From: a virus
DNA: 52,974 nt
IMG/VR virus record: IMGVR_UViG_3300048837_000214
Coordinates: 1 to 52,974 of that record
Reading direction: 5' to 3' (one strand)
Shown here: positions 1 through 52,974 of the stretch, one piece after another
Position numbering within the stretch: the first letter of the stretch is position 1
How the letters are laid out: every line of letters starts with the position of its first letter
Translations under genes and position numbers: made by a program
The notes under the pieces: model-generated
What the model saw: only the letters and a program-made list of their open reading frames with translations
Told to the model about the DNA's origin: nothing
Database searches by the model: none

Positions 1-127
1 CGTAGTTGGACGGGTTCAATTCTGGCGCGTCTTGTAGTGCGTCCCACACCGCTTCTTTCGTCGCCTCCAGTTCCGCACACCGCTCGTTCGCGGCGGCGAG
101 CTCGGTTTCGAGGGCGGCGCGCTTCGC
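1..127. repeat. Terminal overlap, left copy (circular assembly)
   Basis: These 127 bases are identical to 52848-52974. The length equals a maximum k-mer used by common short-read assemblers, and a minus-strand reading frame continues without a break when the ends are joined. I read it as the mark of a closed circular contig, not as a biological terminal repeat. Confidence 0.9.
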
Positions 128-274
128 TCGATGCCGCTCAAGATCCTCATTGCTCTGCTTCTGGATCGCCGTGGTGATGGCGTCAACCAGACCCGGCTCA
201 CCAACGCTAAGCCCAGACCTCCACTGTGCCATCACACCCTCGGCCTTCTGCCGTGGCGTCAATTCACTGTCCAT
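1..274 (-). CDS. Coiled-coil protein, N-terminal part (gene spans circle join)
   Basis: This is the 5' part of a 170-residue protein whose remainder lies at 52609-52974. The start is ATG at 274-272, with GGAGG about six bases upstream, and translation begins MDSELTPRQK. The frame stays open to base 1 and continues in frame at 52847. Residues 40-75 are rich in Glu, Ala and Arg in a heptad-like pattern, suggesting a coiled coil. The start overlaps the end of the preceding small frame (stop at 264) by 11 bases. I do not recognise the family. Its place among small early genes suggests an accessory role. A GTG at 52896 gives a shorter frame, but the strong ribosome site favours 274. Confidence 0.75.
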   Translation of the reverse strand, partial: MDSELTPRQKAEGVMAQWRSGLSVGEPGLVDAITTAIQKQSNEDLERHRAKRAALETELAAANERCAELEATKEAVWDALQDAPELNPSNY

Positions 275-485
275 CTCGTACCTCCATGTGTTTTTTCAGC
301 TTCGATCTGCACGCCCAGCATGTCACCGCTTCGGTCGTCACAAACAGCGCGTCGAGGTCCACCCGCCGATCTGGCCGGCACAGTAACTCCCCGGCCTCGC
401 GCTGAAAAGCGTTCTCGCCGTGCCTGACCCACTTCTCAAGCGTCTTTGCGTGGACGGTGGCCCTCCGGGGTACTCCTGGGGGCAG
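264..485 (-). CDS. Small Cys-pair protein with no clear start; possible frameshifted tail
   Basis: A minus-strand frame is open from an upstream stop at 497 to a TGA at 266-264. Its translation looks protein-like: it contains TVHAKTLEKWVRHGENAF, then a stretch around RVDLDALFVTTEAVT, and a CWAC pair near the end. The codon use resembles the neighbouring genes. No ATG, GTG or TTG precedes the conserved-looking part; only a CTG at 485 is available. It overlaps the last 50 bases of the zinc-ribbon gene at 436-768 in another frame and overlaps the next gene by 11 bases. It may be the displaced C-terminal part of the upstream gene, or a gene with a rare start. Function unknown. Confidence 0.4.
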   Translation of the reverse strand: MPPGVPRRATVHAKTLEKWVRHGENAFQREAGELLCRPDRRVDLDALFVTTEAVTCWACRSKLKKHMEVRDGQ

Positions 486-768
486 AACGTCGCGCTACGG
501 CCACCCAGGCGCTTCCTATGGCCGCTTCTGTCTCGCTGGCCGCCCCGCAATGCGGGCAATCCGGCTGCTCTGCGTAATACGGCCGCCACTGACCGCATTT
601 CCGGCACCAGCCCGCGCGCCTCGTCGCTGCCGTCTGGCGGCGGGCCACGACCTCGCGCAGGACGACGGCGCCGTGCTGCTCGCGAAGCTCGGGCGGCCAG
701 TCGCTCGGCAGGCCTGGTGGGGCTTGGTGGAACAGCGCTTTCACGCGGGCCTCGAAGGCGGGGTTCAT
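436..768 (-). CDS. Zinc-ribbon protein of unknown function
   Basis: This encodes 110 residues starting MNPAFEARVKALF. The start at 768 overlaps the stop of the upstream gene in an ATGA junction, which decides between three in-frame ATGs. A CxxC pair (CRKCGQ) and a second CxxC (CPHCG) sixteen residues later form a likely zinc ribbon, so nucleic-acid binding is possible. The last 25 residues are Arg-, Pro- and Ser-rich and overlap a more protein-like frame that begins near 485. The true C-terminus may therefore lie in that other frame, through a sequence error or frameshift. No specific family recognised. Confidence 0.6.
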   Translation of the reverse strand: MNPAFEARVKALFHQAPPGLPSDWPPELREQHGAVVLREVVARRQTAATRRAGWCRKCGQWRPYYAEQPDCPHCGAASETEAAIGSAWVAVARRSAPRSTPEGHRPRKDA

Positions 769-1628
769 ACTCCACATACCCCCATACACTCAGCCGCGAA
801 GTTCATGGCGAGTTGCCTCTTTCGCGGGTCTTCGGACACATCCAGTTGCACTAAATCGAGCGGCTGGCACGACCGATGTAGGTACATGCGTTGGTCCATC
901 TTGCGGTTGACGACCGCGCCAGCCTCGCGCAGCCGATGGTCGAGCCGCACCGACAGCGCCCACCCCTCCGGGTCTTCGCGCTTGATGCGGTCCCACTCAA
1001 GATCCGAATGGTACGGACAGAACACGCACGCCGAACGCGGCGTCTCGTGCGGCACGCTGCCGTGGGTCAGCAGCCACTCCAAGCAGTTCGCCCGCGTCAT
1101 GAAGTTCTCAATGAGGGGGAATCGCACGGCAAACGGCGACCGCTTCTCGCGCTTGTTTCGCTCGATCCGCATGGCGCGTCCAGCCTCATCGAGCGATATG
1201 CCGATGATCTGCGTGACCTTGACGTGCTTCGGTATGCGCTGCCGTTGTTCAAGCCCCAAGATGTCGCGGCGGACGGTCCGCTCGATCACGTCGATCTTGT
1301 ACTCTTTTGAACACTGGCGGCGAATCTTTCCGGCACTTTCGCCGACTGCCACAGTGAACGCCGGAATGGAAGCAAACCGCTGTCTAGTCGGGTTCTCCCC
1401 GCGCATCAGGTCATCGCTCAGCCGCCCCTTCGCCCGAATAAGGATCGGCGGGCCGTTGAGCGACTGGAGCCATTCGAGGTGCCTGTACACCGCCTTCGGT
1501 TCGTCGCCCGTGTCGGCAAAGATCGCGGCGTCGATGGTGTGGTCGAGGAACCCGCCCTTGCAGTACATGAGGTACAGAGTGGTGGACTGGACGCCCGCGC
1601 CAAGCGAGAGGATGTTCATGCGCGTCAT
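765..1628 (-). CDS. PAPS-reductase-like nucleotide alpha hydrolase
   Basis: This encodes 287 residues. The N-terminus reads MTRMNILSLGAGVQSTTL, a PP-loop (SGGxxS-like) of the adenine nucleotide alpha hydrolase fold, followed by an FADTGDEP segment. A CVFCPY motif near residue 220 is typical of phage members of the phosphoadenosine-phosphosulfate reductase family. Known members activate a substrate with ATP; phage members are often linked by context to base or sulfur modification, but no substrate can be read here. The start at 1628 forms an ATGA overlap with the gene before it and has GAGGGG upstream; a longer Arg-rich extension to 1760 was dropped. Nearby genes include two DNA methyltransferases, so a DNA-modification role is a reasonable guess. 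Confidence 0.75.
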   Translation of the reverse strand: MTRMNILSLGAGVQSTTLYLMYCKGGFLDHTIDAAIFADTGDEPKAVYRHLEWLQSLNGPPILIRAKGRLSDDLMRGENPTRQRFASIPAFTVAVGESAGKIRRQCSKEYKIDVIERTVRRDILGLEQRQRIPKHVKVTQIIGISLDEAGRAMRIERNKREKRSPFAVRFPLIENFMTRANCLEWLLTHGSVPHETPRSACVFCPYHSDLEWDRIKREDPEGWALSVRLDHRLREAGAVVNRKMDQRMYLHRSCQPLDLVQLDVSEDPRKRQLAMNFAAECMGVCGV

Positions 1629-2134
1629 TGCTCGCCCCTCGCGGCGACCATCTGCCGCAGCCTGTCGCCGTAGTCGCACGAGCACCAGCCCGCCATCATC
1701 ACGACCCGCTTGTTGATGCCGTCCACCAGCTTCGCCACGGGCGGATCCTGCACCAGCCACATGTTCAAGTCGCCGCTCGGCTGGATTTCCTCGACCTTGC
1801 GCCGCCGGATGCGGCCCGTGTCCTCGTACCGCTCGACCATCACCAGCGCCCAGAACGACCGCCGACCGGTCCCTGAGCAGTCCCGGCAGTCCTGCGCCGG
1901 CCTGGCTGAGTGCGTCGGCGTGGCGTCGATCATGGCGCGCAACTCTGCCGGCGAGGGCGCGAACGTCTGGGAGTCAATCCAGGATGTCACCGCGGCGGCC
2001 ACCTGGTAGTCCGTCTTGGCCGCGGCCTTCGCCACCCGAAGGTATTCGGCGGCCTCGGCCTTGCCCATGTTCTTGCCACCTGTGCAGGACGACAGGCGGG
2101 CGATCTGGATCACGGCGTGGCGTTCGGAGATCAC
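1625..2134 (-). CDS. Replication-region protein with DnaJ-like Cys motif
   Basis: This encodes 169 residues. It is coupled by ATGA overlaps to the replication-initiator-like gene upstream and the PAPS-reductase-like gene downstream. The N-terminal half is helical (KAEAAEYLRVAKAAAKTDY). The middle has CRDCSGTG, a CxxCxGxG zinc motif, and the C-terminal part has a CSC pair (GWCSCDYG), so a four-Cys zinc site is likely. Position directly after an initiator-like gene is where many phages carry a helicase loader or replication accessory protein, but no AAA+ motifs are visible, so I do not assign that role. Family not recognised. Confidence 0.65.
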   Translation of the reverse strand: MISERHAVIQIARLSSCTGGKNMGKAEAAEYLRVAKAAAKTDYQVAAAVTSWIDSQTFAPSPAELRAMIDATPTHSARPAQDCRDCSGTGRRSFWALVMVERYEDTGRIRRRKVEEIQPSGDLNMWLVQDPPVAKLVDGINKRVVMMAGWCSCDYGDRLRQMVAARGEQ

Positions 2135-2979
2135 TGGATGCCTCGCTCTCGCTCGTCGATCTCGGCCAGCAACTCGTCAAACACGGTGCGCTCCTCCTTG
2201 GCCTCGGGCGGCTCGGTCATCCACAGGCCATTGACCGGATCGAGGTACTTCAGCAAGTGGTGGGTATACCGCCCGCCCTCCCGGGTCCACTCGGCAGAAC
2301 AGACCCACCCGGCGTGACGGTCGTCGATGCCTTGGGCGGTCGCCAGCGGGTCGGGCGTGTCCATGCAGATCTGGGCCAGGGCTCGCTCGGTGGCCTGGAG
2401 TGTCGGTCGGCGGTGCCTCGGGTGACGGGCGTGGATCGAGTGGGCGAGGTCGCTCAAATCGGGCGTGGAATCGGGCGGCGGGACGCTCCGCAGAGAGTCT
2501 TCTTCCCTTATTACTTTCTTCTCTTTATTAAGTTGTTGCCCTCCCCCTGCCCTAACTATGCCCTCGCCCATACCTCGCCCTGCCCTCAGCCCTGCCCTCT
2601 CTATGCCCTCCACTCTGCCCTCGTCGTTTGTCGGAATCTGATAAGTCTCGTAGTTTAAGACAGTTACCTTAGTCCATTGCCCTGCCCTTGAGTATGCCAT
2701 GATCGATAAATTTTCAAGGTGTTTCCAAGCTGTACGAACTTGTTTAGTTGAGACTTTACAAACCTTACTCATTTCGCCGTAGCTCGTGACGAAGCTGCCG
2801 CGCGGGATCGGCACCTGCTGGGTTCCGTCATACCAGGACTTCTCTTTCCAGTTGGCCTGGAGCAGGCAGCCGAGAAAAACCTTCAGGGTCGCGGCTGGCA
2901 ATTGGGTCCAAATCGGGTTGGTCAGTAGGCGGCGCCAGAGGCAGATGTAGCCTTGCGCCGCGGGTGTCTCTGTGCTCAT
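2131..2979 (-). CDS. Replication initiator-like protein (HTH N-terminus)
   Basis: This encodes 282 residues. Residues 10-110 (GYICLWRRLLTNPIW onward) resemble the winged-helix N-terminal domain of lambda-O/DnaD-type phage replication proteins, with a helix-turn-helix around YGEMSKVCKVSTKQVRTAW. A basic, low-complexity linker follows (residues 120-165), then a C-terminal domain ending ELLAEIDERERGIQ. The family binds phage origin repeats and recruits the helicase. DNA between 2490 and 2780 is visibly more AT-rich than its neighbours, which might mark an origin inside the gene, as in lambdoid phages; that is inference. The start at 2979 has GAGG eight bases upstream. The next gene overlaps by four bases. 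Confidence 0.6.
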   Translation of the reverse strand: MSTETPAAQGYICLWRRLLTNPIWTQLPAATLKVFLGCLLQANWKEKSWYDGTQQVPIPRGSFVTSYGEMSKVCKVSTKQVRTAWKHLENLSIMAYSRAGQWTKVTVLNYETYQIPTNDEGRVEGIERAGLRAGRGMGEGIVRAGGGQQLNKEKKVIREEDSLRSVPPPDSTPDLSDLAHSIHARHPRHRRPTLQATERALAQICMDTPDPLATAQGIDDRHAGWVCSAEWTREGGRYTHHLLKYLDPVNGLWMTEPPEAKEERTVFDELLAEIDERERGIQ

Positions 2980-3041
2980 CGACGAACCTCATTTACTTCA
3001 GCCCGGTACGGTCCAGTTACTCAGGACTCGCCCAATGAGCG

Positions 3042-3782
3042 TCAGTCAGCCAAACTCTCAAACTCTGCGGGCTTGTACACCCGCGCAATCCACCGCGCCA
3101 GGTCAAACGGAATCATCGCGATCTGTGCTGAGGCGGCCTTGCGGGCGGGGGACCTGGACGAGAATCGGCGCGTCATCGACTCGGGATCGTGCCACCACTC
3201 ACCGCCTTGCTTGATGCCTGTCACCGCCGCGCTCCGGAACGACCGCCCCGGCTTCCCGGTCTTCTCGTGTTCGTGGAAGTTGAAACCGGGGACCTTGCGA
3301 TGCAACGCCCGCGGCATCAGCGCCGGCACGTCGCCCCAGAAGTAGAACGACCCGTACCGCCACTTCGCCCGGCCCACCCAGGGCTGTGCGCCGCGAACAT
3401 TCTCCACCACCATCGGAATATGCCGCCCGGCCGCCTCGCACGCCTCCCGCTGGATGCGGAAGCAGGCGTCGAACAGCGCCGTCAGTTCGGCCACGTCGCG
3501 CGTCCCGTCCCGGTACTCCGCCGCCATCTGCTTCGCCCGGCTCCAAGGCATCGCCATGTAGGAGTACTTCTGGCACGGCGGCGAGGCGACAATCACATCG
3601 GCGTGGCGGAGCTGCGAGCCGTGGATGGTGAGCGCATCCTGGAGGACGAGTTGACCGGGATAGCCCCCGGCGCCGTAGTCGTGGCGCTCGATGTCAAACC
3701 CATAGCACTCGTACCCCTCGGCGAGGAATCCAGCCGACCAGCCGCCGAGGCCACAGAAAATGTCGATAACGACTGGCTTCAT
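3042..3782 (-). CDS. C5-cytosine DNA methyltransferase
   Basis: This encodes 246 residues. Motif I (DIFCGLGGWSAGF, residues 7-19) binds S-adenosylmethionine. Motif IV (ASPPC, catalytic Cys70) and motif VI (ENV, residues 127-129) form the C5-methyltransferase active site, and a motif-X-like helix lies near the C-terminus (AQIAMIPFDLARWIA). It transfers a methyl group to cytosine C5 in DNA. At 246 residues it is shorter than typical Dcm/HhaI enzymes (about 330), with a small target-recognition region; the sequence specificity is unknown. The start at 3782 makes an ATGA overlap with the upstream gene. No restriction nuclease is adjacent, so it probably protects phage DNA from host enzymes. Confidence 0.85.
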   Translation of the reverse strand: MKPVVIDIFCGLGGWSAGFLAEGYECYGFDIERHDYGAGGYPGQLVLQDALTIHGSQLRHADVIVASPPCQKYSYMAMPWSRAKQMAAEYRDGTRDVAELTALFDACFRIQREACEAAGRHIPMVVENVRGAQPWVGRAKWRYGSFYFWGDVPALMPRALHRKVPGFNFHEHEKTGKPGRSFRSAAVTGIKQGGEWWHDPESMTRRFSSRSPARKAASAQIAMIPFDLARWIARVYKPAEFESLAD

Positions 3783-4045
3783 GCCGCCCCGCCAAGTAGC
3801 GGCTCGGCCGCACACTTCCCTGCCGTCGACTTCCGCTCACGGCTCCGCCACATACTCGCTCGCTCGCGATCCCGAACCCACGCCTTGTACTCAGGCAACT
3901 GCCGGCAGCACGGCCCCGCCAGCGCCTTGCCTCGCCCGTGTTCCCAGTACTCCCGTCCGCAGCACCCAGGCCAGGCGTCGGGGTGCTCGCCGCAGCGATG
4001 GCGCTGGAGGCGCATGACGACGCCGATGGGCTTCGCGGGGGTCAC
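3779..4045 (-). CDS. Small Cys-rich basic protein
   Basis: This encodes 88 residues held by four-base overlaps to the two flanking methyltransferase genes, which supports both ends. Five to six cysteines occur as RCGEH, GCCGRE and PCCRQ, and the C-terminal half is rich in Arg, Lys and Glu. A metal site and nucleic-acid binding are possible. It is a constant partner in this operon between two DNA methyltransferases, but I do not recognise a family, and no catalytic motif is visible. Confidence 0.6.
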   Translation of the reverse strand: MTPAKPIGVVMRLQRHRCGEHPDAWPGCCGREYWEHGRGKALAGPCCRQLPEYKAWVRDRERASMWRSRERKSTAGKCAAEPLLGGAA

Positions 4046-5022
4046 GACGCGGCCTCCATGCCCTCCTCAAACATCCCAATCTGGGGGTCATCCGACGAGG
4101 GCTTCGCCTCCGCCAAGTTCCTCATGGCCTGCTTGAAGTAACTAGCCTTTAGTTCAACTCCAACGCCACGGCGACCACCACAGACGGCCCCAAATACCTC
4201 AGACCCGACGCCCATGAACGGAGTCAACACAACCTCGCCAGGATTACTCCAAAGCACCACGGCCCGGTCAATCACGTCCAATTGCAAGGGGTGAACATGT
4301 TTCTCGTCGTCTGATTCACGGGCGGGCTTGAATGGTAGAACGCGGTCGATCCGCACGTCATCCCAGAAGGCAGAAGCATACTGCCGCCAGATCCAGTGCG
4401 AGTAGCGGTTCTCGATCTGGTTCCCCTTCCACCCCCGATAGCACATAAGTTCGGGCGGGATCTGCCGCGCCCCGGCATAACTCATTAGTCCAGTCGGATG
4501 CTTGATTGGGACGGCGTTCTTCCCTGACCGTCGAAAGACCAGCATGTAATCGGCTGATGCCACGGTACAGCGGCTAGAGTCATCCACAATCGTCTTGTGG
4601 GCAAGGGCTTTGGTCATGGTCCGGTTGCGGACCCCAAGTGGCTCCTTCCAAACGCTGTACCGGGCCACGTACCGCCACCCCATCCGCTCATGCAGTCGAA
4701 TGATGTCGCCAGGGAAGTCAATTAGGTAATCGAGCCCACTGTTGCCGCTTGGCACATCCATGCAGTGAACGCAGGTCATGCGCCCCGGCGCAGTGATGCG
4801 GTGGAGGCCGTTGACCACAAACTCGTACTGCTGGAAAAACTCGGCATAGTCCCGGCAGTTCGATAGATCACGTTCGCTTGATGAGTAGTGGTACAGTCCA
4901 GCGAATGGCGGACTGTAGATCGAGAGATGGACAGCGTTCTCCGGTAAAGTCGCCATGACCTCGATGCAGTCGCCGTTGTAGAGTGCGTACCGTTCGGTGA
5001 TGCACTGGTCTTTTACAGCCAT
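4042..5022 (-). CDS. N4/N6 DNA methyltransferase (beta-class, SPPF)
   Basis: This encodes 326 residues. The catalytic motif IV is SPPF (residues 37-40), near the N-terminus, and the S-adenosylmethionine-binding motif (LTPFMGVGSEVFGAV) lies near residue 277, followed by GRRGVGVEL. This order defines the beta class of amino-methyltransferases, and a Ser in SPPF rather than Asp is most common in N4-cytosine enzymes, so m4C is the likelier product. It overlaps the SNF2-type helicase gene by 10 bases, suggesting coupled translation and joint function. No nuclease gene is nearby. Target sequence unknown. Confidence 0.85.
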   Translation of the reverse strand: MAVKDQCITERYALYNGDCIEVMATLPENAVHLSIYSPPFAGLYHYSSSERDLSNCRDYAEFFQQYEFVVNGLHRITAPGRMTCVHCMDVPSGNSGLDYLIDFPGDIIRLHERMGWRYVARYSVWKEPLGVRNRTMTKALAHKTIVDDSSRCTVASADYMLVFRRSGKNAVPIKHPTGLMSYAGARQIPPELMCYRGWKGNQIENRYSHWIWRQYASAFWDDVRIDRVLPFKPARESDDEKHVHPLQLDVIDRAVVLWSNPGEVVLTPFMGVGSEVFGAVCGGRRGVGVELKASYFKQAMRNLAEAKPSSDDPQIGMFEEGMEAAS

Positions 5023-6527
5023 GATGGGATGATCTCCTTGCTCTCAAATTTCTCGGAACGGTCAATACGGATGGCGTCGTTCATGTGTTCGACCAGCGAC
5101 GAAAACATCCGGTCTGCCGCCTCGGACTTTCGCCGCAGGTTGTCTTTGATGCCAGCCTCGCCCTCGGTCGCCACTAGATCCACTGTGACGGGATACTTCT
5201 GCCCAAACCGCCAGCACCGTCGAACCGACTGGTAGTATTGCTCGTAACTGTGGCTGGCGAAGGTGACGATGTGCGAGCAGTGCTGCCAATTCAGTCCCCA
5301 CGCCCCGATCTTCGGTTTGGTAATCAGCACCCGCAGGTCGCCACTGGAGAACGCGGAGTAGATGTCCTCTTTCTCGTCATCCGGAGTACTGCCCGCAATC
5401 TCACGCGAACCTGGTATCAACTTCTCAAGCAGTTTGCCCTCTGCGTTCATGTGACACCAGACCACGGCGGCTTTCTCTGTATCGGCAACGAGGCTAGCGG
5501 CTTTCTCGCAGCGTTCCTGGAGGGTGCGCCTACGTTCTTCGCGCTCCTCCCGCATGTCCCGCGCTGGCATGGCAAACAACATCCCAGGCGCAAGCGTGCG
5601 GGTCTGGACGATGTGCTCGTTTTCGATGAGCGGCGGCAAAATGAACCCGTCATCCTCAAAACCCAAATCGGAAGGCTTACGGCAGGCCCGCGCCCATGAC
5701 GATACCCACTTCCAGAAGGCGTGTTCGGCGTGGCCCTTGAAGCGCCACTTGACTCCAGCCCCGCCGCCATACCTTCTACCCTTTGTGTCGCTGGTGCTTT
5801 GGTCGTTCTTGAAAAACCTGTTGAGCATGTCCATGTGGCCCAACTCGCCCAGGGCTTCGCTGGACGTGCCCAGTTCGATGTAATCGTTGGGCGCTGCGGT
5901 CGCCGTGCATAGCAGCCGGTACTCCATCGTGCGAAGGAACTCAGTCACCTCGGCCCGCCGCTTGCCGTTGAAGCTCTTGATGGCGCTGGACTCATCGCAG
6001 ACCACACCGCCAAAGTCCTCGGGTCGGAAGTGGTGCAACTTCTCGTAGTTCGTGACCACGATGTGCGCTCCGGCTTCGATCACGCCAGACGACCGGCGGC
6101 AGTCCAGATCAAACTTGGCGGCCTCGGTTACCGTCTGCCGGGCCACCGCCAAAGGCGTCAGGCAGAGGACCGGCTTGTTCGTCTTGCGGACCACATTCTC
6201 GGACCAGACCAGGTGCATCGGCGTCTTGCCCATGCCGCAATCGGCAAGAATGGCGGATCGGCCCTTGCGCACCGCATGGTCTACGAGGTATCTCTGGAAG
6301 CCAAACAGAAACCCCGGCATCAGTAGCGGCTCAAACCCGCCGAAGTTCGCCCGTTGTTCCTTCGCCTTCAGGAAAGCGCCGTATTCGTTCTTGGTCAAGA
6401 TTGCGTACTCCATAATCCAGTCAGTCACCCCTTGCCATGCCCCGGCGTCGTGGTCCAGCGTGTCCCAATTCCGCTTGCACTCGCCCTCCTGCTCGACGCA
6501 GCGGGCCAGTTCGGAGTCGAGGGTCAT
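5013..6527 (-). CDS. SNF2-type DEAD/DEAH helicase
   Basis: This encodes 504 residues. Walker A is ADCGMGKT (residues 95-102), motif II is DESS (178-181), motif III TATAAPN (208-214), and a motif VI (QSVRRCWRFGQ) lies in the C-terminal half, so both RecA-like lobes of a superfamily-2 ATPase are present. SNF2-type proteins translocate on duplex DNA. Here the gene overlaps a DNA methyltransferase by 10 bases, a pairing seen in many phages. Displacing proteins from DNA during methylation or replication is plausible. The start at 6527 forms an ATGA overlap with the upstream gene; an in-frame extension to 6623 has poor composition and was left out. Confidence 0.85.
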   Translation of the reverse strand: MTLDSELARCVEQEGECKRNWDTLDHDAGAWQGVTDWIMEYAILTKNEYGAFLKAKEQRANFGGFEPLLMPGFLFGFQRYLVDHAVRKGRSAILADCGMGKTPMHLVWSENVVRKTNKPVLCLTPLAVARQTVTEAAKFDLDCRRSSGVIEAGAHIVVTNYEKLHHFRPEDFGGVVCDESSAIKSFNGKRRAEVTEFLRTMEYRLLCTATAAPNDYIELGTSSEALGELGHMDMLNRFFKNDQSTSDTKGRRYGGGAGVKWRFKGHAEHAFWKWVSSWARACRKPSDLGFEDDGFILPPLIENEHIVQTRTLAPGMLFAMPARDMREEREERRRTLQERCEKAASLVADTEKAAVVWCHMNAEGKLLEKLIPGSREIAGSTPDDEKEDIYSAFSSGDLRVLITKPKIGAWGLNWQHCSHIVTFASHSYEQYYQSVRRCWRFGQKYPVTVDLVATEGEAGIKDNLRRKSEAADRMFSSLVEHMNDAIRIDRSEKFESKEIIPSWL

Positions 6528-6847
6528 GCCGCCCCCCGCTTCTTCCGCATCAGGTACGACTGCACCGTCTCGTAGGAGACATGCAGTTGCTTCGCAATCC
6601 AGTAGCTGCCGCCAGCCGGCCAACGGCGGCTCAACTCCTCGATGCAGGCCCGGCGCGCCGCCACAGTGACGCGGTGACGCCGCTGGCTCATGACTTCCTC
6701 GACCGGGACCGACCGGCTCGCGCAGATGCCCTCGATGACCTCTCTCGGCAGTTTGGGGTCCAGCGCCAGCGCCGCCTGTTGAACGCTCAGCGGCATGACC
6801 GACAGGCCGAGGGTCTGCTGGCAGTGCGGGCAGATGGTGGTCAACAT
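6524..6847 (-). CDS. Zinc-finger plus DnaA-domain-IV-like HTH protein
   Basis: This encodes 107 residues. It begins MLTTICPHCQQTLG, half of a possible zinc ribbon. The C-terminal 70 residues (from CASRSVPVEEVMSQRRHRV to LHVSYETVQSYL) have the layout of the DnaA C-terminal DNA-binding domain: a V-E-E-V-x-S-x-R-R helix, an R-x-x-x-I/V helix and a helix-turn-helix. It probably binds DNA, perhaps a phage origin or promoter. It is only the DNA-binding part, with no ATPase. The start at 6847 overlaps the upstream stop by seven bases and has GGGTGG before it. Confidence 0.6.
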   Translation of the reverse strand: MLTTICPHCQQTLGLSVMPLSVQQAALALDPKLPREVIEGICASRSVPVEEVMSQRRHRVTVAARRACIEELSRRWPAGGSYWIAKQLHVSYETVQSYLMRKKRGAA

Positions 6848-7473
6848 GGGTCCACCCGCCTGAACTCGACGACCCAGCACCAGGGGTTCGACTCCCACCC
6901 GTAGCCGCGCTTGGCGTTGATGGAGTTCCAGAGTTCCGCGTAATTCATCTGCGGGGTGAAGTCCAACTCCCACGTCACGCCCTCTGCAAGTGCATCCTCT
7001 TCCGTGATGCTTCTAACCCGCTCGACGCGGACGCCAGTGACTTCGAGTGTGATGCGGCTGTACTTGCGCGGCATATAGATGGAGGGACGCCAGGTGTCAA
7101 TCGTTGCGAGTCCAACGCCGCCGCCAAAGCCGCCAGCCCCACTGACTTCGTAGGGAACGTGATGGCCGTCGTCTGAATCGGCGCGGTAAAAGCACCGATT
7201 GTGCTCAAAATCTTCAGCCCACGTTTCCCGCACCCAAAGCGTGTCGCCAGGATCGTAGGGGCAGTAGAGCCGCTGAACCGTCTTGTCCCCGTACTCGCCA
7301 CCCGCCTGTGGAACGTGGAGGTATGGCGTCGTGAGGCCATCGGGGAATGCCCGTTCCCAGTCAGGTTCCCCGTAAAAAGGGTTGTGCTTCACCACCCGCC
7401 GCGTCTGCGTCTTGCGCCCTTCGAGAATGGCCCGCACCATCGGGCCCTTGAAAAGAATAGGCTTCTCAGGCAT
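6841..7473 (-). CDS. ASCH-domain protein
   Basis: This encodes 210 residues. ILFKGPMVRAILEGRKTQTRR near the N-terminus, then DTLWVRETWA and ITLEVTGVRVERVRSI, match the ASCH fold (PUA-like beta barrel) that is frequent in phages and thought to bind RNA or modified nucleotides. The C-terminus (NPWCWVVEFRRV) is also typical of the family. The start MPEKP at 7473 has GGAGGTG five bases upstream and overlaps the previous stop by eight bases, so the earlier ATGs at 7485 and 7488 are less likely. Its precise substrate is unknown. Confidence 0.8.
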   Translation of the reverse strand: MPEKPILFKGPMVRAILEGRKTQTRRVVKHNPFYGEPDWERAFPDGLTTPYLHVPQAGGEYGDKTVQRLYCPYDPGDTLWVRETWAEDFEHNRCFYRADSDDGHHVPYEVSGAGGFGGGVGLATIDTWRPSIYMPRKYSRITLEVTGVRVERVRSITEEDALAEGVTWELDFTPQMNYAELWNSINAKRGYGWESNPWCWVVEFRRVDPC

Positions 7474-7801
7474 GGTCACCTCCATCAATCCGCAGCTGCC
7501 CCACCAGTTCCCGGTACCGCGCCTCGGGCAGCATCAGACGCACGGTGCGGAGTTCGCTAAGGATCTGCCGCCACAGGGGACGGACGGCTGCCTCGGCGTC
7601 CTCCGCGGTCCTGACGAGGTAGTAGCCCGCGACGGCGCCGCGGGACGCCCCGATGGGCTCGCCGTCGTTTCGAAGTCGCTCGACGCTGGCTTTGACGGCC
7701 CGCGCCGACATGCGGGTCTTCAGCTGGATCTCCGCGATCGGCACCGGCGAGTCGTGACGGCCGGCGCGGATGAGATCGAGGATGTAGGGGTCGGTGGTCA
7801 T
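7466..7801 (-). CDS. Small winged-helix DNA-binding protein
   Basis: This encodes 111 residues. Residues 5-65 fit a winged helix: helix DLIRAGR, recognition region IQLKTRMSARAVKASVERLRNDGE, then a wing GAVAGYYLV. The C-terminal 40 residues form a long helix (PLWRQILSELRTVRLML) that could mediate dimers. It starts one base after the stop of the upstream HTH gene and overlaps the ASCH gene by eight bases. Likely a regulator or replication accessory in the early operon; its targets cannot be read from the sequence. Confidence 0.6.
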   Translation of the reverse strand: MTTDPYILDLIRAGRHDSPVPIAEIQLKTRMSARAVKASVERLRNDGEPIGASRGAVAGYYLVRTAEDAEAAVRPLWRQILSELRTVRLMLPEARYRELVGQLRIDGGDHA

Positions 7802-7802
7802 A

Positions 7803-8264
7803 CTACTCCTCCCGCGTCCGCTCCCATGCCCCGTCCGAGTCCTGCTTGTGGACCAGGCACTTGTCGCGCAGGCCCATCAGCGCCATCGACACCTGCTTGT
7901 TGCCGAGCCCGGTTGTGCGTTCGATCCCACTCACGCCGCTCGGTTCGATGCCGAGGGCATCCCAAACAGCCCGGAGCGTGGTGGACCTCGGATCACGCAA
8001 CGCCTCCGGGTAGCCCCGCAGCCGCACTTCCGTCGCGAGTCGGCTGCCGGTGCTGGACTCCGGGATACCGTTGCGCTTCACGAAGCGCTTCTGCGGTGCT
8101 GGGGCTGGGGCGTCCTGCCGTTTCGGCGCTTCCTGGAACAGCAGTGTGAACCACTCGGCGGGGATGCAATGCGCCCGCCCGCCCGCGTTCACCGCCATCA
8201 GGGCCTCGCCGCTCAACTCAACCGGGACGGCCTCGACCTCGTTAAATCTCGACTCAAATCTCAT
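7803..8264 (-). CDS. HTH-containing protein of unknown function
   Basis: This encodes 153 residues. A linker rich in Pro, Ala and Gln (residues 48-60) separates an N-terminal segment from a C-terminal part with a winged-helix-like pattern (ALGIEPSGVSGIERTTGL, then NKQVSMALMGLRDKCLV). The ATGA overlap with rusA upstream supports the start. Like the next gene it probably contacts DNA, but no specific family is evident. Confidence 0.55.
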   Translation of the reverse strand: MRFESRFNEVEAVPVELSGEALMAVNAGGRAHCIPAEWFTLLFQEAPKRQDAPAPAPQKRFVKRNGIPESSTGSRLATEVRLRGYPEALRDPRSTTLRAVWDALGIEPSGVSGIERTTGLGNKQVSMALMGLRDKCLVHKQDSDGAWERTREE

Positions 8265-8692
8265 ACTTGTGGCTCCTTCAACCCATCAACCAACTCAATG
8301 TGTGCGCACGGAACATCCACCCCGTCTGGCCGGCAGTAGAGCTTCCGCGCCTGCAAATATGCCACCCGCGCATCGTCCTCAATGGCCCCGCCCATCACCA
8401 AGGCGTCGAGCGTGGACCGGACGAGCTTGTCCAGGTCAGGCTTGCGGTCGGGCAGTGTGCGGGACTTCGGCGCAGACTTGGGGCGCCGGAAGTAGAACGT
8501 GAGGCTGACTCCAATCGCGCCGTCGAGCGTGACGCGCGGCCCCTCACGGACGGCCCAGATGACAGCCTCGCGCCACGGCTTGACCTTCTTGCACGACTCG
8601 ACCATGATGGCGCGGCCATTGGGCAGCCTGCCCTTCGGGGACTTTGAGCCCTGGGGCGCGGGCTCACCGATGACGTCGTAACTCAGTGTCAC
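8261..8692 (-). CDS. rusA: RusA-family Holliday junction resolvase
   Basis: This encodes 143 residues. The fold signature is clear: an N-terminal strand YDVIGEPAPQGSK, a central PDLDKLVRSTLDAL (residues 85-98) with acidic residues at 86 and 88, and EDD at 105-107, matching the metal-binding Asp residues of RusA nucleases. The enzyme cuts four-way junctions in recombination or packaging intermediates. The start is taken as GTG at 8692, which overlaps the upstream stop (GTGA) and has GGGGA before it; the Arg-rich extension up to 8968 lies inside the neighbouring gene. The length is normal for the family. Confidence 0.88.
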   Translation of the reverse strand: MTLSYDVIGEPAPQGSKSPKGRLPNGRAIMVESCKKVKPWREAVIWAVREGPRVTLDGAIGVSLTFYFRRPKSAPKSRTLPDRKPDLDKLVRSTLDALVMGGAIEDDARVAYLQARKLYCRPDGVDVPCAHIELVDGLKEPQV

Positions 8693-9105
8693 CACGTCCC
8701 CCAGCCGAGCGCGAGCATGATGGCGAGGATCCAGCCGCCGGCGCAGAACAGGCCCAGCACCCACATACGCCCGACCAGCGCGTAGTGCCGCCGCTCGACG
8801 TCGACCAGCCGCGCATGGAACGCGGCATGGGCGGCATCCACGGCGGCCTGCGCCTTGTGCTTGACATCCTGCCGCCACTGGTGATTGTCCAGGCAGTCGT
8901 CGCAGCAGAACACGCTGCCGTCGAGAGCCACGCCGCCCCCAAGGCAGGGGTTTCCGCACTCGCCGCACTCCACGGACACGCCGGGCAGCACGGCCTCGAC
9001 CTCAGCTTCGGTGGGGTTCAGCTCCCGGTAGCCCGCCGGCAGGTTCGCGTTCAGATTTCGTCCGTCGCGGCCCCAGGAGGCACCGCGGAAGTCGGCGTTG
9101 TGCAT
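8689..9105 (-). CDS. Cys-rich protein with C-terminal membrane segment
   Basis: This encodes 138 residues. Residues 45-75 hold five to six cysteines (ECGECGNPC, then FCCDDC), a probable zinc site. A helical middle follows, and the C-terminal end (MWVLGLFCAGGWILAIMLALGW) is one membrane-spanning helix, so the protein is probably tail-anchored. The start at 9105 has GAGGT six bases upstream and lies 55 bases inside the previous gene, an unusually long overlap but well supported. Function unknown. Confidence 0.7.
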   Translation of the reverse strand: MHNADFRGASWGRDGRNLNANLPAGYRELNPTEAEVEAVLPGVSVECGECGNPCLGGGVALDGSVFCCDDCLDNHQWRQDVKHKAQAAVDAAHAAFHARLVDVERRHYALVGRMWVLGLFCAGGWILAIMLALGWGTW

Positions 9106-9317
9106 GGTGTTACCTCGATTTCCAAATACTCACAGGCGAGGACGTAGGCCGCATCGCCGGCCCGTTTCCGCGCGATTTCAGCCGCCTCGACCGCCGCCGC
9201 CCGCCGGATTAGGCAGGCGGCAGCGCGGCGCATGGTGGGGACGGAGTTGCAGGCGTACCAGGCCGCGAAGCCCAGGACGCCGGCGCCGAGAAGGAAGGCC
9301 CAGTTGATCTCGTTCAT
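9051..9317 (-). CDS. Small membrane-anchored protein
   Basis: This encodes 88 residues starting MNEINWAFLLGAGVLGFAAWYA, an N-terminal membrane helix, then a basic Ala-rich helix (RRAAACLIRRAAAVEAAEIARKR). ATG at 9317 shares a base with the upstream stop (TAATG). Its 3' end overlaps the next gene by 55 bases. No family recognised. Confidence 0.65.
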   Translation of the reverse strand: MNEINWAFLLGAGVLGFAAWYACNSVPTMRRAAACLIRRAAAVEAAEIARKRAGDAAYVLACEYLEIEVTPCTTPTSAVPPGAATDEI

Positions 9318-10021
9318 TACTGGACCCCCTCGGTGATGTGGTGCGGCGTGCCCTCGGCGATCTCCTCGGCCGTGCGCCACTCGGCTGAACCCGGATCGGC
9401 CGGGATCGGACTGCGGCTCTGGCGGTCGCGGCGGGCCTTCCGCAGTTTGTCGGTGTTTCCGGCGACCTGGACGGCGCTGGCCAGCGGCGGCTCGACCGAC
9501 ACCGGTGCGTCGGCCTCGTCGTCTCTCTCCTCGTCGTCTGCGGTGGCGTCGGGCATCTCGACGAGATTGCCCTGTCTGTCCTCGCCCTCGAGCGTGGTCT
9601 GCTCGGCGAACGTGACCTTCAGTGCCGCCGTGCCCTGGCCGATGGTAACGAAGTATTGACCCAGCGCCGCCCAGGCCGCGCTCTCGTTCGTGCGCAGGAC
9701 GAACCGGAGTTCGTGGCCGGTGACGTCACCCGCATCGTCCTTCGTCGGCGCCAGTGTGAAGTCGCCGACCTCGCTGGCCTCCATCTGGATCTCGGAGCGG
9801 CGAAGCGCCGCGTCGGTGGGTGTCAGGACCATGTTGACGGCGTTGACTTTGCCGCTGAGTTTGCAGGTCGTGACGCTCTCGGGAATCGGCTCCCAGCCCA
9901 TCGCCTGCTGGACGGGTTCGGAGTAATCGGCGGTCAGGTGGAGGCGCGTGAACGAGCCGCCCTCGTCGCGTCGAAGGTCGATGTAGCGGAGGGTGGTTCC
10001 GCGGAAGGTGATCTGTGGCAT
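9317..10021 (-). CDS. Recombination-operon protein, possible ssDNA-binding role
   Basis: This encodes 234 residues. The N-terminal 150 residues are beta-rich (ITFRGTTLRYIDLRRDEGG, HELRFVLRTNESAAW), and the C-terminal 85 are acidic then mixed-charge and disordered-looking (ADDEERDDEADAP). A beta-rich core with an acidic tail, lying between an SbcC/RecF-like ATPase and RusA, is reminiscent of single-strand binding proteins, but there is no recognisable OB-fold signature, so this is only inference from layout. Confidence 0.6.
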   Translation of the reverse strand: MPQITFRGTTLRYIDLRRDEGGSFTRLHLTADYSEPVQQAMGWEPIPESVTTCKLSGKVNAVNMVLTPTDAALRRSEIQMEASEVGDFTLAPTKDDAGDVTGHELRFVLRTNESAAWAALGQYFVTIGQGTAALKVTFAEQTTLEGEDRQGNLVEMPDATADDEERDDEADAPVSVEPPLASAVQVAGNTDKLRKARRDRQSRSPIPADPGSAEWRTAEEIAEGTPHHITEGVQ

Positions 10022-11290
10022 TTAGTTGTCTCCTGTTTCGTTGTCTGCGGGTTGCGTGATGGCCAGCGGTTCGCCCGCCGTCGCCCTCGCCGCCACCACT
10101 TGGTATTTGCTTCGTTTGGCGCCGGCCAGGAACTCGTCCCAGTTCTCGCCGACGATAGCCTCACAGTGATCGCAAACCATGAAGTCGAGCTTGCCGGGAA
10201 GCAAACTGGCGACCTGGAATGCGAGGAAGACTTGCTGCTGCGTGTTGACGTGATCGAGCGGCACGCCCTGGTAGTAGATCTCGCCGTCCCGCGGCTCGAC
10301 TCCCTCGATCGGCAACTGGCTCAGCTTCCGCTTCTTCAGTGCGTCGATGGCCTCGATCTGCCGGGACAGTTCCAGCGCCTCGCCGACCAGCGCCTTGGAC
10401 TGCGCCCGGAACTCGGTGATGCTGGCCTTGGTTTGCTTGGCGCGGGTCGCCTGTTCTGCCACGGCCTCGGCCACGCCGATGTCGTGGTTGATCGTTTCCA
10501 ATTCAGCGTTGATCCCGGCTGTGGCCTCACGGGCCTGCTTGGCGGCGTCTTCGGTGATCGCGTCGATCTGCCTCTGTGCCTCCTCCCGAATCCGCTGCTT
10601 TTCGATGGACGCCCAGGAGTTGATGCGTTCGTGGGTCGTGTGCAACATCGCCTTGGCCGCGTCCTGCCGCTGACGGATCACACGTAAACGCTCAGCCGCG
10701 TCCTCGTCGACCTCTGCCGGCAGGCTCTGCTGAAGGGTGGTGATCGTCCCATCCAGATTCTTCATCTGGAGGTTGGTTGCCGCCCGCCGCTCGTAGATGC
10801 CCTGCCGGAACGCCGCCAGTCCGTCGATATCCAACTGCTTCGCCGGCCGCGCGCCGCACTGCGCCTCGACCTCTTCCGGCGTGAAGTAGATCGGCATGGC
10901 CTTCAGTAGGAACGCCAGCCGGTCCTTTGGTTTCGCCGCCAAGAATGCCAGTGGGTCGTAGGCGAAGCCCTCGGCAAGTTGCTCGACGAACCGCTTGGGC
11001 GCCGGGATGACCGAGCCGTCCTCGGACTTGACCACTAGTGTCGAGCCCTTCTCTGTGACGGTCTTGGTGATAAGATGGCCGTCGCTGAGCCGGATCGCCA
11101 CGTAGCCCGACTCCGCGCCGTTTCTGAGCAGGGCGGGGTCATGCCCGCCCTCGAAGATGGATCGGATGGCGTCGAGCACGCTGGTCTTGCCGGTGCCGTT
11201 GTCGCCGCTCAGGATGTTGACCGAACCGAGTTCGAAGTCGAGCGCGTCGATACCCTTGATGTTGCGGATGCTGACGGACTCAATCTTCAT
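10022..11290 (-). CDS. SbcC/RecF-like AAA ATPase
   Basis: This encodes 422 residues. Walker A is GDNGTGKTS (residues 29-37) after the typical start MKIESVSIRNIKGID, as in SbcC, RecF and RecN-type ABC/SMC ATPases. Residues 190-330 are a long charged coiled coil (ERINSWASIEKQR, QREATAGIN-type helices). The C-terminal portion carries QQVFLAFQVASLLPG and FMVCDHCEAI, the expected D-loop/Walker B region, here with an Asp-His-Cys-Glu sequence. It probably works in DNA end processing with the adjacent recombination genes. ATGA overlap fixes the start at 11290; the preceding Arg-rich extension was rejected. Confidence 0.8.
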   Translation of the reverse strand: MKIESVSIRNIKGIDALDFELGSVNILSGDNGTGKTSVLDAIRSIFEGGHDPALLRNGAESGYVAIRLSDGHLITKTVTEKGSTLVVKSEDGSVIPAPKRFVEQLAEGFAYDPLAFLAAKPKDRLAFLLKAMPIYFTPEEVEAQCGARPAKQLDIDGLAAFRQGIYERRAATNLQMKNLDGTITTLQQSLPAEVDEDAAERLRVIRQRQDAAKAMLHTTHERINSWASIEKQRIREEAQRQIDAITEDAAKQAREATAGINAELETINHDIGVAEAVAEQATRAKQTKASITEFRAQSKALVGEALELSRQIEAIDALKKRKLSQLPIEGVEPRDGEIYYQGVPLDHVNTQQQVFLAFQVASLLPGKLDFMVCDHCEAIVGENWDEFLAGAKRSKYQVVAARATAGEPLAITQPADNETGDN

Positions 11291-12237
11291 TGCTTCGCCG
11301 CCTTTCCAAACTTGACGCCCGGCTGCGTGCCCTGGAGTTCGGCGAGTTTCTTGTCCCGCACTTCGTCTTGCAGTTCCTGCGAGCCGGTTGTGGCCTTGCC
11401 CTCTAGAACCGCGTCCCACGTCGCCTCGCCGTCTTTGACCGTCCGGTAGACCTGGCGCAGTTCAGCCATCTCGGCCGGCTGGATCCGCTCGAGCGGGTGG
11501 CCGAGGTAGGTAGCGAGGTCACGCGGCCCGACACCGATGGCGTCGAAGGCGTCGATGAGGTCCGTCTTTTCCTTGTCGGGGTCTTTCGCTGCCTCGTTGC
11601 GCAGCGTCTTGCCGATCTCAACCTCGGCCTCGTCCGCGATGTAGCCAGGCAGAAGCCGAAGCGCCGCGGTCCGGATGGCTTTGCTGACCAGTGCGCCTTG
11701 CTTCTGGAGCAGTTCGTCCTCTGTCGCCACCACCACGAACACGGTGTCGCCGTAGGAGTTGGTCCGCTCGGCCAGCACCTCGCGCCCTTTGCGGTCTTTG
11801 CGTTCTACCGTCTTGTCAATGACAATCTGATTCGAGTAGGTCAAGTTCGCTTCCAAATCCGTCACCATGACCTGCAAGATCCGCTTGCCTGCGTCCTCGT
11901 AAATCACGCTTACGTCTGGCATCACGTTGCCCATGCTGCGCAGCGCGGCCTCGGCAAACCGAACCGACAAGCCCACGATGGTCTTGCCGCCGCGCGGCAG
12001 CCGGTACATGGCCGACGCCGCGAATGTCGGGCGCTTGCAATCGTGCAGGATGCGGCGCCGCACCTCATCCATGTCCCGCGGCCTCTGCATCGCCAGGATG
12101 TAGCGCGCCTCGACCGCGGCTTTCGCCTGCGCGGCCACCGCGGCCGTCGCTGTTTCCGCGCGAAGTTCAATCTCGCGCGACCCAAAGCCTTGTGTTGCCA
12201 CCGCACCCGGCTGGATGACGGCGAGTTCCGTGCTCAT
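11287..12237 (-). CDS. Putative phage recombination (annealing-type) protein
   Basis: This encodes 316 residues starting MSTELAVIQPGAVATQGFG. The region with RPRDMDEVRRRILHDCKRPTFA and GLSVRFAEAALRSMGNV recurs in phage recombination cassettes, where the product is often suspected of being a RecT/Bet-like single-strand annealing protein. I cannot confirm a RecT fold by eye. The first gene of a four-gene cassette (this gene, SbcC-like ATPase, unknown, then RusA) fits that role. GGAGG lies eight bases upstream of ATG 12237; earlier in-frame sequence has non-coding character. The C-terminus is Lys/Gln-rich. Confidence 0.6.
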   Translation of the reverse strand: MSTELAVIQPGAVATQGFGSREIELRAETATAAVAAQAKAAVEARYILAMQRPRDMDEVRRRILHDCKRPTFAASAMYRLPRGGKTIVGLSVRFAEAALRSMGNVMPDVSVIYEDAGKRILQVMVTDLEANLTYSNQIVIDKTVERKDRKGREVLAERTNSYGDTVFVVVATEDELLQKQGALVSKAIRTAALRLLPGYIADEAEVEIGKTLRNEAAKDPDKEKTDLIDAFDAIGVGPRDLATYLGHPLERIQPAEMAELRQVYRTVKDGEATWDAVLEGKATTGSQELQDEVRDKKLAELQGTQPGVKFGKAAKQ

Positions 12238-12412
12238 TGTGTCTGCCTCCGTTTGTCGGGCGGCTGAGCCTGAGACATTTCCGCAGCCGCCCGTGCCGTT
12301 TGTGCGTCGTGGAATCGGCCACGTCCTACCCTGGACGCCCCAGGTCGGGCCCCTCATCTGTCGGCTTGCCTGCCATAGCTACCGAGCCATGAGGGTCTGA
12401 GAATTGGGTGAC
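12238..12412. promoter_or_regulatory. Leader of recombination operon with 9-bp inverted repeat
   Basis: This gap is non-coding. It has perfect 9-base arms GGGCGGCTG (12258-12266) and CAGCCGCCC (12284-12292) separated by 17 bases, just upstream of the ribosome site of the gene starting at 12237. A second weaker hairpin (CATAGCT/AGCCATG) lies near 12371-12390. The first could be an operator or a 5' UTR stem. I see no convincing -35/-10 pair. Confidence 0.45.
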
Positions 12413-12594
<182 letters not shown>

Positions 12595-12607
<13 letters not shown>

Positions 12608-12891
12608 ACCGGGACCGCCATAATGATCTTTGCCGCCGCTGGCGTCACGTTGAGAATCTCAATCGCTTCGGTCAATACCACGCCAGAAACAGGTTCCGGG
12701 AACTTGCAGTTTTGCGGCTTCGATGTGCCGCTCTGCGCCAACTGAGACAGGCTGGCCGCACCATCCCAGTACCACAGCCGCCTCGCATTTTTCATCACCA
12801 CTTCCTTGCCCTTCCGGGAAACAATCTCCCCGAAGAACACGCCCGCGCTGTAGGTGCGGACTATCTTGTATTTCGATCCACTGGTTGCCAT
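12595..12891 (-). CDS. DUF6948-like small phage protein
   Basis: This encodes 98 residues. The sequence KYKIVRTYSAGVFFGEIVSRKGKEVVMKNARRLWYWDGA, broken here by the rule on length into its parts KYKIVRTYSAGVFFG and KNARRLWYWDGAASLSQLA, matches my recall of DUF6948 phage proteins, as does the ending KIIMAVPVWKS. The role of the family is unknown; members are small beta-rich proteins. The start at 12891 has a near-perfect GGGAGG site seven bases upstream. The extension to 13041 overlaps the structured region upstream and was rejected. Confidence 0.75.
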
Positions 12892-12912
12892 ACAACCTCC
12901 CTTCAAATTGAA

Positions 12913-13005
12913 TCGAGCGGCGCCGGTGCGCCAGGTTCTACCCCTGTCGCGGTCCACGCAAAAGGCGTCACCGAATGAGGTGGCCCCCATAGCTCCGCCG
13001 CTCGA
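12913..13005. other. 10-bp inverted repeat enclosing 73 bases upstream of DUF6948-like gene
   Basis: Arms TCGAGCGGCG (12913-12922) and CGCCGCTCGA (12996-13005) are perfect complements. Read on the minus strand they close a 93-base RNA containing an inner hairpin with loop CTTTT and stem ACGC/GCGT. It sits directly downstream of the tRNA-like fold and directly upstream of the ribosome site at 12892-12901, so it could be a structured leader RNA. Confidence 0.45.
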
Positions 13006-13011
13006 ACTGGT

Positions 13012-13066
13012 TGGCGCGGTCCGGAGTCGAACCAGGACCAAGGCCCCAAAGTTACCTTCCGCGCCA
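13012..13066 (-). ncRNA. tRNA-like fold lacking a D arm
   Basis: On the minus strand an 8-base stem TGGCGCGG (13066-13059) pairs with CCGCGCCA (13019-13012), followed by ACCA as in a tRNA 3' end. A T-arm with the canonical loop TTCGACT is present (stem CCTGG/CCGGA, one mismatch). Only about 21 bases remain between acceptor and T arm, enough for one short hairpin (AAGG/CCTT) and no D arm. A normal tRNA would need about 41. It may be a degenerate tRNA, a tRNA mimic, or chance. Confidence 0.45.
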
Positions 13067-13083
13067 TAAACTCTATTCAGTTG

Positions 13084-13248
13084 TCAAAGATGGGGCGGCG
13101 TAGGAGATAAGGAAGAGCAGACCCGATCAAAAAGGGATTGAGACACCGCAGCGTTCAGCGCCTTGACCGTATCGTCCAACTGATGCTGGAGTGTCGTGAT
13201 CTTCTCCTGCGCCCACTTGGGGAGTCGGCTGAATTGCTCTGGTGTCAT
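13084..13248 (-). CDS. Small helical protein (DUF7239-like)
   Basis: This encodes 54 residues. It begins MTPEQFSRLPKWAQEKITTL and continues with a charged helix (QHQLDDTVKALNAA). The P-K-W-A-Q motif followed by a helix recalls a family of very small phage proteins (I associate it with DUF7239, not verified). The start at 13248 overlaps the upstream stop in ATGA. Function unknown. Confidence 0.65.
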   Translation of the reverse strand: MTPEQFSRLPKWAQEKITTLQHQLDDTVKALNAAVSQSLFDRVCSSLSPTPPHL

Positions 13249-13610
13249 CTCGTCCTCCAGTTCCGCGCCGCGACCCCCGCCGTCGCGCCGGCCATGCCGA
13301 AGTTCACGATGGCAGCCGGGATCTTCGCCTTCGGGTTGCGCCGGATGGCCCATCGCTGGACGAGCAGGCAGCCCGTCACGATGCCGAGCTTGATCCCCGT
13401 CGCCTGCCAGCCGTACCGCTGGCCCCTGCCGAGGATGGGGTTGGCCTCGATCCCGCCCCAACTGCTGGCGATGTCCGCGCCCTGCGCCCCGATGGCGACC
13501 GCAACCGACGTGCGGTACAGCCTGTCGCCGGGGGACTGGCAGTGGGCCAGTTGAGCAAACCCAATGAGGCCGATGAGGATCAGTCCCCACCCAACGGTCT
13601 TGGGGCTCAT
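13245..13610 (-). CDS. Small membrane protein with signal peptide
   Basis: This encodes 121 residues starting MSPKTVGWGLILIGLIGFAQLAHCQS, a hydrophobic signal-like segment; LAHC is close to a lipobox but has His where a small residue is expected. Two more hydrophobic segments follow (SVAVAIGAQGADIASSWG and GIKLGIVTGCLLV), and a Gly/Ala-rich helix near the C-terminus. A small-molecule or holin-like membrane role is possible; no family assigned. ATGA overlap fixes the start at 13610. Confidence 0.65.
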   Translation of the reverse strand: MSPKTVGWGLILIGLIGFAQLAHCQSPGDRLYRTSVAVAIGAQGADIASSWGGIEANPILGRGQRYGWQATGIKLGIVTGCLLVQRWAIRRNPKAKIPAAIVNFGMAGATAGVAARNWRTR

Positions 13611-13768
13611 GACGCCCTCCTGCACGCCTTCTCGATCAGCGTTTCAATCCACTGCGCCATACTCATGCCGGCGAGAAACGCCGCGCGCCTCGCCTTGCGC
13701 CAAACGGCGACGTTCACGTTCCTTATGTTAACGTCTCTCCGTTCCTCATGCTTAACTCGTGTAGCCAT
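13607..13768 (-). CDS. Ribbon-helix-helix DNA-binding regulator
   Basis: This encodes 53 residues. DVNIRNVNVAVWRKARRAAF gives the beta strand and first helix, and MSMAQWIETLIEKA the second helix of an Arc/MetJ-type ribbon-helix-helix. Such proteins bind palindromic operators as dimers. A perfect 13-base palindrome begins three bases upstream of the ATG, so autorepression is likely. The gene heads the block of small genes at 13768-13084. A TTG at 13804 would extend the protein but would sit within the putative -35. Confidence 0.75.
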   Translation of the reverse strand: MATRVKHEERRDVNIRNVNVAVWRKARRAAFLAGMSMAQWIETLIEKACRRAS

Positions 13769-13770
13769 GT

Positions 13771-13804
13771 GTCCATCATGGACCCGTGGCGTTGGAGCGG
13801 TCAA
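13771..13804 (-). promoter_or_regulatory. Promoter with overlapping 13-bp palindromic operator
   Basis: On the minus strand TTGACC (13804-13799) is followed after 18 bases by CATGAT (13780-13775), a plausible -35/-10 pair. The palindrome GTCCATCATGGAC (13771-13783) covers the -10 and ends three bases before the ATG of the ribbon-helix-helix gene. Transcription would start at or near the ATG, implying a leaderless or near-leaderless message. Confidence 0.5.
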
Positions 13805-13863
13805 GTAAAAAACGTGTTGGGATTGCCTAGGATAAATCCGAGGCGAGGATGGTACTTAGAAAC

Positions 13864-14337
13864 TTACGGCTTGGCCGGCCAGCGGTCCCACGCGAACGCG
13901 AGCACCGACGCCAGCGCGACCAGTGCGACCCATATGGCCCGCCACATCCGGGCAGAGCCCTCGCGCTCGCCGGCGTCATGGGCCTGCTGAACTTCGTCGG
14001 TCGTGTCCGACCGCTCCAAATCCTCGAGAACCGTGCTCAGCCGCTCGTGTCGCGCATTGCACGCGGCTTTAATGTCCTCCAGCTGCTTGAACATCGCGGG
14101 CGTGAAAGCATCCTGCGCGGCCTGGTTGACCATCATGCGGCCCCTGTCTGCCTCCAGCGACGTCACCCGCCCGTTGGTCAGATCCTGCCTTTTGATGACG
14201 GCGGCGAAGCCGGTATCGATCTCCCGGCGGATGCCCGCAAGGGTCGCGGTCGTCGCGGCGTGTGAGCCCTCCAGCCGGCCAAGACTCGCCAGGATGGACG
14301 TGAGCAGTTGATCGTGAGATTCCACGGCGTTCTCCAT
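13864..14337 (-). CDS. Coiled-coil protein with C-terminal membrane helix
   Basis: This encodes 157 residues. Residues 5-120 are helical with heptad character (LLTSILASLGRLEGS, FKQLEDIKAACNARHERL). The C-terminus has one membrane span (MWRAIWVALVALASVLAFAW) followed by a short basic tail. This build recalls haemolysin/XhlA-type lysis accessory proteins and some holins, but the match is by shape only. It lies between small membrane genes and the signal-peptide cassette. The start has GGGTGA nine bases upstream. Confidence 0.65.
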   Translation of the reverse strand: MENAVESHDQLLTSILASLGRLEGSHAATTATLAGIRREIDTGFAAVIKRQDLTNGRVTSLEADRGRMMVNQAAQDAFTPAMFKQLEDIKAACNARHERLSTVLEDLERSDTTDEVQQAHDAGEREGSARMWRAIWVALVALASVLAFAWDRWPAKP

Positions 14338-14341
14338 TAGT

Positions 14342-14488
14342 TCATTTCACCCGGTAATTCCGCCCGCTACCCACACCAGCGCCCCCGCCGTCGCAAAGTT
14401 CACCACGGTCATCCACCGCGATGTCCTGACTGGCGACCCGGGCCGCGAGGGGGAGGGAGAGCATCAAAAAACAAATCAGTCGAGCCAT
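14342..14488 (-). CDS. Short ORF with signal peptide
   Basis: This encodes 48 residues. It starts MARLICFLMLSLPLAARVAS, a classic Sec signal peptide with an A-x-A-like end, and AGGAG lies six bases before the ATG at 14488. The mature part is hydrophilic and Gly-rich. In another frame the last third reads MTVVNFATAGALVWVAGGIT, a hydrophobic helix like those of neighbouring membrane proteins, so this may be a frameshifted small membrane protein. Too short to assign. Confidence 0.5.
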   Translation of the reverse strand: MARLICFLMLSLPLAARVASQDIAVDDRGELCDGGGAGVGSGRNYRVK

Positions 14489-14537
14489 GTTGGCTCCTAG
14501 TAGATGGCAATCACAACGATCTCGTCAGCCCCGATAA

Positions 14538-15785
14538 TCATTGAATCCTTGCGTTCCCGGTCAGCGACACCTTGCCCGCCGTTCGCGCCGCTGGCCCTGC
14601 CGGCGGTTCGCTCTCTCCCTCCACCGCCTCCCGCGCTGGATGTGGGTAGGTGTACTTCGTGTAACTGGGCTTCGCCGCTGCCCCTACGAACACTTCGCGG
14701 TCATCCTGAACGATGGCATCCCACCCGTTCTGGTAGGCGTAAGACGTAGCCCGCGCCCCGGTGTTGTTCCAGGCGTAAATCGGATCAATGACGTTGTTCG
14801 TCCCGTTGTGGCCCCACCCCGGCTGCCGTGCCTGCGGGTAGGAACCCGGCGTCGTGTTGTCGCCAATGTCGAACAGGTTGGTGCTGCCGTAATCTGACGG
14901 CGCGGTCGTGTTGTTCACCACGTTGTCCGTAAAGATCCCGCTGCCGGCGCGAAACCAAAAGTACCTCGTCACGTTTCGCGGGGTGACCGTCATGCGGAAC
15001 GTGTTGTTGTAGGCCTCGAACCACCGGCCGCCATAGGTGGACGTGAACCCATGCGTGATCCAGGTGCAGCCGTCGATGAGGGAGTAGCGGCCCACCAGCC
15101 GGGCATTGTCGTCGATGTCCACCCCGCCCGTGTTCAGGAATGACGAGTCCTCGATGTAGACGTTCACGGCGCCGCCTGTATCCAGCGTGCCCATCGTGCT
15201 GGCAGTCGCCCATGCGCGGGGGGACTTCAGGTGGATGCTAACCGATGCGATCGACGGCCCCAAGTCTTCTCCCGGCGTGCCGAAGTCTGACCCATCGATT
15301 GAGATATTCCAAGCCACCCCGCCCTGCGAGAGCCATGCGATAAGCGCCACATCCTCCGCTGACCCGAAGCGTTCCTTATTCTCGAAGTGGCAGTCGAACA
15401 ACAGGGGAACCTTGCTGCCCGTGCCGGTGAACCGCACGGCGTTCACGTCGCCGGTCCCCTCGTCAAACCGGATGCCGCCCACCCCAACGTGGTAGGTATT
15501 GCCGCTCTGCATCTCGAACAGATTAGATGACGAGTTGTTGGTCAGCACCACGTTCCGCGTGGCCGTGCCCCCCGAAGTCGGCGTGTAGTTCTGCGCCCGG
15601 ATGATGATCTGCTTCGTCGTGGTGATCCCGGAAGTCCAAGTGCAGGAGCCGTTGGGGATCAAGACAGTATCCCCGTCCGAGGCCGCGCCGACTGCTGTGT
15701 TGACGTGATCCCGGCTGCACGATGAGGCCACGACCTCAGTGCCCCAGGCCGAGGCGGCAACCAGGAGTGCAAGCGCCAGTTTCAT
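14538..15785 (-). CDS. Secreted beta-helix (pectin-lyase fold) protein
   Basis: This encodes 415 residues. The N-terminus MKLALALLVAASAWGTEVVA is a Sec signal peptide. The body has repeated short strands with Asn/Gly turns (NVYIEDSSFLNTG, IDGCTWITHGF, FEAYNNTFRM) typical of a right-handed parallel beta-helix, and the end carries KYTYPHPAREAVEGE. Such proteins bind or cut surface polysaccharide. Catalytic residues cannot be assigned. It is coupled by ATGA to the preceding gene and closes the signal-peptide cassette. Confidence 0.7.
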   Translation of the reverse strand: MKLALALLVAASAWGTEVVASSCSRDHVNTAVGAASDGDTVLIPNGSCTWTSGITTTKQIIIRAQNYTPTSGGTATRNVVLTNNSSSNLFEMQSGNTYHVGVGGIRFDEGTGDVNAVRFTGTGSKVPLLFDCHFENKERFGSAEDVALIAWLSQGGVAWNISIDGSDFGTPGEDLGPSIASVSIHLKSPRAWATASTMGTLDTGGAVNVYIEDSSFLNTGGVDIDDNARLVGRYSLIDGCTWITHGFTSTYGGRWFEAYNNTFRMTVTPRNVTRYFWFRAGSGIFTDNVVNNTTAPSDYGSTNLFDIGDNTTPGSYPQARQPGWGHNGTNNVIDPIYAWNNTGARATSYAYQNGWDAIVQDDREVFVGAAAKPSYTKYTYPHPAREAVEGESEPPAGPAARTAGKVSLTGNARIQ

Positions 15786-16471
15786 TGCTTCGGCCCCGCC
15801 ATGCCGATTGCGATGGAGTTGGTCCCGTATCCGGACCAGGTGAATGTCGAACTCGCCGCCGTGCAGGATGCCGCCGAGATGCCGACGCCGCCGCCATCAA
15901 TTGCAAAATGCTCATCGGTCGTGCAGCCCGTCACCGTGCGGATATCGGTCGTGTCCATCTGGATCGATGTGCCGATGCCACCAGCCGGCACCGTGAGGAC
16001 TTGGTTCCCTGAAGTGGTGATGGTGCAGGTATAGTTGACCGCTGACTGGCTGGCATTCTTCAGGTGCACAACTGTTCCAACCACGCCGTAGCTTGGCCCG
16101 CTGCTATATGTGACCGTGAGGTTTGCCGCGCCTGTCGCTGTCGGAGCAATGCCGACGTAGCAACGCCCCCGCATGAAGCCGTTGCCTGCCGTCGCGCTGC
16201 CTACGGCGGTCCACGTTGCACCCGCACCGGAAATCCCGGTCGGGTCTACCGCGCCCTCTGTGGCGGTCCCGATCATGACGAACAGCGCCCGATTTGTCCC
16301 TGCCGTCATGCTGGGGGTGACAACCGTGACACTGGTGCTTGCTGCATAGCCGTCGCCAGAGATGGCTTCCAACGCAACATCCGCACCCGCCGCCGCTTTC
16401 TTCTTGGGCAGGATGATAATTTGGGGCCACGCGAGAGCGGCCCCCAGGATGAGGGTGAGTAGAAGTCTCAT
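15782..16471 (-). CDS. Secreted beta-rich appendage protein
   Basis: This encodes 229 residues. It starts MRLLLTLILGAALAWPQ, a signal peptide, followed by a basic PKKK patch and then a Thr/Ser/Gly-rich all-beta domain (SVTVVTPSMTAGTNRALFVMI, AANLTVTYSSG). This looks like a small immunoglobulin- or jelly-roll-type adhesive domain. A start one base after the upstream stop and an ATGA at its end show translational coupling. No family assigned. Confidence 0.65.
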   Translation of the reverse strand: MRLLLTLILGAALAWPQIIILPKKKAAAGADVALEAISGDGYAASTSVTVVTPSMTAGTNRALFVMIGTATEGAVDPTGISGAGATWTAVGSATAGNGFMRGRCYVGIAPTATGAANLTVTYSSGPSYGVVGTVVHLKNASQSAVNYTCTITTSGNQVLTVPAGGIGTSIQMDTTDIRTVTGCTTDEHFAIDGGGVGISAASCTAASSTFTWSGYGTNSIAIGMAGPKQ

Positions 16472-16472
16472 G

Positions 16473-19385
16473 TTAGTCGGTCACCACCCGGAAGGTCACG
16501 GTGATCGTGAGGAACGTGGGCGTTCCAGAAACGCTGGTGGTCTTCCAACCAATCCAGTTGCCCGATGCGATTGTCGAGTCGGTCAGCGATCCGTCGTCGG
16601 CATCCTCGTCGCCATTGAAGGTGATATCGGAGTCAAGGTCGGCGCACGATGCACCCGCCGACGTACACTCCTGTAACTGCCCCACCACGTTAGTCGTGCC
16701 TTGCAGCACGCCCCTGATGGTCAGGATGGACATGCCGTAGGGAGCCTTCATGAGCAGCATGTCGTCTGCTGCCGCTGGTGCGGGGATTACGAACGAGACG
16801 TGCTGGATCGAGGGCAGCGCCCGCTTTGCCCCACCGTAGAACTGCAATTGGTCGGTGGTGGTGTCCACAGCGATCTCACCCGCAGCATCCACCGTGGGGC
16901 CTGTGCCGTTGGGGATCTGAATGCTGGTGCTGAACACAGGGTTGGTGCCAAACACTAGAGCGCCGCTGCCTGTCTCATCAGTCACCGCCGAAGCAAGGTT
17001 CGCACTCGACGGAGTTGCCAGCGCCGTTGCCACGCCTGTACCAAGTCCGCTCACGCCTGATGCGATGGGGAGGCCCGTGGCGTTGGTGAGCACACCCGAT
17101 GCCGGGGTGCCGAGTGCCGGGGTCACCAGCGTCGGGGATTCAGCAAAGACAAGCGCCCCGGTCCCCGTCTCGCCTGTCACAGCCGAGGCAAGGTTGGCAC
17201 TTGACGGAGTGGCAAGGAACGTCCCGACGCCCGTGCCGAGCCCGCCTATGCCGCCGACCGGAACAGCCGTAGCCGTGATGGTGCCGGAGCCCGTGGCCCC
17301 AAGCGAACCGCCTGTGCCAACGACCATTGCTGCCGAGGTGTTCGTGCCGCTGCCAATGCCGTCGAACGTGGGCGATCCTGCCGTCGCGTCAGCCGCGCAC
17401 ACCCACGCGCTTGCACCGTTGCGCTTGATGATCTGGTTCTCAGTACAACTCAGGGCCGCGATAGCAGTCAGGTCGGCGTCTGACGGCTGGTAGTCTCCGG
17501 TCACAGGAACTTGCCCCGCGCCCGTGCCGAGGGTAGCCGCCGCTGCTGTTCCCAGAGTCGGCTTGTTGGCAATCGAGGTTCCGCCGCTCCCAGAGTTCCA
17601 GTCAATGTACTGCGCCGCCAACCCTGCCGCCGTACCGCTGGCGTTGCCCGTGATGTTGCCCGTCAGTGGGCCTGCAAAACCCGTAGCGGTCAACACCCCA
17701 GTTGAGGCGTTATAAGCCAGCCCCGCGTCTGTCTTGGGTTGAAGGTTGCCAGTTGCCGAGTCGAAGATCCCAACGAAACTCGTGGAATCTGTTCCGTCCA
17801 CTACCTGCACAGTCTGAGGAACAATGGCGGCTGATCCGTCAAAGTTCACCCCGCCAATAGCACGAGCTGTCGCCAATGCCGTAGCGGTAGATGCGTTACC
17901 CGTCACCGCTCCTGTCAGCGGTCCAGCAAACCCTGTCGCCGTCAGCACTCCCGTCGAAGCGTTGTAGGTCAGCCCTGCGTCCGTCTTAGGCTGCTGGTTG
18001 CCTGTTGCCGCGTCGAACATGGCGATGTAGGAGGAGGCGTCCGTGCTGTCAACGGTCTGAATGGTTTGGGGGACAATCGCCGCCGTGCCATTGAAATCTA
18101 CCCCGCCGATTGCACGGGCGGTTGCAAGTGCCGTAGCCGTGCCCGCGTTACCGCTGATGGTGGTCTGGGGATTCGCCGTCGAATGGTAGGTCACCACCGA
18201 GCCGCCATTCTCGTGCGACTTCAGCAGCGAGTCGGCGCTGTCGAAGTAGACGCTATGCTCTCCCGCCGATGCGCCTGCGCCAGGCGCTGTTCCCTCCAAC
18301 AGCGTGACCACACCCGTCCCACTACCGGATACGGCCAGCAGCGTCCCGCTGGTCGGCAGTGTGAGGCTTGTTGCCCCAGTTGCGGTCAGTGTGACCGAAT
18401 AGGCCCCGGAGGTCGTCAGGCTTCCACCGCTTGCCGCCGTCGCCACGTTGGGCTTGTTGGCGATGCTCGAACCACCACTCCCAGAATTCCAGTCGATGTA
18501 TTGGGCGGCGAGTCCTGCCGCTGTGCCTGTCGTGTTCTGATTCAGCGTAGGGAAGTTGGTCAACAGCGCCGCTGAAACCGCTGGAAGTTGTGCTGAACCG
18601 TTCAACTGAACAAGGTTGCTCGCCGAGGTCCCGACCGTGTACGAGGTTCCCCATGCCGACCCCGTGGAGTTTGCAACGCCAGCGCCGGGATACGTCATGG
18701 ATCCGCCTGCGCCGATGTCCGAGGCAGAGGCCACGACGTTACCCGAAGCGTCGAACGCGAGTTGCTTGTTGACGGTCTTGGTGCCGCTGACCGTGGCAAA
18801 TTCTGTGGTGTTGCCGGATCTCGATCCGATGTCGGCTGTCCCGTTGAAGCTCACCCCAAAGATGCTTCGCGCCGTAGCAAGCGCTGTAGCTGTTGCCGCA
18901 TTCCCCGTCGTGCTTTGGTTGAGCGTCGGGAAGTTTGTGAGTAGCGCCGCGCTGACCGCTGGAAGTTGCGAACTCGCGTTGAGTTGCACGAGGTTGCTTG
19001 CCCCGGTCCCGACCGTGTAAGACGTACCCCAGGCTGAACCCGTGGAGTTCGCCACTCCCGCACCCGGCCAACTCAGACTGGCCCATCCCACAACCCCCGA
19101 CCCGTTGGTCGCAAGGTACTGTCCCGCCGTGCCATCCGCAGACGGGACGGTCCACAGCGTCTGCTCAACTGCGCTACTTGCGCCGAAGCGCAGCAAGCGC
19201 CCTTCGGTCTTCGTCGCTGGCACAATGGACGCTACGAAATTTCTCATGTAGGCAGGAGTAATGCTGCCCGCCGCCTGTCCATCGGCGAAGTAGCCGAGCA
19301 GGGTGGATTGAGTCTGAGCCGTGCCAGTCTGTGCGTGTGCGGCAATCGAAAGAACCACCGCGAGAAGAATGAGTCTTGCCATCAT
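16473..19385 (-). CDS. Long repetitive tail-fibre-like protein with signal peptide
   Basis: This encodes 970 residues. Residues 1-18 (MMARLILLAVVLSIAAHA) are a Sec signal peptide. The rest is made of repeated fibre modules: WPGAGVANSTGSAWGTSY with SNLVQLN and LTNFPTLNQ twice, a unit with QTDAGLxYNASTGVLTATGFAGPLTG twice, and LATARAIGGVNFDG several times. These Gly/Thr/Ala modules are typical of trimeric phage tail fibres. The C-terminal 150 residues are unique and beta-rich, probably the receptor-binding tip. It is a paralogue of the gene at 23411-25075. Confidence 0.8.
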   Translation of the reverse strand: MMARLILLAVVLSIAAHAQTGTAQTQSTLLGYFADGQAAGSITPAYMRNFVASIVPATKTEGRLLRFGASSAVEQTLWTVPSADGTAGQYLATNGSGVVGWASLSWPGAGVANSTGSAWGTSYTVGTGASNLVQLNASSQLPAVSAALLTNFPTLNQSTTGNAATATALATARSIFGVSFNGTADIGSRSGNTTEFATVSGTKTVNKQLAFDASGNVVASASDIGAGGSMTYPGAGVANSTGSAWGTSYTVGTSASNLVQLNGSAQLPAVSAALLTNFPTLNQNTTGTAAGLAAQYIDWNSGSGGSSIANKPNVATAASGGSLTTSGAYSVTLTATGATSLTLPTSGTLLAVSGSGTGVVTLLEGTAPGAGASAGEHSVYFDSADSLLKSHENGGSVVTYHSTANPQTTISGNAGTATALATARAIGGVDFNGTAAIVPQTIQTVDSTDASSYIAMFDAATGNQQPKTDAGLTYNASTGVLTATGFAGPLTGAVTGNASTATALATARAIGGVNFDGSAAIVPQTVQVVDGTDSTSFVGIFDSATGNLQPKTDAGLAYNASTGVLTATGFAGPLTGNITGNASGTAAGLAAQYIDWNSGSGGTSIANKPTLGTAAAATLGTGAGQVPVTGDYQPSDADLTAIAALSCTENQIIKRNGASAWVCAADATAGSPTFDGIGSGTNTSAAMVVGTGGSLGATGSGTITATAVPVGGIGGLGTGVGTFLATPSSANLASAVTGETGTGALVFAESPTLVTPALGTPASGVLTNATGLPIASGVSGLGTGVATALATPSSANLASAVTDETGSGALVFGTNPVFSTSIQIPNGTGPTVDAAGEIAVDTTTDQLQFYGGAKRALPSIQHVSFVIPAPAAADDMLLMKAPYGMSILTIRGVLQGTTNVVGQLQECTSAGASCADLDSDITFNGDEDADDGSLTDSTIASGNWIGWKTTSVSGTPTFLTITVTFRVVTD

Positions 19386-19386
19386 G

Positions 19387-22300
19387 CTAATTACTCCCTA
19401 TTCCGAAATCAGAACTGAATGCCGCATCCCACGGATTAGCGGGGGTTCCGACGGTTACGGTTCCGGCGACACGCGCGGTCCCGCAGGTGATTCGATAATG
19501 GTTTGTCCCGGTGTTAAGTCCGGTCGCCGAAAACGTCTGATAGCGGGCCTTCGTCGCGTCGGCCGCGGAGTCCGGGGCATCACTGGAACTCGCCGGCGCC
19601 GTGGCCCCGATGTACACTTTGCAGACCGTCGCGGGAGGTGCAATCCACGACAGCGAAGCCGCACCAGCGCCACCCGTCGCCGTCACAGATCGGATCACCT
19701 CGTAAGGTGCCGTCGCCCACTGTGGATTGCCGACCTTCGCGTTCTGGTACGGCAACGCGCCCATGAATTGATCGCGGGCACGCTTGGGCGAATACGTTCC
19801 GACCTGAGTCCGTGCGGCCATCAGGTTCAACGCCGCGCCAGTGACCACCGGGTAGCCGCCCACGGGATCAGACGCCCAACCAACCATGAATCCCGGCAGC
19901 ATCGTGACGGTTGCACCAGCGGTGTGAGCCGCCGCTGTCGATCCCCAGACGCCACGGGCGGAGATAGTGAACCGAGCCTTGCCGCTGGACGGCGTAGAGA
20001 GTGCGGGGCTCCCCGTGAGCCGCACATACTCGTCGTCGATCTTGGCCCAGGCGATGTTGAAGTAGGAGTCCCCGCCGTCCTTCCAGTCCAGACCCGCCAC
20101 CACGTCGATGGTGGTCTGAGAGTCGTTCATGTCGGCATCGAGGGGCCATGAAACGATGGCCGAACTCGCGCATTCATCGAACGTCTCGCATCGCAGTTTG
20201 TCCCCCGGCCCCACCCCGATGTCGATAATCCTGAACTGCATCATGCTGTTGACGCTCGACAGCACGCGCCCCGCGTAGTGCGCCGCCATCGAGTTCGAGA
20301 CGTGGTGGAACAAAGGCAGATCGTCCGGTCCCTCGAACGTGCCGCTTTCAGCAATCCATGCCCAGACGTTGGCGACGTAGCTCATCATGTAGGACGGCGT
20401 GCGGCGGTGGCCGTCTACAAAGCCGTCGTTCGAGGTCTGCGGCGAGGCGTGGTAGGGGACAAATGCCGGGTTCGTCTCAGGGATCACGCCGCTGTTGATC
20501 AGCCCCATGGTGTCGCGCCCCGCGCACCACATGTCAGCGGTCAGGGCGGTCGAAGTGCTTGTGGGACGGGTCCAAGACGCACAGGTCGGATCAACGGGCG
20601 CGTGCGCTCCGTCAAACACCAGCATCGCGCCCTCGAAGAACTCCGCGTTGTTCTGGAGGCGGTTTTGGAAGTAGGCCCGCTCCACCGTGCTGTCAGGTGA
20701 CACCAGCGCGGCCAGCCAGATGTTGCGCTGCGTCCAGGCGATTGCTCGCGGCGCGTATGGCTGGTAGATGATGCCGCGCCCGTGCATCCTGGTCGTGATG
20801 GTCCCCGACTCGTTCACTCCCGTCGTAGTAGTCGCCATGCCGAACGCGCCTTCCATCTGTGCCCCGACGAGGTAGTAGTGGTAGCCCGTCAGCAGGTACG
20901 GGATGGCGTAGAAACTTGGCGCGTGGGTCGTGTAGTCGGTCAGGCCCTCGGCAGTCCAATTGTTCTTATAGGTTGAGGATGTGGCGTTGATTCGCCCGTC
21001 ACAGGGAGACGAGGCGCAAACGTGGGTGGCAGGGGTGACCAGCCCCTCTTCGCTGCTCCCGTACAGCGGCCACCAGCCACGGGTCTCATCCAAACTCACA
21101 ACGCGCCCAAGCGTCGAATCCTCGCCCGCTGCCGGGTAGAACGTCCCGGTCGTGGTCATCATGTAGTGGACCGGCGCGTTGCCGGCAGCGTCGGCGTTGC
21201 CGATGACCAACCTGTCCCATACGTCTTTTTTCTTTGCCACCGTCGCGGTCCCGTGGCCCATCAGGTAGAGGTACTCGAGATACCAGCGCGGGATCAGTGC
21301 AATGTCGCCCCGCGCTCCGGTCCCCCCGACGCCCTTCTGCCAGGACGCGCAATGGGAGGTCGATGTCTCGCACCATTGGGCCTCATCGCTGCCAAGCCGG
21401 GAGGCGTAGGATGACAGGTCGGAATCCGCCAGCGTCGATGCCACGGGCAGCCGATAGTCGTAGGACGGGATGACCCGCGTGTGGATGAGGTAGCGGAAGT
21501 TGTAATCTGTGACGATGGCTCCCGGCGCGGTCCCACTCCAGACGAGTTTGTGTCTGCGGGAACGGGCGTGGAAGGTCTTATCGCTCACTGTGTAGGCCGT
21601 TGTCGCCTCGCTTGCCCCCGTCTTAAGCGTCAGCGTCAGTCCCGTGATCTGCTGGAACCTGTGCATCGAGGCGTTCGAGATTTGGGCGTCAATCTCCACA
21701 CCCGCATACGACGGGTAGAACCGCGCCTCGAAAACGGGGTGCAAGGACTTGTACTTGTCCTCAGAGGGTGCCCCCCACGCGCCGCCGCTGTACTGCCAGC
21801 CGAAGTCGTAGGTGAGCGCCGTGGAACGGTCCTCGATGATGACGCCTGACACCACTGGCCCCCGCAGCCACCAGCGCCACGCCCCCGCGTCCAACATGGT
21901 GCGGGCAGAGGCCGAATACTCCACCGAGTTCACTGTCCCGTACCAAGTGGCGGACCATGACCCTGTGCCACCGCCCGTGTCGAAGTCGAGCATCTGCTGT
22001 TGAGTCAGCGCCGCTGCCTCGCACGTTGCGAGGTTCCCCAAGTGGCAAGGGTCGGAAGATGCTACGAAGTCCACGACTGCCGAGCCGTTTGCCGAGAGGT
22101 CCAACCGGAACGAGACGATGGCCTGTTGAATGGAGCCATCCGGCCAACTCGTCTTCACGTCCACTTGCCACGCATCCGGTACGGTCCCGCCGATGCGCGG
22201 TTTCGGGTACGTCCCCGTGGCGAACTCGCCCTGTGCGAAGAACCTCATCAAACTCATGGGCCGAGCGGTCTGTCCGGACCCGGACGCCTCGTGGATCGTG

Positions 22301-23409
22301 ACGCTATTGCTCAGGCCCGTGGATGGTTCCGGCTCTCCGCCGCCGCTATTCTCTACTTCGTCCCCAACCGCGTAGAAGGTTGATGGGTCGTTCTGGCTGT
22401 TATACGATGCCGTCACATACGACGAGGACCGCACGGCGTTCGACATTCTCATCTCGTCGATGTCCCCGGCCATTGCGCGAGCGTTGTCCGACAGCCTGTT
22501 CCCGATCAGAAGGGTTGCGGACCCAGTTGATATAGCACTCGCTGGAGCCGCCACTTCAGTTACACTTTGGCTCACGCCATCGAAGTAGATGACGGGATCG
22601 TTTGCCGTGCTGGACCCGTCGTGAGCGACGACGACATGGACCCACTGCCCGGTCGAGGGAAGTCCCGTTTTCCATGCGGCCAAACCGCCGCCGCTGTTCT
22701 CGACCTGGTAATAGAAGGTGTTGGTGGTGTCCATCAATACCTGGTCTTTTAGTTCTCCGTGCTGGAACCAGCGCCGGGAGGTGCTGTCCACGGAATCGAC
22801 GTAAAGCCACGCCTCCCATGTCTTCGCAGCGGAGGCCGTCAGTGCCGACACAGAGATGCGATTCGTTGACGTGGAACCCGCGAACGAAGCTGCGCCATCA
22901 ACCTTGCCGGATGCCGCCACTGCGCCAGTAATCGAACCGTCCTTGTTGTTGACGGTGGAGTCTTCAGCCGCCAGCGTTGTCCCATTGGGGAGGTGCCACA
23001 CCCCCTTGTAACTGGAGTCCCACACGTTCGTCGGATCGGCCTGAGTAGTCGAGACGCTAGCGTCCCCGTATGCGATGTAGATGATGGTATTGGCGGTGTG
23101 GGAGACGGACGGCACTTTGACCCACATCTCAACCGCGCCCGTCGCGGCGTCCCACGAGACAACCTCGTGTTTCAGTTGGGTCGATAGGGCCTCGTCGCTA
23201 TAGAACGCAATGTCATAGCCGCTGGCACTCTCGACCCTGCCGCCGTTGGCGACGGTGGCAAGCCACGAATACGTCCCACTGAACAACACGGGGAAGTCCG
23301 TCAGCGTTGCGGTCCCTGCCTTCGTGTAGTCGATGGTCAGGGTCCGCTTGTACCCGTAGGCTCCCCACGCGGGCAGGGCCAACAGAAGCAGAATCAGGAG
23401 CCGCGTCAT
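19387..23409 (-). CDS. Giant adhesin-like protein: signal peptide, DUF2341/LamG-like, C-terminal Fn3-like
   Basis: This encodes 1340 residues, the longest in the genome. MTRLLILLLLALPAWGA is a signal peptide. Residues 18-115 (YKRTLTIDYTKAGTATLTDFPV, here cut short) resemble DUF2341, and residues 120-350 (WHLPNGTTLAAEDSTVNN, WVHVVVAHDG) a concanavalin/LamG domain, both glycan-binding. A long middle with many aromatic and His residues is unassigned. The last 90 residues (ASLSWIAPPATVCKVYIG) look like a fibronectin type III domain. GGAGG precedes the start. A receptor-binding or surface-degrading role on the virion or cell surface is likely. Confidence 0.75.
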   Translation of the reverse strand: MTRLLILLLLALPAWGAYGYKRTLTIDYTKAGTATLTDFPVLFSGTYSWLATVANGGRVESASGYDIAFYSDEALSTQLKHEVVSWDAATGAVEMWVKVPSVSHTANTIIYIAYGDASVSTTQADPTNVWDSSYKGVWHLPNGTTLAAEDSTVNNKDGSITGAVAASGKVDGAASFAGSTSTNRISVSALTASAAKTWEAWLYVDSVDSTSRRWFQHGELKDQVLMDTTNTFYYQVENSGGGLAAWKTGLPSTGQWVHVVVAHDGSSTANDPVIYFDGVSQSVTEVAAPASAISTGSATLLIGNRLSDNARAMAGDIDEMRMSNAVRSSSYVTASYNSQNDPSTFYAVGDEVENSGGGEPEPSTGLSNSVTIHEASGSGQTARPMSLMRFFAQGEFATGTYPKPRIGGTVPDAWQVDVKTSWPDGSIQQAIVSFRLDLSANGSAVVDFVASSDPCHLGNLATCEAAALTQQQMLDFDTGGGTGSWSATWYGTVNSVEYSASARTMLDAGAWRWWLRGPVVSGVIIEDRSTALTYDFGWQYSGGAWGAPSEDKYKSLHPVFEARFYPSYAGVEIDAQISNASMHRFQQITGLTLTLKTGASEATTAYTVSDKTFHARSRRHKLVWSGTAPGAIVTDYNFRYLIHTRVIPSYDYRLPVASTLADSDLSSYASRLGSDEAQWCETSTSHCASWQKGVGGTGARGDIALIPRWYLEYLYLMGHGTATVAKKKDVWDRLVIGNADAAGNAPVHYMMTTTGTFYPAAGEDSTLGRVVSLDETRGWWPLYGSSEEGLVTPATHVCASSPCDGRINATSSTYKNNWTAEGLTDYTTHAPSFYAIPYLLTGYHYYLVGAQMEGAFGMATTTTGVNESGTITTRMHGRGIIYQPYAPRAIAWTQRNIWLAALVSPDSTVERAYFQNRLQNNAEFFEGAMLVFDGAHAPVDPTCASWTRPTSTSTALTADMWCAGRDTMGLINSGVIPETNPAFVPYHASPQTSNDGFVDGHRRTPSYMMSYVANVWAWIAESGTFEGPDDLPLFHHVSNSMAAHYAGRVLSSVNSMMQFRIIDIGVGPGDKLRCETFDECASSAIVSWPLDADMNDSQTTIDVVAGLDWKDGGDSYFNIAWAKIDDEYVRLTGSPALSTPSSGKARFTISARGVWGSTAAAHTAGATVTMLPGFMVGWASDPVGGYPVVTGAALNLMAARTQVGTYSPKRARDQFMGALPYQNAKVGNPQWATAPYEVIRSVTATGGAGAASLSWIAPPATVCKVYIGATAPASSSDAPDSAADATKARYQTFSATGLNTGTNHYRITCGTARVAGTVTVGTPANPWDAAFSSDFGIGSN

Positions 23410-23410
23410 G

Positions 23411-25075
23411 CTATTCCAAGACCTCCAAGCGGGTCACCGTGTAGGTGCCGTCCAAGTCCGCTGAGACAGCGGCGTTGCCCACATTGCAGAGCGTCACGAC
23501 CGCCAGATCCGTCCCCGGCGTCACCTTCGCTATGACCGTGGCCGGGAGAGCCGATGGCACCCCCAGGATCAGCCTTGCGCCGCTGACAACACCCGTGAAG
23601 GAGATGTTCTTCGCCACGCAGTTCCCCGCGCTGCCCACCGCCGCCAGCGTCCCCCAGGACGAAAGCGTGGCAGTGTTCTCCGACCCCAGGACGTTCGCTA
23701 GAGAGCTTCCCCCAGTGCCCGCCCCGATGTCTGTGGTGGACGCTACGATATTGCCGCTGGCGTCGAACTTCAACTGCTTATCAACAGTCTTTGTCCCGCT
23801 GACTGTCGCCATCTCTGACGTGTTGCCAGACCGGGAGCCGATGTTGGCTGAGCCGTCGAAACTCACGCCAAAGATCGTGCGGGCCGTGGCGAGGGTCGAG
23901 GCGGTGGCGGCGTTCCCGGTCGTCGATTGGTTGAGCGTGCCTACCGCAAGAACCCCGTCCGTCATCGTTAGGCCGCTCCCCACTTTCACGCCACCGAGGA
24001 CGGAATCTGTTGCCGTGGGCAGGCTATACGCGGCGGGCTTGTTCGCTATGGATGTGCCGCCACTGGAGGCGTTCCAGTCGATGTACTGTGCAGCCAAGCC
24101 AGCCGCTGTCCCCGTGGTGTTCTGATTGAGAGTCCCCACTGCCAGCACGCCGTCCGTGATGCCGAGGCCGGATCCGACCTTAACGCCGCCAAGGGTATCT
24201 GCCGAGGCCGTTGGTAGGCTGTAGGCTGCCGGCTTATTGGCGATTGAACTGCCCCCGCTCGATGCGTTCCAGTCGATGTACTGGGAGGTCAAGCCAGCGG
24301 CGGTCCCCGTCGTGCTCTGGTTAAGAGTCGGGAAATTCGTGAGGTTGGCGGCGCTCACGGCGGGCAGTTGCCCAGATTCGTTGAGTTGCACGAGGTTGTT
24401 TGCCGACGTGCCCACAACGTAGGACGTGCCCCACGCGGAGCCCGCGGAATTAGGGACGCCTGCGCCGGGGTAGCCTGCCTTCGCCCCAAGCGCGGTCGTG
24501 AGGTCCGTCACTTGAGACTGCGCAATAGTGATGGGGTCCGATCCTGCCGCCGCGTGAGTCGAGGCGTGCGGGCCGACTTCCGCGGTGATGGTCCCGGCCA
24601 CCCAGTTGTCGCCATTGAAAACCAGCCCCTGCCCGGTCGTGGCGCCGGCGGCCGAGATTTGGGACGGCGAGATCATCACGGTCGCAGCGGAAGGGATCGC
24701 GGCCCGCAATGCGCTGAGCGATACCGGCGTGGCCGAAACTGGGACCACGAGAGTCTCAATCATCGTGAATCTGCTGGCAACCCATCGGGCCGTGTAGTAG
24801 GTCGCGGGCTCGCCTTCAGAGTCCACCGGCAGGCACGAAGCATTCGGCACCAGCGCGGTCGAAAGCACGCCCTTGGTGACCGTCACAGATACCGGCTGCG
24901 GGAGATAGGCGTTGTCGCCGCACGTCATGTTGTGCGACGGGATGAACGTCACAGTGCCCGTGAAGAGCGTGTTGTTCACGGGCGTGCGAATGATATCGGA
25001 GATGGCCGTGGCGGTCGTCTGGCCGTTGGCGGCGAACAGGCCACCGACACAAAGCAGGATCAGTAGGTATTTCAT
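23411..25075 (-). CDS. Tail-fibre-like protein with signal peptide
   Basis: This encodes 554 residues. The start at 25075 is fixed by an ATGA overlap with the hydrolase gene. MKYLLILLCVGGLFAANG is a signal peptide. Residues 25-170 form an N-terminal domain (IIRTPVNNTLFTGTVTF), then fibre modules containing QYIDWNASSGG and VKVGSGL repeat two or three times, and share PGAGVPNSAGSAWGTSYVVG with the fibre at 16473-19385. The last 100 residues (GTLAAVGSAGNCVAKNISF) are a beta-rich tip. Confidence 0.8.
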   Translation of the reverse strand: MKYLLILLCVGGLFAANGQTTATAISDIIRTPVNNTLFTGTVTFIPSHNMTCGDNAYLPQPVSVTVTKGVLSTALVPNASCLPVDSEGEPATYYTARWVASRFTMIETLVVPVSATPVSLSALRAAIPSAATVMISPSQISAAGATTGQGLVFNGDNWVAGTITAEVGPHASTHAAAGSDPITIAQSQVTDLTTALGAKAGYPGAGVPNSAGSAWGTSYVVGTSANNLVQLNESGQLPAVSAANLTNFPTLNQSTTGTAAGLTSQYIDWNASSGGSSIANKPAAYSLPTASADTLGGVKVGSGLGITDGVLAVGTLNQNTTGTAAGLAAQYIDWNASSGGTSIANKPAAYSLPTATDSVLGGVKVGSGLTMTDGVLAVGTLNQSTTGNAATASTLATARTIFGVSFDGSANIGSRSGNTSEMATVSGTKTVDKQLKFDASGNIVASTTDIGAGTGGSSLANVLGSENTATLSSWGTLAAVGSAGNCVAKNISFTGVVSGARLILGVPSALPATVIAKVTPGTDLAVVTLCNVGNAAVSADLDGTYTVTRLEVLE

Positions 25076-25806
25076 ATAGCCACCCCTTCCGCCATCTGCC
25101 GCCACCGCGTCAGGTACTCGACGCTGGCCTTGTAGCCGCTGTGCTTGTTGATCTTGTCGGAGCAGTCCAGCAGGTCCACCCCCGCGACGATCGCGCCTGG
25201 CTCCTGCGGTCCGTGGCACCCAAGCATCCGATCCCACGAGGCGAACTTGTAGGGCCAGTCCACTGGGTCATGCCGCGAGTACGCCACGAGGATGCGGTTC
25301 GCCCGGTAGAGGTACGCGCCGTACCGGGAGGATGGCTCGAGGGCGTTATCCGAGACAGCAGGGGCCGACATGATGAGGTTGCGGCAATGGAGGCCCGCCC
25401 GCAGAGCCTCCAGTGCCACCATGCCGCCCAGGGAGTGCGTCTGCACGTCGATGGATGCGACGGGCAGGTGCCGGCAGACCTCTGCGATAAGACGCCCCGC
25501 TTTCCGCGCCCGATGACGGGCGAAGGTGAACCCGATCTTACGTTCGCTCAGCGGCATAAACGCGCCGATCACCACGTCATACGGCAGCGACCCTAGATCC
25601 TCCAGGTTCTGGAGCAGCACGCTGTACGCCCCCGCCGCGGCGTCCTCTGTGTTGTTGTAGCCGTGGAGCAGGAGTAGCACGCGCTTCCCGCTGAGGCGGG
25701 CGCTGACCTGCGTGGGCGTCAACACCTGCCCCATCGTTGTCCGCCAGTGCGGGGACGCGGCGAACCAGACCCGAGAACCATCGCGGCAGAGGTCGAGGTA
25801 CAGCAT
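25072..25806 (-). CDS. Alpha/beta hydrolase (DUF900-like)
   Basis: This encodes 244 residues. LLLLHGYNNTEDAA (oxyanion-hole region, HGY at 48-50) and THSLGGM (nucleophile Ser125 in an H-S-L-G-G elbow) define an alpha/beta hydrolase. An Asp in SRHDPVD near residue 178 and a His in NKHSGYKAS near the C-terminus could complete the triad. It lacks a signal peptide. Esterase or lipase activity is expected; lying between lysis-like genes and the fibre cassette, it may cut acyl groups on the host surface during entry or help release. AAGGAG sits seven bases upstream. Confidence 0.75.
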   Translation of the reverse strand: MLYLDLCRDGSRVWFAASPHWRTTMGQVLTPTQVSARLSGKRVLLLLHGYNNTEDAAAGAYSVLLQNLEDLGSLPYDVVIGAFMPLSERKIGFTFARHRARKAGRLIAEVCRHLPVASIDVQTHSLGGMVALEALRAGLHCRNLIMSAPAVSDNALEPSSRYGAYLYRANRILVAYSRHDPVDWPYKFASWDRMLGCHGPQEPGAIVAGVDLLDCSDKINKHSGYKASVEYLTRWRQMAEGVAI

Positions 25807-25807
25807 T

Positions 25808-26305
25808 TCACTTCTCCTTCATGGACCCATAGATCCGAACCCCAGCACTTGCGATCCCCGCCACGGCCGCGCCACTCGCGCCCGCTACAGCAGGGTCAGT
25901 CAGCGCCTCGATCAACCCAGGCAGGACGACAGGCAGAGCGGCGCCGCCCGTTGCGCCCGCGACGGCCACCGGGATAGCGACCTTCGCCACGCGCCTGGTG
26001 ATGTCCCAGAACTTCGCCCACTTCCCGGCCTTCTTCTCGGCCTCGGTCTGGGCAGCGGCTTCGATGCTTGCGGGCGCGGTGGTCACGATAGGATCAAACA
26101 GCACGGGTGCGGCGGCGGGTTTGATCTCTTCGACGGCGGGCGGCGTGGGGTCGTCATCGGCCAGCAGTTTCTCGATGTTTTCGAGTGAGCGTTTCATGGC
26201 AGCAACCTCCAATCGGATGGCCGCGAGTTTGTTGACTTCGGGCGCGTTGGCGAGAACCAACGGCAAAACGCGCTCGAGGATTGAGGCGATCTGTTGGGGT
26301 GTCAT
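25808..26305 (-). CDS. Protein with hydrophobic Gly/Ala C-terminal half
   Basis: This encodes 165 residues. The N-terminal half is helical and charged (NKLAAIRLEVAAMKRSLENI), then a Pro/Ala linker, then a hydrophobic region (VAKVAIPVAVAGATGGAALP and AVAGASGAAVAGIASAGV) ending in a basic tail. A membrane-inserting function, for example a holin or a membrane-puncturing protein, is possible. It lies next to an M15 peptidase that could be the endolysin. GGGAGG eight bases upstream supports the start. Confidence 0.6.
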   Translation of the reverse strand: MTPQQIASILERVLPLVLANAPEVNKLAAIRLEVAAMKRSLENIEKLLADDDPTPPAVEEIKPAAAPVLFDPIVTTAPASIEAAAQTEAEKKAGKWAKFWDITRRVAKVAIPVAVAGATGGAALPVVLPGLIEALTDPAVAGASGAAVAGIASAGVRIYGSMKEK

Positions 26306-26308
26306 CAG

Positions 26309-26848
26309 TCAACCTCCCAGAACCTTCTCCGCGATCGCCGACAGCATGGCGCGGTCGGTGGCGGTGAACTTGCCCGATTCATCAGCCTCGACAGCCTGTT
26401 CCTCGGCGTAGAGTTTCATGTTGCGGATGACGAGGACTTTCCCGCTAAGAAAGCCCATTTCCGCGCCGGCCACCATAATCACTTCGTCGGGCAGCAGGTC
26501 GCGGAACGGGCAGCCGACCTCACCAGTGCCGGGCTGAATCGAAGTGTTGCCGCTCGGATCTTCGGGCGGCAGGTTCACGGTCTTGGCTTCCTCGACGGAC
26601 AGCACAAGCGGACGGACGACAGGCAGGCCGTTCTTCAGCGCCCATATCCCGTCAGCCTTGACCATGATGTTGTTGGTGTAGATGACCTCGGGCAAGCCGT
26701 CAGCGCCCGCTTCGGGGTCTCGCCACTTCTTGATCTTGCGGGAGGCATCCCACGGGGGAGCTTCCTCGCCGGTGCCGTCGCGGTAAGCCTTGCGGTTCGG
26801 GTAGATCGGGTACGCCAACGCCGCAGTCAAAAGTACAGTCGATTTCAT
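26309..26848 (-). CDS. Unknown protein near lysis genes
   Basis: This encodes 179 residues starting MKSTVLLTAALAYPIYPN, a short hydrophobic N-terminus that is marginal as a signal peptide. The body mixes strands and charged loops (GLPVVRPLVLSVEEAKTVNL, GFLSGKVLVIRNMKLYAE), with no motif I recognise. AGAGG lies before ATG 26848; the extension to 26890 overlaps the upstream gene. It could be a virion or lysis accessory protein. Confidence 0.6.
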   Translation of the reverse strand: MKSTVLLTAALAYPIYPNRKAYRDGTGEEAPPWDASRKIKKWRDPEAGADGLPEVIYTNNIMVKADGIWALKNGLPVVRPLVLSVEEAKTVNLPPEDPSGNTSIQPGTGEVGCPFRDLLPDEVIMVAGAEMGFLSGKVLVIRNMKLYAEEQAVEADESGKFTATDRAMLSAIAEKVLGG

Positions 26849-26861
26849 TTCAACCTCTTTC

Positions 26862-27287
26862 TCACCCACGCCCTGCCCCGGAGCGGACAAACGGATCGGC
26901 CACGACTACAGCCCTCCCGTCAACGTATTTCCAGGTGACCGGCACGACGGCCTCTCGCAGGTCGATGTGGATGTACCAGCCCTGGTGGTCCACGCCGATG
27001 CCCTTGATCCGCTCATCCTGCCGGCAGAACTCATACAGCCGCTTGAGGTCACACTGGGTCGCGCGAATGTCCGCCGCGAGCCCGTGGAAGTGGTAACCCG
27101 GCTTCAACTTCGCCGCCTCGATCGGGTGCGAGGCGCAACGGTAGCCGGAGTTGATGACGATGGGCCCGGCCTTGGCGCGGAGGTCTTCGAGCACCTCCAG
27201 TAGTTCGGCTTTCACGCCGCCGCGGCCGCAGTGCTTGCAGCGGAGTTCCTTCGCCTTGAAGTGCTTGGACTCGATCTGGATGGTCAT
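26862..27287 (-). CDS. M15-type peptidase, probable endolysin
   Basis: This encodes 141 residues. SGYRC (47-51), then HFHGLAAD (His66 and Asp73) and YIHID (His107) are the zinc ligands and active-site layout of peptidase family M15_3, which cleaves D-Ala or L-Ala-D-Glu bonds in peptidoglycan cross-bridges. An N-terminal CKHCG pair is extra and may bind a second zinc. There is no signal peptide, so export would need a holin. AAGGAC seven bases upstream supports the start. It is the best lysis candidate in the genome. Confidence 0.82.
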   Translation of the reverse strand: MTIQIESKHFKAKELRCKHCGRGGVKAELLEVLEDLRAKAGPIVINSGYRCASHPIEAAKLKPGYHFHGLAADIRATQCDLKRLYEFCRQDERIKGIGVDHQGWYIHIDLREAVVPVTWKYVDGRAVVVADPFVRSGAGRG

Positions 27288-27296
27288 GTCTTGTCC

Positions 27297-30200
27297 TTAC
27301 GCCAGACCGGTCACAATCCCGCGATCCGTCGCCAGGTTTTTCGCAGCGACTGACACCGATCGGACCACCGTTCCGCCAGCCCCAAGCGCACTGATGATGT
27401 CGTTGATCTTGTTCGCCAGCGTCAGGATGTCCCCGGACATTCCCGTCGTGTCAATCGCCGTTGGGACCGCGCCGCTTGCGGTAGCGGAAAGGCTGGTCAG
27501 CAATGCCTGCGAAGCGATATTCGCGCCAGTGACTCCAACCGTCAGCGAGTCCCCGTTTGTGACGACGGCCTTGTTCGCCCCAATTGACCCGATTGTCAGA
27601 CCATTGAGAATGTACGCATACCCGTAATTATCAATGGCAAATAACTCAGTTCCGCCACTGGCCTTCAGTAGCAGGACGTTCCCCGTCGAGTGGTTCTGTG
27701 CTGTGATCGCCCCGGTAGCATCGACCTTGCGGCATATCACATCTCCGTCTGCATTGACGCCAAAGGTTTTAGTTCCGCCTGCATTCTGCCCCTCAAGCAA
27801 GGCTGTCGTGGATTGCCCGGACCCGGCTTTCACCTTTACGAACGCAACGCCCGCTTCACCCGTGTCCTCCACTGTGATCGTCCCAAACACTACATCGTCG
27901 GCACCAAGCGCGAGCCATCCTGTGTTCCCTGCACCCGTCCGCTTCCTCCAGACCGTCCCGTTGGATTGCAAGTAGAGGCTACCGGGATATGCCGTTTTTG
28001 CGCCTTCGGGCGATATTGTCCCGGCATATAAACCACAATCACTATCTTGGTCGTCGCAGGGTAGAATCGCCCCGTCCTTGGTGATCTTCGCGCCGTTCAG
28101 AATAACGCTTTTGTCGTCGCCATAGAGCGCCTTGAAATAGAACCACCAAGCCGTGCCGTCGTAGGCATGAAGCCAAAGGTCTGTCCCGTTATCCAGGTGC
28201 GCCTCAGTGTATTGGACATTGCTCGCGCTCGTTGCGCCGGATTTCTTGACGGCGCGGACAGTCTGCTGTCCAGCCACGCCGTAAGTGTCTGCAGAGCCAA
28301 CCTCGTTCATCGTCCACCGCACGCTGTCCAGCAACTGTGCGTGCGTCAGTTTCTGTGGAGCGGCCCCAGTGGACCCCTTAATGATGAGCCGAACCTGCCC
28401 ATTGACATAGCTCGCCAGTAAAGCGGCGAAAGCGTTTGTCATTTTGTCCGTCTCACTAATCCAGTGCGTGCCATCGTATTTTGTATTCAGTCCGATAGCC
28501 ACATGCTTGTCGGTGCTGTTGGCCGCCCTTCCGACCAGCGAAGCCCCCGGCCCGGCTGATCCACTTGCCGTGACGTTTCTCCGCCACGCGAGATTGTCCA
28601 TCGTGGCAGGGAGCGCCCACCCTCCCTGCTCACTCGTCCCCATGTCAACTCCCCAGTGATACCCAAGGTGACTGGCTTGGGTGTGCGGTCCCCTGAGCAA
28701 AACGGGCTGGTCGACCTCGACCTGGTTCCCATCTTCGTTTTTGACCGAAAACAGAATAGCCCCAGATGCGGGCGCTACAAACTGGAACAGGATGAAGTAT
28801 TCAGTGCCGGTAACGACCTCAGCCAAGCCCATCTGGTTGGCAAGTATCACTGTCGCCGAGTCGTCCGTCAGTGTGTATGTGATCCAGTGCGCGTAGGCAA
28901 TAGACATCACCTTGAGCCGGAACCCAATTGAGTAGACCTCACCGGCAATTAGACCGCCAACTGCTGCTTTGATTTCTCCGCTGTCGTAGAGTTTGTACTG
29001 AGTCGCCGTCTCCCTGTATGCTTCCGGCGCTCCGGGCGTGAATGTCCAGGCGGCTGAATCGAAGTCAGGGATGAGGTTTTCGCTATCTAGTTTTTGGTCT
29101 GAGAACGCGCATGGGGTGTTATACAGCGGGTCTAGAATCCAATCGCTTTCGGTCTTGTCTCCAGTCGGGCATAACGCGATCCGCTTCCCCGTGATTCGTG
29201 GGCCGGAATACCAGTAGTAGAATGGTGTGGTCCCGTCTCCCTCTGCAATCCAGTTGTCGATCAGGATTCTACGGGCCTTCAGGTACACCCCACCAAGGAA
29301 GAAACTGCTGATGTTGGTCCAGATCGTCTGAATATTGTAGTCGCTGACAAACGGCGATTCGCCAATCTCTACCCGGTTCAACTGGCCGAAGGTGATGTTG
29401 CTCCACATATTACCGATCCCGTGGTACTCACGGACGGCAAACTCCCCGCTTCCCTCAATCAGTAGGTAATCGAATTTCAAATGGGCCGGCCCGAGATAGA
29501 AACGATCCAACGCATCGGATTCTGTTTTCTTGCTTCCGCACTTGATCGCGGTTCCGATGTTCTCGCAAATAATGTGAATGTTCCTGGCGGTGATATCGAC
29601 AGAATCACTCTGAAAACTCATCGCGCCGTAATGGTCGCAATCTCCATCGACCGCTTGCCCAACATGGTAGAAGTTGAGGTTTTCCAGCACGGACTGTCCG
29701 TTGAGTTTGTATGCGTAGAAGCCCCATCCCACGTTCTCGGCCCCACTAAACCCGCAATGCCGCAGGTAGAGGACGCCAGCACCGCCCGTGTTGTAATAAT
29801 CAACGGGGTCCGTTGCGGTCGTCAGAAGCGGCTTGTCGATTCTTCCCGCCCACACTAGCACTTGCTTGTCGTATGACGCGACCTCAAACAACTCAATATC
29901 CGTCTCTGTGCCAAGCCCGTGGAAGTGGATGTTTTCGATGATCGTGCCTGGGTATGGTTGCACCTCAATCGCCGGATTCGCGGTCGAAGCAATCACTGTG
30001 TAGTTTTTCTGCTGCAACCGGCTATAGAAAATGTTGTCCTGCCGAAAACCACGACCGATCCAGTGCGTGTTTTCTTTACTGGAAAGCGTTTCCGTGACGA
30101 TGTAGATTCCACCGGGCCAATCAAGCGCGTCTTTCGTCGTGGCCATCGACGCAATAGCTGCCAAGATGGCCGCCGTGTCGTCTGCCCCGTATGTAGCGAT

Positions 30201-30506
30201 TGCGACGGTAACCGTAGTCCCCGCAGCGTCGGCCAATTCGACCTCTGTTTCGCTCGTCACGGACGCGATTGTCGTGAACAGGTTTGTGCCCGCGCTGCCA
30301 GCACCTTGCACCACGCATATATTCCCAACGTCAGATGCTGTGAATGCCGCGGTGGCCGAGGTTAGAGTTTTGTCTGCGGCGGTTATAGCGGCGTCGGTGA
30401 GTTGGATGCCGTCACCCTTGGCACCAAAGTCCTTGACGGATGGTTTTTCGCCAAGTTTGTCGGAGAGCGATCTGGCGACCGCCGATGCGTATGGAGTGTT
30501 GGGCAT
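27297..30506 (-). CDS. Pectate-lyase-type tailspike
   Basis: This encodes 1069 residues. Residues 18-150 contain SVKDFGAKGDGIQLTD and DDTAAILAAIASM, the start of the pectate_lyase_3 (tailspike) domain. A long right-handed beta-helix follows (IIENIHFHGLGTETDIEL, LRHCGFSGAENVGW) up to about residue 470, then carbohydrate-binding-like and fibre modules, ending in a coiled, repetitive tip (TVEDTGEAGVAFVKVKAG). It lacks a signal peptide, unlike the other fibre genes. Likely a depolymerase on the virion that cuts host surface polysaccharide. Confidence 0.8.
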   Translation of the reverse strand: MPNTPYASAVARSLSDKLGEKPSVKDFGAKGDGIQLTDAAITAADKTLTSATAAFTASDVGNICVVQGAGSAGTNLFTTIASVTSETEVELADAAGTTVTVAIATYGADDTAAILAAIASMATTKDALDWPGGIYIVTETLSSKENTHWIGRGFRQDNIFYSRLQQKNYTVIASTANPAIEVQPYPGTIIENIHFHGLGTETDIELFEVASYDKQVLVWAGRIDKPLLTTATDPVDYYNTGGAGVLYLRHCGFSGAENVGWGFYAYKLNGQSVLENLNFYHVGQAVDGDCDHYGAMSFQSDSVDITARNIHIICENIGTAIKCGSKKTESDALDRFYLGPAHLKFDYLLIEGSGEFAVREYHGIGNMWSNITFGQLNRVEIGESPFVSDYNIQTIWTNISSFFLGGVYLKARRILIDNWIAEGDGTTPFYYWYSGPRITGKRIALCPTGDKTESDWILDPLYNTPCAFSDQKLDSENLIPDFDSAAWTFTPGAPEAYRETATQYKLYDSGEIKAAVGGLIAGEVYSIGFRLKVMSIAYAHWITYTLTDDSATVILANQMGLAEVVTGTEYFILFQFVAPASGAILFSVKNEDGNQVEVDQPVLLRGPHTQASHLGYHWGVDMGTSEQGGWALPATMDNLAWRRNVTASGSAGPGASLVGRAANSTDKHVAIGLNTKYDGTHWISETDKMTNAFAALLASYVNGQVRLIIKGSTGAAPQKLTHAQLLDSVRWTMNEVGSADTYGVAGQQTVRAVKKSGATSASNVQYTEAHLDNGTDLWLHAYDGTAWWFYFKALYGDDKSVILNGAKITKDGAILPCDDQDSDCGLYAGTISPEGAKTAYPGSLYLQSNGTVWRKRTGAGNTGWLALGADDVVFGTITVEDTGEAGVAFVKVKAGSGQSTTALLEGQNAGGTKTFGVNADGDVICRKVDATGAITAQNHSTGNVLLLKASGGTELFAIDNYGYAYILNGLTIGSIGANKAVVTNGDSLTVGVTGANIASQALLTSLSATASGAVPTAIDTTGMSGDILTLANKINDIISALGAGGTVVRSVSVAAKNLATDRGIVTGLA

Positions 30507-30507
30507 T

Positions 30508-33342
30508 TCAATAGGAGATGGTCAGAGATACTTCAGCGGCCTTGGCACCCTTGGATGCGAACAGGGTATCGAGATAAACGGCCCCGGCGGTCAGTTCGCC
30601 GAACCACGGAAAGAGTCCAAGGTACTTGCACCCAGCCGGGGCCGTGGCCGCAAGCGAAAAATTATCCCAGTCGGTTTTTGACGCATCGAGGTCTGCCGTC
30701 TCCGTTGGCTCTACGCGAACGCCACCCGCATCGTAGAACGCGATGCGGGCCTGTGCCGTAGTGGCGGCGCTGTCGGCGTCGAATTTGTAGCGGCCCGTGA
30801 AAACGTACTGCTCGCCGGGGGCGCAGGGATAGGTGTCGTACCCGTCGTCTTGGAAGTCGAGCGGCTGGTGAAGCTCGCAGGGGCCGGCGTGCTCGATCTT
30901 GAGCGCCCGCCGCCCTGTGTCTTGGCCTGTCGTGACGATGGAATAGTCTGTCGGCGGGATGTCAAGGCCGTGCCAGCCGACCAGCCCGCGCTCGAAGCCG
31001 GGATTGCGCAGCAGGTTGCCGCCTGTCGTGCCGGCGACTTCGATGTCGTAGATGGGCCGCGTGGGCAACTCATCCGGTGCCACGTCGTCAGGCTTCGGCC
31101 CGGTGGCCGTGTTGTACATCGAGTCGGTGGTCGAAACCCACTCGACATCGATCGACCAGTCGGAGTTCAGCCGCCATGACTGGACGCGGAACTCGCCGGC
31201 GCCACCCGGCATCTCGGGATGCGTGAGCGAGCAGACCATGCCAGGTTCCACGTTCAACGCCAGGATGGTGGTGCGGAACGACCCGCGCCGCGCCGCCAGT
31301 TTCTCGGCAGCGGAGACGCCGCCCATCGCCTCTCGGAATGCGACCGTGCAGACTCGCGCGGCCTGAGACTTCGACGTGACGCCCAGCAGGTTGATGTTGG
31401 CCTTGAGCGTCTGGCCTGACGCCGCAATGTGGTCGTCATCCTTGAGCGTCAGGGTGTTGCCCTGATAGGCGTAGTCGCCATCAGCGAAGCCGACCGTCAG
31501 ATGGTTGTACTCGGGCGTGCGGGACGAAAGCCGGAGCGAGTTGTAAATGATGTTGCCGGTGGTGAACGCCTCGACCGTGGACGAGTTGATGCGGATGCCG
31601 ACCTTCAACTTGCCGGCCGCGATGGTGTAGTAGCCCAGGCAGCCCGCCAGGATGTCGCGGATCCAGTCGGTGAGCGAGCGTTCCTCGCTGCCCACGATGC
31701 CGGTGAACGTGAACTGGGTCTCAGTCCCGTCGCCGATCAGTTTATCGACGGTCGTATCACAAATCGCCGCAGCCGCAACAGCCGATGCTGCGTCAAATAC
31801 CGCTTCCTGTGCCGCCTGCGCGGCCTGAGACAAGCCGAGAGCATTCAGGTAGGTGTTGATGCAGATCCAGATCCGATTCGTCAGGGAGGCGGTCCAGGCG
31901 CGCGCGTAGCCGCTTTCCTCTTCCTCGTCTGCCGTCCATGTCCAACCACCCAGCCCTTGAGCGACGTAGGCGACCATCTGACGCTCGCCGGGGCGCAGCG
32001 CCTGCACGCCCTTTTCGTCAGAGCGGCGGATCTGAAGGAAGGCCGCGCCCGTGGGTCCGGAGTCTGATTGCGGCCAGGACGTGCCTACGGCGTCGAGCGC
32101 AAACCAGTTCGAACCCTGGTCCGGAGAACTATTTGTCAGAGCCTCGCTGCCGGTCGCGGGGTTCCCGCCGTAGGATCGGCGAAGACCCAGCGCGCCGGGG
32201 CCGTGGTTCGGCTGATTGTCGAGCGTGTGGCCTGTGCCGTAGCCGCTGATCGGGCCGCGGCCGACCACCCCGAGGGCCGCGTAAAACTCGGATTCGTCGC
32301 GCCCGGCGATGACGTCGCAGGGAACGGGCAGCGGGTTCACGGAGTCGTTGACCCAGACGTCTTTCAGCGCCTTGCCGTAGGCGGTATCATTTGATACCGA
32401 AGTGGCCGTGAACCGGGCGATGCCCTTCTTGCCGCCCACACTGACGGGCTGCGCTCCGACCTCAAAGCCATCCTGCCGGGTAATCGTGCGCCGCGGGTAG
32501 GCCAACCGCAGGGCAGATACGCCGTCGCGGGCCTGGATGCGGAACTCGCCCAGTGCATCCATGTCCCAGGACTGAATGTGGCCCGCCCACAGATTCACCA
32601 GCGCCTCGGTTTCGACGTGGTAGAGACTGAACGCAATCTGCGCCCGGTCCAGATCCACGGCGTTGACGAGGCCCGTAAACACGCGGTCGGCGTTGCCGAG
32701 GGTGAACGACGCGGTGTCGGACGCCTCGCCGAGCGACTGCGAGATGCCGTCCCATGACAGAATGCGCGGCTGGTAAAGGTCGCCGCCGATGGTCACGCGG
32801 CGGTCGGACAGGTGGATCGTGTGGACGCCTACCGTGATGGTGACGAGCGGAATGACCTCCTGAACCTGCTCGAGCAGCGCGGTGGCCAGGCCCTCGGATG
32901 GAAATCGCGAAAGCGTCTCGGTGACATCGTAGGTCGGGGCGGTACCGGGTTCCTCAATGACGTCGATGGACGCCGCCCACTGGCCATCCTGCGCCCGCTG
33001 AAGCGCGGCCGCGGGAGCCTCAAGCCTGACCGTGAGGTTCGTTGACGTTCCATCGTTCTCCTTCCACGCGATCGTGAAGGGCTGGTATGAGCCCTTGCGG
33101 GCCTCAAGGAACGCGACCAGCGCGGCCTTTTCGGTCGAGTTCATCGCCGCGCAGTTGAGGCTCAGGCGCCGCAAGCCGTCACCGCGGTAGAACCGCTGCT
33201 CGACCTTGCAGTCCTGCGTGGCAAACTGATGCACCACGACCTCTGGCTCGTAGCGACGCGCCGTCCCGAAATGGACGGTGGCCGGGAACGTGCCGCTGGC
33301 AGCGATCACCGGGATTTCGACGGGGCCAATGTACTCGGGCAT
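30508..33342 (-). CDS. Tail hub protein with distal-tail-like N-terminus
   Basis: This encodes 944 residues. The first 130 residues (ALVAFLEARKGSYQPFTIAW) repeat the pattern of the next gene upstream, a distal-tail or baseplate-type domain. The centre (TITVGVHTIHLSDRRVTIGG, TASFTLGNADRVFTGL) resembles tail-hub domains of lambda-gpJ-like or DUF2163-type proteins. A C-terminal jelly-roll carbohydrate-binding module (NLLRNPGFERGLVGWHG to the end) would contact the cell surface. The hub probably closes the tail tube and carries the spikes. Confidence 0.75.
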   Translation of the reverse strand: MPEYIGPVEIPVIAASGTFPATVHFGTARRYEPEVVVHQFATQDCKVEQRFYRGDGLRRLSLNCAAMNSTEKAALVAFLEARKGSYQPFTIAWKENDGTSTNLTVRLEAPAAALQRAQDGQWAASIDVIEEPGTAPTYDVTETLSRFPSEGLATALLEQVQEVIPLVTITVGVHTIHLSDRRVTIGGDLYQPRILSWDGISQSLGEASDTASFTLGNADRVFTGLVNAVDLDRAQIAFSLYHVETEALVNLWAGHIQSWDMDALGEFRIQARDGVSALRLAYPRRTITRQDGFEVGAQPVSVGGKKGIARFTATSVSNDTAYGKALKDVWVNDSVNPLPVPCDVIAGRDESEFYAALGVVGRGPISGYGTGHTLDNQPNHGPGALGLRRSYGGNPATGSEALTNSSPDQGSNWFALDAVGTSWPQSDSGPTGAAFLQIRRSDEKGVQALRPGERQMVAYVAQGLGGWTWTADEEEESGYARAWTASLTNRIWICINTYLNALGLSQAAQAAQEAVFDAASAVAAAAICDTTVDKLIGDGTETQFTFTGIVGSEERSLTDWIRDILAGCLGYYTIAAGKLKVGIRINSSTVEAFTTGNIIYNSLRLSSRTPEYNHLTVGFADGDYAYQGNTLTLKDDDHIAASGQTLKANINLLGVTSKSQAARVCTVAFREAMGGVSAAEKLAARRGSFRTTILALNVEPGMVCSLTHPEMPGGAGEFRVQSWRLNSDWSIDVEWVSTTDSMYNTATGPKPDDVAPDELPTRPIYDIEVAGTTGGNLLRNPGFERGLVGWHGLDIPPTDYSIVTTGQDTGRRALKIEHAGPCELHQPLDFQDDGYDTYPCAPGEQYVFTGRYKFDADSAATTAQARIAFYDAGGVRVEPTETADLDASKTDWDNFSLAATAPAGCKYLGLFPWFGELTAGAVYLDTLFASKGAKAAEVSLTISY

Positions 33343-33343
33343 G

Positions 33344-33733
33344 TTATTCGACTTGGATCAGGCGAAGGTCAACGGACGAACGAGCGAGTTGCATAGAACG
33401 CGACAGGCCGGTTTCAAAGCGGACGCGGTAGCGGCCCGTGGTGGATGCGCCGGTCGGGTCATAGTCGTCTGCGTTGGGGTAGAAGAAAAACGGTTCTAGT
33501 GACCCCTTGCGGTCGGCGAAAAACTCCAGCAAGTCATCCCACTCCGAGGCTGTCATTCGCTTTGCCACGGACCACGCGCGGCGGCTGGTCGTGCCGTCGT
33601 AGCGCCGCTGGCTGGAGCTGTCGGCGTAGGGACCGCTTTCGACAATGGCCCAGGCATACTCCTCGCCGAAGGCTGCCGACAGTTCGATCGGCAGGACTTC
33701 CACGGCGTCGGCGAGTTGGACGTTACCAGGCAT
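33344..33733 (-). CDS. Minor/distal tail protein
   Basis: This encodes 129 residues. ASEWDDLLEFFADRKGSLEPFFFYP is the core, similar to the start of the adjacent hub protein and to distal-tail proteins that cap the tube. It lies between the tape measure and hub genes, the classical place. ATG 33733 overlaps the tape measure stop by one base (TGATG). Confidence 0.7.
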   Translation of the reverse strand: MPGNVQLADAVEVLPIELSAAFGEEYAWAIVESGPYADSSSQRRYDGTTSRRAWSVAKRMTASEWDDLLEFFADRKGSLEPFFFYPNADDYDPTGASTTGRYRVRFETGLSRSMQLARSSVDLRLIQVE

Positions 33734-36700
33734 CAGATTGTGGCCCCCAGCGGATCCGTGAGGTTGACGGCGGCCGACGTGCGGCCGTAGTTCTGAGACT
33801 GCGCCGACAGGCTCGCGGCCTGGACGGCGCGCGGGTTCTGGACGATGCCCGTCGCCATGACGTCGGACCAGAAAGCCTTCGTGCCTTCGGAGTCGAGCAC
33901 GATGGGCGCGGCGGTCGGCGTGGTGAAGCGCGACAGGCCCGCGACCGGGGCGATGGACCCGCCGTAGTTGTAGCCTACGCCGTTGCTGTATGAGCCGGTC
34001 TGATAGAGCGAGCCGCCCATCTGAGACAGGTTGACGCCCATCGGGCGGTTGTCGAGCGCGGTCATCCGCTGGCCCGTGGACATGGCGTAGAGCTCGATCA
34101 GGTCGCGGATTTCGCGGGCGCGAACCGCCACGTCGAGGTTGCCGCCGTAGGATTGCTTGGCGAGGCCGACGATCTGCGACAGGATGCCTTTGTCGGAGAT
34201 ATCGATGCCGTAGTAGGTTTTGATCTTGGCGCGGGCCTTGTCAGCCGCGCCCTTGAACATCATGCGGATGAGCCCGACCGTAAAGCCGATGCCCGCGCCG
34301 ATGGCCGCTCCAGTCCAACCGCCGAACTTCGCGCCAATCAGCGCGCCGCCCGCCGTGGTTTCGGCGAGCCCCATCCAGCCGCCGCGGCGAAGGCCGTCAG
34401 CCGCGAGGATGCCGCCACCGGCCAGCATCGCGCCGCCAGTCGCGCCGCCGACACCGTTGGTCCCTTGATAGGCGAATCCAGCGTCATCGTAGCGGACGCC
34501 GCGCCCCAGGTTGCCGAGAGTCGCAAGTGAGCCCTTAGCGTTGCTGAACATGCCGCCGAATCCTGCAAACGTGCCGAAGCCTGGGCCGCCCGTACCACCG
34601 ACGAACGGGGCCGTGCCACCGGGGCCGATCATGGAGGCCGCGCCGAGCGCCGACGTACTCATGCTGGCGAGGGAGCCGAACGGAGCCATGCCACCACCGC
34701 CGCCCATAACTCCACCGCCGCCGCTACCATAGGCTCGCCCGCCCATCAGCGGCATCATCAGGTTGGCGAACATGGCCGAGGCCGCCTGCTTGATGGGCGT
34801 CAAAAGGGCCGAAAGGAACAGGTTGCGGAGCAACTGGGCGGCGTTCGCGCCGTTGCGGATGATGGAGTCGAAGGTGGACTCAAAGCCGCTGCGCAGCCGG
34901 TTGAACATGACGTCGTAGGCACGCTCCTGTTCGTCGATGGACTTCTTCGTGGCCTTCTCAATCTCGGACTGCTCTTCGATGGCGAACCCAGCAGCCTTGC
35001 CGAGCAAACCGATCTGGTCGAAGCGCTTCTGGTTGGCGAGAAACCTCTCATAGGTGGCGAGGCCCAGCGCATCCTGAGTTCCAAGCGGGCCGCCGAGGTT
35101 CAACTCAGACGAGATCGTTCCGGCTGTAATCCCGCCGCCGACCTCCATGCGCATGTCTTTGACGCGCCGCGCATTGTCGGCAACAAAGGCTTCGAGTTTC
35201 GCGCGCCGAAGGTCGCCTGCGAGTCCGACAAGTTGGGCTGTGTCAAGTTTCTCTTCCTTCAACTGTCGAAGCGTCTTCTGGTGCTCGGCGTTGATCTTGG
35301 CGATGCCCGTCAGTTCGCGCTCGCGGACCTGGGCGATGGACTCCATAATCTTGAAGCGCTCGGCGTCGATGCGCTTTTGCTTTTCGTTTGATCCTGTGTC
35401 AACGCCGCCCTTCTCTTGCGGGACAAACCCGTAGGCCGCGCTCAGCATCCCGCCGATACGCTGCTCTCTCGTGATCGGCGTAACCCGCGACCGCCAGGTG
35501 CCGTCAGCATTGCGACCCGCCAGGTTGATCCCGGTCGCGCCGTAGTTCGAAAGGATGGCGGCCTGCCTCGCCGCCGATAGTCGCGCGTTTTCCTCTTCCA
35601 TCCGGGCCGCCGTGGACACAAACCCGGTTGTGCCGCCCACGACAGCGCCGAGTTTCGCGCCGGCAACTGCGCCAGGCAGGTTGCCGAACATAAACCCAAC
35701 GCCGCCGCCGATGACTGCGCCAGCACCAGCCGCGCTGCCGATGCCAACCGCCTGCGCAACCAGCGGGTGCTTGTTGATGATGTCGAGCGCCCACATGGAT
35801 GTGGAGACGACGGCCCTCAGCGCCGGCAGGAAGTTTTCGCCGATGGCGTTGGACGCTTCCTTGGCAAAGCGGTCCATCGTCTGCATCTGCTTGCCGACGT
35901 CGCCCAACGCCGTCTCATACGTCCCGGCGAAGCGCGCGCCCTTTTCGAGCACGTTCTGCAAGCGGATCTGCGCCTTCTCGTTTTCCGAGAGGGAGTCAAT
36001 CGTGCGGTTGCTCGCCTTGGCGAAGGTCGAGTAGGACTTTTCGAAGTTGACGTTCACCCCAACTGTGCGGAGCATTTCGGGCTGCGCTGACTGGATGGCG
36101 TAGAGCATCCGGACCAGGGTGTCTGATGAGGTCGTGGTGGGGTTGAGGACCGCCACATCCTGCGCCATGCGCGCCAACTGTGGCAGTGCGGTCGTGCCGA
36201 TGCCTGCCGTGATGGCTTGGGAGATGGCGCGGCGGGATTCCTGTGTCGTGATACCGAGCGAGATGAGGCGCTTTTCGAGTTCGCCAATGGAATCGGCGGA
36301 GATGTTATTTGCTCGAGCGATGGCGCGCGCCGCCGTGCCGTACATCTCGGTTGCGGCGGCGTATTTGGCGGTGTGGACGATAATGGCCTGAAGCCCGGAG
36401 CCGAAGCGGTTGAGGACCTCCAGCGCCACGCCGGCCTTGAGGAATGACCCGAAAAACGACTCGTTTGCCTTGGTCGTCAGTTCGGTTTGAGAGGCAAGCG
36501 CCTTCTGCTTCTCAATCATGCCCTCAAGCGCCTTCTGGCCTCGGGCATAGAGCACTTCGTCAGATTTCAGCCGGTCGATCGACAGCCGCGCCATCGCAAT
36601 CGCCCGCTCGTTGCCGGTCAGCCCAAAACCGGCAGACTGACGCTCCAGCCGCTCGGCGATCTGCCGCATGGAGTTTGCGCTGCGCTGGACGACCTCGATC

Positions 36701-36813
36701 TTGCGGGAGTTCTTTTCGAGTTCGCCAAGCGCCTTGTTGGCCGCGTCGATCTGGGTCTTATCGACCGGGAGGGAGACGCGGATTTCTTCGTTGTTGCCGC
36801 CGCCGGGACTCAT
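33733..36813 (-). CDS. Tape measure protein
   Basis: This encodes 1026 residues, mostly helical and Ala-rich, with a phage tail tape-measure pattern at residues 110-340 (YAAATEMYGTAARAIARANN, LGDVGKQMQTMDRF). Membrane-type segments follow (VIGGGVGFMFGNLPGAVAG) and a Gly-rich C-terminal third (GGVMGGGGGMAPFGS, AGGGILAADGL). By the 1.5 angstrom per residue rule, a tail of roughly 150 nm is expected, that is a siphovirus; this is inference. Start is coupled by ATGA to the gene upstream. Confidence 0.9.
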   Translation of the reverse strand: MSPGGGNNEEIRVSLPVDKTQIDAANKALGELEKNSRKIEVVQRSANSMRQIAERLERQSAGFGLTGNERAIAMARLSIDRLKSDEVLYARGQKALEGMIEKQKALASQTELTTKANESFFGSFLKAGVALEVLNRFGSGLQAIIVHTAKYAAATEMYGTAARAIARANNISADSIGELEKRLISLGITTQESRRAISQAITAGIGTTALPQLARMAQDVAVLNPTTTSSDTLVRMLYAIQSAQPEMLRTVGVNVNFEKSYSTFAKASNRTIDSLSENEKAQIRLQNVLEKGARFAGTYETALGDVGKQMQTMDRFAKEASNAIGENFLPALRAVVSTSMWALDIINKHPLVAQAVGIGSAAGAGAVIGGGVGFMFGNLPGAVAGAKLGAVVGGTTGFVSTAARMEEENARLSAARQAAILSNYGATGINLAGRNADGTWRSRVTPITREQRIGGMLSAAYGFVPQEKGGVDTGSNEKQKRIDAERFKIMESIAQVRERELTGIAKINAEHQKTLRQLKEEKLDTAQLVGLAGDLRRAKLEAFVADNARRVKDMRMEVGGGITAGTISSELNLGGPLGTQDALGLATYERFLANQKRFDQIGLLGKAAGFAIEEQSEIEKATKKSIDEQERAYDVMFNRLRSGFESTFDSIIRNGANAAQLLRNLFLSALLTPIKQAASAMFANLMMPLMGGRAYGSGGGGVMGGGGGMAPFGSLASMSTSALGAASMIGPGGTAPFVGGTGGPGFGTFAGFGGMFSNAKGSLATLGNLGRGVRYDDAGFAYQGTNGVGGATGGAMLAGGGILAADGLRRGGWMGLAETTAGGALIGAKFGGWTGAAIGAGIGFTVGLIRMMFKGAADKARAKIKTYYGIDISDKGILSQIVGLAKQSYGGNLDVAVRAREIRDLIELYAMSTGQRMTALDNRPMGVNLSQMGGSLYQTGSYSNGVGYNYGGSIAPVAGLSRFTTPTAAPIVLDSEGTKAFWSDVMATGIVQNPRAVQAASLSAQSQNYGRTSAAVNLTDPLGATI

Positions 36814-37280
36814 GCTGCACGCTCCGTCCGCACAATTCCGCCTGATTTCTTCGACACGTCAAACACGTACTTGACCAACACGCTCATGTCCTTCGGGCTG
36901 AGGCCCCACTGGCGCGACCGGCGCTGGTTGTAGCGCATCCGCCACGCCATTTTGGGGTCCGCAAAGCCGAGGATGCAGTAGTTGTAGCCGGCCTGAACGA
37001 CCTGCGTAGCTGATCGCATCCGCCCGGTGCGGAGCAAGTCGCGGATCGGCCTTGCGCCCCACCGCTTGACCTTGCGCAGCGGGTAGGACCGGCTGCCGTG
37101 CTCCTGGCCATCCTTGCGGTAGGCTTTGACGAGCGGCGGCGCCGGGGTGTCGTTGACGGTTTCGGCGCGGTTGAGCCGGTAGAAGATGGTGCTGATGGCG
37201 AAGTTGCCGATTCGGATCATGCGCTGAGGATCGAACTCAGTGACGACGAAACGGCGCGGGTTGATGATTTTGACCGGCAT
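36810..37280 (-). CDS. Tail-region basic protein
   Basis: This encodes 156 residues. It is basic and aromatic-rich, with LRKVKRWGARPIRDLLRTGR and PKMAWRMRYNQRRSRQWGL. It sits between the tail chaperone region and the tape measure and overlaps both neighbours (4 and 44 bases). Tail assembly or a minor virion role is likely. No family recognised. Confidence 0.65.
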   Translation of the reverse strand: MPVKIINPRRFVVTEFDPQRMIRIGNFAISTIFYRLNRAETVNDTPAPPLVKAYRKDGQEHGSRSYPLRKVKRWGARPIRDLLRTGRMRSATQVVQAGYNYCILGFADPKMAWRMRYNQRRSRQWGLSPKDMSVLVKYVFDVSKKSGGIVRTERAA

Positions 37281-37650
37281 GGCTTGAGGCTTTTATCTGG
37301 TCCCGTTCGTACTGCGCTCTCTCGGTCCTGACGATCTCCCGAATCACCCACTCCCAACAGTCAATATCGGACTCGCTCAACAGGTGAGCATCCATCTTGG
37401 CGTCGAGGTCGATGGCGCGACGGACGATCTCGCCCGCCTCGGAATCCATCGCCTCATCCAACTGCGCGACCTCGCAGTCGCCGCCGTGAACCCACCGGAT
37501 AGCAACCCGACCGCAGGAAGGACACGGCCCCGCACGAGAGAGGTCGATTGGGGTCCATGTCTCCCCGCACTCACGGCAGACTGCGGTGCGGCTCGGGCAC
37601 TTCGTGGGACTCTCACAGAGTTCCTCTCGGCGCAACTGGAAATAGAGCAA
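37237..37650 (-). CDS. Zinc-ribbon protein in tail-chaperone T position, weak start
   Basis: This encodes up to 137 residues from a TTG at 37650. A CxxC pair (CRECG) and CPSCG form a zinc ribbon at residues 24-48, then a helical part (DEAMDSEAGEIVRRAIDL). The frame has no ATG near its start and stays open upstream past the stop of the G-like gene, with room for about 20 codons. It lies where lambda-like phages place the T part of the frameshifted G-GT chaperone pair. It may be read through a -1 shift from 37671-38279, although no good slippery heptamer is seen. Confidence 0.6.
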   Translation of the reverse strand: MLYFQLRREELCESPTKCPSRTAVCRECGETWTPIDLSRAGPCPSCGRVAIRWVHGGDCEVAQLDEAMDSEAGEIVRRAIDLDAKMDAHLLSESDIDCWEWVIREIVRTERAQYERDQIKASSHAGQNHQPAPFRRH

Positions 37651-37670
37651 ATACCGCGGCCCCGGCTGCT

Positions 37671-38279
37671 CTACGCGACCGGGGCCGAGATTTCCGGGCG
37701 TGGCTCCTGCATGATGGCGTCGATGGCCTCAAACAGTGCGTTGACCGCCGCCCACTTGTGGATCAGCGGCACCTCACCCTCGTAACCCTTGGACGAGACG
37801 GCGATGTCGTCGTAAAGGTCGCCGCTCGGCTCGATGAAAATCTTGGTGACACGCTCGCGGTTGCCGTCGATGCTGCTGGCCGAAGCGTTCTCATGCTTCC
37901 GCCTCTGCTTCGACGACGGGATGCGCAGGACGTGCTGAACGTCGCCGCCGATCACGGCCTGGTCGATGACAAAGCTGGCGCCCTGACGCTGAATCTCGTT
38001 CAGTTCGCACTTGGTCAGGCGGGTGATAACATCCTCGGACTCGGCGTCGTCGAAGGCGGCGCCGTCCGGATCCAGTCGGATCTTCGACAGCAGCGCGGCC
38101 GACGCCTTGTCGTTGTCGGGAAACTCGGAAACCGAGCGCCCGCCGCCCAGTTGCCGGCGAACGATGCGCCTGGCGCGAAAGAAGGCGGCCCACTCCTCAT
38201 CCGTGGGCCACCGCACTTTGCACTCCTTGATGCCGTCGCTGAGGATTTCGATGATGTAGGTATTGGTCTTTCGAAACAT
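37671..38279 (-). CDS. Tail assembly chaperone-like protein
   Basis: This encodes 202 residues. It lies between the tail tube and tape measure genes, where lambda gpG-type chaperones are found. The sequence is soluble and acidic-basic mixed (RIVRRQLGGGRSVSEFPDN, IHKWAAVNALFEAIDAIM), with DPDGAAFDDAESEDVITRL in the centre. The role of the family is to bind the tape measure during tail assembly. Assignment rests on position and size, not on a clear motif. AAGG seven bases upstream. Confidence 0.65.
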   Translation of the reverse strand: MFRKTNTYIIEILSDGIKECKVRWPTDEEWAAFFRARRIVRRQLGGGRSVSEFPDNDKASAALLSKIRLDPDGAAFDDAESEDVITRLTKCELNEIQRQGASFVIDQAVIGGDVQHVLRIPSSKQRRKHENASASSIDGNRERVTKIFIEPSGDLYDDIAVSSKGYEGEVPLIHKWAAVNALFEAIDAIMQEPRPEISAPVA

Positions 38280-38309
38280 TGTCTGCCTTTCTGTTTCAGC
38301 CGCGACCGT

Positions 38310-39347
38310 TTAGGAAGCGGCGGTTCCGATGTCGTCCGTGGCCGTCGTGACCTCGTAGGTCATGAGGCCATTCGCTGAGTGTTCAAGCAACTCCACGTCG
38401 ATCTGGTAGACCGGGATGCCGTCGTTGTCGGCAAGTTGGACCGCCCTGAAGACGCCGCGCTCAATGCTGATTTCGAGCTTGTGGTAAACGCCGGTGGAGA
38501 TCAGGGCGCCGGGGACCACGATGGATGCTGTCCCCTCGGTCAGCGCCGTAGCTGCCGCGAGCTCGCCGCCGCCGTCGACAGCCTCGACGACCAGTCGCAG
38601 GCTGCACATCGGGTCACCGCGGCGCATCCGATTACGAAGTTGGAAGCCGTCCTGAGTTCCGGAGCCGGGGAAATACCCGTAGTCGGCGCGGATGTTGTTC
38701 TTCCACATGAACTCAGCCGAAACGAAGCCCTTGTTCGACAGGTAGTTCGTGCCGAGAACCGTGCAGGTCGTCAGGCCGCCGGCGTTCAAGGAGTGCTCGG
38801 CTTCCATCGCGGGGAGTTCGATGGTAGACGGCGATGCGTACTTGCCGCAGCCAATCCACGAAGACCGCATCTGTGCATTCTGCCGACCAGGGCCAGAATT
38901 CAGCGAGATCGAGAACTCTTCGAGGCAGCATCCGATCAAACCGAAGTCAAAGATGTCCGACGCGCCCTGGCGCATCGCCTGAACGATGGTCGTGGCTGGC
39001 ATGTCGACGTCGAACGACGCGCTGGCCTCGCAGGTGTATTTGTAGCCGTCGCCAGCGTCTGCCTTGGTGGTCAATCCGATGCCGAAGACACCCAGCATCG
39101 CGGCATTCTCCGACGTGAGGAAGTATTCCCACGGGATGCCGGGATCCAAGTGGCTCTTGAAAAGGCTCGTGGCAAAGGGCGTACCGCGCCCGACGTCATC
39201 CTTGTCGGACTCGGTGACGGGGTTGGGCTGGCCGATGCTGCGGTTGTTCTGGTGCAGCCTCCAGCAATCAGCAGCGACGAGTGCGGTCTGAAGCGCGGCT
39301 TGCTTCTTGTACCCAATCGCCATTGCGAGTTCTCTGATGTCGGGCAT
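38310..39347 (-). CDS. Major tail tube protein
   Basis: This encodes 345 residues. It is beta-rich and without obvious enzyme motifs (YKYTCEASASFDVDMPATTI, DCWRLHQNNRSIGQPN). Position after the tail terminator and before the chaperone and tape measure is that of the tail tube protein in siphophages. At 345 residues it is longer than many (about 200-250), so it may carry an extra surface domain. Confidence 0.75.
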   Translation of the reverse strand: MPDIRELAMAIGYKKQAALQTALVAADCWRLHQNNRSIGQPNPVTESDKDDVGRGTPFATSLFKSHLDPGIPWEYFLTSENAAMLGVFGIGLTTKADAGDGYKYTCEASASFDVDMPATTIVQAMRQGASDIFDFGLIGCCLEEFSISLNSGPGRQNAQMRSSWIGCGKYASPSTIELPAMEAEHSLNAGGLTTCTVLGTNYLSNKGFVSAEFMWKNNIRADYGYFPGSGTQDGFQLRNRMRRGDPMCSLRLVVEAVDGGGELAAATALTEGTASIVVPGALISTGVYHKLEISIERGVFRAVQLADNDGIPVYQIDVELLEHSANGLMTYEVTTATDDIGTAAS

Positions 39348-39371
39348 TGTGATTCTCCTATTGGGTTTGAG

Positions 39372-39851
39372 CTACGCGCCTTTTTCGACGAAGCGCATCG
39401 TGATCTCGAAATAGTCCAGAACCTTCGTCTCTGAGACCTGAAGGCTCATTCTGCGGATTGAGGGCGTTTCCATCCGGTGGAGCGCCGAGTTGACTTCGGT
39501 GAACAGCATCTTCTGGCCGCCCATTGCCGTTGGGATGCCGTTGACAAAGTTCGACCAGATATCGGAGATGCCCGTCGCCGTGCCGGTTTCGGGCTTGGGC
39601 CGAACGATGACGGCAAACTCGTGGACCCAGACCTCAGACAACCCGCGCCCGTAGGGTCCGGTTCCGTTCCAGACGACCAACATCCCCGGAGGTGGCAGAT
39701 CTTGAATGGCTTGGAACAACTGGACCGACTGCGGGAACGTATCGGCATAGGCCGAGATCCGCGTGGCCGTCCCGCCCATCGCCGTAACGAGCGCGGGGAT
39801 GGCGCGCAACGCCGTGACGATGTTGCCTGCGAGTGTGCTGGGTGCGATCAT
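39372..39851 (-). CDS. Tail terminator-like protein
   Basis: This encodes 159 residues starting MIAPSTLAGNIVTALRAIPA, with an alpha-beta layout and a strand-rich core (LSEVWVHEFAVIVRPK). Tail terminator (gpU-type) proteins cap the tail tube and join it to the head. It overlaps the head-tail joining gene by four bases. Assignment is from order and size. Confidence 0.65.
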   Translation of the reverse strand: MIAPSTLAGNIVTALRAIPALVTAMGGTATRISAYADTFPQSVQLFQAIQDLPPPGMLVVWNGTGPYGRGLSEVWVHEFAVIVRPKPETGTATGISDIWSNFVNGIPTAMGGQKMLFTEVNSALHRMETPSIRRMSLQVSETKVLDYFEITMRFVEKGA

Positions 39852-40162
39852 GCGATTTTGTTGAACTCGATACGAACACTGCCGTCATCGCCGTAGTGCA
39901 GGGCGTAGGCCGTGTACCACGTCGAACCGATCTGGATCTGGTCACCCTTGGCCGGGGCTGTCGTGAAGTCGGAGAGAATGGCTTCAATCGACGGCCAGCG
40001 CCCGACAGCCGCGCTTTCCCGATCGGAGTTCCACCGCAAAACGGCCGTAACCTCCGTGCTGGAAATTGCACCGACGTGCCTGTAGGTGATCGACTGGCTG
40101 AACTCATTCTTTGCGGCGGGCCAGAAAGCCTCAGCAAAGATCGCGTCGAAATTGGACCCCAT
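39848..40162 (-). CDS. Head-tail joining protein
   Basis: This encodes 104 residues. SITYRHVGAISSTEVTAVLRW and KGDQIQIGSTWYTAYALHYG give a small beta barrel like lambda gpFII-type or Gifsy-type head-tail joining proteins. Order (after capsid, before tail terminator) agrees. Downstream of a strong terminator hairpin, so its dose may be lower than that of the capsid genes. Confidence 0.65.
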   Translation of the reverse strand: MGSNFDAIFAEAFWPAAKNEFSQSITYRHVGAISSTEVTAVLRWNSDRESAAVGRWPSIEAILSDFTTAPAKGDQIQIGSTWYTAYALHYGDDGSVRIEFNKIA

Positions 40163-40173
40163 GTGGTGACCTC

Positions 40174-40207
40174 TCTAAAAGTCGGGGCGACTCCGAAGAG
40201 CCGCCCC
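40174..40207 (-). terminator. Stem-loop terminator after major capsid gene
   Basis: On the minus strand a 10-base stem with one mismatch, GGGGCGGCTC/GAGTCGCCCC, is closed by the very stable TTCG tetraloop and followed by GACTTTT. It lies 25 bases after the stop of the capsid gene. It is likely a partial terminator or message-stabilising hairpin for the highly expressed capsid segment. Confidence 0.65.
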
Positions 40208-40231
40208 AGGTGTGCGGGAGTCAGGGTTGGG

Positions 40232-41230
40232 TTAGGCCGTCACTTTGACAAGCACCTCAGGGCGCTTGCAGATCGGCAGCGGATTGGACTCGGCCCAGAG
40301 GTCAACACCCTGGCCGAACGGCTTCATTTCCTGCCGCGCGTAGTACGGCAGGCCCACGGTGTTGGCGGTTTCGATGAAGTTGCCGGGAGCAAACACTTCC
40401 TCGAACACGTCGCCAGTCCCTTCGGGGAAAGCGTGGCCTTCGCCAGAAGCGATGGCGAGGCGGGAGGTGCCGTCTTTGTCGGTCCACGTCGCCGGGTATT
40501 CCTCCCAGACGATGTCGCCGTACTTGAAGCCGCTGCGGTAGTCGCTAGCCAGATCCTGGCTGAGGGCCTGGTACTGGGCGAAAGCCACCACCACATTGGG
40601 ATGCGAGGTCAGGGCATCGTAGAACGTGCCGTCCACCAAGCATCGGACGCGCGACATGGACTCGCCCTTGAGGTTGAGCTCCATGTGGCGCTTCACCTCC
40701 AGGCACTTCGCCCGGACGTCGGTTTCGTCATCATCGAGCGCGAAATCGACGGTCTTCTGGACGATGCTGAACTCCGTGTAGAGGTTGTACAGCGTCGAAG
40801 CGTCGGCGTCGAGGATGATGCCCTTGAGCGCGCCCATGCGGAGGTGCTCGCGGGTCTGATCGAGGACGTTCTTCATCTTCTGGAGTTTGGCCGCCATCAG
40901 TGACGCCTGGGTTTCCGTCGCGTTCTCGGACCCGAAGGCCCGGACGTTCTGGTAGTCCTCGGGCAGCAGCACGTCGGCGATGGGCAGGTGCGGGATCACA
41001 AACGAGCGCAGCGACCGCCTGTCGGCCGTCACCTTGTCGGCGGGCGCGCCACGCGGGCGGCTCCGCACGATATTGAGCGTCCCGTTGCGCTGTTCGACGA
41101 GCAGCGTCGTGGTGGTGATTCCGGACGGCTTGAAGATCGAGAGCGTCCGGTTGTACAGGTTCGGCAGCTTGTTGATGGCGGTCGTCATCGCCGCCATATC
41201 GAAGCCGGTTCCGGTGAATGGATTCGTCAT
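40232..41230 (-). CDS. Major capsid protein (gpE-like, HK97 fold)
   Basis: This encodes 332 residues. It starts MTNPFTGTGFDMAAMTTAIN, with NLYNRTLSIFKPSGITTTT, ESMSRVRCLVDGTFYDALTSH and DGTSRLAIASGEGH, as in lambda gpE-type capsids. It follows the decoration gene in lambda order. It assembles the icosahedral shell. The start at 41230 lies four bases after the previous stop, with GGAGGGGG upstream. Confidence 0.88.
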   Translation of the reverse strand: MTNPFTGTGFDMAAMTTAINKLPNLYNRTLSIFKPSGITTTTLLVEQRNGTLNIVRSRPRGAPADKVTADRRSLRSFVIPHLPIADVLLPEDYQNVRAFGSENATETQASLMAAKLQKMKNVLDQTREHLRMGALKGIILDADASTLYNLYTEFSIVQKTVDFALDDDETDVRAKCLEVKRHMELNLKGESMSRVRCLVDGTFYDALTSHPNVVVAFAQYQALSQDLASDYRSGFKYGDIVWEEYPATWTDKDGTSRLAIASGEGHAFPEGTGDVFEEVFAPGNFIETANTVGLPYYARQEMKPFGQGVDLWAESNPLPICKRPEVLVKVTA

Positions 41231-41234
41231 GGTG

Positions 41235-41606
41235 TTACACCCCCTCCACGGCGACGATGCCCAAGGCCAGCAGGTCTGCCAGGCCGTTGGTTTTGTCGGT
41301 CGCGTCATTGTCCGTGTGCCAGGTCAGCCCGCCCTTCGAAACAGTGCAGGGACCGCGCACGATCGCCACGGCAGCCTTCGCCGCCAGGCTCGCATCCACC
41401 GCCTCCAGCAGAATGCCGGCGGCCGGGGTGTCTGTGTCGTCTTCGAAGGCGACATACGAGCCGTCGCCGCCGACGTCTACCGCGATGACGGTCCCGGCGG
41501 TGAGGTCTTCACCGGCCTTGATCGTGATCTCCGCGCGGCAATGGTTTGGGGCGCCGAACTCGCTGATGAGAAAGTCGCCCGGATAGTTCCCTTGCGTGAG
41601 AGCCAT
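41235..41606 (-). CDS. Head decoration protein (gpD-like)
   Basis: This encodes 123 residues. The sequence HCRAEITIKAGEDLTAGTVI and the order protease-D-E match the lambda gpD family, trimeric clamps that bind the expanded capsid and stabilise it. Stop at 41235 is followed closely by the capsid start. Confidence 0.85.
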   Translation of the reverse strand: MALTQGNYPGDFLISEFGAPNHCRAEITIKAGEDLTAGTVIAVDVGGDGSYVAFEDDTDTPAAGILLEAVDASLAAKAAVAIVRGPCTVSKGGLTWHTDNDATDKTNGLADLLALGIVAVEGV

Positions 41607-42011
41607 CTACTTTTTCTCCTTTCCCACGTTGGCGAGCTCGTCGCAAGCCTTGACGATGGGGCTGTTCTGAACATCGGTTTTCGCACCCTTCCAGCCGGGA
41701 TCGGACCCGGTTTCAGGAAGTACGTGCGAATGGATCTGAGCTTCGGCTTCCGCCGCCGCCCGTGCGGACAGCAGTTGCTTCCGCACTTCGTCGAGACTCG
41801 TCCCGGCCTTAATGAACGCCGCCGCCCTGCCAGCCATGCCGGCCAGTGCGCAGTATTCGGCCACGTCCGCCGCGAAGTTCAGCACGGTCGCCCGCGCCTC
41901 TTCCGCCGTGGACGGTTCCGGCTGTTCGACCGGAGGAGCCGCCGTCTCTTCGGGTTGCTGTTCGACGGGCTGCTCTTCGACGACCGCCGTTTCTTCTGTG
42001 GTTTCAGCCAT
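41607..42011 (-). CDS. Nested scaffold protein (Nu3-like internal start)
   Basis: In-frame ATG at 42011 (residue 302 of the protease) is preceded by GGGAGGTTT at ideal spacing, a much stronger site than the protease start has. The product would be 134 residues, beginning MAETTEETAVVEEQ, acidic then helical, as in the lambda C/Nu3 arrangement where the scaffold shares the protease C-terminus. It would form the prohead core and be degraded. Confidence 0.75.
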   Translation of the reverse strand: MAETTEETAVVEEQPVEQQPEETAAPPVEQPEPSTAEEARATVLNFAADVAEYCALAGMAGRAAAFIKAGTSLDEVRKQLLSARAAAEAEAQIHSHVLPETGSDPGWKGAKTDVQNSPIVKACDELANVGKEKK

Positions 42012-42914
42012 TCTGGAAACCTCCCTCTTTTGGTGTTGCCTCGTGGCGGTCCGCGCCGCTCGGCCCAAACTTGCCGCACCCTCGATGGCCCTGCGCATGT
42101 CAGCCAGCGCATCGGCCACCGTCCCGATCTCATCGGCGAACCCGACCTCGGTTGCGTTCTCGCCGAAAAACAGGCGAGCTTCCGTGTCTTTCACGTCGCC
42201 CACCGACATGCCGCGGTACGTCGCCACGGAGTTGACAAACATCTCGTAGCGCCAGTCGATCTCCTTCTGGAACACTTCGCTGGCTTCCTTGGACAGCGGC
42301 TGGTGCGGGTTGCCGTCAACCTTGCGTGCGCCGGCGAAGATGTACGTCGGCTTGAAGCCCTGCCGCTTGTTGAACTCGCTTTGGTCGACGTGCATGGCCC
42401 AGACGCCCACGCTGCCGACGCCACCGCTCGGGATGACGTAGAGACGTTCCGCTGAACTGGCGATCGCGTAGGCCGCGCTGAAGGCATCCCCATCCGCAAC
42501 CGCATAGACGGGCTTGGATCCGCGCTGAGAATAGATTAGGTCGCTCAGTTCGAAGCAGCCGACAGCCTCGCCGCCAGGAGAGTCGACCTGAAGTAGGATG
42601 CCGCGAATCTTGGGGTCTGTGACGGCATCCATGAAGTCGTTTTCGACCTCGCCGTAGGTGGTCGGGCCCCCACTTAGAAAGTCGCCAGAGGCCCGCTTGA
42701 CCAGCGGCCCCACGACGTCGATAACGCCGATGCCGTCGGCGGTGACGTGGTAAGGCTTGCGCGCGCGGCCTTCCTCGCCTGTAACGGGCGCGGCGGCTTC
42801 CATCTCAATGCCGAGGCGCGGCCCCAGGACCGACAGGATGACATCCATCTTGGAGCGCTCGATCAGCAGCGGAGTGCCGAAAAGCCGGGTTGCAAGATGT
42901 GACAGATTACCCAT
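41607..42914 (-). CDS. S49 capsid maturation protease with C-terminal scaffold
   Basis: This encodes 435 residues. The SppA/ClpP-crotonase fold is seen in VDSPGGE (110-116), catalytic Ser146 in DAFSAAYAIAS, and Lys198 in AGARKVDGNP, the Ser-Lys dyad of S49 phage proteases (lambda gpC). Residues 302-435 are an acidic, Glu/Ala/Gln-rich scaffold domain (TEETAVVEEQPVEQQPEE). The protease trims scaffold in the prohead. ATG 42914 overlaps the portal stop by eight bases and has AGGAG ten bases upstream. Confidence 0.88.
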   Translation of the reverse strand: MGNLSHLATRLFGTPLLIERSKMDVILSVLGPRLGIEMEAAAPVTGEEGRARKPYHVTADGIGVIDVVGPLVKRASGDFLSGGPTTYGEVENDFMDAVTDPKIRGILLQVDSPGGEAVGCFELSDLIYSQRGSKPVYAVADGDAFSAAYAIASSAERLYVIPSGGVGSVGVWAMHVDQSEFNKRQGFKPTYIFAGARKVDGNPHQPLSKEASEVFQKEIDWRYEMFVNSVATYRGMSVGDVKDTEARLFFGENATEVGFADEIGTVADALADMRRAIEGAASLGRAARTATRQHQKREVSRMAETTEETAVVEEQPVEQQPEETAAPPVEQPEPSTAEEARATVLNFAADVAEYCALAGMAGRAAAFIKAGTSLDEVRKQLLSARAAAEAEAQIHSHVLPETGSDPGWKGAKTDVQNSPIVKACDELANVGKEKK

Positions 42915-44439
42915 TTTTGTTCGCTCCTGTCGGCTGCTCATTGGCGGCCGCCGCCTGTCCCGCTCCGTTATTCTGCGTCTGGCGCGGGTCCGAATCCGAC
43001 ACGATGCCGAGACGGTCGGCCCGTTCGTTGTCGGCCGCAATCTCGGCATCGACCTGCTCGGGGTCGTAGCCGAGTTCGTGGATCTGGGCAGTCCTGGACG
43101 TAAAGGAGCACCGCACGGCCTCCTTCGCCGCCATGACATCCTTCAGCGGGTCAACCCACGCCCATTTCGGGGTGCGCCATTCAACGCTGTAGAGGTCGTT
43201 CCATTCAGCCGGGGTTCGTGGCTTCGGCAGCACGCCCGCCAGTACGGCGTCCTTGATCCAGCGCCGCCAGATGGGGCGGCAAACCTGGAACGCCATCATG
43301 GAGAACTGCTTCTGCTCACACCGGCGCCGGAACTCGAGCAATTCGCTGCGCTCGCTGGCAAACGTCGAATCCGACGTGTCCCAGTTCAGGCGAGTGTAGG
43401 GGACACCCACGCCGCAAGCGATCATGCGCAGCATAGCCTTCACGAAGTCGGGAAAACTTGACGATGGATCGGGCGGGTTAGACCAGTCGAGCGTGCCGCC
43501 GCCAGCACTGAGGTCAAGGATAGTGGCCGGCTGAACCTCGCCGAACGCCACGCCAGCAGGGGCCGTCTCGCCTGAGTTGCTTTGCGACTTGGACATCAGG
43601 ACGGCGGCGATTTCATCGCTCATCGCCCGGTACCAGCCCACAAACATATTCGAGATCTTCTGTTTCTTCAGGGTCGCGTCGACGTACTGGTCGAGTTCCC
43701 AAAGAGCCACCATCACGGGCGCAAGCCACGGCGTTCCGCGCATCTGGCCCGCGCGCAGCACGTCGAACGAATGAATCACGTTGGCGGCATCCACCCGCAC
43801 GATCTCGCCGGGGTTCAAGCCCTTGCTCATGTGACCCAAACCGGGGTGCTCGCGGTACAGGTGATAGGCCGCACGCTTGCCGAACGGCGTGAACTCAATA
43901 CCGGAGCGAATGACGTTGTTGCCGTTGTTGCCGAACTGCGTCAGCGGCAGGTGCTCGGATTCGATGACTTGCAGTTGAAGTGGTACCGACAAGCCGTCTT
44001 CCTCAAACCGCGGTCGGAACCGAATCAGCGACTCGCCGGCTTCGAAGTTCTCACGCATCACTAGCGCCTGCAGGCCGTAGATGTCGGTCAAGCCATCCGC
44101 ATCAGCTTCGTCGGTCCAGCGCTTCCACGCCTTCTGGACAATGGCGCGAACGTCTTTATTGGGGTGCAGGGACTCCGGCTTGATGCCTGTCCCGATCATG
44201 TTGGCGACCCAGATCTCTTCGGCATTCTTGGCCCAGGAGTTCTTGCGAACCAGGCCACGGCTCTTGCTGCGGAGGCTGTCTCCCTCGCTTGCCATGAGCG
44301 TGTCGATAGCGGAGTCAAGTTCGGTCCAACCGGCGATCTGGTGGCCGCGCGAGGCCGCTTCAAAGCCGGAAGTTGAGCCCATGACGGCGCGACCGAAGGC
44401 TCTGCCCGCCTGCGTGATGTTGCGAAGGTATCTGTTCAT
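42907..44439 (-). CDS. Portal protein (lambda gpB family)
   Basis: This encodes 510 residues. GSTSGFEAASRGHQIAGW near residue 22, LVRKNSWAKNAEEIWVANMI, and MIACGVGVPYTRLNWDTSDS are hallmark stretches of the gpB portal family. Dodecamers form the DNA channel at one vertex and bind the terminase and connector. It is followed by an eight-base overlap into the protease. The length is normal (lambda gpB 533). Confidence 0.92.
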   Translation of the reverse strand: MNRYLRNITQAGRAFGRAVMGSTSGFEAASRGHQIAGWTELDSAIDTLMASEGDSLRSKSRGLVRKNSWAKNAEEIWVANMIGTGIKPESLHPNKDVRAIVQKAWKRWTDEADADGLTDIYGLQALVMRENFEAGESLIRFRPRFEEDGLSVPLQLQVIESEHLPLTQFGNNGNNVIRSGIEFTPFGKRAAYHLYREHPGLGHMSKGLNPGEIVRVDAANVIHSFDVLRAGQMRGTPWLAPVMVALWELDQYVDATLKKQKISNMFVGWYRAMSDEIAAVLMSKSQSNSGETAPAGVAFGEVQPATILDLSAGGGTLDWSNPPDPSSSFPDFVKAMLRMIACGVGVPYTRLNWDTSDSTFASERSELLEFRRRCEQKQFSMMAFQVCRPIWRRWIKDAVLAGVLPKPRTPAEWNDLYSVEWRTPKWAWVDPLKDVMAAKEAVRCSFTSRTAQIHELGYDPEQVDAEIAADNERADRLGIVSDSDPRQTQNNGAGQAAAANEQPTGANKNG

Positions 44440-44496
44440 GGTGGTGCGGCCCGGCGACCAGATCGAAACCTGGCCGCCGAGCCTTTCGTCAGGGGT

Positions 44497-45459
44497 TTAC
44501 TTCAGGGTCGGAACGAGGATGCCAACGGCCGCGCCGGCGCTGTAGACATTGCCGGCATCGGTCGCATTGAGATCGGTGGCCTGGAATGCGCTGTTGGCAT
44601 CCAGAACCACGTCGCCGCCGGCGGTGGCCGAGACGGAAAATGCGTAGGTCAACTCGACGCCGCTGACGTTGCGCGACTGGGAGTTGACGCCGACGCAGTT
44701 CTGGAACACCACGGCGCCGTCAAGCGAACTTGCGGCGGCGCGGAGAAACAGGTGATTGGTCGCGTGGGTCGAGCACAGCCGGAAACGGCAGTCCTTGAAC
44801 AGGATGTTCTTCGCAGTGGCCGCGATGAGCACCTGGCTGTTCGAGGCCGCGCCAAGCGCCGTGCGATCCGAGCCGATGGTGCAGTTGTGGAACTCGCACT
44901 CTTCGGCTCCGGACAACAGGAGCGAGTACGCCCCGGCGACGTCGTTGGTGGCCGCGCCCATGCCGAGGATGTGGCAGTTGTCGAAGCGGTTACGCGCGCC
45001 CGTCACCGACACTGCGCCCAGCGGCGTGGTGCTGGTGACGCCCATGTAGATGGCGAGGTTGGCGAAGTAGCAGCCGTTCGCCGAAACCGTGAAGATCGGA
45101 GTCGCGGCGGCGTAGGCCGAAGCCGGCGCGATGCGCGACCGCGGCGACATGCTGACGCCCGAGTTGACGCCGATCAGGTGGACGCCATCCTTGTTCCAGT
45201 TCAGCGCCGTGGCCTGGTAGTCGGTGGTCTGCGCCGAGGCGTTGGACTCGGCATAGAGCAGCACGACGTCATTCTGGTTGGCGGTGGCCGATGCCAGGGC
45301 CTTGGCGAGAGTCTTGTACGCCCCGCTCGGGCTGCGCCCCGTGTTGGTGTCGGAGCCGCTGTACGGCTTGACGTGGAAGATGTTGCCCTGCGTGAAAGCC
45401 AGCCAGGGCGGAAGGCCCGGCATGACGGGGAAGCCATTGATGCGGACTGCTCTCTTCAT
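44497..45459 (-). CDS. Beta-helix protein inside head gene cluster
   Basis: This encodes 320 residues starting MKRAVRINGFPVMPGLPPWL. The pattern of strands (YFANLAIYMGVTSTTPLGAV, ECEFHNCTIGSDRTALG, KNILFKDCRFRLCS) is a right-handed parallel beta-helix of the pectin-lyase type. It lies between the gpW-like and portal genes, a place where lambda-like phages normally have no gene. No signal peptide. It may be a capsid-surface decoration or a virion-bound enzyme. AGGAG eight bases upstream supports the start. Confidence 0.75.
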   Translation of the reverse strand: MKRAVRINGFPVMPGLPPWLAFTQGNIFHVKPYSGSDTNTGRSPSGAYKTLAKALASATANQNDVVLLYAESNASAQTTDYQATALNWNKDGVHLIGVNSGVSMSPRSRIAPASAYAAATPIFTVSANGCYFANLAIYMGVTSTTPLGAVSVTGARNRFDNCHILGMGAATNDVAGAYSLLLSGAEECEFHNCTIGSDRTALGAASNSQVLIAATAKNILFKDCRFRLCSTHATNHLFLRAAASSLDGAVVFQNCVGVNSQSRNVSGVELTYAFSVSATAGGDVVLDANSAFQATDLNATDAGNVYSAGAAVGILVPTLK

Positions 45460-45523
45460 CGTGTTGCTCCTATTTGATCGATCGTCAAGCCGTTTGCGTC
45501 GGGGTCGCCCGGCGGCCTGCGGC

Positions 45524-45745
45524 TCACAGGCCCTTCGAAGTCGCCATGCGGATCTGTCTGGGCCGCGTACTGGTTGTCGTGACCGAAGAGATCTCGCTGT
45601 CGATCCGCGCCAGCGCCTTCTCCATCTGGTCAACGGCCTGCCAGCGAGTCGTCTTGTCGCCGTCGCTCATCTCGGAACGGGCCAGCGCGATATCAGAGAT
45701 CAGTGAATCGCGCTTCGCTTGAAGTTGTTCCAGCGTCAAAGCCAT
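45524..45745 (-). CDS. gpW-like head-tail connector
   Basis: This encodes 73 residues. MALTLEQLQAKRDSLISDIA gives a helix and KTTRWQAVDQMEKALARI a second helix, matching gpW-type connectors in length and position between large terminase and portal. It joins portal and tail. Its start overlaps the terminase stop by one base. Confidence 0.8.
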   Translation of the reverse strand: MALTLEQLQAKRDSLISDIALARSEMSDGDKTTRWQAVDQMEKALARIDSEISSVTTTSTRPRQIRMATSKGL

Positions 45746-47799
45746 CAGAGCGTCATCCTTCCCATGATTCGAGGCGCGGGAGGCGCTGGGGCCTGTGCGG
45801 GACGGTCGGTCAGTGATTCGGTGAACCGAGGAGCCGATTGCATTGAGCGCCCGAGCCGAAGCTCAATGGACGCCCAGTCGTGCTCCTGAAACCGATCCAT
45901 CCCGCACAAGTACGCGACAGCCAGGCTGTACCCGGCCAAATCGAGAGGTTCGTTGCGCGGCGAGTCCTTCCGCCACTCCACCAAGCCCTTCGCCGTGACG
46001 TGCCGGCTTTCAGCGGTCAGGCCCTGGAAGAAATCGAACGTGTAATCCGGGTAATGGTAGTAGCCAACCGGATACTCGCCGTTATCGACGGGCTTGTCGA
46101 GCCGGAGGGCGTCATAAACGCACTGCTTCGCGTAGGACGAGCCCACCTTCACGATCCGGAGGCCACGGCGCTTGCGGGCCGCGTCGGTGGTGGACACCGT
46201 GTCAATCAGTTTCGTAAAACTGGGGCCACCCTTTAGCGGCACGACGGTCCTGTCCGACAGCACAAACGAGCCGGTCGGACCATGCAGCGGCTGCGGGTAA
46301 CGCCGGCAGAAGTCGTAAACCGGATCGGCGTTGAAGCCAGTGTCCACGCCGACCGCCCGGATCGGCAACGTCCCGCCGCCCTCGACCGGCCACTCCTGCG
46401 CAATCAACTCGGCAAACCGTTCCCACGGCTCGGGCTCCGACGTGCGGCACGGAGTCAACTCGCCCTTCAGGTTGCGGCGCATCGGCTGAATGACTTCGTA
46501 GTAGACACTCCACCGTTGATTCCGGCGCCCAAAGGCCACCAGTTCGAACTCAATGCGGTCGGCCTGAATGTCGGCGGCTCCCACCAGCAGCAGCCCGCCC
46601 TTCGGGACCACGCCAATCTCGTAGGACTCGCGCCGGTCGGACAGCCGCCGCGGGTCCGGCGCATCGCCCTTTTCCTTCCACGCCTCGGCAAATACTGTGT
46701 TCACAATGCCCTTCAGGACGCGGGTATCGCCCTGTGCCAGTTCCCAGTCCTTTACGAGGTCTTCCCATCCGTACCAGCCCATCGGCGAGTAGTAGGCTGG
46801 CAGATGGAAGCTGGCAGACAGGGCCTTGCTCATCTGCCGGAAGATCGGCTCAAGCCCAATCCGCTCGGCCGGCGAGAATCCGTTCTCCATGAGGTCGGGC
46901 CGCCCGGCGCACGCCAGCCATGTCCCCTCGGCCAGCATCCGGGTCTTGTGCCGCTCAGTGATGTGGCCGCCGCACTCACGGCACTCGTAGTAAACCTGGG
47001 CTCGCCGGCTGGCGGCCTCGGTTGCCGGTTCCCCTTCGACACGCTTCGGCCAACGGAACTGAGCAAACACGAACCGCTGGAAGTGGCCGCACAGCGGGCA
47101 GGGCACAAAGTAGTATCGCTGGTCGCCCTTCAAAAACTCCCGATGAATCCGCGACGGCTCAAGCGTCGGCGTCGACACCATGAAGTGCTTGCCATTGGGG
47201 AAGTTGGTCGAGCGCCGGCTCAACAGGAACAGTGGATCGCCCTCACCCTCGGCATCCCCTACGAACCCGTCAACCTCATCCGAGAACTTGTTCGCCGCCG
47301 GGGTCGAGCGCATCTTCTTGGCGCTCGTGGACCACGCAATCTTGATCGTGGCGGCAGTCCCAGCGATTTTCTTGAGGTACGTCGTGTTGCCGGTGCCCTT
47401 GCGCTTGGTGTCCGTGATCTTGCCGGCCAGCGCGGGCGTGTCGTCGACCAACTGGGTCAGCCGCTGGTTCGACCACTCCTTCGCAACACCCTCGCTCGGC
47501 AACGTGACGATGGTCGGCGCCGGGTTCTGGTCGATGATGTAGCCCATCCAGTTCAGACCGATCCTGGTCCCGCCCGTCTGCGATCCTTTTTCGAGGACGA
47601 TATCCTTGGCCGGATGGGACGGCGACAGGCAGTCCATGATGCCGCGGGCGTAAGGCGTTCGGGCGACCCGATAATGGCCGCGCTCAGGGGAATCCCCGCC
47701 GAGCCAGACGTTCTTCTCTGACCAATCCGCCACCGACAGGTCGGGCGGCGGAACCCAGGCTCTGTTCGCGGCCTGGTTGACTGTCTGCCGTGCTGTCAT
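45745..47799 (-). CDS. Terminase large subunit (GpA family)
   Basis: This encodes 684 residues. Walker A region EKGSQTGGT (70-78), Walker B-like FSDEVDG (172-178, DE at 174-175), a zinc-ribbon (CPLCG and CRECGG) in the linker region, and VGVDTGFNADP in the nuclease part identify the lambda gpA-type packaging ATPase/nuclease. It cuts concatemers at cos and drives DNA into the prohead. Start and stop overlap the flanking genes (ATGA with TerS). Confidence 0.93.
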   Translation of the reverse strand: MTARQTVNQAANRAWVPPPDLSVADWSEKNVWLGGDSPERGHYRVARTPYARGIMDCLSPSHPAKDIVLEKGSQTGGTRIGLNWMGYIIDQNPAPTIVTLPSEGVAKEWSNQRLTQLVDDTPALAGKITDTKRKGTGNTTYLKKIAGTAATIKIAWSTSAKKMRSTPAANKFSDEVDGFVGDAEGEGDPLFLLSRRSTNFPNGKHFMVSTPTLEPSRIHREFLKGDQRYYFVPCPLCGHFQRFVFAQFRWPKRVEGEPATEAASRRAQVYYECRECGGHITERHKTRMLAEGTWLACAGRPDLMENGFSPAERIGLEPIFRQMSKALSASFHLPAYYSPMGWYGWEDLVKDWELAQGDTRVLKGIVNTVFAEAWKEKGDAPDPRRLSDRRESYEIGVVPKGGLLLVGAADIQADRIEFELVAFGRRNQRWSVYYEVIQPMRRNLKGELTPCRTSEPEPWERFAELIAQEWPVEGGGTLPIRAVGVDTGFNADPVYDFCRRYPQPLHGPTGSFVLSDRTVVPLKGGPSFTKLIDTVSTTDAARKRRGLRIVKVGSSYAKQCVYDALRLDKPVDNGEYPVGYYHYPDYTFDFFQGLTAESRHVTAKGLVEWRKDSPRNEPLDLAGYSLAVAYLCGMDRFQEHDWASIELRLGRSMQSAPRFTESLTDRPAQAPAPPAPRIMGRMTL

Positions 47800-48425
47800 T
47801 TGGACTTTGCCATTGACCGTTCCGTCATGAACTGCCGAACGTACTTCTCAAGCACCAACCGCGTGGTCCGTTCCTCGGATCCCAGTTCTGCCGCCACCTC
47901 CCGGTGGACGAGCAGTGGCCAGTTCAGCAGCGCCTCGGCATCGGCGCGAAACCGGGCCTCGGTTGCCGACTCCACCTCGGCGCGGTCCACCAGCCGGCGC
48001 TCCTCTTTGTCATTCCGCAGCCGGTCCCGGCGAATCCGCTCCAAAAGGGCTTCCCGCTCCAGATCGGCCTTGCTCTGCTCCCTGCTCGGCTCGACCTGCT
48101 TCGCAATCGCGGCCCGCTTCGGCTTGGCGACTGCCGCCAACTTCCGGGGCTTTGGCTCCACGACAGGCGCGACAGCGACCGGCGCAACGGGCTTCGCCGC
48201 CACTCGATCGCCCCGCCGCGGGACGCCGCCTTGCTTCGCTCCGAGGCTGTGACTCAGTGATGCCCGGCACTCATCCAAGTCGAAAAGCCCGTTGGCTAGG
48301 GGCCGAATCCTGCCGGCCGCCTTGTATTTGACGACCATCGGCGGGCTGACACCCAACTCGGCGGCAAGCTGTTTCCCGTTTAGCATCAATGACTTAGGTT
48401 CCGCCGAAGTGGTTAATCGGCCCAT
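47796..48425 (-). CDS. Terminase small subunit (Nu1-like)
   Basis: This encodes 209 residues. MLNGKQLAAELGVSPPMVVKY is the winged-helix DNA-binding domain of the Nu1 family, then an Ala/Lys/Pro-rich linker, and a C-terminal helical part (EREALLERIRRDRLRNDKEE) that contacts the large subunit. It binds cosB-like sites next to its own gene. The alternative start at 48386 matches the family N-terminus better; neither start has a good ribosome site. GGTTAA repeats flank the start. Confidence 0.82.
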   Translation of the reverse strand: MGRLTTSAEPKSLMLNGKQLAAELGVSPPMVVKYKAAGRIRPLANGLFDLDECRASLSHSLGAKQGGVPRRGDRVAAKPVAPVAVAPVVEPKPRKLAAVAKPKRAAIAKQVEPSREQSKADLEREALLERIRRDRLRNDKEERRLVDRAEVESATEARFRADAEALLNWPLLVHREVAAELGSEERTTRLVLEKYVRQFMTERSMAKSK

Positions 48426-48458
48426 CGGTTAATCTTTCGACGCGCCAAAGTCGGTTAA
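48409..48458. repeat. Three GGTTAA repeats at TerS start, candidate cosB
   Basis: GTGGTTAA (48409-48416), TCGGTTAA (48425-48432) and TCGGTTAA (48451-48458) are in the same orientation, 16 and 26 bases apart. They lie at the start of the Nu1-like gene, as the R sites of lambda cosB do. This is position-based inference. Confidence 0.4.
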
Positions 48459-48784
48459 CTGCCCGCCACCCCTGAAAATTGGCGTATGTGTGCAAGGTAA
48501 CCACCCGCCCGCTAGATCCCGTCGGGAGTACCTTTGCAAATACTTGAATATGTCGATTTGACTCGCCTGGCTCGAGGCCGGCCGCGGTATCCGCCAAGGC
48601 GCCGGTCAGCCTGGCCGCCGGCCGCCGATTGCTACCGGCCGGTGCCTGCCAGCTCCGCGGTACCGTCTGTTTGCCGCGGCCGCCTCATGCTGGGCTCGAG
48701 CACCGCGCCCCTACTCGAGCTCGGCCGTGGTTACCGGCCGCCGAACACCCCCCCCTACCCCCCCCTCACCCAAGGGTCTACTCC

Positions 48785-48810
48785 AAAACAAAAACCCCCT
48801 GTCGGGGGCT
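48785..48810 (-). terminator. Intrinsic terminator of minus-strand early transcripts
   Basis: On the minus strand the stem AGCCCCC/GGGGGTT (one wobble pair, loop GACA) is followed by TTTTTGTTTT. It lies between the last early gene (49937) and the first late gene (48425), so it would stop early-region transcription before the late genes. Confidence 0.7.
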
Positions 48811-48969
48811 ACGGGAAGAGATTTTCGTCAGCCGCGATCTGACGTGCTATCGCAAACAGGATGCCACTCTTTTGTTTCGGTGTCAAGCGCGGGAATTTGG
48901 CCGGCCTCGGAGCTCGCCTGGACTCGGCCTGGCCGCCTCACTTTTTTTTACGTCTGATGTCGATTTTCC

Positions 48970-49015
48970 TTGACTCATGCTTAGCACTATGAGAGTATTG
49001 TGTAGAGGCTACTTA
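48970..49015 (+). promoter_or_regulatory. Possible promoter for plus-strand island
   Basis: TTGACT (48970-48975) is a good -35 hexamer, followed by an AT-rich stretch containing TATGAG and TATTGT as imperfect -10 candidates at poor spacing. It precedes the only plus-strand genes by about 85 bases. Weak support. Confidence 0.35.
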
Positions 49016-49057
49016 CCAGAAGCAGCCAGACGGCGCAGAGCGCTGAGAGGAGAGGAA

Positions 49058-49102
49058 ATGTTGACCGATGGATCGCTGGTCTACAACCTGAAACTGACGT
49101 AA
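49058..49102 (+). CDS. 14-residue leader peptide
   Basis: The peptide MLTDGSLVYNLKLT has a strong ribosome site (AGAGGAGAGG) immediately before the ATG at 49058, ending in TAA at 49102. Two hairpins follow before the next gene, and a ten-base sequence GGCGACAGCC occurs within the first hairpin (49115-49124) and again just before the next ribosome site (49158-49167). The layout recalls attenuation leaders, but no run of regulatory codons is seen. Confidence 0.55.
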   Translation: MLTDGSLVYNLKLT

Positions 49103-49106
49103 CCCC

Positions 49107-49153
49107 GGCGGGCTGGCGACAGCCCCGCCCGTCCTGGCCTTCGCAGAGGCCGG
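49107..49153 (+). promoter_or_regulatory. Two hairpins between leader peptide and next gene
   Basis: Hairpin 1: GGCGGGCT (49107-49114) with AGCCCCGCC (49121-49129), one bulge. Hairpin 2: CTGGCCT (49134-49140) with AGGCCGG (49147-49153), one wobble, loop TCGCAG. No T-tract follows either, so they are more likely to affect translation or RNA stability than to terminate. Confidence 0.5.
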
Positions 49154-49183
49154 AATAGGCGACAGCCGAGAGAGGAGAGAGAT

Positions 49184-49375
49184 ATGAGTACCGCACCATG
49201 GGATCAGCCGACAAACGGCACAACCGTAACGATTTGGGAGAGCGAATATTGCCCACTGCCAGCGGGCGCGACAATCCACCACTCTGCGCCAGTCTCTCGC
49301 AGGATCAACGGAGTAGGTGATGTTGGGGTCCGGTTGCTAATCTCGTGGCCGAATCCAGACTACCGCCCACAGTAA
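49184..49375 (+). CDS. Small plus-strand protein, unknown
   Basis: This encodes 63 residues (MSTAPWDQPTNGTTVTIWES start), with AGAGGAGAG before the ATG. It is beta-prone and rich in Pro and Gly, with one Cys. It is one of only three plus-strand frames, located between early and late minus-strand blocks. A 6-base-pair hairpin (CCGCCC/GGGCGG, 49377-49392) follows the stop. No family recognised. Confidence 0.6.
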   Translation: MSTAPWDQPTNGTTVTIWESEYCPLPAGATIHHSAPVSRRINGVGDVGVRLLISWPNPDYRPQ

Positions 49376-49477
49376 ACCGCCCCTCCGGGCGGACCTGTGC
49401 CAGTGGTGGCCGGCAGAGGCCGTCCCCGGCCCCCCGCTGTTCGCAGACGGCGGAGGGCTGGAGATCAGATAGTGCGG

Positions 49478-50208
49478 CTCGTCCAGACGGGCGGGCCGCG
49501 TCAGTGTATCTAGGCTCGTCCATTGTGGCTCGTCCAGTGGATGTGATGCCTCGTCCATTACCTCGCCTCGTCCATTGAGAGGCTGGGCGAACGCGTAGCC
49601 GTGTCCATTGGGCGCAGAAAGGATTGACATGAAGAGAAAACCTATGCCCCGCGCCAGCCGCGGGCGACTCGGCGGCCTGGCGCGATCCGCGAACCTGTCG
49701 CCAGCAGAACGCAGGGAGGGAGCTTCGGCCGCGGCCAGGTCGCGCTGGGCTGACGTGACTCCGGAGCAGCGGGCGGAGATCACCCGCAAGATGGTCGAGG
49801 GCCGGAAGCGCTGGATCGAGGCGAAGGCGGCGGCGAAGGCGCAGGCAGCGGAGGCCCAGACAGGCTGAAGCCGGCCTCGTCCATCAGACGTCGGGCAGCC
49901 TCGTCCATTGATGCGCCGAGGTGATCGCCTCGTCCATCACCCTGCCTCGTCCAGTGGCTTGCCTCGTCCATCGGCCTCCAACTCGCGGATCTTGCGCTCC
50001 CACCACGTCAGGCCGTCGGCCTCGACCATGCCGCCCTGAAGCGTGATGGGCTTGGAGTTGCCGTCCTCATCCGTGGATGTGAACTCAATCTCTATCGGTC
50101 GGTCAATGTGCGTCAAGTCGAGGCCGTCCACCGGCTCAAGTTTGAACTCCACATTGATCGGCCCCGGCTGCTCATAGCCGCGCGTCGTCGGGTTGCCTGT
50201 CTCGTCCA
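49478..50208. repeat. Eleven dispersed CTCGTCCA repeats
   Basis: Exact copies begin at 49478, 49515, 49529, 49550, 49567, 49876, 49900, 49929, 49946, 49963 and 50201, all in the same orientation, most inside GCCTCGTCCAT. On the minus strand eight of them read ATGGACGAG, that is Met-Asp-Glu, and the last is the start codon of the gene at 49937-50209. They cluster on either side of the plus-strand gene at 49629-49868. Confidence 0.9.
49629..49868 (+). CDS. Basic Ala-rich plus-strand protein
   Basis: This encodes 79 residues starting MKRKPMPRASRGRLGGLARS, with AAAGGATT before ATG 49629. It is Arg/Lys/Ala-rich with helical segments (SPAERREGASAAARSRWADV, ITRKMVEGRKRWIEAKAAA). Two copies of an R-W-type helix suggest a small nucleic-acid-binding protein. 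It sits between two clusters of the CTCGTCCA repeat. Confidence 0.6.
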   Translation: MKRKPMPRASRGRLGGLARSANLSPAERREGASAAARSRWADVTPEQRAEITRKMVEGRKRWIEAKAAAKAQAAEAQTG

Positions 50209-50209
50209 T
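49937..50209 (-). CDS. Small early protein starting at a repeat copy
   Basis: This encodes 90 residues (MDETGNPTTRGYEQPGPINV start). The start codon is part of the repeat ATGGACGAG. The middle is beta-rich and acidic (EFKLEPVDGLDLTHIDRPIE), and the end (GKPLDEAG) is itself made of two further repeat copies. It is the last gene of the early minus-strand block. ATG overlaps the upstream stop (TAATG). Function unknown. Confidence 0.65.
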   Translation of the reverse strand: MDETGNPTTRGYEQPGPINVEFKLEPVDGLDLTHIDRPIEIEFTSTDEDGNSKPITLQGGMVEADGLTWWERKIRELEADGRGKPLDEAG

Positions 50210-50469
50210 TAGATCTCACTTCCTCGCGCGCCCACCAGTGCGTACACCGGCCCAGTCGGCAAGTCCTGCGTGATACAGTAGCCCGTCCGCTCCAGGTGGA
50301 TCAAACCCGTCAGCCGCTCGATGACCACGCAGGCCTTGAGGTGCCCGCGTCTCCCGCGGACAGGCTTCAGGCGCCGTAATGTGACCAGTTTCTCGGCCTC
50401 GTCCGACGGCAGCCGCTGGATCATTTGGGCCTTGCCCTCGATGCAGATGTAGACAGGGACCTTAGACAT
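50209..50469 (-). CDS. Small basic early protein
   Basis: This encodes 86 residues (MSKVPVYICIEGKAQMIQRL start). Basic and beta-rich, with KLVTLRRLKPVRGRRGHLKA and an interior VVIERLTGLIHLERTGY. GGAGGG before the ATG. Unknown function. A hairpin with 11-base arms lies upstream. Confidence 0.6.
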   Translation of the reverse strand: MSKVPVYICIEGKAQMIQRLPSDEAEKLVTLRRLKPVRGRRGHLKACVVIERLTGLIHLERTGYCITQDLPTGPVYALVGARGSEI

Positions 50470-50487
50470 CAGCCCTCCGCTCGCAGA

Positions 50488-50535
50488 ACGACCGGCAGTG
50501 GTGCCCCAGATGAGATAGGCGCGGCTGCCGGTCGT
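50488..50535. promoter_or_regulatory. 11-bp inverted repeat upstream of 50209-50469
   Basis: ACGACCGGCAG (50488-50498) and CTGCCGGTCGT (50525-50535) are perfect complements 26 bases apart, in the 142-base gap between two early genes. Operator or leader RNA stem. No promoter hexamers are obvious next to it. Confidence 0.5.
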
Positions 50536-50611
50536 GGTGTCTGGTTATGCCGGCATCCTACACCGAATCCGCCGGCGAAACAAGAGGGTATGGAAATGTT
50601 GTGGCGCGGGG

Positions 50612-50830
50612 TCATGCGCCCCTCCGGATCAGGGTGGCGTGGAGGCACCATTTGCCCCAGTAACGCAAATCGCACTCATCGTCATACCTATACCCGTGGT
50701 TAGTGGTGGAGTGATAGACGATGGTCCCTGAAATCTTGCGTATCGCCCGCAGCACCCCCCGCGCCCACACGTCCCCCGGCTTCGGGTTATTGCGGGCGTC
50801 CCGGATCTCGGCGGGGGTGAAGTCAGGCAT
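50612..50830 (-). CDS. Small early protein, unknown
   Basis: This encodes 72 residues (MPDFTPAEIRDARNNPKPGDVW start). It overlaps the previous gene by eight bases (ATGCCTGA), and its N-terminus resembles that gene's MPD start. DECDLRYWGKWCLHATLIRR near the end. Start chosen by overlap. No family recognised. Confidence 0.6.
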   Translation of the reverse strand: MPDFTPAEIRDARNNPKPGDVWARGVLRAIRKISGTIVYHSTTNHGYRYDDECDLRYWGKWCLHATLIRRGA

Positions 50831-51077
50831 TGTCGCCCTCCTCGCAATCCCCGCAAACCCACGGCCCAATACGCCGCCCTGGAAAGTACCCGACCTCGCC
50901 GCATTTCTCGCAACGCTTCCGGTATGCGGGTTGGCACTCGCTTCCCAAATCCCCACAAGGAGCCAAGTCATTCACATCGCACCCGCACTCGCTATCTGGG
51001 TGGCACAAGCCATCCGCGCCCATTTCCACTAGCGCCTTGCGCACGATGGATTCGACCGTGATGATTTGGTCAGGCAT
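50823..51077 (-). CDS. Cys-rich zinc-binding early protein
   Basis: This encodes 84 residues (MPDQIITVESIVRKALVEMG start). About nine cysteines: LCHPDSECGCDVNDLAPCG, then CEKCGEVGYF and WVCGDC, enough for two zinc sites. Overlaps both neighbours by eight bases. Likely a small zinc-ribbon regulator. Confidence 0.65.
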   Translation of the reverse strand: MPDQIITVESIVRKALVEMGADGLCHPDSECGCDVNDLAPCGDLGSECQPAYRKRCEKCGEVGYFPGRRIGPWVCGDCEEGDNA

Positions 51078-52230
51078 TGCGGGCCTCCGGGAACTGCCGC
51101 ACTCGTAGGTCGTCGGGCCACTCAGTAGGGTCGCCACCCTTCTTGGTTGCCGGGTAGTCGTAAACTCCAAGGTCGCTACTCCAAAGAGCGCTAGTCAATC
51201 CTTCCGGCCAGTGATCCGAGGCGAATTCTGGGCGACTTCCGATCTGCTTCACGAAGCACGGCACGCCGGCCGCCGCGCACTGCTGCACTATCGACCTGAT
51301 CCACTCCAGCCGGCACGGCCTCGCCCCAGTCCCGGACTCGCCGCCGACTATGACCCAGTGCAGGTTTTGCGGCATCACGCCTGTCCCGTTACAAGGGCAA
51401 TCCTCTCTGTGGTAGTATGCACCGGGGCCGCACTCGTCAAGCCCGCCGCCAGTCCAATGCTCCGGCTTAAGCCAACAACTGAGATCCACCGGCCCCAACA
51501 GCGGCTCCACCGACAGGAACCGCACAGCCGCCGGCGTAGCCAGCAGGTGCGGTATCCGCTCGTCAGCCGTCGTCTGGTCCTCAACAGAGACGCCGAGCCA
51601 GACGTTCGGCAGGGGCCACAGTCGCCCATGCCGACCAGGTGCGCACCATGCGGAATTGCTATCCTGCCAGATGCGATCCGACAAATACCCCGCGTCCCTG
51701 CGGTCGTGCGCCCACTTGTAGGCCGAGTATGCAGCCTCGCGCTGAAACCACGGCGACCCCACAACCTCGCGCATTCTTTGCCCTCGCTTGGTAAGCACAA
51801 GAAACGTGTGCGGCCCCATGCCTCCGTAAAACCCGCGCTTCTGGTTGTACTTCTGGCCGAACAATGGGTTTTCGCCCTTTTCGTACGCCCCCGCGACGGC
51901 CATGATTCCAAACAGCGTGGCAATGTCTTCCCGCGAAACGCTGTCGTGGAACGTGTCGCTCATCGAGTTCACAAAGATCCGGCGCGGCTTCCTCCACCGC
52001 AGCGGCACGTCCAACTGGCTCTCGATCAACTCCACCTTGCCCGTCCAGCGCGGTCCCTGCGGCGTCATGATGGCGAAGGGTTCGCCCGTCGTGGGTGAGT
52101 TCAAACCGGGCAGACCACGCGCCGCCATGCGTTCGGCGTAGCAGTTCCGGCAACCTTCAGACACGCGCGAACAACCCCTAAGCGGGTTCCACGTCGCGTC
52201 GGTCCATGCGATCTCGGTTCGGTCACCCAC
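51070..52230 (-). CDS. Phage Gp37/Gp68 family protein (DUF5131)
   Basis: This encodes 386 residues. TEIAWTDATWNPLRGCSRVS followed by EGCRNCYAERMA is the Cys-rich signature of the phage Gp37/Gp68 family, which resembles a radical-SAM cluster site; then RIFVNSMSDTFHD and WLGVSVEDQTTADERIPHL are also typical. Activity of the family is not settled. The start is GTG at 52230 with AGGAGG upstream, overlapping the previous stop by eight bases. A second Cys cluster (DCPCNGTG) is in the C-terminal half. Confidence 0.8.
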   Translation of the reverse strand: MGDRTEIAWTDATWNPLRGCSRVSEGCRNCYAERMAARGLPGLNSPTTGEPFAIMTPQGPRWTGKVELIESQLDVPLRWRKPRRIFVNSMSDTFHDSVSREDIATLFGIMAVAGAYEKGENPLFGQKYNQKRGFYGGMGPHTFLVLTKRGQRMREVVGSPWFQREAAYSAYKWAHDRRDAGYLSDRIWQDSNSAWCAPGRHGRLWPLPNVWLGVSVEDQTTADERIPHLLATPAAVRFLSVEPLLGPVDLSCWLKPEHWTGGGLDECGPGAYYHREDCPCNGTGVMPQNLHWVIVGGESGTGARPCRLEWIRSIVQQCAAAGVPCFVKQIGSRPEFASDHWPEGLTSALWSSDLGVYDYPATKKGGDPTEWPDDLRVRQFPEARNA

Positions 52231-52612
52231 GGGCCACCTCCTCCCCCGCGAGGGCGGCGTGGCGGGCGAGGACTCTTATGCCGCTACAGGACGGGCATAC
52301 TGCGTCAAGGGGCGTCCCGGTCACCGGGCCTGTTGAGTAGCAGTCGCCAGGGATGTTATGATCCCCAATTACAAATTCCAACGCCTCCCGCGTCTCGCAC
52401 AGCGCGGTGCGGAGCCGGCCGTTCTCCTCCCGCGCCTCGATCAACTTGTTGCCTCGTTCTGCTGACTGCTCAGCGAGGCCCAAACACTTAGCCTTTAGTG
52501 CGTCCCGCTCGGCGGTGAGGGCGAGGAACTCGTCCCGGTATTGGTCGGCGCGAATCATGGGCACCGCCTTTGCCGCATCAAGCACTTCCATAAGTTCTTT
52601 GATGGCGCTCAT
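52223..52612 (-). CDS. Coiled-coil protein, unknown
   Basis: This encodes 129 residues. Residues 25-95 form an uninterrupted coiled coil (FLALTAERDALKAKCLGLAE, REENGRLRTALCETREALEF). The C-terminus has CPSCSGIRVL. ATGA overlap with the gene spanning the circle join fixes the start at 52612. Like that gene it is a small coiled-coil early protein. Confidence 0.65.
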   Translation of the reverse strand: MSAIKELMEVLDAAKAVPMIRADQYRDEFLALTAERDALKAKCLGLAEQSAERGNKLIEAREENGRLRTALCETREALEFVIGDHNIPGDCYSTGPVTGTPLDAVCPSCSGIRVLARHAALAGEEVARG

Positions 52613-52974
52613 CCCTTCACCTCCAGCGCTTTCTTGCGCAGCCATTCCTCGACACCGCCATGCGCCAATTCATAGCCACAGCAATCCGGACCATCGCGCA
52701 ACACGGCCCATGAGTCTGCGGCCTGATTCAACGCCTCCCGCCGCGCCTTCTCGCGGACGGCGGCGAGGATGGTGGATGGTATGTCGTGCTTGAGAGTCAA
52801 GTACGCCTCGACCATCTTTGAGTTCAACTCGCAGACCTGCTCGTGATCGTAGTTGGACGGGTTCAATTCTGGCGCGTCTTGTAGTGCGTCCCACACCGCT
52901 TCTTTCGTCGCCTCCAGTTCCGCACACCGCTCGTTCGCGGCGGCGAGCTCGGTTTCGAGGGCGGCGCGCTTCGC
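52609..52974 (-). CDS. Coiled-coil protein, C-terminal part (gene spans circle join)
   Basis: Continuation of the gene starting at 274. The 95 C-terminal residues (WDALQDAPELNPSNYDHEQV after the join) include helices and CCGYELAHGGVEEWLRKK near the end. The stop at 52609 overlaps the next start in ATGA. In linear view the frame has no start inside this segment other than GTG at 52896. Function unknown. Confidence 0.75.
   Translation of the reverse strand, partial: AKRAALETELAAANERCAELEATKEAVWDALQDAPELNPSNYDHEQVCELNSKMVEAYLTLKHDIPSTILAAVREKARREALNQAADSWAVLRDGPDCCGYELAHGGVEEWLRKKALEVKG
52848..52974. repeat. Terminal overlap, right copy (circular assembly)
   Basis: Identical to 1-127. See the left copy; removing one copy gives a circle of 52,847 bp. 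Confidence 0.9.

Follow-up and report, generated by a model that had tools for sequence, protein, structure and literature searches.

Gene content of the cassette and its setting

The window, by which we mean the whole stretch of DNA analysed, is a 52,974-base phage record whose ends carry a 127-bp direct terminal repeat, suggesting that the record is probably complete. Nearly all of its 59 called genes lie on the minus strand. Five large genes occupy the usual tail-fibre slot, downstream of the tail and endolysin genes. The five open reading frames are separated by 1-nt gaps or by 4-nt stop/start overlaps and are therefore probably co-transcribed, and the stop of the preceding hydrolase gene overlaps the start of the first cassette gene. 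The tape measure and tail hub are assigned by size and position because PHROGs give neither a name. The features are listed below with their signal-peptide (SP) scores, which are defined in the next section.

45745-47799, large terminase (PHROG match)
42907-44439, portal (PHROG match)
41607-43139, head maturation protease (PHROG match)
40232-41308, major head protein (PHROG match)
33733-36813, tape measure (assigned)
30508-33342, tail hub (assigned); SP score 4.0
27297-30506, minus strand, pectin-lyase-like tailspike without SP (PHROG pectin lyase, 9.6e-26); SP score 3.2
26862-27287, minus strand, M15 peptidase endolysin lying upstream of the cassette (PHROG endolysin, 3.4e-26)
25072-25806, minus strand, alpha/beta hydrolase (DUF900-like) without SP (PF05990, 6e-5); SP score 3.9
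23411-25075, minus strand, first cassette gene, 554 aa, PHROG tail-fibre matches; predicted SP MKYLLILLCVGGLFAANG^QTT, score 12.9
19387-23409, minus strand, exported-type protein, 1340 aa (PF13385, 9.5e-17; PF10102, 3.4e-8); predicted SP MTRLLILLLLALPAWG, score 13.2
16473-19385, minus strand, fibre, 970 aa (PHROG tail fibre, 5.5e-13); predicted SP MMARLILLAVVLSIAAHA^QTG, score 13.9
15782-16471, minus strand, 229-aa protein, predicted exported, four Cys; predicted SP MRLLLTLILGAALA^WPQ, score 12.0
14538-15785, minus strand, beta-helix-like protein, 415 aa, predicted exported, four Cys; predicted SP MKLALALLVAASAWG, score 11.8
14342-14488, minus strand, doubtful gene, 48-aa open reading frame with an SP-like start; SP score 11.3, coding score 3
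13245-13610, minus strand, small membrane protein, 121 aa, no PHROG match; SP score 11.6

The first cassette gene (23411-25075) encodes an SP, an N-terminal domain (about residues 20-127) and phage fibre repeats (GSAWGTS / YIDWN..SIANKP), with four mature cysteines at positions 52, 81, 486 and 530. The N-terminal domain is homologous to the SP-bearing fibre of a phage-derived locus in Acidobacteriota described below; this direct match (lowest E 4e-6, against a local database of small size) is better than a profile comparison of the same front with three SP fibres, which was weak. The product of 19387-23409 continues behind its SP with DUF2341, LamG/ConA-like lectin domains and then about 1000 aa without a match; it holds 12 mature cysteines, and its DUF2341 part shares 52% identity over 114 aa with giant Bryobacterales open reading frames. 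The 16473-19385 protein again carries phage fibre repeats and four mature cysteines, and its C-terminal tip shares homology and a Cys-X6-Cys pair with the SP fibre of an unrelated phage (L098). The body of 14538-15785 reads as a beta-helix; it aligns with a phage relative in L003 and with Acidobacteriota proteins, and C23 and C48 are common to it and the L003 relative. The 15782-16471 protein has no Pfam or PHROG match and no recognisable relative, and its single-sequence AlphaFold model (pLDDT 40) is too poor for use. Its membership in a beta-sandwich family of L080 was tested and is unsupported.

The first-pass annotation had described all five bodies as fibre, beta-helix or lectin-like modules. 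That description fits the two genes with PHROG tail-fibre matches (16473 and 23411), the lectin-bearing 19387 and the beta-helix-like 14538, but not the matchless 15782. Shaft repeats and position together give 16473 and 23411 the look of tail fibres; 14538 and 15782 lack this combination. Inspection found no virion-attachment N-terminal domain common to the five proteins. PDB sequence searches returned nothing, and IMG/VR searches with 14538 and the hub as queries gave no confirmed relatives. Reading of the C-termini by eye revealed no outer-membrane secretion signal, and the products may therefore remain periplasmic until the cell lyses.

Predicted signal peptides of the cassette

Leaders were scored with our own rule-based scorer, not SignalP, which looks for a basic n-region, a hydrophobic h-region of 7-15 residues and small residues at -3/-1; neighbouring and relative genes were counted as SP-positive above 11. 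Eight known Sec substrates of E. coli score 10.8-14.4, soluble and virion proteins (LacZ, GroEL, RecA, LacI, lambda J, T4 gp37 and P22 gp9) score 3.0 or less, and the true membrane anchors LacY and TatA score 10.6-10.9, so that an SP and an anchor are not separable at scores near 11.

All five cassette leaders show the n-region, h-region and -3/-1 residues of an SP. The five genes take the top five scores among the 59 of the window (chance about 2e-7), and shuffles of residues 2-40 at each protein's own composition reached the observed scores 0-31 times in 2000. On this calibrated scale the leaders look like real export signals, in agreement with the first-pass annotation, which had placed Sec signal peptides on these five genes and none on the tailspike or hub. 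Its statement that every large protein bears an SP was made of the cassette and holds there only; the tailspike, the hub and the hydrolase at 25072-25806 have none.

Two shorter genes had also been assigned signal peptides. For 14342-14488, the score and an AGGAG upstream of the ATG speak for the assignment, while the weak coding score and a mature part of fewer than 30 aa speak against it; the gene possibly encodes a small exported peptide. The leader of 13245-13610 scores above the threshold (58 of 2000 shuffles reach its score), but a second hydrophobic stretch makes the product better called a small membrane protein, probably outside the cassette.

Recurrence in other phages

Relatives were pulled from IMG/VR and GTDB with two repeat modules of the window fibres. 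An SP (score above 11) opens 32 of 68 nonredundant fibre-module genes (IMG/VR, GTDB, phage records and the window's own two), and allowing alternative starts adds 6 for a total of 38/68, against a background in which 24 of 824 genes gain a score above 12 from the same correction. The SP-less relatives include several sets with a common N-terminus. SP-bearing genes keep company: at offsets of -2 to +4, SP-positive neighbours number 53 of 148 beside SP fibres versus 10 of 137 beside SP-less fibres (Fisher p 4e-9).

The layout is not unique to this genome. Seven SP genes stand in a row in L080, five in a row plus one in L015, five in a row with further SP-like genes besides in L037, and four in a row plus one in L093, where they follow a lambda-like tape measure, minor tail protein and J. 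Five SP genes occur in vir555, a circular TPA phage genome, and the cassette of L098 includes an SP-bearing nuclease, located by sequence reading. Over whole records, adjacency of SP genes exceeds that in shuffled gene order in the window, vir555, G006, G008 and G012; it is not significant in G005, where a piece boundary splits the fibre gene, or in G009. With 14538, 19387 and proteins or segments of other SP cassettes as queries, the phage collection yielded vir555 as the only phage record with such a cassette and no cultured phage with one.

A comparison of position comes from L128, whose tail proteins, tape measure and hub (41% over 529 aa) are related to those of the window. After its hub come one small gene and then four SP genes, and their likeness to the window cassette is confined to the N-terminal domain type of the first gene. 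The position of the cassette is conserved; its content mostly is not.

Some features recur among the leaders and the domains behind them. The N-terminal domain behind the SP of 23411 is common to L128, L117, L116 and the Acidobacteriota locus, and A-x-A ends followed by Q are common among SP fibres. In L080:5341-6771, the leader is followed by a domain that opens SP-less phage proteins near Met1, at about the same spacing.

A phage-derived locus in Acidobacteriota

In GTDB, the fibre module finds its closest matches in Acidobacteriota; together with the DUF2341 match of 19387 and the alignment of 14538, they point to Acidobacteriota as the probable host of this soil-type bacterial virus. A domain profile built from SP fibres (A6) finds a single match in each of 27 Acidobacteriota genomes out of 297. 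An SP opens the matching gene in all 11 contexts examined (in two only from an upstream start), and 8 of the 11 share a conserved neighbour set. In G235, this set includes a head-tail adaptor (phrog_442), a terminase (PF17289), a portal (PF04860, 3.8e-51), a protein with sigma-70 region 4 and a gene that weakly matches a holin. In G235 and G251 the locus is flanked by glyA on one side and purE/purK on the other, and two more genomes show the glyA edge.

Pairwise dN/dS is 0.03-0.18 for the adaptor and a 323-aa gene (one pair saturated), 0.12-0.32 for the terminase and 0.11-0.39 for the SP fibre. The locus thus combines a conserved chromosomal site with purifying selection (dN/dS 0.03-0.39 where not saturated). 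Judged from its genes, it is a locus of phage origin that combines portal and terminase genes with a single SP-bearing fibre gene, and no report of such an Acidobacteriota locus was found in the literature. By resemblance only, it might be called GTA-like: it has the shared chromosomal site, purifying selection and compact head and packaging set of gene transfer agents, but differs from them in carrying an SP-bearing fibre gene.

Cysteine parity

Proteins of oxidising compartments tend to hold their cysteines in pairs. Among SP cassette proteins, even counts of mature cysteines outnumber odd ones 52:21 (binomial p 0.0002), versus 63:94 for SP-less genes of the same loci (Fisher p below 0.0001 for the difference). 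The window cassette proteins are all even (4, 4, 4, 12 and 4 mature cysteines), and cysteine density is 1.23 per 100 aa in SP fibres versus 0.48 in SP-less fibres. Parity is one of two cysteine measures tried; the other, tried first, was spacing, and close-spaced pairs showed no enrichment over shuffles (50 versus 49.8). The 11 fibres of the Acidobacteriota locus hold 14-24 mature cysteines, all even in number and with co-conserved pairs, while the other genes of that locus follow no even-cysteine rule; these fibres agree on parity but are related to one another. Parity and co-conserved pairs lend indirect support to the predicted export of the cassette proteins.

A proposed exported cassette of adhesins and hydrolases

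Export of the cassette products, suspected at first pass, is well supported by sequence statistics: the clustering of SP genes in unrelated phages, cysteine parity, the position of the L128 cassette and the retention of the SP in the Acidobacteriota locus all point to it. For function, we infer, with about even confidence, an exported cassette of adhesins and hydrolases that acts in the envelope or is released at lysis. The five genes would form an export cassette in the tail-fibre slot, probably made late, given their strand and their position after the tail and endolysin genes. Sec would carry their products out of the cytoplasm, signal peptidase I would remove the leader, and folding with disulphides would follow in the periplasm; the host would be a diderm, probably a member of the Acidobacteriota. 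Maturation would yield fibres of phage type together with one protein that bears a lectin domain and another that resembles a beta-helix. Freed by lysis, and acting in the envelope or outside the cell, they might bind or cut surface glycans of sister cells or debris, with receptor masking, superinfection blocking or the clearing of matrix for progeny as conceivable roles. The roles suggested at first pass, namely surface adhesins, decoys, superinfection blockers or biofilm factors, are candidates too. The cassette proteins would not be built onto virions in the cytoplasm, and ordinary adsorption would fall to the SP-less tailspike (27297-30506), a candidate for the phage's ordinary receptor-binding protein. 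This reading is favoured because surface-type domains directly follow the leader in 14538 and 19387, whose bacterial relatives are not phage parts, because one related cassette (L098) includes a nuclease, and because an SP-less tailspike remains.

As the main alternative, the products might be virion fibres that are exported, disulphide-folded in the periplasm and docked onto virions when lysis mixes the compartments, a possibility we hold tentatively. Several observations fit this alternative: the cassette sits in the virion-fibre slot after hub or J and carries the same shaft repeats as SP-less fibres; L080:5341-6771 keeps, behind its leader, a domain that opens SP-less phage proteins, spaced from the mature N-terminus much as it is from the start of those proteins; 23411, L128, L117, L116 and the Acidobacteriota locus have an N-terminal domain in common behind the SP; and that locus keeps its SP fibre among adaptor, terminase and portal genes. 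The L080 domain and the SP fibre kept in the head and packaging locus are its best support. All of these but the common N-terminal domain also count against off-virion adhesins and hydrolases, as does the failure to notice an outer-membrane secretion signal. Set against the alternative, the five window proteins have no docking domain in common, the SP is directly followed by a beta-helix-like domain in 14538 and by DUF2341 in 19387, no chaperone for fibre assembly was seen, and virions and fibres would occupy different compartments until lysis. Generalised, the alternative would amount to a second fibre-maturation route in tailed phages, in which receptor-binding fibres are Sec-exported, disulphide-folded in the periplasm and joined to the virion only at lysis, in several unrelated phages and an Acidobacteriota element; we regard this as rather doubtful. 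A virion role for the leader itself, as an attachment or docking peptide, had also been raised. It is disfavoured because the leaders have no common sequence and vary freely yet keep their n-, h- and c-regions, and because of the arrangement in L080:5341-6771.

Lysogenic conversion, in which surface proteins are expressed from a prophage, has an accepted precedent in lambda Lom (PMC12309495) but is improbable here. PHROG searches of window genes recognised no integrase or repressor in the genes covered, the cassette shares the strand of the late genes and directly follows the endolysin and hydrolase, and none of the five proteins has a Pfam or PHROG match to a Lom-like outer-membrane beta-barrel. 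Anchoring of the fibres in the inner membrane by uncleaved N-terminal helices, perhaps while they assemble, is quite improbable as well. The scores of known anchors come close to the lower cassette scores, but the A-x-A ends followed by Q that are common among SP fibres argue against a tether; cysteine parity and paired conservation fit an oxidising compartment and would fit a tethered protein too, leaving this explanation partly excluded. Chance or an assembly artefact, that is, hydrophobic starts by composition in a 63% GC genome, in which starts rich in alanine are frequent, or a join of host and phage DNA, is rejected as highly improbable, since shuffles almost never reach the scores, cassette GC (62.8%) equals that of the genome (62.9%), the record ends in direct terminal repeats and the same layout recurs in unrelated contigs.

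Relation to known systems

Known phage-encoded envelope proteins include Bor, Cor and T5 Llp. In lambda, the gene for the SP-bearing outer-membrane protein Lom lies between the tail spike and tail fibre genes (PMC12309495). The cassette resembles lom as SP-bearing phage coding capacity, lom adjoining the tail-tip gene J and sending its product to the envelope (PMC12309495), but differs in scale and content: Lom is one small beta-barrel, whereas the five cassette genes encode 229-1340 aa with fibre-, lectin- and beta-helix-like modules. The cassette has its shaft repeats and its place in the genome in common with SP-less phage tail fibres and tailspikes (PHROG 1833, 22609 and 6722; podophages L008, L009 and L010), from whose SP-less N-termini the cassette departs in its SP and even cysteine set. 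Free depolymerases, released at lysis, give plaque halos, and like the proposed cassette products they are phage-coded, glycan-active proteins outside the cell after lysis; unlike the cassette, to our knowledge, they are not Sec-exported. Acidobacteriota DUF2341/LamG and beta-helix-like proteins, to which the DUF2341 part of 19387 and the alignable body of 14538 are similar, are chromosomal, longer and outside any phage operon. A survey of phage DGR proteins states that these have no signal peptide, in contrast to bacterial DGR proteins displayed on the surface (PMC6199706).

Full-text searches of open-licence literature found no account of fibre cassettes exported by Sec. Provisionally, then, the cassette may be new, with lambda Lom as the nearest precedent for exported proteins that a phage encodes at this position.

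Textbook accounts treat tail fibres as products of the cytoplasm. An SP cassette that recurs among phages would mean either an exported adhesin and hydrolase programme run from the tail-fibre slot or virion fibres that mature outside the cytoplasm, and either reading, if true, would change gene annotation at the tail-fibre position and host-range prediction from such genes. Pairs of the same modules with and without an SP, and the Acidobacteriota locus, offer direct experimental entry points. In one further record (L111), two SP-bearing fibre-type genes lie among genes that look chromosomal, from which a role off the virion might also be argued.

Fibre-type genes outside the window

Fibre-type genes bearing signal peptides by our own rule-based score lie in a compact phage-derived locus of Acidobacteriota genomes and in a Bryobacterales contig:

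L194-L208, e.g. G235:C1:58426-76648 and G251:C1: terminase, portal, head-tail adaptor and signal peptide-bearing fibre (~1,540 aa)
L111:9104-12989: two signal peptide-bearing fibre-type genes

In G235, the Acidobacteriota fibre ends C-terminally in a GDSL-like domain. The site of the locus is conserved across Acidobacteriota genomes and the locus is under purifying selection; it is a candidate gene-transfer-agent-like element. Judged by eye, the genes flanking the Bryobacterales pair look chromosomal, and none of those seen there is a phage head gene.

A cassette of signal peptide-bearing genes is also present in vir555 (L006 / BK063671.1), a circular TPA phage genome whose record assigns it to a Methanomicrobiales host. 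Signal peptide-bearing staphylococcal-nuclease-like proteins occur inside or near such cassettes in two further loci:

L098:12641-13096
L005:13773-14234

Other genes of the window

765-1760: phosphoadenosine phosphosulfate reductase match, a possible auxiliary metabolic gene
12413-12607 (-): low-complexity ORF with Gly-Ser-rich repeats (GSGSGYGDGSGSG)
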